Positions 1-20,366 of a DNA stretch of 20,366 bases are shown here, piece by piece. The DNA comes from Sandarakinorhabdus sp. (GTDB taxonomy: Bacteria; Pseudomonadota; Alphaproteobacteria; Sphingomonadales; Sphingomonadaceae), in NCBI GenBank assembly GCA_025458465.1, contig JALOSK010000069.1, forward strand, positions 1 to 20,366, given 5' to 3'. How positions within the stretch are numbered: the first letter of the stretch is position 1; each line of letters begins with the position of its first letter. The notes under the pieces were generated by a model. It had not been told where the DNA came from and searched no databases. It worked only from the letters and a program-made list of their open reading frames with translations. The translations under genes and the position numbers were made by a program.

Positions 1-810
1 CGGCATGGCATCCACCTCGATCACCCGGTGACCAAGCAGCGTCTGCGGCTGTTCCGGTCCCAGCCCCGGCTGCCAGATGAAGGCGCCATCACTGGTCTTG
101 AACTTGCGAACGCGGGCCAGCGTGGCCGAATTCATCACCCATACCGCACCCTGGCGATAGGGGCTGGCCAGCGCGTGGACCAGATCGATCAGCCGATCCT
201 GCGGGTTCGAAGCGGCAAAGTTGCCGGCCGCACCAGAAGTGACGAACTGCAGCGTGCCAAAGGCACGCGTGGCATCCGCCGCGGCGGCATTGGGAACGTT
301 GAGGAAGCCGCGCGGCTTGTTGATACCATCGCCGGTGACGAATGCCACGCCTTCGGCCCGCGCGAATTCCCGGCCGATTTCCTCGCCCAGCCAGGCCTCG
401 ACATCAAAGCCGGCATCATCCAGCATCGCCTGGCTCGCGGCGGGATTGGCATAAAGCTCACCCATCGGCGGCGCGATTTCGGCAAAGTCCGGCGTCTGGG
501 TTTCGGGGCGGGCCGCCGTTTCGGCCACCCAGCCCGACACGACGCCGGTGGTGGTGATCAACCGGCGATAGGCCGACGATCCGATATCCACCACCTGGGC
601 GATGCTGCGGATCGGCGAGGCCGAAAGCAGCACCCGATTGATCACCGCATCGATCTCCAGTGGCACGCCAAGTCCACCCTTGGCCGGCGGCGTGATGGTT
701 GCAGCCTTGGCTTCCAGCGCCGGACGGGCAATCGCCGTCTCGACAGGGGCCGCCGCCGTTTCGGCCGCCGCGAACACGGCGGCCAGGGGATCAGATTTCA
801 CTTCCAGCAT
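1..810 (-). CDS. HK97-family major capsid protein, GTA g5-like (3' end off the left edge)
   Basis: This is the shell protein of the particle. The first 270 residues are visible and no stop is reached before the window edge. From about residue 46 the protein follows the HK97/GTA capsid pattern: GGLGVPLEIDAVINR, SPIRSIAQVV, SGWVAETAARPET, GELYANPAASQAMLDDAGFD, a GDGINKPRGFL segment, then ASPYRQGAVWVMNSATL. The start at 810 is fixed by GAGGAG placed 7 nt upstream; an in-frame ATG at 816 sits too close to that site. The start lies inside the 3' end of the protease gene (20 bp overlap), which indicates coupled expression. Oddly, only about 45 Ala/Pro-rich residues precede the mature capsid fold, where the family usually has a delta domain of about 100 residues. 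The family call is from recalled consensus. Confidence 0.93.
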   Translation of the reverse strand, partial: MLEVKSDPLAAVFAAAETAAAPVETAIARPALEAKAATITPPAKGGLGVPLEIDAVINRVLLSASPIRSIAQVVDIGSSAYRRLITTTGVVSGWVAETAARPETQTPDFAEIAPPMGELYANPAASQAMLDDAGFDVEAWLGEEIGREFARAEGVAFVTGDGINKPRGFLNVPNAAAADATRAFGTLQFVTSGAAGNFAASNPQDRLIDLVHALASPYRQGAVWVMNSATLARVRKFKTSDGAFIWQPGLGPEQPQTLLGHRVIEVDAMP

Positions 811-1234
811 GCGCATTCTCCTCTTGCCAGCCCAGCACCCGTGCCTCCCGCTGCATCGGGAAGGTCACCAGTGACACCTCAACAAGTTCGAGCCGCTCGA
901 GGCGGCGACCATTCCGGGCCGGGCTGGCAGCCTTCACCCGGTACCCGAAACTCAGGCCATCGATGGCCCCGGCGCGCACCAGGGCCGCCGCTTGTGCCCC
1001 GCGGCCTTGGCCAACGATGTGGGCCGTGATGCGCAGGCCGCGGGCGTCCTCGCGCACACTCTCCACGAACCCGATTGGTTCGCCAGCCTGGTGCTGCCAC
1101 AACAGCGGCAAGGGCGCACTGGCGTCGGCAAAGGCGCCGGGCATCACCATGTCGCCGCTCTTGTCCGGCAAGTTGAACACACTGGCATAGCCGGCAATCC
1201 GCAAGCCCTGTGCAGCGGCAGATGGCGCCCTCAT
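791..1234 (-). CDS. HK97-family prohead protease, GTA g4-like
   Basis: A serine protease of 147 residues that trims capsid protein during head maturation. Family landmarks are present in order: an AGYASVFNLPDKSGD opening, GAF, LLWQHQAGEPIG (candidate catalytic His48), AIDGLSFGYR (candidate nucleophile Ser95) and LELVEVSLVTFPM (Glu116/Glu119). The reading frame stays open upstream to 1582, but the ATG at 1234 is chosen because it overlaps the TGA of the preceding small gene as ATGA and because the conserved fold begins a few residues later. The 3' end overlaps the capsid start by 20 bp. At 147 residues it is short for the family, which fits a GTA enzyme. Residue roles come from family knowledge, not from an alignment. 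Confidence 0.9.
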   Translation of the reverse strand: MRAPSAAAQGLRIAGYASVFNLPDKSGDMVMPGAFADASAPLPLLWQHQAGEPIGFVESVREDARGLRITAHIVGQGRGAQAAALVRAGAIDGLSFGYRVKAASPARNGRRLERLELVEVSLVTFPMQREARVLGWQEENAHAGSEI

Positions 1235-1536
1235 GGCCGCGATCCCTGGCCAAGCCCCAGCTTGAAGGCGATGCCCATCAACAGCAGCGCAACGCCCGTG
1301 CGCACCACCCAGCCAACCAGGCTTTTCAGCGCTGATTTCTTCACATCGCGCCAGCCCTGCACCAACTGGCGCAGCTCGGTGATGTCGTGGCCGGCCTGTT
1401 CGTCCATCAGACCCAGTCGCTTGAGCGCCCGGTCTGCCCCGGCCTGGGCGGCCTCTTCTGCAATCGCCCGCAAGGTCACGCGCGCCGCCCCCTGCGACTC
1501 CGCCTGCTCCAGCAGGCCCTCCAGAATGCCCGTCAT
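1231..1536 (-). CDS. Small one-helix membrane protein in the GTA cluster (g3.5 position)
   Basis: A protein of 101 residues encoded between portal and prohead protease, with ATGA overlaps at both ends (1533-1536 and 1231-1234). Residues 1-70 are charged and Ala/Glu/Gln-rich, with a probable helical segment (GLLEQAESQ to AIAEEAAQAGADRALKRLG). Near the C-terminus a hydrophobic stretch, SLVGWVVRTGVALLLMGIAF, looks like one membrane helix. The position matches orfg3.5 of alphaproteobacterial GTAs. It may belong to a DUF family of small GTA-associated proteins (DUF6127 is my recollection, unverified). No enzymatic motif is visible and its function is unknown. Confidence 0.8.
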   Translation of the reverse strand: MTGILEGLLEQAESQGAARVTLRAIAEEAAQAGADRALKRLGLMDEQAGHDITELRQLVQGWRDVKKSALKSLVGWVVRTGVALLLMGIAFKLGLGQGSRP

Positions 1537-2699
1537 TCACCCATCTCCGTCTCCAGGCCCAGCAGGCGGCGTTTTTCAACATCGCTCAGGAAGTCGGCGC
1601 CGCTCACGCTGGCCCACAGCCGTTCCCGATCTTCGGCCAGGGCCGGCACGGCATCGCGGTCCACCGAGAAGGACAGCCCCGGCCACCACCAGCCGAGATG
1701 GGCCGCCAGCGCGCCAAGCAGCCGCGAAAGCAGCGGCAGCAATGTCAGCCGCCACAGTGCCACATTGGCTTCCCGGTAATTGGCGTAGGTATTGTCGCCC
1801 TTCAGGCCGAGCAGCAGCGGCGGCACCCCCAGCGCCAGGGCGATGTCGCGCGCGGCAGCCTCGCGCATGCCGGCAAAATCCATCTCCGCCGGCGACAGGC
1901 TCAACGCCTGCCACGAAAGCCCGCCTTCCAGCAGCAGCGGCCTGCCGGCATTGGCGGCGCCGGCAAACGCGTCCTCCATCTCGGCTTTCAGACGCGCGAA
2001 CTGGTCGGGGCTCAGCGTCGATCCATCACCAGGCTGGTACACCAGAGCGCCGCTGGGGCGGGCCGCATTGTCCAGCAGCGCGCGGTTCCAGCGGGTGGCG
2101 GCATTGTGCACGGCCACCGCCATCGCCGCTGCACCAAGACAGCCCGCGCCCTGCTGATCGTCAAGCGGGTGGAAGCTGCGAATGTGCAGCAGGCCGGGCG
2201 CGGCATCATCACCGCAGGCACCCACCGGATAACGGCGCACAGTGCCACCGGCACGATAGACATGGGCGATCGGCCAGCCTTCGCCATCCACCTCCACGCT
2301 CACCCGTTCCGGCCGCAGCGCGAACAGGGCGGCGGGCAGGCCATCGGCTCCGCAGGCGACATCGACATAGGCATTGCCGTGCAGCAGCAGATGTCCGGCC
2401 AGCGTCTCCAGAAGACCTGGCCCGGAGGCGCCAAAGCCACAACTTGCCAGCAGCGCCAACGCCGGATGGCCGGGTGGATTGCTGCTGATCGGCGCGCCGC
2501 CCGCGCCTTCCGTCACCATCCGGATGGCGCGGGCCGCGACCGGATTGCTCAGATAGGCGGCCCGCACCTGCCCCGCATAACCGCCACCATCCGCCGCCAG
2601 CGGGCTGGCCCAGGCCGGAATGCGCGCAGATGGTGGACCATCGGCCTTCTGGCCAGGCGGCACGGCAGCCGCCTTCGTCCGCAGAAACGGCAATCGCAT
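1533..2699 (-). CDS. HK97-family portal protein, GTA g3-like
   Basis: Portal subunit of 388 residues forming the DNA entry channel at one capsid vertex. Typical features are AAYLSNPVAARAIRMVTEG near the N-terminus, HLLLHGNAYV, the LDNAARPSGALVYQPGDGSTLS segment, an internal LLLEGGLSWQALSLSPAEMDF stretch, and the strongly conserved LGVPPLLLGLKGDNTYANYREAN block, followed by WRLTLLPLLSRL and a DREERL-like C-terminal helix. The frame is open to a TTG at 2717 directly after the terminase stop, but the ATG at 2699 has a GGGG site 7 nt upstream and starts MRLPFLRTK, so it is preferred. The stop overlaps the next gene as ATGA. Its length is close to that of GTA portals. Confidence 0.92.
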   Translation of the reverse strand: MRLPFLRTKAAAVPPGQKADGPPSARIPAWASPLAADGGGYAGQVRAAYLSNPVAARAIRMVTEGAGGAPISSNPPGHPALALLASCGFGASGPGLLETLAGHLLLHGNAYVDVACGADGLPAALFALRPERVSVEVDGEGWPIAHVYRAGGTVRRYPVGACGDDAAPGLLHIRSFHPLDDQQGAGCLGAAAMAVAVHNAATRWNRALLDNAARPSGALVYQPGDGSTLSPDQFARLKAEMEDAFAGAANAGRPLLLEGGLSWQALSLSPAEMDFAGMREAAARDIALALGVPPLLLGLKGDNTYANYREANVALWRLTLLPLLSRLLGALAAHLGWWWPGLSFSVDRDAVPALAEDRERLWASVSGADFLSDVEKRRLLGLETEMGE

Positions 2700-2717
2700 G
2701 GCAAACCCCTTTCGCAA

Positions 2718-4028
2718 TCAGAAGTGACGGATGCCCGGCATGGCCAGGCGATCGCCAAGCAGCAGGGCAGTCAGGGCCCAAACGCACGCATCGGCCCGGT
2801 CTGGAGAGGCGCCGGGCCCGGCATAACGGCCATCGGCCAGCAATCCGCACAATTGGTCTTCAAGGGCCGGGAACACGCCGGCATGAATCACCCGCCCCTC
2901 GCCATACAGCGCCGCCACCGGTTCGGCGCGGGCAACCTTGCCCCGGCTGGCGCGCACCGGCAGCACCGGCAGCGCGGCATCAACCGATTTCAGCATCGCC
3001 GTCACCATGGTGCCGCCCTGGTTGACCTCGGCCACCACCCGGTCCGCCTGCCAGCGATCGGCAGCCGTCACGACGGCACGCGCCCATTGTTCCGGGCGCT
3101 GGCCAGTGACGCTGGCATCTTCCAGCACATGGGCATGGCCATCAGCCGAAAGTGCCGCAACCACGATCCCGCACGTGCCGCCAGCGGCGGGTGGATCAAC
3201 GCCCACCACCACCCGCACCAGTGCGGCCGGCACATCGCCACGGGCTCGCTCGATCAGCGCCCGTGTCCACAAGGCGCCTTCCAGATCTTCGACGATCTCG
3301 CCCGCCAGCTCCTGGCGGCCCGTCGCGGTGCCGGCAAAGCGCCGTTCCAGCCGGGCCACGAACCCGCGTGGCAGATTGGCCGCATTGTCACGCGTGCTGC
3401 CACGCGTCAGCACCACGTTCGGCTCAGTGATCAACGCCTTGAGCCAACCAAGCGGCAGGGGCGTTGTCGTCAACAGGATGCGCGGGCTGGCGCCCAGCCG
3501 TGTCGCCATCCTGAGGTTCATCACCATGTCCTCACCGCGTGCCCAGTGGGCGAACTCATCACCCCAGGCGATATCGAACTGGCCGCCGCGCAAGGCATCT
3601 GGCTCGCCTCCGGAATAGAGGCGGGCCTCGCTGCCATTGCTCCACAGCAAGCGTTTTGCGTGCGGCTGCCAGGTCAGCGCCAGACCGGCCGGCACCCGCG
3701 ACAACAGCCCTGATTCCCCTTCCACCATGACGCTGCGCGCCACATCCAGCGTGGGCGCCACCAACGCGATGCGGCGCGGCGCGGCTGCTGCCAGCGCGTG
3801 CACCCATTCCGCACCGGCATGGGTCTTGCCAAAGCCGCGCCCGGCCAGGATCACCCAGATGGTCCAGTCTCCATCCGGTGGCCGCTGGTTGTTCCGCAGG
3901 CTGCCCTCGCCCGACAGCCCGGCAACCATCACCGCTTCACCGTGCCGATGCAGCAACCGCTGCTGCTGCGCCAACGGCAAGGCCCGAAAACATTCAAGCA
4001 AGGGCACGGGCCCGGCTTCGTCTTCCAT
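2718..4028 (-). CDS. Large terminase subunit (TerL), GTA g2-like
   Basis: DNA-packaging motor of 436 residues with an N-terminal ATPase and a C-terminal nuclease. Walker A is AGRGFGKT at residues 62-69 (Lys68). Walker B with catalytic Glu is FDIAWGDEF (Asp157, Glu158). The TTTP motif at 187-190 fits the coupling motif. Nuclease acidic residues are candidates at Asp278 (VVVGVDPP), Glu334 (VVAEVNQGG) and Asp410/Asp413 (SPDRADACVW). All key residues seem intact, so the motor looks functional. The ATG at 4028 has GGGAG 6 nt upstream. The next gene starts 18 bp after the stop. Length and motif style match GTA and P22-like headful terminases. Calling it GTA rather than prophage relies on the whole gene order. 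Confidence 0.95.
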   Translation of the reverse strand: MEDEAGPVPLLECFRALPLAQQQRLLHRHGEAVMVAGLSGEGSLRNNQRPPDGDWTIWVILAGRGFGKTHAGAEWVHALAAAAPRRIALVAPTLDVARSVMVEGESGLLSRVPAGLALTWQPHAKRLLWSNGSEARLYSGGEPDALRGGQFDIAWGDEFAHWARGEDMVMNLRMATRLGASPRILLTTTPLPLGWLKALITEPNVVLTRGSTRDNAANLPRGFVARLERRFAGTATGRQELAGEIVEDLEGALWTRALIERARGDVPAALVRVVVGVDPPAAGGTCGIVVAALSADGHAHVLEDASVTGQRPEQWARAVVTAADRWQADRVVAEVNQGGTMVTAMLKSVDAALPVLPVRASRGKVARAEPVAALYGEGRVIHAGVFPALEDQLCGLLADGRYAGPGASPDRADACVWALTALLLGDRLAMPGIRHF

Positions 4029-4122
4029 GCTGCACTCCCGGTGCCTCGGCAGCGTGCCGATGGCTGGTCAGTGCCGCGACGCTCCCCGTCCGGCTGCCTT
4101 GGTCAAATGCCGATCCGGGCGA

Positions 4123-4668
4123 TCAGCTGTTTTGGATCTGCCGGTCCGCAAGGGCCCGCAACTCGGCCCGCAGCCGGGCCACGCTCGGCCCATCCACTGG
4201 CTGCGCGCCGGATCGGGTCACCGGCTTGTCGCGCCCGGTAACGATGGCGAGCACCAGCCTGGAATCCAGCAGGCCGGATTTCGCGCCAACCGCCGGGTCG
4301 GTCGCCTCCTGCTGCAGCCGTTGCAACAGGGCCGCCAGCACCCGTGTTTCCACCTGTTCCCAGGCATAGCCCAGCGCCGCCTGCCAATCGGCGGCGAAAA
4401 CCGGATCGGCATCCCGGTGGCGATAGAGCTGCAACAGCGGCAAGCCAGCCTGCTGCGCCGCCTGCCCCGGATCACCTGTCCGCGCCAGTGCATCCAGAAA
4501 GGCTGCCCGCTCCTTGCGGCGGCTGGCACGCTGGCGACACGGGCGCGCTGCAGGCAGCCGGTCGGCGGGACGGCGAAGGGAACGTGCAGGCCCGGCCACG
4601 GCGGGTTGCACCATCGTCGTATCTTGATGATCTGCGGACTGCGCCCGCACGCTGCTGCCATCCAGCAT
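4123..4668 (-). CDS. Small terminase-like protein, GTA g1-like
   Basis: First gene of the leftward cluster, about 181 residues, 94 bp before TerL. The central part (RRKERAAFLDALARTGDPGQ, then AAQQAGLPLLQLYRHRDADP) resembles a helix-turn-helix DNA-binding segment, followed by FAADWQAALGYAWEQVETRVLAALL. The tail DGPSVARLRAELRALADRQI is probably helical. Its role would be DNA recognition and TerL assembly; alphaproteobacterial GTA g1 proteins fill this position. Start choice is uncertain: ATG 4683 also opens the frame but lacks a ribosome site, whereas ATG 4668 has GAGG 5 nt upstream. An ATG at 4614 would trim a low-complexity N-terminus. Assignment rests on the HTH-like block and gene order, so it is less secure than its neighbours. 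Confidence 0.75.
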   Translation of the reverse strand: MLDGSSVRAQSADHQDTTMVQPAVAGPARSLRRPADRLPAARPCRQRASRRKERAAFLDALARTGDPGQAAQQAGLPLLQLYRHRDADPVFAADWQAALGYAWEQVETRVLAALLQRLQQEATDPAVGAKSGLLDSRLVLAIVTGRDKPVTRSGAQPVDGPSVARLRAELRALADRQIQNS

Positions 4669-4766
4669 CAACACCTCACGCATTCGGCCGGCAGGTTGTT
4701 GCCGGCTGTTCGGCGGGGCTTCGGCCTGCCAGCGCAGCCGAAGCCCGATTCCGTAGCCATGCCGGA

Positions 4767-4795
4767 TTGATAACCCAAAGCGTTACGCTGGTCAA
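4767..4795 (-). promoter_or_regulatory. Candidate sigma70-type promoter for the GTA-like cluster
   Basis: On the minus strand TTGACC (4795-4790) and TATCAA (4772-4767) are separated by 17 bp, a good -35/-10 spacing. They sit about 85-100 bp upstream of the first GTA-like gene, in the most AT-rich stretch of the left half. A start point near 4760 would give a leader of roughly 75-90 nt. The spacer contains the perfect palindrome AGCGTTACGCT (4779-4789). This is pattern matching only. Confidence 0.4.
4779..4789. promoter_or_regulatory. Palindrome inside the candidate GTA promoter spacer
   Basis: AGCGT-T-ACGCT is a perfect 5+1+5 inverted repeat between the candidate -35 and -10 elements, where a repressor or activator could act. 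GTA clusters are known to be under host control (CtrA and GafA in Rhodobacter), but this palindrome does not match a motif I can name. A second inverted repeat, TAACC-TAATT-GGTTA (4804-4818), lies just upstream of the -35 element. Confidence 0.3.
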
Positions 4796-4803
4796 GCAAT
4801 ATT

Positions 4804-4818
4804 TAACCTAATTGGTTA
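4804..4818. repeat. Short AT-rich inverted repeat upstream of the GTA-like promoter
   Basis: TAACC and GGTTA form a perfect 5-bp inverted repeat around TAATT. It ends inside the stop codon of the adjacent broken hydrolase gene and lies just upstream of the candidate -35 element. It could be a regulator site; TTAA-type half-sites recall CtrA boxes, but the TTAA-N7-TTAA spacing is not met. Confidence 0.25.
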
Positions 4819-6184
4819 TTTCTTGAACACGTCCGTCACGTCGGCGGCAAAGCGAGGCATGTCGAAACCGGCGCCAACATGATCGAAGCCGCGCCTGACG
4901 ACGATGATGTTGTCACCGGGCACGAGCACCGCAAACTGGCCGCGATTGCCGTTCATGGCATAGGTGCCGGCCGGCAACGGCGCGGTGGCATCATGGCCGC
5001 CCTGCCCGCCCCAGCGCCAGAAGCCGGCGCCATAACCGGGCGCCCCGCTGGCAAGGTTTGCGGGCTGCACGCCTTCCGCCCGTTCCACGAACGCAGGCCA
5101 GTCCGCTGGCAGCAACTGCTCGCCGCCCACCTTGCCGCCGTTCTGGTACAACAGCGCCAGGCGGGCCAGATCACGCGCGGTCATCCACACCTGGGACGAA
5201 AGGATGAAATCGGCGCGCCAATCGGTTTCCGGGGTGGTGCGGGTCATGCCCGTCTTCCACAGCAGCTCGGTGAAGGGAAAGGCCAGCGCACCACGCCGCA
5301 ACGTGCGCGACAGGGCCATGCCGGCCAACATGATGTCGTTGTTGCTGTAGTTGAAATATGTGCCCGGCGCGTGCTCCAGCGGCATGGTGATTGCCCGGCC
5401 CGGCTGTCCAAAGGCCGCTGTTCATACGCAAGAGCTGGTTCCAGGTGATGACCGCGCGCGGATCGCCAGCCGATCGCCAGGGCGGCACCGTGGCCGGCTT
5501 GTTCACGTCCACCAGCCCCATCTGCACGGCACGGCCCACCAACGTGGCGGTCAGCGACTTCGCCACGCTCCAGGTGCGCTGCGGCGTGTGCATGGTCCAG
5601 CCGTCGCGATAACGCTCTGCAATGATCTTGCCGTCCTTCAGCACGATGACGGCAGTCGTCTTGTCGCTGCGATATGCATCGGTGAACGCGGCGGTCACCA
5701 GGGCATCGATCGCGGCACGCTGCCGGCGGTTCTTCAGCCGCTGGGCCGCGTCCTTGTCACCCAATGGCCAGGGCCGCGCATCGGTGGCCGCCAGATCCGG
5801 ACGGTCGAAGCCCGGCGCCAGCCGCGGCACATGGCGCGCCGCATCAGGCGCCGCGCCAACCGGCAATTGCGCACAGCCCAGCAATGGCCGCCAAACGGCA
5901 ATACGCGGCGGCATCGTCTGCGAAAAACGAACCGATACGGTTCTCTGCTGTTCGTCGATGACGGCAGGCAGCGCGTTCACCAGCGGCTGATATTCGCGAT
6001 AGATGCCGGTCAGGTCATCACGGGTGATGGCCGCTTCGTCCTGGCCGGCATTCCAGCGCCCCGAACACAGGAAGGCCGCCTTGTAACCGGCGGCCAGCGC
6101 CAGGCGGTGCGGATCGGCGGGCGCGTCCTGCGCCAGCGCCGCGCCAGACGCCGCGAGGGCGGCAGCAAACAACAGATGCTTCAT
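4816..6184 (-). pseudogene. Secreted class-C-like serine hydrolase (beta-lactamase fold), frameshifted
   Basis: Two overlapping reading frames together make one protein of about 455 residues. The first part starts MKHLLFAAALAASGAALAQ, a clear signal peptide, and carries the SxxK motif SVAK (Ser206, Lys209) up to LLRMNSGL. The second part continues in another frame as GQPGRAITMPLEHAPGTYF followed by NYSN, which supplies the YxN motif, and ends with NGNRGQFAVLVPG, the third active-site region. The shift maps to 5408-5414: one extra base, or two missing. The upstream frame stays open to 5171 but produces non-homologous sequence. Intact, it would be a periplasmic esterase or peptidase-like enzyme. 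The ATG at 6184 is chosen for the signal peptide and an AGGA site; ATG 6199, overlapping the upstream stop, is the alternative. A sequencing error cannot be excluded. Confidence 0.82.
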
Positions 6185-6195
6185 CGCAATTGTCC

Positions 6196-7329
6196 TCATG
6201 CCATCAGGGCGCCCCACACGCCGGCCATCAGCATGCCGGCGCGCAGATCGCCCATGGTGGTGGCGGCCATCTTGTTCATCGCATAGGCCATGCACAGCCG
6301 TGCATCCATGTCGCACACCACCAGGCTGCCGCCATAACCGCCCCAATAGATGGTGTTGGGATTGGGCAGCGGGCGTGTCGGCCCCGGCAGGCCATAGCCA
6401 AGGCCATAGCGCACCGGCATGCCGAGCACGAGATCATCGCCCTCGATCTGCAATTCCAGCGCCCGCCGCACCCCGGCTTCACTCAGCAGCCGCTTGCCGC
6501 CGGCCACACCGCCATTTGCCATCAGCGTCTGCACCGCCGCCACGCTGCGCGCATTGCCCTGGCCATTGGCTGCGGGAATCTCTGCCGCCCGCCAGGCACG
6601 GGTGCGGGTGTCGAGTGGATCGATGCGCGGATTGCTTGCCATGTTCTGCATCAGATCAGAAGGCGGCCCGGCGGCGATCGAGGCACCGCCCACCGGCGGC
6701 ACCAGATCGGCCACGCGGCCATCATGCGTTTCATCCAGCCCGATGTGGAAATCGGCGCCCAGCGGCCCGGCCAGTTCATCGGCGAACACCGTGCCCAGCG
6801 ATTTGCCGGTGATGCGCCGCACCACCTCGCCCACCAGATAGCCCTGCGTCACGGCATGATAACCGGGCGCTGTGCCCGGTTCCCAGAAGGGTGCCTGTGC
6901 GGCCAGCCGGTCTGCCACCAGTTCCCAATCATACAGGTCTGCGGGCGCCATCTTGTCGGCAAAGCCCGACAGGCCGGCCGCATGGCTCATCAACTGCGCC
7001 ACGGTCACGTCCTGCTTGCCGGCCGCGGCAAATTCCGGCCAGTAATGGGCCACACGCTCCTCGAACCGCAGCCCACCCTGATCGGCCAGCCACAGCGCGG
7101 TCAGTGCCGTCATCGTCTTGGTGGTGGAATAGACATTCACGATCGTGTCGCGTTCCCACGGCCGGGTGCGCGCCTCGTCGGCCCAGCCGCCCCACAGATC
7201 GATCACCGGCTCGCCGTCGATGGTGGCGGCGAAGCTGGCGCCAATATCGTCACCGCGTGCCAGCGCGGCGGCAAAGGCCTCGCGCACCCGTTCAAAGCGC
7301 GGATCAACCGTGCCGTGCACCTCGCTCAT
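6196..7329 (-). CDS. Serine hydrolase, class C beta-lactamase / family VIII esterase type
   Basis: A protein of 377 residues without a signal peptide, so probably cytoplasmic. The beta-lactamase-fold active site is visible: VYSTTK (Ser68, Lys71), GYHAVTQGY with Tyr157 in the general-base position, and a C-terminal WGGYGGS in place of KTG. DLWGGWADEARTRPWERDT and LMSHAAGLSGF are typical of EstB-like esterases and related CubicO-family hydrolases, which cleave short-chain esters more often than beta-lactams. The start ATG overlaps the TGA of the dNTPase gene (ATGA at 7326-7329), and its own TGA overlaps a possible start of the next hydrolase. The substrate is unknown; proximity to an acyl-CoA racemase fits ester or acyl metabolism, but this is inference. 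Confidence 0.9.
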   Translation of the reverse strand: MSEVHGTVDPRFERVREAFAAALARGDDIGASFAATIDGEPVIDLWGGWADEARTRPWERDTIVNVYSTTKTMTALTALWLADQGGLRFEERVAHYWPEFAAAGKQDVTVAQLMSHAAGLSGFADKMAPADLYDWELVADRLAAQAPFWEPGTAPGYHAVTQGYLVGEVVRRITGKSLGTVFADELAGPLGADFHIGLDETHDGRVADLVPPVGGASIAAGPPSDLMQNMASNPRIDPLDTRTRAWRAAEIPAANGQGNARSVAAVQTLMANGGVAGGKRLLSEAGVRRALELQIEGDDLVLGMPVRYGLGYGLPGPTRPLPNPNTIYWGGYGGSLVVCDMDARLCMAYAMNKMAATTMGDLRAGMLMAGVWGALMA

Positions 7330-8492
7330 GTCACCATCTCCCGGGGCAGCGGCGAGGGCCCCACCAGTTGCTCATACAGCCGCAGTGCGTAACGGTCGGT
7401 CATACCGGCCACGAAGTCGCCAACGTGCCGCGCCCGCGTTGGCTCGTCCAGCGGGCAGGCTGCCGCCCAGTCCCCGGGCAGGCGCGCCGGATCGGCATGA
7501 AGCGCGCTGAACAAGCCCTCGACCACCGCTTCGGACGGATCGCGCAGCCGGGCCACGGCCGGCGCCCGGTACATGCGCTCCCGCAAGAAGGCCTTCAGGG
7601 CGCGCACCTCCTGTGCCAGCGCCGGAGACAGCGTTGCCAGCGTGCGCCCGGCCGCGCGCACATCGGCCACCGACCGCGCATCAATCTCGTGCAGCCGGTC
7701 CCGCGTGGTGGCCAGCAGATCGGCCGCCATCCGCCCGATCTGTTCGCGCACCAGTTCAGGCACCAGCCGGCGCCGCGCCGACACACCGGGCCAGCGCCGC
7801 GTGACCGCTGCCCAGCAATCCGCCACGAAAGGAACCTCTTCGGTTATGTCTTCAATGGAAAACAAACCGGCTCGGATACCATCATCAAGATCGTGATTGT
7901 CGTAGGCGATATCGTCGGCAATCGCGGCGATCTGCGCTTCCAGCCCGGCGTGGCTCGTCAGGTCCAGCGGCCAGGCGGCATCCACCCCGGCCAGTGCCCA
8001 GCCGGGCTCGAAGATCGGGCCATTGTGCTTGGCCAGCCCCTCCAGCGTTTCCCAGCTCAGATTCAGACCATCAAAGCCGGGATAGCGGCTTTCCAGCTTC
8101 GTCACGATGCGCAGGGCGTGGCCGTTGTGATCAAAGCCGCCCCACGGCGCCATCGCCCGTTCCAGCGCATCCTCGCCGGAATGGCCGAACGGCGGGTGGC
8201 CCAGATCGTGGGCCAGCGCCAGTGCCTCGGTCAGGTCCTCGTCGAGGTGAAGTGCACGCGCCAGGCTGCGGGCAATCTGCGCCACTTCCAGGCTGTGCGT
8301 CAGCCGCACCCGGAAATGATCGCCATCGGGCGCCACGAACACCTGCGTCTTGTAACGCAGGCGGCGGAAGGCGCCCGAATGGATGATGCGATCACGATCA
8401 CGCGCAAACGGGCTGCGCGTTGCCGATGCCGGCTCGGCATGGAAACGCCCGCGAGATTGCTCCCAATGGGTGGCGTATGGCGCGCGGTTCAA
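7326..8492 (-). CDS. dgt: Deoxyguanosinetriphosphate triphosphohydrolase-like protein (HD-domain dNTPase)
   Basis: Hydrolyses dNTPs to nucleoside plus tripolyphosphate in the cytoplasm; 388 residues, usual for the shorter bacterial family. The N-terminus HWEQSRGRFHAEPAS, then RDRDRIIHSGAFRRL and YKTQVF, is diagnostic. HD-domain metal ligands are His66 (RLTHSLEV), His95-Asp96 (AHDLGHPPFGHSGE) and the Asp pair 193-194 (IADDIAYDNHDLDDG). The only possible start before the conserved N-terminus is the TTG at 8492, because a stop occurs in frame at 8508-8510. No strong ribosome site is seen, and the gene begins 10 bp after the racemase stop, so translation may depend on coupling. It is followed by the serine hydrolase with ATGA overlap. 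These enzymes are common housekeeping genes in Alphaproteobacteria. Confidence 0.94.
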   Translation of the reverse strand: MNRAPYATHWEQSRGRFHAEPASATRSPFARDRDRIIHSGAFRRLRYKTQVFVAPDGDHFRVRLTHSLEVAQIARSLARALHLDEDLTEALALAHDLGHPPFGHSGEDALERAMAPWGGFDHNGHALRIVTKLESRYPGFDGLNLSWETLEGLAKHNGPIFEPGWALAGVDAAWPLDLTSHAGLEAQIAAIADDIAYDNHDLDDGIRAGLFSIEDITEEVPFVADCWAAVTRRWPGVSARRRLVPELVREQIGRMAADLLATTRDRLHEIDARSVADVRAAGRTLATLSPALAQEVRALKAFLRERMYRAPAVARLRDPSEAVVEGLFSALHADPARLPGDWAAACPLDEPTRARHVGDFVAGMTDRYALRLYEQLVGPSPLPREMVT

Positions 8493-8502
8493 TGAACCGA
8501 TC

Positions 8503-9627
8503 TCACTTCACCGTTCCGGCCGCCTTCAGCGCCCCCACCTTGTCCGCCCCATAACCAAGCTCGGCCAGAATGGCATCGGTATCGGCGGCCTTCGTCATGC
8601 GCGGCTTGTCGGTCACGCTGGCGGAATAGCGCGGCGCCGGCGCCGGCTGCATCACGCCATCGCATTCGACAAAGGTGCCGCGCGCCGCGTTGTGCGGATG
8701 GTTGGGCGCCTCTTCCATGCTCAGCACCGGGGCGAAGCACACGTCGGTCATTTCCATCAGGTCGCACCACTGGTCGCGCGTCCGCGTACGGAACAGCGCC
8801 GTCAGCTTTTCCTTCAGCGCCGGCCAGCGGGATGCATCCATCTGCGCGGCGAATTCCGGATCATCCTTCAGGCCGGTCTTTTCCAGCAGCAGTGCATAGA
8901 ATTGCGGCTCCAGGCTGCCGATGCTGATCCACTTGCCATCCTTGCATTCATAGGTGTCATACATGTGGGCGCCGGTATCCAGCAGGTTCACGCCGCGCGT
9001 GTCCTGCCAGATGCCGTTGGCGCGGAAGCCCCAGATCATCGCCATCAGCGCGGCGGCGCCATCGGTCATGGCGCAATCGATCACCTGGCCCTGGCCGGTG
9101 GTCTTGGCGTGCAGCAGCGCCGATACCATGCCGAACGCCAGCATCATGCCGCCGCCGCCGAAATCACCCACCATGTTGATCGGCGGGGTCGGCTTGTCGC
9201 CGGCGCGGCCATAGGCGTGGAGCGCACCGGCCAGCGCAATATAGTTGATGTCGTGCCCCGCCGCATTGGCATAGGGCCCGAACTGCCCCCACCCGGTCAT
9301 GCGGCCATAGACCAGCGCCGGGTTCACCGCGTGGCAATCGGCCGGGCCCAGCCCCAGCCGTTCCGTCACGCCGGGGCGGAAGCCTTCGAACAGGGCATCA
9401 GCGGATGTCACCAGATCCAGCACCAGCGCGCGGCCTTCGGCGCTTTTCAGGTCCACCCCGATCACGCGCCGCCCGCGCAGCAACGGATCGCGCGCATCGA
9501 TGCGCGCACCGGGCCGGTCCACCCGGATCACCTCGGCACCATGATCGGCCAGCATCATGCCGGCAAACGGCCCCGGCCCGATCCCGGCCAGTTCGATGAT
9601 CCTGATCCCCTGCAGTGGCCCGGCCAT
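8503..9627 (-). CDS. Alpha-methylacyl-CoA racemase (CaiB/BaiF CoA-transferase superfamily)
   Basis: 374 residues. It interconverts 2R- and 2S-2-methylacyl-CoA so that branched-chain acyl-CoAs can enter beta-oxidation. Catalytic residues line up with the mycobacterial racemase MCR (His126, Asp156, Glu241): here GHDINY gives His125, VGDFGGGG gives Asp155 and GSLEPQFY gives Glu240, keeping the same spacing. This supports racemase over CoA-transferase activity. Other family blocks are [42 protein letters not shown] and the C-terminal [19 protein letters not shown]. The ATG at 9627 has GGGGAG 8 nt upstream; the open frame up to 9834 has no conserved content. It is the promoter-proximal gene of the leftward unit with dgt and the serine hydrolases. 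Confidence 0.92.
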
Positions 9628-9662
9628 GTGTTTCACTCCCCAGATGTCGTGCGGGCTACCCG

Positions 9663-9702
9663 TGCCATGCGCGCCCGAAAGGTCAAGCTGTCGGGCATGG
9701 CA
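9663..9702. repeat. Imperfect inverted repeat in the divergent racemase/lipoprotein gap
   Basis: TGCCATG and CCCGA (9663-9669 and 9674-9678) pair with TCGGG and CATGGCA (9691-9702) around a 12-nt loop, with a 4-nt bulge on the left arm. The divergent gap is about 160 bp. It could be an operator or a structured leader for the leftward racemase transcript. No clear -35/-10 pair was seen here. Confidence 0.3.
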
Positions 9703-9788
9703 GGGCACCCGAACCGCCGCGCCCACTGGCCTCCGGGCCGTGGATATGAGAGGCTTTGCCCAACGGAGAGCTGGTGGGGAAAGCGCCG

Positions 9789-10112
9789 ATGCCGAATCTG
9801 CGAACATGTCAGGCCATGCTGCTGGCGGCGGCATTGCTGGGCGGCTGTGTCAGCCACAATCTGCGCGTGCCGCAGCCGGTGGTGGGCGAAACCCTGCACC
9901 AGGCCCGCACCCGCGCCGTGGGCTGGGGGGTGAGCGAGGATTACGCCATCGCCGACAAATGCGCCGACACCAACCGCATCGCCGAAGTGCAGGTGCGCAC
10001 CAGCTTCTTCCAGGCGCTGGCCAGCGTGCTGACCCTGGGCCTCTGGCAGCCTGCCGACATCCGCTATCGCTGCGGCAAGCAGGAAACCGGTATCGGCGAG
10101 ATTCCGCGCTGA
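9789..10112 (+). CDS. Bor/Iss-like small lipoprotein
   Basis: A 107-residue predicted lipoprotein. The N-terminus [20 protein letters not shown] carries a signal peptide with lipobox LGGC, so Cys20 would be lipidated. The mature part resembles the phage lambda Bor / Iss family from memory: a conserved Cys in [16 protein letters not shown], then [20 protein letters not shown] and IRYRC, parallel to the KICGG...QTFVNGLLGFITLGIYTP...VYC pattern of Bor. Bor and Iss are outer-membrane lipoproteins linked to serum resistance in enterobacteria; the role in this organism is unknown. The ATG at 9789 has GGGGA 8 nt upstream; a TTG at 9756 is a weaker start. The flavin oxidase gene follows after 25 bp, suggesting co-transcription. 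Confidence 0.8.
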
Positions 10113-10137
10113 TCGCGCACGGCAAGGACAGGCGGCG

Positions 10138-11670
10138 ATGGCCAGCATCCGGGAATTCGATGACCGCCAGTGGCACAACTGGCACCTGACCGAACGGGAC
10201 GTGCCGATTGCCGCCCGTTTCGAACTGCATCGCAGGGCCGGTGCCAGCCTTGCCGAAATGCGGGCCAGCGCCGCTGCCGTGCAGGGGCTGATTGCCCGGG
10301 CCTTTGCCGAACGGCGGCGACTGCGCGCACACGGCGCCACCTGGTCGTTTTCGGCTGCGGCGTCCGTTCCCGGCGGCTGGCCGCTTGGTACCGGCTATGC
10401 CAACCAGCTGTTTCCCCTGCCCGAAACCCATGTTCCGCCCGGTTTCCAGGGTGATCGCACTGGGCTCGTGCTGTGCCAGACCGGCATTTCGGTGGCCGAA
10501 CTCAACATGTATCTGGAACCGCGCGGCCGCTCGCTGGCCACCAGCGGCGCCTCCAACGGCCAGACGTTGGTTGGCGCGATGAGCACCGGCACGCATGGTT
10601 CGGCGATCGACCATCCGGCCATGCAGGGCCAGGTGCGAGCCATCCAGTTGATACCGGCGCCCGATCGCAACCTGTGGATCGAACCGGCATCCAACCCGGC
10701 AACCGATGGCCGGCTGGCCGCCGATCTGGGCGCGACGCGCATCGTCGATGATGCCCTGTTCGCCGCAGCGCTCGTGTCGCTGGGGGCATTGGGCGTCATC
10801 CATGCCGTGCTGATCGAAAGCGTGCCGCGCTTCCTGCTGGAAACCCATCGGCAACGGATGCTGCTCACGCCCGAACTGCACGCGGCGATGGCAGGCGGCG
10901 ATCTGGCGGTCGCCTCTCTGCCGGGCGCGGATGTCGGCCAGGGGCCGCGCCGCCCCTATTTCTTCCAGTCGGTGGTGAATGATCATATCGACAAGGGCTG
11001 GGCCTATGTCACCGCCGCCTATCGCCGGGATTGGGATGATGGGCATGTGCTGGATTACGCGCTGCGCTCGCGGCGGGTGGCTGGCTATAATCTGGCGGTG
11101 GTGGTGGCCAATCTGCTGGCCGCCGCACCGGGCCTGGCGCCGGCCATCACCAAGGCCGTGCTGGCTGATCAGCTGTCCCCCATCGACGGGCGGGTGCTGA
11201 GCTGGGGCCAGAGCTTCAACTTCACCACGCCGCGCGCCGGCACGGCAGGCGCGGCCGTGGCGGTGCCGGCCGATCGGGTGCACGATGTGCTGGCGATCTT
11301 CCAGGCGGCCCTGCGCAAGGTGGGCAAGGCCCCCGCCGCCTTTGCCTGCCGCTATGCCCGGCAGTCACCGGGCCATCTGGCCTTCATCCGCGCGCCCTTC
11401 AGCGCCATCGTCGATATCGACGGGATCGACGCGCCGCGCACCCGGGCCCTGATGGCCCAGGCACTGGCCGATCTGCGTGCCGCCGGCATTCCCCACGCCG
11501 AACACTGGGGCAAGCTCAACCAGGCCACGGCAGCCAGCGTCCGTGATGCCTATGGCGATGATCTGGAACGCTGGCTCAAGGTGCGCGCCGATCTGCTGGA
11601 TCGTGCCGGCGAACATGTCTTCGGCAGCCCGTGGCTGGACAGTCTGGGCCTGAGCAGCCCGCATTTCTGA
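10138..11670 (+). CDS. FAD-linked oxidase, VAO/PCMH family, sugar-lactone-oxidase-like
   Basis: A 510-residue flavoprotein. The N-terminal FAD-binding (PCMH) domain shows RAHGATWSFS (residues 63-72), in the position of the usual GxGHS segment, and the diphosphate-binding stretch GASNGQTLVGAMSTGTHGS (137-155). ALGVIHAVLIE around 220-230 is also typical. The HWGK motif at 456-459 near the C-terminus is the active-site signature of the L-gulonolactone / D-arabinonolactone / alditol oxidase group. The Gly-His attachment site of covalent FAD enzymes reads HGATW here, so covalent attachment is uncertain. The substrate may be a sugar, alditol or lactone, but sequence alone cannot tell. It starts 25 bp after the lipoprotein gene. 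No signal peptide is seen. Confidence 0.85.
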   Translation: MASIREFDDRQWHNWHLTERDVPIAARFELHRRAGASLAEMRASAAAVQGLIARAFAERRRLRAHGATWSFSAAASVPGGWPLGTGYANQLFPLPETHVPPGFQGDRTGLVLCQTGISVAELNMYLEPRGRSLATSGASNGQTLVGAMSTGTHGSAIDHPAMQGQVRAIQLIPAPDRNLWIEPASNPATDGRLAADLGATRIVDDALFAAALVSLGALGVIHAVLIESVPRFLLETHRQRMLLTPELHAAMAGGDLAVASLPGADVGQGPRRPYFFQSVVNDHIDKGWAYVTAAYRRDWDDGHVLDYALRSRRVAGYNLAVVVANLLAAAPGLAPAITKAVLADQLSPIDGRVLSWGQSFNFTTPRAGTAGAAVAVPADRVHDVLAIFQAALRKVGKAPAAFACRYARQSPGHLAFIRAPFSAIVDIDGIDAPRTRALMAQALADLRAAGIPHAEHWGKLNQATAASVRDAYGDDLERWLKVRADLLDRAGEHVFGSPWLDSLGLSSPHF

Positions 11671-11683
11671 AATCGGCCCATCC

Positions 11684-11712
11684 GGCAGGGCCCGCCGCCG
11701 CGCAACCCTGCC
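11684..11712 (+). terminator. Weak hairpin after the flavin oxidase gene
   Basis: GGCAGGG (11684-11690) and CCCTGCC (11706-11712) form a perfect 7-bp stem with a 15-nt loop, starting 13 nt after the stop codon and followed by AAAATT. No T tract follows, so termination would be weak or Rho-assisted. It may separate the lipoprotein/oxidase pair from the arsC pair. Confidence 0.3.
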
Positions 11713-11789
11713 AAAATTCGCCGCTGCCACCCGCTGGACTTGCGCCGGCGGGCCGTGCCAGACTGCGCCACATTGAAAGCACGCAGGGC

Positions 11790-12131
11790 ATGGCGAACAT
11801 CACCATCTGGCACAATCCGAAGTGTGGCACGTCCCGCAACGCCTTGGCGTTGCTGCAGGAACAGGGCCACGCGGTGACCATCGTCGAATATCTGAAATCG
11901 CCGCCCGATGCAGCGACGCTGGCCGGCGTGGCCGCGGCCGTGGGCGGCGCGCAGGCCTTGCTGCGCACGCGCGGCACCGATGCCGAAGCGCGCGGCCTGC
12001 CGGCGGCAGACGATGCCACCGTGCTGGCCGCGATGCAGGCCGATCCCATCCTGATCAATCGCCCGGTGGTGATCGGCCCGCGCGGCACCGTGCTGGCCCG
12101 CCCGCCGGAAAAGGCGCTGGAAACCCTATGA
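11790..12131 (+). CDS. ArsC-family reductase (glutaredoxin-type arsenate reductase)
   Basis: A 113-residue thioredoxin-fold enzyme that would reduce arsenate to arsenite using glutaredoxin. The N-terminal IWHNPKCGTSRNAL places Cys12 exactly where plasmid R773 ArsC has its catalytic Cys12. Oxyanion-binding arginines have plausible counterparts: Arg59 or Arg61 (LLRTRG), Arg91 (LINRPVV) and Arg104 (VLARPPEKAL); the 13-residue spacing of the last two matches Arg94/Arg107 of R773. The chosen ATG gives the usual N-terminus; the ribosome site is weak and the open frame upstream has no family similarity. The stop overlaps the acetyltransferase start as ATGA. No ArsR, efflux pump or other ars gene is in the window, so this may be a chromosomal housekeeping member. 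Confidence 0.88.
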   Translation: MANITIWHNPKCGTSRNALALLQEQGHAVTIVEYLKSPPDAATLAGVAAAVGGAQALLRTRGTDAEARGLPAADDATVLAAMQADPILINRPVVIGPRGTVLARPPEKALETL

Positions 12132-12652
12132 GCATCCGTCCTGCCCGGCTGGAAGACGCCGAAGCCCTGGCCGCCATCTACGCGCCCGCCGTGCTGCACG
12201 GCACCGCCAGTTTCGAGGTGGAGCCGCCATCGGCGGCCGAAATGGCGGCGCGCCTGAAGAAGGTGCAGGCGCATGGCTGGCCCTGGCTGGTGCACGTGAC
12301 GATGGGCCAGGTCGATGGTTATGCCTATGTCAGCCAGTTCCGCGATCGCCCTGCCTATCGCCACTGCGGCGAGACCAGCGTCTATGTCTCACCCGATGCG
12401 CAGCGCACCGGCATCGGCAATGCGCTGCTGATGGCGGCCACCGATGCCGCCCGCCGGTGCGGCTTCCGGCAGTTGGTGGCGGTGATCGGCAACAGCGAGA
12501 ACGAAGCTTCCATCGGCCTTCATGCCGCCTGCGGGTTCGAACGGGTCGGCCTGTTGACTCAGGTGGGCGAGAAGTTCGGCCGCCGGCTCGACATCGTCAT
12601 CATGCAGCGCAGCCTGGAAGGCCAACCCGCTTCCGCCGCACCCGCCGCCTGA
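12128..12652 (+). CDS. GNAT N-acetyltransferase, phosphinothricin/arsinothricin (PAT/ArsN) type
   Basis: 174 residues. It transfers acetyl from acetyl-CoA to an amino group. The acetyl-CoA pyrophosphate loop is QRTGIGNALL (92-101, Q/R-x-x-G-x-G/A). PAT-like landmarks are IYAPAVLHGTASFE near the N-terminus, YVSQFRDRPAYRHCGETSVY (67-86) and GNSENEASIGLHAACGFERV (121-140). PAT homologues include methionine-sulfone/phosphinothricin acetyltransferases and ArsN1, which detoxifies the arsenic antibiotic arsinothricin. The ATGA overlap with arsC makes the ArsN reading attractive but not proven. The C-terminal 17 codons, after the core fold ends near MQRSL, overlap the convergent beta-helix gene by 53 bp. 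Confidence 0.88.
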   Translation: MSIRPARLEDAEALAAIYAPAVLHGTASFEVEPPSAAEMAARLKKVQAHGWPWLVHVTMGQVDGYAYVSQFRDRPAYRHCGETSVYVSPDAQRTGIGNALLMAATDAARRCGFRQLVAVIGNSENEASIGLHAACGFERVGLLTQVGEKFGRRLDIVIMQRSLEGQPASAAPAA

Positions 12653-13784
12653 GCGCGCTGCCCACCAGTCCGAAGCCCGCCATCAGCATCACCCAGCTCG
12701 CCGGCTCTGGCGCGCTCGTCGCCTGCGCGAGGCCAAAGCTGCGATCGTCCCACTGGCTGCCCACCAGCCCGGCAAGGCTGGGGGTGAAGCTGCTGAACAC
12801 CGGATCCGGCAGCGTGATCCCATGCTGCCCACGCAGGTCGAAATAGGGATTGTCCCCATAGACATTGCCGCTGCCCGACCCGGTGATCTTCATGGCGGCC
12901 GCCCACGGCGCATCGGGCATCACGATCAGCATGTTGTCGGCGAACAGGCTGTCGGTGCAGCCAAGGCATGTGATCGTGTGCGGGCTGGTGGTCGCCGCAT
13001 AATTGCCAACGAACGTGAGTCGGGTGGCGCTGAAATCATCTGGATCGAACGAAACAAAGGCCTGCTGCGGCCCGATGGCCAGATTGTTGAGCAGATAGAT
13101 GTCGGACTGCACCGGATTGGCCGGCACGCTCCACAACTGGATGCAATCGGCATGATAGTCGGGCAAGGGCGCAAAACCGGTACAGCTGTTGTGCGATGCG
13201 ATCAGGCGCTGGCTGTCGAGAATCTTCATGCCGTCCTCGCCGCCATTGGCAAACCGGTTGCGCGTCACCAGGCTGTCGGTCACGCTGCTCAGGATGGTGC
13301 TGTTGCGCAGACCTTCGAACCGGCTGTCGCGCACGGTGATGTGGGATGAACGCAGCACCCTGACCCCGGCCCCCAGGCGATCGCCACTGCCAGAAACCAG
13401 CACATCGCCCAAACTGACATGCGCGCTGTTCTCGATCCTGATGGCATCGCCGGTGCCGGGCGCGCGCCAATCTCCGCCCGAAAAGCGGATGTTCTGCACG
13501 TTGACCATGCGCAGCCCACCGGTGATCGTGGCCGCACTGGCATCAAGCGTGACACCGCCGAAATCACGATTGCGCCACAACATCGCATTGGCGAACACGC
13601 CTTCCATGCGGATCGTGTCGCCGGGCCGGGCCGCCGCCAGCGCGGTGGTCACCGTTTCGGGAGTCATCACCATAACCTGCCCGGCAACAGCCATGCCGGG
13701 CAGCGCCAGGCCCAGAATGGCCGCCTGCACAGCCCGCACGCCCCAGCGCCAAAGTCGCATGCCATCCCGGTTGATGCGCGCCAT
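12600..13784 (-). CDS. Secreted right-handed parallel beta-helix protein with PEP-CTERM anchor
   Basis: 394 residues. A signal peptide (WGVRAVQAAILGLALPGMAV, then AG) is followed by repeated short beta-rungs such as GDAIRIENSAHVSLGDVLVS, VLRSSHITVRDSRFEGL and SVTDSLVTRNRFANG, the pattern of pectate-lyase/NosD-type beta-helices; HADCIQLWS may be active-site-like. Near residue 359, PEPASWVMLMAGFGLVGSAL followed by an Arg cluster is a PEP-CTERM sorting signal of the PEPxxW subtype common in sphingomonads, processed by exosortase. The ATG at 13784 has AAGGA 8 nt upstream and is preferred over the GTG at 13811 or ATG at 13805. It probably acts on, or sits in, extracellular polysaccharide. The Arg-rich tail overlaps the convergent acetyltransferase gene by 53 bp, and 13 residues extend past the usual end of the signal. 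Confidence 0.88.
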   Translation of the reverse strand: MARINRDGMRLWRWGVRAVQAAILGLALPGMAVAGQVMVMTPETVTTALAAARPGDTIRMEGVFANAMLWRNRDFGGVTLDASAATITGGLRMVNVQNIRFSGGDWRAPGTGDAIRIENSAHVSLGDVLVSGSGDRLGAGVRVLRSSHITVRDSRFEGLRNSTILSSVTDSLVTRNRFANGGEDGMKILDSQRLIASHNSCTGFAPLPDYHADCIQLWSVPANPVQSDIYLLNNLAIGPQQAFVSFDPDDFSATRLTFVGNYAATTSPHTITCLGCTDSLFADNMLIVMPDAPWAAAMKITGSGSGNVYGDNPYFDLRGQHGITLPDPVFSSFTPSLAGLVGSQWDDRSFGLAQATSAPEPASWVMLMAGFGLVGSALRRRVRRKRVGLPGCAA

Positions 13785-13978
13785 CCTGCCTGTCCTTCCT
13801 GCCATGCTCACCAGCGGCGGCGCGCCTGGTGCAGGCGGCCAAGCCGGTTAACGGCAGGGCAGTGGCGGGCTTTGCCTCACCGTGCCTAATCACGCGGCAG
13901 ACGGCGCCTCAGGCCGGAGATCGCACGGCGCTGCGGCTGGCGCTTGCATCCGGGGCTGTGGCGGTTCATGGCGCGGGC
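13785..13978. other. Divergent intergenic region, largest gap in the window
   Basis: About 190 bp between the beta-helix gene and the 2OG oxygenase gene. Promoters for both should lie here. I see no convincing -35/-10 pair, RNA gene or conserved small ORF. The oxygenase frame is open upstream to 13829, but that extension has no family features. Confidence 0.5.
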
Positions 13979-14602
13979 ATGGCCATCTCGCTGCTTTTCC
14001 CGACCGCCCTGTGGCAATCACGGCTTGATGATGCGGCCCTGCTTGCGGCGCTGTCGCACAGCTGCCGCAGCCTGTCGCACAGCTGCCGCAGCCTTGCCGA
14101 AGATGACGCGGCCGGCCGGCGCTGGTGCCGCGCGCATCATTATCGCGGCTACACCAGCTATGCCTCCCTGAACGATCTCCCGATGCGCGATCCGGCGTTC
14201 GCAACGCTGGCCCGCTGGCTGACACGGCAGGCCAGCAGCTTCGCCACCGCCGCCCATCTGGATCTGGGCGGCCGCAAGCCGCGGCTGGACAGCCTGTGGG
14301 TGAACATCCTCAAGCCGGGCGGTGGCCACAGCGGCCATATCCACCCGCACAGCATCGTTTCAGGCACGCTCTATGTCGACATTCCCGACGGTGCCGGTGC
14401 CATCCGCTTTGAAGATCCGCGCCTGCCGATGTTCATGCACGCGCCGCCGCGCAGCGCCGATGCCCCCGAAGCGCAGCGCCATTTCGTTCATGTCGCGCCG
14501 GTGGCCGGCACGCTGTTGCTGTGGGAAAGCTGGCTGCGGCACGAAGTGCTGACGAACGGAGCCAAGTCAGAGCGCATCTCGATCAGCTTCAACTTCGCCT
14601 GA
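13979..14602 (+). CDS. 2OG-Fe(II) oxygenase family protein (TIGR02466-like)
   Basis: A 207-residue putative non-haem iron dioxygenase using 2-oxoglutarate. It starts MAISLLFPTALWQSRLDD, typical of the family. The double-stranded beta-helix core shows LDSLWVNILKPGGGHSGHIH then PHSIVSGTLYVDIP, with a His-rich iron-binding segment, FEDPRLP, a distal His in WLRHEVLTNG, and the 2OG-binding Arg in SERISISFNF at the C-terminus. The substrate is unknown; related proteins hydroxylate proteins or small molecules. Residues about 25-38 contain LSHSCRS twice, from an exact 21-bp tandem duplication (14051-14092). The ribosome site is weak; start choice rests on the family N-terminus. Confidence 0.85.
   Translation: MAISLLFPTALWQSRLDDAALLAALSHSCRSLSHSCRSLAEDDAAGRRWCRAHHYRGYTSYASLNDLPMRDPAFATLARWLTRQASSFATAAHLDLGGRKPRLDSLWVNILKPGGGHSGHIHPHSIVSGTLYVDIPDGAGAIRFEDPRLPMFMHAPPRSADAPEAQRHFVHVAPVAGTLLLWESWLRHEVLTNGAKSERISISFNFA
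14051..14092 (+). repeat. Exact 2 x 21-bp tandem duplication inside the oxygenase gene
   Basis: Bases 14051-14071 are repeated without change at 14072-14092. The duplication is in frame and adds seven residues (LSHSCRS) to a helical N-terminal segment. The lack of any difference between the copies implies a recent slippage event. Confidence 0.97.
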
Positions 14603-14635
14603 CGATTCGAGCGGCGCCATCGCCTGAAACGAAAC

Positions 14636-14672
14636 GGCCCGCCGCTCCTGGGTGGGGGTGGAGCGGCGGGCC
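14636..14672 (-). terminator. Strong hairpin terminator for the TonB-dependent receptor gene
   Basis: GGCCCGCCGCTC (14636-14647) and GAGCGGCGGGCC (14661-14672) form a perfect 12-bp GC-rich stem with a 13-nt loop. On the minus strand the stem is followed by GTTTCGTTTC, an imperfect T-rich tract, so it fits Rho-independent termination of the leftward receptor gene, whose stop is at 14746. It may also stop read-through from the convergent oxygenase gene. Confidence 0.75.
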
Positions 14673-14693
14673 GGGCGGGCTGACCCCGCCTCG

Positions 14694-14721
14694 CTGACCA
14701 GCCCCGGGGGGAGGTGGTCAG
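14694..14721. repeat. Second inverted repeat between receptor stop and terminator
   Basis: CTGACCA (14694-14700) and TGGTCAG (14715-14721) are a perfect 7-bp inverted repeat around a G/C-rich 14-nt loop. It lies between the receptor stop codon and the stronger terminator hairpin and partly overlaps the CAGTATACTG palindrome at 14719. It may act as part of a two-hairpin 3' end. Confidence 0.4.
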
Positions 14722-14745
14722 TATACTGTCACATACAATGCCAAA

Positions 14746-17289
14746 TCAGAAACGGAAGCCCAATTCGGCACCGATCACGCGCCGTTGGCCGGGCGAAATG
14801 AACGACCCACCAAATTCGATAGCCGGGATGACCTCGTTCAGCCACAATTTGTCGAGCAGGTTGTTGGCGAAAACGGTCGCGGTCCAGTTCTTGCCCTCGA
14901 TGCCGGCACGCAGGTTGACGACCCCGAACGGATCGCGGCGCGTCACGTCATAGCGCGCGTTGCCCACCACCGCCGGCAGGCCCAGCGCCGATATCGGCAG
15001 CAGGCCGCTGAACAGGGTGGGCTTTTCCTGATCCTGCACGCTGTGGAACCAGGTCGGCCCGGTGAGGCGGTAATCGGCGCGGAAATTGGCCTTCAGGCTG
15101 TCGTTCAGCGGCAGGCTCACCTGCGTGCCAAGGTTCAGCGTGTAATCGGCGGTATAGGGGCTCTTGTTGCCCACCGTATCCGGCCGGCTGGCATTGCGCT
15201 TGATCTCGCTGCCCGTGAGGTTGCCGGAACCGAAGATGGTCCAGCCATCGACGATCTTGGCGGTCAGGTTCAGTTCGCCGCCCCAGATGTCGACACGGTC
15301 GATGTTCGACACCACGCGCAGCAGGCCAAAGCCGCCCACGAAGAATTCGAAGAACTGCATGTCGCGGACCTGGGTGTAATAGCCCGCCAGATCATAGGTG
15401 ATGCGGCCATCGAGCAGGCTGCCCTTGATGCCGGCCTCGAACGCGCTCGATCGTTCCAGGCGATATTGATCGTTGATGGTGACGCCAGCGTTGATGGTGC
15501 CGGGTGTGACACCATCGTTGAAGTTCTGGTTCACGATGGCGGCCGAACCCTGGTTGTTGAAGCCGCCGGCCTTGAAGCCCACGCCCCAGTTGGCGAACAG
15601 CGCCGTATCGTCGTCGGGCTTGAAGGTGAGTGTCACCTTGGGCTGCAGCTGCTTGAAGGTGTTGGAAGCCGGCGGGATCGGGCCGCCCTGCTGGCCGGGG
15701 TTGATCGGGCCGCCCGTGATCGGATCGTTCACGAAGGGCACCAGATTTTCGGCGCGGCGCCGTTCGATGTCATAGCGCAGCGCCACGCCAAGGGTCAGTT
15801 GCTCCACCGGCTTCCAGTCGACGTTGCCGAACGCGGCATAGACATTGGTGCTGAACCGGTCGTTGAACAGCTGGCTGGTGGGATTGCTGCTGCCCGGCGG
15901 GTTGTACAGCGTCGGCAGCACGCCCTGGCCCAGATCGGCGCCCAGGCTCACCCCGGTCTCACGGTCGATATTGAGATAATAGAGACCAACCGACCAGTTG
16001 ATCGGGCCATCCAGTGCGGACGCATAGCGGATTTCGCCGGAGATATCCTTCTGCTTGCGCACCTGCAGCTGGGTGCCATCGCAGGTGGTCGGGCTGTAGG
16101 CGCCGAAGGTCGAACCGGTGGCGGGATCGAAGATGAACGGCACCGGGGTCTGCCCGATGAAGGTGGGCGGCGCCAGCGGATAGCCGGTGAGCGCGGCGGT
16201 CGTGGCAAAGCAGCTGTTGGACGCCGCCACGCTGGCCGGTGTGGCGCCGGGGAAGGTGTAGCGGGCAAAGTCCGCCGAGGTGCCATCGGCGGTGAGCGAC
16301 TGGTCCACATCGCTGTAGAGCAGCCAGCCGGTCAGCTTGCCGGTGCCGAAATCATGCTCGACGCGGGCGGAGGCTTCCCACGTCGTCTGCTCGTTGGTCG
16401 GGCGGATGTTGCTGTAATAACGGAACTGCCGCTCGTTCACATTTTCATAGAAGGCCGGGTTCACCGCCGCGAAATTGGGCAGGTGGAAGCTGGCGTTGAA
16501 GTTGATCGACGCGCCCGACAGGCGGGCATGGCGGCCTTTGATGTCCAGCGTGGTCGCGTCGCCCAGCCTTGCCACCACGCGCCCATCGAAGCCGTAGTTT
16601 TCCTGATCGTCCACCACCTTGGCGTTGTTCAGGAACTCGTTGCGCCAGAAGCCATCCGTGGTCTGATAATTGGCCGAAAGCACCACGCCGATCGTGTCGG
16701 TCACCGGTCCGGCGATGTGGGCAAAGGCCTGCGCCGTGCCCAGTTCGCCATAGTTGGCGCGCACCGCGCCCGACCAGGCGTCGCCGGGCATGATGGTGGA
16801 CATCACGATGGCACCGGCAGCCGCGTTGCGGCCATAGATGGCGCCCTGCGGGCCCTTCAAGACTTCCACCTGGCGCAGCGTCCCCTGCACCTGGTTCAGC
16901 TGGGCGGTGTTGGTCTTCAGGATGCCGTCCACCACCAGCGCCACGCTGGCTTCGGCGTCACGGGCACCGTTGAGGCCGCGGATGTTGATCTGGGTATCGC
17001 CAGCCTCGGCAGTGCCCGACACGATGGTGACGCCCGGGGTCAGCTGCAGCAGTTCCTGGCTGCGGAAGGTGCCGGTGGCGGCCAGCGTTTCGGCCGTGAT
17101 CACCGACACGGTGGCCGGCACGTCGATCAGCCGTTCCGAACCGCGCCGCGCCGTCACCACGATCTCGCCGGTGTCTTCCTCGACGGCTGCGGCCTGCTGG
17201 GCCAGGGCCGGGGATCCGGCAAGCGCCACGAGAGCCAGAGACGCCGACAGCAACAGCTGTGGCCGGACAATGCGCTGCGTGTTGGTCAT
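14746..17289 (-). CDS. TonB-dependent receptor (outer-membrane substrate importer)
   Basis: 847 residues. A signal peptide (QLLLSASLALVALAGSPALA, cleavage near residue 30) is followed by the TonB box GEIVVTARRG (41-50) and a plug domain with VPATVSVITAETL, LLQLTPGVTIVSG, INIRGLNGARDAEASVALVV (101-120) and VEVLKGPQGAIYGRNAAAG. The remainder is a 22-strand-type barrel ending in RVIGAELGFRF with the expected C-terminal aromatic residue. It is the sphingomonad type of receptor that imports organic compounds rather than only iron chelates; no FecA-like signalling extension is seen. It is divergent from the GntR gene and shares its intergenic palindrome, so its ligand is probably the substrate of the neighbouring enzymes. 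The ATG has GGGA 5 nt upstream. Confidence 0.95.
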   Translation of the reverse strand: MTNTQRIVRPQLLLSASLALVALAGSPALAQQAAAVEEDTGEIVVTARRGSERLIDVPATVSVITAETLAATGTFRSQELLQLTPGVTIVSGTAEAGDTQINIRGLNGARDAEASVALVVDGILKTNTAQLNQVQGTLRQVEVLKGPQGAIYGRNAAAGAIVMSTIMPGDAWSGAVRANYGELGTAQAFAHIAGPVTDTIGVVLSANYQTTDGFWRNEFLNNAKVVDDQENYGFDGRVVARLGDATTLDIKGRHARLSGASINFNASFHLPNFAAVNPAFYENVNERQFRYYSNIRPTNEQTTWEASARVEHDFGTGKLTGWLLYSDVDQSLTADGTSADFARYTFPGATPASVAASNSCFATTAALTGYPLAPPTFIGQTPVPFIFDPATGSTFGAYSPTTCDGTQLQVRKQKDISGEIRYASALDGPINWSVGLYYLNIDRETGVSLGADLGQGVLPTLYNPPGSSNPTSQLFNDRFSTNVYAAFGNVDWKPVEQLTLGVALRYDIERRRAENLVPFVNDPITGGPINPGQQGGPIPPASNTFKQLQPKVTLTFKPDDDTALFANWGVGFKAGGFNNQGSAAIVNQNFNDGVTPGTINAGVTINDQYRLERSSAFEAGIKGSLLDGRITYDLAGYYTQVRDMQFFEFFVGGFGLLRVVSNIDRVDIWGGELNLTAKIVDGWTIFGSGNLTGSEIKRNASRPDTVGNKSPYTADYTLNLGTQVSLPLNDSLKANFRADYRLTGPTWFHSVQDQEKPTLFSGLLPISALGLPAVVGNARYDVTRRDPFGVVNLRAGIEGKNWTATVFANNLLDKLWLNEVIPAIEFGGSFISPGQRRVIGAELGFRF

Positions 17290-17343
17290 GTTGGTCCCGC
17301 TCCCGATTCCCCGCCGCCCTTCCCGTTGCGGCCCTGGGCGCTA

Positions 17344-17353
17344 TTGTATACAA
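17344..17353. promoter_or_regulatory. Candidate GntR operator between receptor and regulator genes
   Basis: TTGTATACAA is a perfect 10-bp palindrome, followed by AA. The string TTGTATACAAAA is repeated exactly at the other divergent promoter of this locus (18772-18783). A GTATAC core flanked by T/A is typical of FCD-type GntR regulators such as UxuR. On the minus strand the site includes TACAAT, a possible -10 for the receptor gene, with TTGCAT 15 bp upstream. Binding here could repress both the receptor and the regulator itself. Confidence 0.65.
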
Positions 17354-17458
17354 AAGATGCTGGATGCAAGTTGGCTTTCATCCATCATCACGCCGTTCTG
17401 CCGCAAGGCGGAGGCAGCGTCACAGTTTTGCAACACGCGCGGAAGGAGGCCGGACATC

Positions 17459-18106
17459 ATGACCAACAGCGCCGCCGACCGCGCCTATGCCGAAGTGCGC
17501 GGCCTGATCCTGTCGGGCGATGCCAGCCCGGGGACGCCGCTGCGCGAAGAAGCACTGGCCGATATCGTCGGGGTCTCACGCACACCGATCCGCGAAGCCC
17601 TGCGCCGCCTGGAAGCCGAACTCTACGCCGTGCGCACCCCCAGTGGTCGCTTGGTGGTGGCTGCCTGGGATGTGGACGATGTCGCTGAAATGTTTGCCCT
17701 GCGCGCGATGCTTGAAGGCCATGCCGCCGCCCGCGCTGCCACCCGCATGACGCCTGCGGATCTGGGCGAGCTGAAAGCCTGCAACACCCGGATCGAGCGC
17801 GCAATCGCCGCGCCGGAACCCGACATTGCCGGCTTCCTCGCCGGCAACCGCCAGTTCCACGATCTGATCATCAAGGCCTCGGCGTCGGCGCGTCTTGCCA
17901 CCATGCTGTCGGGACTGGTGGAACAGCCCATCGTGCGACGAACCGCCACACGCTATGACCGCAGCGATCTGGAACGATCGGCGCACGAACACGGGCAGCT
18001 GATGCAGGCCATCTCGGCGCGCGATGGCGAATGGGCGCGATCGGTGATGACAGCGCACATCCGCCGCGCGCTTCACGCGTTTCGCGCCGCAAGCCCTTCA
18101 AAATAA
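17459..18106 (+). CDS. GntR-family transcriptional regulator, FadR/FCD type
   Basis: 215 residues. The N-terminal winged helix-turn-helix shows AYAEVRGLILSGDASPGTPL, REEALADIVGVSRTPIREAL and RRLEAE, the classic GntR signature. The C-terminal all-helical FCD ligand domain follows, with FALRAMLEGHAAARAA, NRQFHDLIIKAS, HEHGQLMQAI and HIRRAL; the three His residues are in positions that often bind a metal used in effector sensing (carboxylic acids in this family). The start ATG has GGAGG 9 nt upstream; the frame is open further upstream without similarity. It is divergent from the TonB receptor and overlaps the isochorismatase-family gene tail to tail by 34 bp. It is probably a local repressor relieved by a pathway intermediate. 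Confidence 0.93.
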   Translation: MTNSAADRAYAEVRGLILSGDASPGTPLREEALADIVGVSRTPIREALRRLEAELYAVRTPSGRLVVAAWDVDDVAEMFALRAMLEGHAAARAATRMTPADLGELKACNTRIERAIAAPEPDIAGFLAGNRQFHDLIIKASASARLATMLSGLVEQPIVRRTATRYDRSDLERSAHEHGQLMQAISARDGEWARSVMTAHIRRALHAFRAASPSK

Positions 18107-18729
18107 ACAATCATGTCTTCAAGGCCAACAATCTCCGCCGTCTTGGCGGCCAGATCGAACAGATTGGCTTCGTGCACGCTGGCCAGCCGGTCGCCCACCG
18201 CCTCGCGCACCACCAGCGGCACATAGCCCAGGCAGATGGCATCCACGGCCGAAGCGCGCACGCACCCCGATGTGGAAAGGCCGCAGATCACCAGCGTGTC
18301 GATGCCGGCGGCCTTCAACTGCGCATCCAGATCGGTGCCGAAAAATGCCGACGGATATTGCTTGGTGATCACCGCCTCCCCCGGCAGCGGCTGCAACGGC
18401 GCCTCGAACGCGCCCAGCGGGCTGCCGCGGTCGAACACCTTCAACGCGGCAATCTTGCGATAAAAGACCCCGCCATCGGCACCGCCCGGTTCATATTCGA
18501 CCCGCGTGTGGAACACGGGCACCCCCTGCCGGCGCGCGACGTCCAGCAGGGCCGCAGCGGCATCGCGGGCCGATTCGACACCCGCACACAGCGGCGATTC
18601 AGGCGCGAAATAGGCCCGCGCGAAATCGATCATCAGCAAGGCGGGCGCATGGCCGGGCACAAGCCCCCGGCCAAAGCCGGCGGCGGCATAATCAGCGCCC
18701 GGATCGGCGGTATCATCGCTCGAATTCAC
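18073..18729 (-). CDS. Isochorismatase-family amidohydrolase (N-carbamoylsarcosine/maleamate amidase-like)
   Basis: 218 residues. A cysteine hydrolase with the triad Asp35 (LLMIDFARAY), Lys123 (VITKQYPSAFFGT) and Cys156 (GLSTSGCVRASAVDA). The Lys-to-Cys spacing of 33 equals that in N-carbamoylsarcosine amidase (Lys144/Cys177), whereas nicotinamidases are spaced more widely; SAFFGT and SGCVRA are shared with maleamate amidohydrolases too. It likely removes ammonia, with or without CO2, from an amide or N-carbamoyl compound. The start is a GTG at 18729 with a purine-rich GGAAGGGAAAGG upstream; no ATG precedes the catalytic Asp. It is divergent from the HMG-CoA-lyase-like gene across the second palindrome, and its 3' end overlaps the regulator gene by 34 bp. 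Confidence 0.9.
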   Translation of the reverse strand: MNSSDDTADPGADYAAAGFGRGLVPGHAPALLMIDFARAYFAPESPLCAGVESARDAAAALLDVARRQGVPVFHTRVEYEPGGADGGVFYRKIAALKVFDRGSPLGAFEAPLQPLPGEAVITKQYPSAFFGTDLDAQLKAAGIDTLVICGLSTSGCVRASAVDAICLGYVPLVVREAVGDRLASVHEANLFDLAAKTAEIVGLEDMIVYFEGLAARNA

Positions 18730-18770
18730 GGCCTTTCCCTTCCACGATGACTATACAGCCGCACGGCAAC

Positions 18771-18782
18771 TTTGTATACAAA
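18771..18782. promoter_or_regulatory. Candidate GntR operator between amidase and lyase genes
   Basis: TTTGTATACAAA is a perfect 12-bp palindrome ending 5 bp before the lyase ATG at 18788. It contains TATACA (18775-18780), which could be the -10 of the rightward promoter with a start point at or next to the ATG; its reverse complement offers the same hexamer leftward. A weaker similar site, CTATACAG (18751-18758), is centred 22 bp away, about two helical turns, on the same face of the DNA. It shares 12 identical bases with the site at 17344. Confidence 0.68.
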
Positions 18783-18787
18783 ATGCC

Positions 18788-19744
18788 ATGTCTGCCACAC
18801 CATTCCCGACCGATCCGGTCTCGATCGTAGAGGTTTCGCCGCGCGATGGGCTGCAAAATGAGCCGAATCTGGTCGAAACGGGCAGCAAACTGGCGCTGAT
18901 CGGGCGTCTGATCGAAATGGGCGCACGCCGTATCGAGGTGGCCAGTTTCGTCAATCCGCGCCGCGTCCCGCAGATGGGCGACGCGGAAGCCGTGATCGCC
19001 GGCCTGCCGGCTGCGCCCGGCGTGCGCTTCATCGGCCTGTGCCTGAACGAACGCGGCGTCGATCGCGCCATCGCCACGCTGGGCGGCGCCCGCCCGCTGG
19101 ATGAAGCCGGCTGCGTGCTGGTGGCCAGCGATACCTTTGGCGTCGTCAACCAGGGCCAGAAGATCGAGGACGGCATCGCCGCGAACAGCGCGATGTTGAA
19201 AAAGGCGCGCACCGCCGGCCTGTTCGCGCAGGTAACGATCAGCGCCGCCTTCGGCTGCCCCTATGAAGGCCCGGTGCCGGCAGACCGCATCGTTGATCTT
19301 GCCAGGCGCATGGCCGATGCCGGCGCCCAGGAAATCGCGCTGGCCGATACGATCGGGGTCGCCGTGCCGGCACAGGTGGGCGATCTCACCGCGCGGGTGA
19401 TCGAAGCCATCGCCCCCATCCCCATCCGCCTGCACCTGCACGACACCCGCGGGCTGGCGCCGGCCAACGCCTGGGCCGGCTATCAGGCCGGTTGCCGCAC
19501 CTTCGATTCGGCGCTGGGCGGCCTGGGTGGCTGCCCGTTCGCGCCGGGCGCCGCCGGCAATGTTGGCACCGAGGAGTTGCTGTATCTGTTCGGCCGGTCC
19601 GGCATTGCCACCGGCTATGATCTCGACACCACGCTGGACGCCAATCGCTGGTTCGCCACCGTCATGGGCCGGGCACTGCCCAGCCGGGCGGGCAAGGCCG
19701 GCGACTTCCAGCCCCGCCCCATTCCAACCGGAGCAAACACGTGA
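18788..19744 (+). CDS. Hydroxymethylglutaryl-CoA lyase family protein
   Basis: 318 residues, a DRE-TIM metallolyase that splits 3-hydroxy-3-methylglutaryl-CoA-like thioesters into acetyl-CoA and a keto product. Active-site residues match human HMG-CoA lyase in identity and spacing: Arg19-Asp20 (SPRDGLQNE), His216 and His218 (HLHDTRG), Cys249 and Asn258 (GLGGCPFAPGAAGNVG). The segment DTFGVVNQGQ differs from the SESFSxxN loop I recall from true HMG-CoA lyases, so the acyl-CoA substrate may differ. No ribosome site precedes the ATG; the operator palindrome is 5 bp upstream, so the mRNA may be leaderless. The TGA overlaps the next gene's start as GTGA. It is probably the carbon-skeleton-cleaving step of the locus. 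Confidence 0.92.
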   Translation: MSATPFPTDPVSIVEVSPRDGLQNEPNLVETGSKLALIGRLIEMGARRIEVASFVNPRRVPQMGDAEAVIAGLPAAPGVRFIGLCLNERGVDRAIATLGGARPLDEAGCVLVASDTFGVVNQGQKIEDGIAANSAMLKKARTAGLFAQVTISAAFGCPYEGPVPADRIVDLARRMADAGAQEIALADTIGVAVPAQVGDLTARVIEAIAPIPIRLHLHDTRGLAPANAWAGYQAGCRTFDSALGGLGGCPFAPGAAGNVGTEELLYLFGRSGIATGYDLDTTLDANRWFATVMGRALPSRAGKAGDFQPRPIPTGANT

Positions 19745-20366
19745 GCTACAGATTGGGCGTCGACGTCGGTGGCACCTTCACCGACCTGATCGTGATCGAC
19801 GAGGCGACGGGCCGCGCCGTGCGCGACAAGGTGCCGTCCACCCCGCATGATCCGTCCGAAGCGGTGATCGCCGGCGCACGGCAACTGGCCGAAAAGGCCG
19901 GCATTTCGGCGGCCGATCTGTCGCTGTTCCTGCACGGCACCACGGTCGCCACCAACGCCGTGCTGGAACACAAGATCGCCCGCGTCGGCCTGATCGTCAC
20001 CGAAGGCTATCGCCACATCCTGCAGATTGCCCGCAGCCTGGTGCCCGGCGGGCTTGCAGCGTGGATCGTGTGGCCCAAGCCCACGCCCATGGCACCGCTG
20101 GAAGCCACAATCGAGGCGCATGAGCGCATCGGTGCCGACGGCGCCATCGTCCGCCCACTGGACGAAGCGGCGCTGCGGCAGAGCCTGAAGCGGCTGGCGG
20201 CAGAGAAGGTGGAGGCCATCACCGTCTGCCTGATGAACAGCTACATGAACGATGCGCACGAACGGCGGATCGCGGAGATCTGCGCCGAGGAACTGCCCGG
20301 CCTGCCGATTTCCCTTTCGGCCGACATCCTGCCCGAAATGCAGGAATATGAACGCGCGCTCACCAC
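19741..20366 (+). CDS. Hydantoinase/oxoprolinase A subunit (HyuA-like), 3' end off the right edge
   Basis: The first 208 residues are visible, and the frame is open to the window end; the full family length is about 680-700. The actin-like ATPase N-terminus YRLGVDVGGTFTDLIVIDE and the block FLHGTTVATNAVLEHKIARV, then GLIVTEGYRHILQIAR, are diagnostic for HyuA / 5-oxoprolinase / N-methylhydantoinase A and acetone-carboxylase-type subunits. These enzymes open cyclic amides such as hydantoins, 5-oxoproline or caprolactam using ATP, usually with a HyuB subunit encoded next, here outside the window. The start GTG at 19741 overlaps the lyase TGA (GTGA) and has GGAG 7 nt upstream. Together with the carbamoylsarcosine-amidase-like gene it suggests ring opening followed by deamidation; the true substrate is unknown. 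Confidence 0.92.
   Translation, partial: MSYRLGVDVGGTFTDLIVIDEATGRAVRDKVPSTPHDPSEAVIAGARQLAEKAGISAADLSLFLHGTTVATNAVLEHKIARVGLIVTEGYRHILQIARSLVPGGLAAWIVWPKPTPMAPLEATIEAHERIGADGAIVRPLDEAALRQSLKRLAAEKVEAITVCLMNSYMNDAHERRIAEICAEELPGLPISLSADILPEMQEYERALT

Follow-up and report, generated by a model that had tools for sequence, protein, structure and literature searches.

A conserved gene set comprising a TonB-dependent receptor, a GntR-family regulator, an isochorismatase-fold amidase, an HMG-CoA-lyase-family lyase (HMGL), HyuA, HyuB and CaiB was identified in Sandarakinorhabdus sp. By sequence comparison, these genes form one conserved unit that is tied to a single operator at both of its promoters. 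We infer a GntR-controlled module for uptake and degradation, in which ring opening by HyuAB, the amidase, CaiB and a citramalyl-CoA-type cleavage would act together; for this reading, in which substrate and biochemistry are deduced rather than observed, we estimate a probability of roughly 0.55. The module is a new combination of known parts, and literature searches for the gene combination returned no paper.

The window (the whole 20,366-nt stretch of DNA analysed) contains five genes with the expected domains, together with two operator copies and a further upstream element:

14746-17289, minus strand: TonB-dependent receptor, 847 aa (Pfam PF00593, 8e-35; PF07715, 1e-19)
17344-17353, no strand: operator TTGTATACAA, a perfect palindrome in the receptor/regulator intergenic region
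17459-18106, plus strand: GntR-family regulator, FCD subfamily, 215 aa (PF00392, 1e-15; PF07729, 4e-26)
18073-18729, minus strand: isochorismatase-fold amidase, 218 aa (PF00857, 2e-36)
18751-18758, no strand: CTATACAG, 13 bases before the operator
18772-18781, no strand: operator TTGTATACAA, a perfect palindrome in the amidase/HMGL intergenic region, separated from the HMGL start codon by 6 bases
18788-19744, plus strand: HMG-CoA-lyase-family C-C lyase (HMGL), 318 aa (PF00682, 9e-38; NF004283, 281 bits)
19741-20366, plus strand: HyuA, N-terminal 208 residues, the gene broken off by the contig end (PF05378, 7e-50)

The regulator and amidase genes are convergent, with a 34-base overlap. HyuA resumes at residue 219 at the beginning of contig C210 of the same genome, where genes for an SRPBCC protein, HyuB and CaiB follow; CaiB is a family III CoA-transferase that lies in the same operon in relatives. 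Both subunits are present, the N-terminal part of HyuA in the window and its remainder, with HyuB, on C210. A second copy of the locus is found on contig C242 of the same assembly. The original prediction of a five-gene locus under one operator is thus confirmed in its genes, domains and palindromes, and the HyuB and CoA-transferase that it proposed to seek beyond the window are both on C210.

The regulator carries both the GntR helix-turn-helix and the FCD domain (Pfam). Dinucleotide shuffling of each intergenic region produced TTGTATACAA in 0 of 5000 trials, and 0.15 sites per 2.5 Mb would be expected from base composition, as against the four in the 2.5-Mb assembly, two at the window locus and two at the C242 copy; a reversed control pattern occurred once. 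Across 23 genus genomes, 32 of 36 perfect sites fall at the locus, with perfect sites elsewhere in four genomes. A GntR ortholog (E <= 1e-20) is present in 18 of the 23, all of which carry a perfect site at the locus, versus no perfect site anywhere in the five genomes that lack the gene. Relatives keep the receptor/regulator operator at its position (L039, L040 and L046 each deviate by a single mismatch), and this conservation suggests that the palindrome belongs to the regulator's own promoter. Genome G037 has the GntR gene and the enzymes without a perfect site. The claim that an identical palindrome in both divergent promoters links the parts holds up, since both sites are perfect and conserved in Sphingomonadales. 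A single regulator acting via one DNA site apparently switches the gene set.

The operator before HMGL contains a -10-like TATACA. For the upstream element CTATACAG, the motif CTATACA stands at exactly 13 bases (last letter included in the count) in 16 of 19 loci, carries one change in L047 and L122, and is absent from L055. In the HMGL promoter, CTATACAG may serve as the -35 region or as an additional weak site for the regulator; alternatively, it may be the -10 region of the divergent gene. The last was initially the sole reading; it has been demoted to one of three and is disfavoured because L044, L052 and L057 keep the motif where there is no divergent gene.

The same gene set occurs in the loci of the genus, a Caulobacteraceae MAG (L053), Parasphingopyxis, Blastomonas, a Novosphingobium plasmid and further Sphingomonadales, and a search across genomes, as suggested with the original prediction, found co-occurrence of the families with the palindrome to be conserved in Sphingomonadales. 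Dispersal of the receptor/regulator and the enzymes to unrelated places was not encountered as such: G038 has HyuA-HyuB-GntR in one place and HMGL/CaiB-amidase-receptor in a distant other, yet both places carry the site. Partial sets were also found. Two genomes have HMGL and CaiB at a locus without HyuAB, amidase, receptor and GntR, and in L056, L140 and L141 the HMGL ortholog stands by itself; CaiB was not found in G006 and G021 (threshold E <= 1e-120), and amidase matches are absent from L044, L052, L057, L126 and L150. Every family is common by itself, and HyuAB with an amidase-fold gene stands without HMGL and CaiB in L154, L155 and L158, as would be expected of common families that are neighbours by chance; this explanation is nevertheless extremely improbable, contradicted as it is by the conserved set, the shared operator and the split locus of G038.

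Receptors are 83-87% identical across six loci (L040, L041, L044, L045, L046 and L050), and identity is as low as 32-33% for those of G038, G044 and G234. The two solved relatives were uninformative on the receptor substrate, matching only N-terminal residues 37-200 and 44-172. Further genes were sought by all-against-all comparison of 15 loci (L054, L055, L058, L060 and L119-L129), with genes called by a simple codon-composition rule. Apart from module genes, racemase-like genes and SnoaL genes, no family common to the order-level loci emerged there; the remaining families were shared by pairs of near relatives and once by three loci.

Comparison with solved structures, computed with the S. 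limnophila orthologs, gave HyuA scores of 465 bits for N-methylhydantoinase 7hk5 and 385 bits for a second hydrolase, versus 293 for acetophenone carboxylase and 250 for acetone carboxylase. HyuB scored 218 bits with the same 7hk5 chain, the hydrolases reaching 218 and 216 versus 126 and 46 for carboxylases. Among NCBIfam models, all below cut-off, HyuA reached 529 with the caprolactamase model versus 303 with ApcC. On these scores, HyuA and HyuB resemble amide hydrolases more than carboxylases. Although HyuAB shares a superfamily with carboxylases of acetone or acetophenone type, a carboxylase function is very improbable and was ruled out: the scores favour hydrolases, and neither an acetone-carboxylase gamma subunit nor any other further carboxylase subunit was recognised by Pfam/NCBIfam among the L040 operon genes, where HyuA and HyuB are separated by a small SRPBCC-like protein that was not seen in several loci. 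Caprolactamase CapAB supplies the best NCBIfam models for both subunits, but their scores (529 and 219) lie far under the curated cut-offs of 1000.

Among solved relatives of the amidase, the best are N-carbamoylsarcosine amidohydrolase 26st, at 141 bits, and 3ot4, which we take to be a maleamate amidase, at 134 bits. Its Asp, Lys and TSGC motif, presumably contributing the catalytic triad through the motif's cysteine, are invariant in 30/30 distinct sequences, including that of the window. The likeness of HyuA plus amidase to creatinine degradation, pointed out originally, is borne out by these relatives: the creatinine/N-methylhydantoin pathway likewise proceeds by ring opening and then an isochorismatase-fold amidase, and HyuA, HyuB and the amidase all have their closest solved relatives in it. 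The module differs by adding a receptor, GntR, CaiB and an HMGL-family lyase, none of which, to our knowledge, belongs to that pathway.

These relatives would also suit a hydantoin route, in which HyuAB would open a 5-substituted or N-methylated hydantoin to a carbamoyl acid, the amidase would remove the carbamoyl group as it does in the creatinine pathway, and CaiB and the lyase would process a special carbon skeleton. An Asp/Glu/hydantoin-racemase-family gene inside the module of at least six relatives fits the same route, which we nonetheless regard as unlikely: it would yield an amino acid, and the annotated module genes include no aminotransferase; Thr and Ser replace both catalytic cysteines of the racemase-family protein in 6/6 aligned sequences, and the amidase is almost equally close to 3ot4. 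A racemase or maleate isomerase was likewise rejected as a core part, the gene being found in some relatives only and lacking both cysteines. The hydantoin utilisation operon has the order hyuA-hyuB-hyuC-hyuE; HyuA, HyuB and, in some relatives, the racemase-family gene are shared with it, but the module has an isochorismatase-fold amidase at the hyuC place, CaiB and the lyase in addition, and a racemase-family protein without the cysteine pair.

Alignment of the window HMGL revealed that Arg41, Asp42, His233, His235, Cys266 and Asn275 (human numbering), which we take to be the catalytic and metal residues of HMG-CoA lyase, are all kept, but Thr150 and Ala184 replace Tyr167 and Ser201. Both of the latter are present in the human, B. 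subtilis and P. aeruginosa HMG-CoA lyase structures; neither occurs in Coxiella 6nds, another entry named HMG-CoA lyase. Matches were kept at coverage >= 80% for the residue alignment and >= 70% for counts over 95 HMGL rows (L057 and L061 dropped), a non-random sample chosen by likeness to the window HMGL or fetched because of it. Tyr + Ser occurs in 45 of these rows and Thr + Ala in 31, a count used instead of the 59 Thr/Ala rows of the residue alignment, which include duplicates. CaiB lies within 9 kb in 0 of the 46 rows with Tyr167, only 33 of which have >= 3 kb on both flanks, and in 39 of the 49 without it, three of these neighbours being weak (L059, L076 and L087; 29-31% identity). Two of the ten non-Tyr lyases with no CaiB nearby (L001, L002) owe this to a contig end.

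In the phylogenetic tree, whose group labels were assigned by the analyst, the window lyase groups with CaiB-side lyases, some of which also have LeuCD nearby, and is separate from lyases of Tyr/Ser type. A 36-row clade (support 99/88) joins the LeuCD-CaiB lyases L131 and L132 with HyuAB-associated rows, and the CaiB-side lyases L134 and L135 fall outside it. LeuCD-HMGL-CaiB clusters are carried on plasmids of Novosphingobium pentaromativorans and Methylobacterium aquaticum, with lyases inside the clade, and of Cupriavidus necator, with the outlying L135. They share the CaiB-HMGL pair with the module but have a LeuCD-type hydratase where it has HyuAB and the amidase; Acidiphilium plasmid L133 has both. 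HMGL and CaiB likewise adjoin a LeuD-like gene on contig C172 of the same genome, whose lyase was not among the rows of the tree.

A true HMG end, in which CaiB would form HMG-CoA and the lyase would yield acetyl-CoA and acetoacetate from a 3-hydroxy-3-methylglutaryl amide or imide, draws on three scores: the window HMGL exceeds the cut-off of NCBIfam NF004283 (hydroxymethylglutaryl-CoA lyase; 281 versus 246 bits), and CaiB scores 198 bits with succinate-hydroxymethylglutarate CoA-transferase 9br7 and 260 bits with a succinate-glutarate CoA-transferase model, below its cut-off of 750. The Thr and Ala substitutions and the tree position argue against this end, and NF004283 does not separate the two lyase types because the genome's own LeuD-HMGL-CaiB lyase also passes; we consider it quite unlikely. 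A protein search with HMGL matched 7999 of 8000 scored candidates, and among the 120 matches listed only names like hydroxymethylglutaryl-CoA lyase appeared. Of the HMG-CoA-lyase-fold step first predicted, the fold and catalytic residues stand. The enzyme is probably not a usual HMG-CoA lyase, its context and two residues pointing to a citramalate-type hydroxydicarboxylate.

We assume that (R)-citramalyl-CoA lyase is tied to an HMGL fold and a family III CoA-transferase, the Chloroflexus pair presumably belonging to the HMGL and CaiB families, and the module contains this very pairing. The likeness to Chloroflexus lies in a CoA-transferase and lyase giving acetyl-CoA and an oxoacid; we know of no HyuAB, amidase or receptor there. 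An excerpt of PMC8307300 gives the EC pair for such a CoA-transferase and lyase. LeuC/LeuD, PEP-mutase/ICL, MmgE/PrpD and HpcH/HpaI proteins adjoin related HyuAB-amidase or CaiB-HMGL clusters. These families act on branched di- and tricarboxylates.

In the citramalyl-CoA-type module that we favour, the FCD regulator would repress from TTGTATACAA, with its internal -10-like element, until released by binding substrate or an intermediate. The receptor would import the substrate, HyuA and HyuB would hydrolyse a cyclic amide bond at the expense of ATP, and the amidase, of maleamate or carbamoylsarcosine type, would strip the freed carboxamide or ureido nitrogen. CaiB would then transfer CoA, probably from succinyl-CoA, to the resulting hydroxydicarboxylate, and the HMGL-family enzyme would split the thioester into acetyl-CoA and an oxoacid. 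Its substrate would be a citramalyl-CoA-type thioester (2-hydroxy-2-alkylsuccinyl) rather than HMG-CoA, in the simplest case R-citramalyl-CoA, giving acetyl-CoA and pyruvate. No hydratase was recognised in the core module, so the hydroxyl would already be in the substrate or be supplied from elsewhere; the most economical substrate would be the cyclic imide of a citramalate-type (2-hydroxy-2-alkylsuccinic) acid.

More tentatively, the module may represent an undescribed route for the cyclic imide of a branched hydroxydicarboxylic or alkylmaleic acid, such as hematinic-acid-type imides (linear tetrapyrrole fragments), the tetrapyrrole link being a guess. Its steps, just as tentative, would be uptake by the receptor, ATP-dependent imide opening by HyuAB, maleamate-type hydrolysis of the half-amide, CoA transfer and citramalyl-CoA-type cleavage. 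The route would be one of a broader group that combines HyuAB and such an amidase with varied C-C lyases (HMGL, PEP-mutase/ICL, HpcH/HpaI) and dehydratases.

Auxin degradation was considered because lactam opening followed by acetyl loss would suit HyuAB-CaiB-HMGL; degradation by the iad locus, too, involves the opening of a nitrogen ring and the loss of an acetyl unit. It was ruled out, since other enzymes do this: excerpts of PMC12633357 describe a Rieske oxygenase, an acyl-CoA synthase and a thiolase-type step, and those of PMC9613470 mention neither hydantoin, oxoprolinase, lyase nor CoA-transferase. The six terms sought in PMC11630574 had 0 occurrences.

If the proposed module is correct, Sphingomonadales would hold a testable gene set for the degradation of cyclic imides or related rings, linking HyuAB and amidase with a CaiB/HMGL-type lyase, a union not found reported in our literature searches. 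Such a short operator, rare in these genomes, opens the regulon to direct testing. A group of proteins annotated as hydroxymethylglutaryl-CoA lyase would then probably act on another substrate.

The source assembly G000 comprises 374 contigs and is 75.9% complete, and its contig C114, the whole of which is the window, carries the following features at its right end:

TonB-dependent receptor
FCD-type GntR regulator
isochorismatase-fold amidase
HMG-CoA-lyase-family protein (HMGL)
HyuA, residues 1-208
17344 and 18772, TTGTATACAA, palindromic candidate operator, perfect at both positions

HyuA is truncated by the contig end after 208 residues. HyuB and a CoA-transferase had been predicted beyond this end, and both were found on contig C210 of the same assembly. 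That contig opens inside HyuA, at residue 219, and then encodes an SRPBCC protein, HyuB and CaiB, a CoA-transferase of family III. C114 and C210 share no sequence overlap; the matching break point in HyuA and the gene order in relatives lead us to read them as neighbours. Alternatively, C210 could be part of a second copy of the locus, whose left part lies on contig C242 (positions 1-5076; 78% DNA identity, 85% over 429 bases) and retains both TTGTATACAA sites. The receptor match there is split into two pieces meeting near 430, so that its frame may be broken. Each other GntR-bearing genome of the genus set holds a single copy of the GntR gene (in two pieces in G017), and C242 may therefore represent a second strain in the bin. 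To the left, a GC-rich inverted repeat found by eye (14636-14677), perhaps a terminator, separates the convergent ends of the receptor and a 2OG-Fe(II) oxygenase-like gene (13829-14602). The beta-helix protein encoded at 12600-13811 bears a PEP-CTERM sorting signal and has relatives of 32-45% identity near the locus in several genomes.

The gene order in S. limnophila (locus L040) is receptor(-), GntR(+), amidase(-), HMGL, HyuA, SRPBCC, HyuB, CaiB. The full set occurs in the closest group (L041, L045, L046, L048, L050, L051), beyond it in a Caulobacteraceae MAG (L053), Parasphingopyxis (L054) and Blastomonas (L055), and also in L121, L122, L123, L127, L128 and a Novosphingobium plasmid (L130), with receptor identity dropping to 32% in L122. 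Partial modules in L039, L047 and L049 stop at contig ends. The amidase had no match in L044, L057 or L150, and neither amidase nor receptor was found in L126; L052 combines receptor, GntR, HMGL and CaiB, and both amidase and HyuA are absent from between them. L042 and L043 are reduced to HMGL, SRPBCC and CaiB, while HMGL stands on its own in L056, L140 and L141 (one receptor match at 25% in L140). All five enzymes are present in a Ramlibacter MAG (L058) and an Acidiphilium plasmid (L133), where receptor matches were absent, as was GntR in L058.

In a class-level check of a spread sample of 289 genomes, in which scoring covered the top 4 or 7 candidates of each genome, HyuB was found at E <= 1e-180 in at least 20 genomes, HMGL at E <= 1e-70 in at least 27, and both in at least 8. 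The two lay within 5 kb in three sampled genomes besides the window's own (G204, G234, G330), and G060 and G219 hold looser clusters that fall short of these E limits. Within that sample, the full module is thus chiefly a Sphingomonadales trait.

Several accessory genes accompany the module. An SRPBCC-like protein with a signal-like start lies between HyuA and HyuB in some loci (L149:1455-1895, L040:12987-13526), and also adjoins HMGL and CaiB in L042 and L043, both without HyuAB. Racemase-family and SnoaL-type genes are added in L051, L054, L055, L121, L126, L128 and L148; the Asp/Glu/hydantoin racemase-family protein is conserved (L054:6679-7413, also L051, L055, L121, L126, L128), with Thr and Ser replacing both catalytic cysteines in 6/6.

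Palindrome conservation, also part of the original prediction, was borne out: the 23 genus genomes (G000-G022) contain 36 perfect TTGTATACAA sites, 32 at the locus and four elsewhere (G002, G004, G005, G012), as assigned from their positions relative to GntR and HMGL, versus 12 sites for a reversed control pattern. As grouped, this set seems to include Polymorphobacter glacialis too (coordinates of L056 and G019 agree); the best named matches to the window HMGL are Sandarakinorhabdus. The G000 assembly as a whole has four sites, two per locus copy. At least one perfect site lies at the locus in 18/18 GntR-bearing genus genomes, against none genome-wide in the five without GntR (G003, G006, G011, G019, G021), these genomes being related and hence not independent trials. 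Among 14 order-level genomes, six carry GntR. Five of the six show a perfect site at the module; the sixth, G037, has none. The module of G038 is split between HyuA-HyuB-GntR (C3, near 334-339 kb) and HMGL/CaiB-amidase-receptor (C4, near 7-13 kb), with TTGTATACAA at each part. Perfect sites also occur in 5/8 order-level genomes without this GntR, and an off-locus site in G004 (L146:4798) shortly precedes another TonB-dependent receptor gene, indicating that TTGTATACAA is not exclusive to this regulator. Together, gene set and site conservation bear out the claim of a real, conserved catabolic module.

The HMGL-side site (18772-18781) ends 6 bases short of the start codon, a layout shared by relatives: the distance is 4-6 bases in 17/19 aligned loci, 8 in L055 and 49 in L122. 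Such proximity leaves little space for a ribosome-binding site and suggests, from sequence, a leaderless HMGL message. The site includes TATACA, a -10-like hexamer, and CTATACA (within motif CTATACAG, 18751..18758 in the window) lies exactly 13 bases upstream in 16/19 aligned loci, giving a promoter-like TATACA-to-TATACA distance of 17 bases.

With the S. limnophila HyuA as query, solved relatives scored 465 bits (N-methylhydantoinase), 385 (5-oxoprolinase), 293 (acetophenone carboxylase) and 250 (acetone carboxylase); HyuB showed the same pattern. The amidase matched N-carbamoylsarcosine amidohydrolase (141 bits), 3ot4 (134) and 1nba (110), and an isochorismatase-fold gene occurs in six of seven HyuB stretches hand-chosen from 29 places. 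A hydantoin is accordingly a possible substrate, the closest solved relatives being creatinine-pathway enzymes. The nearest CaiB models, both far under cut-off, are succinate-glutarate and succinyl-CoA:mesaconate CoA-transferase.

A citramalyl-type substrate is suggested for the lyase by its CaiB association, phylogeny and neighbouring families. The window HMGL scores over the cut-off of the subfamily model named hydroxymethylglutaryl-CoA lyase and retains the catalytic residues; Tyr167 and Ser201 (human numbering), situated by the acyl group, are replaced by Thr and Ala. Across 95 HMGL rows, CaiB lies within 9 kb of 0/46 with Tyr167 (33 of them with at least 3 kb on both sides) versus 39/49 without it (three being weak matches). 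We presume the Tyr-type HMGL to be the leucine-pathway enzyme. In the tree, some branches of which are long, LeuCD-CaiB lyases L131 and L132 share a 36-row clade (99/88) with HyuAB-associated rows, nested in a 38-row clade (100/96) that excludes every Tyr row and the CaiB-side rows L134 and L135 (the latter with LeuCD). Near related clusters lie LeuCD-type hydratases and PEP-mutase/ICL, HpcH/HpaI and MmgE/PrpD proteins, families acting on branched hydroxy- or unsaturated di-/tricarboxylates. We take the Chloroflexus enzymes to belong to the HMGL and CaiB families. An excerpt of PMC8307300 names the enzyme pair EC 4.1.3.46 and 2.8.3.20. According to an excerpt of PMC6689899, S in citramalyl is the configuration equivalent to R in HMG, and the TIM-barrel family is termed S-HMG-CoA lyases; from this we infer that R-citramalyl-CoA would fit an HMGL-family enzyme.

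The weak point of the citramalyl-type pathway reading is the hydratase, none being recognised in the core module: the hydroxyl may already be on the substrate, a racemase-like, SnoaL or SRPBCC protein may contribute a new step, or the enzyme may lie elsewhere. On C172 of G000 (L138, 239-3413), a second HMGL over the same model's cut-off, with Gly at the Tyr167 and Ser at the Ser201 place, is flanked by LeuD-like and CaiB genes, perhaps a hydratase-fed counterpart of the module; the frame read as LeuD-like has a DUF559 match as well. The L133 plasmid region (3968-20879) unites HyuAB, amidase, CaiB, HMGL and LeuCD and may represent a more complete form of the pathway; it also holds two polysaccharide-deacetylase-family proteins weakly like allantoinase PuuE. 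Our literature searches found no paper on this gene combination; the module, apparently undescribed, combines known enzyme families in a new way.
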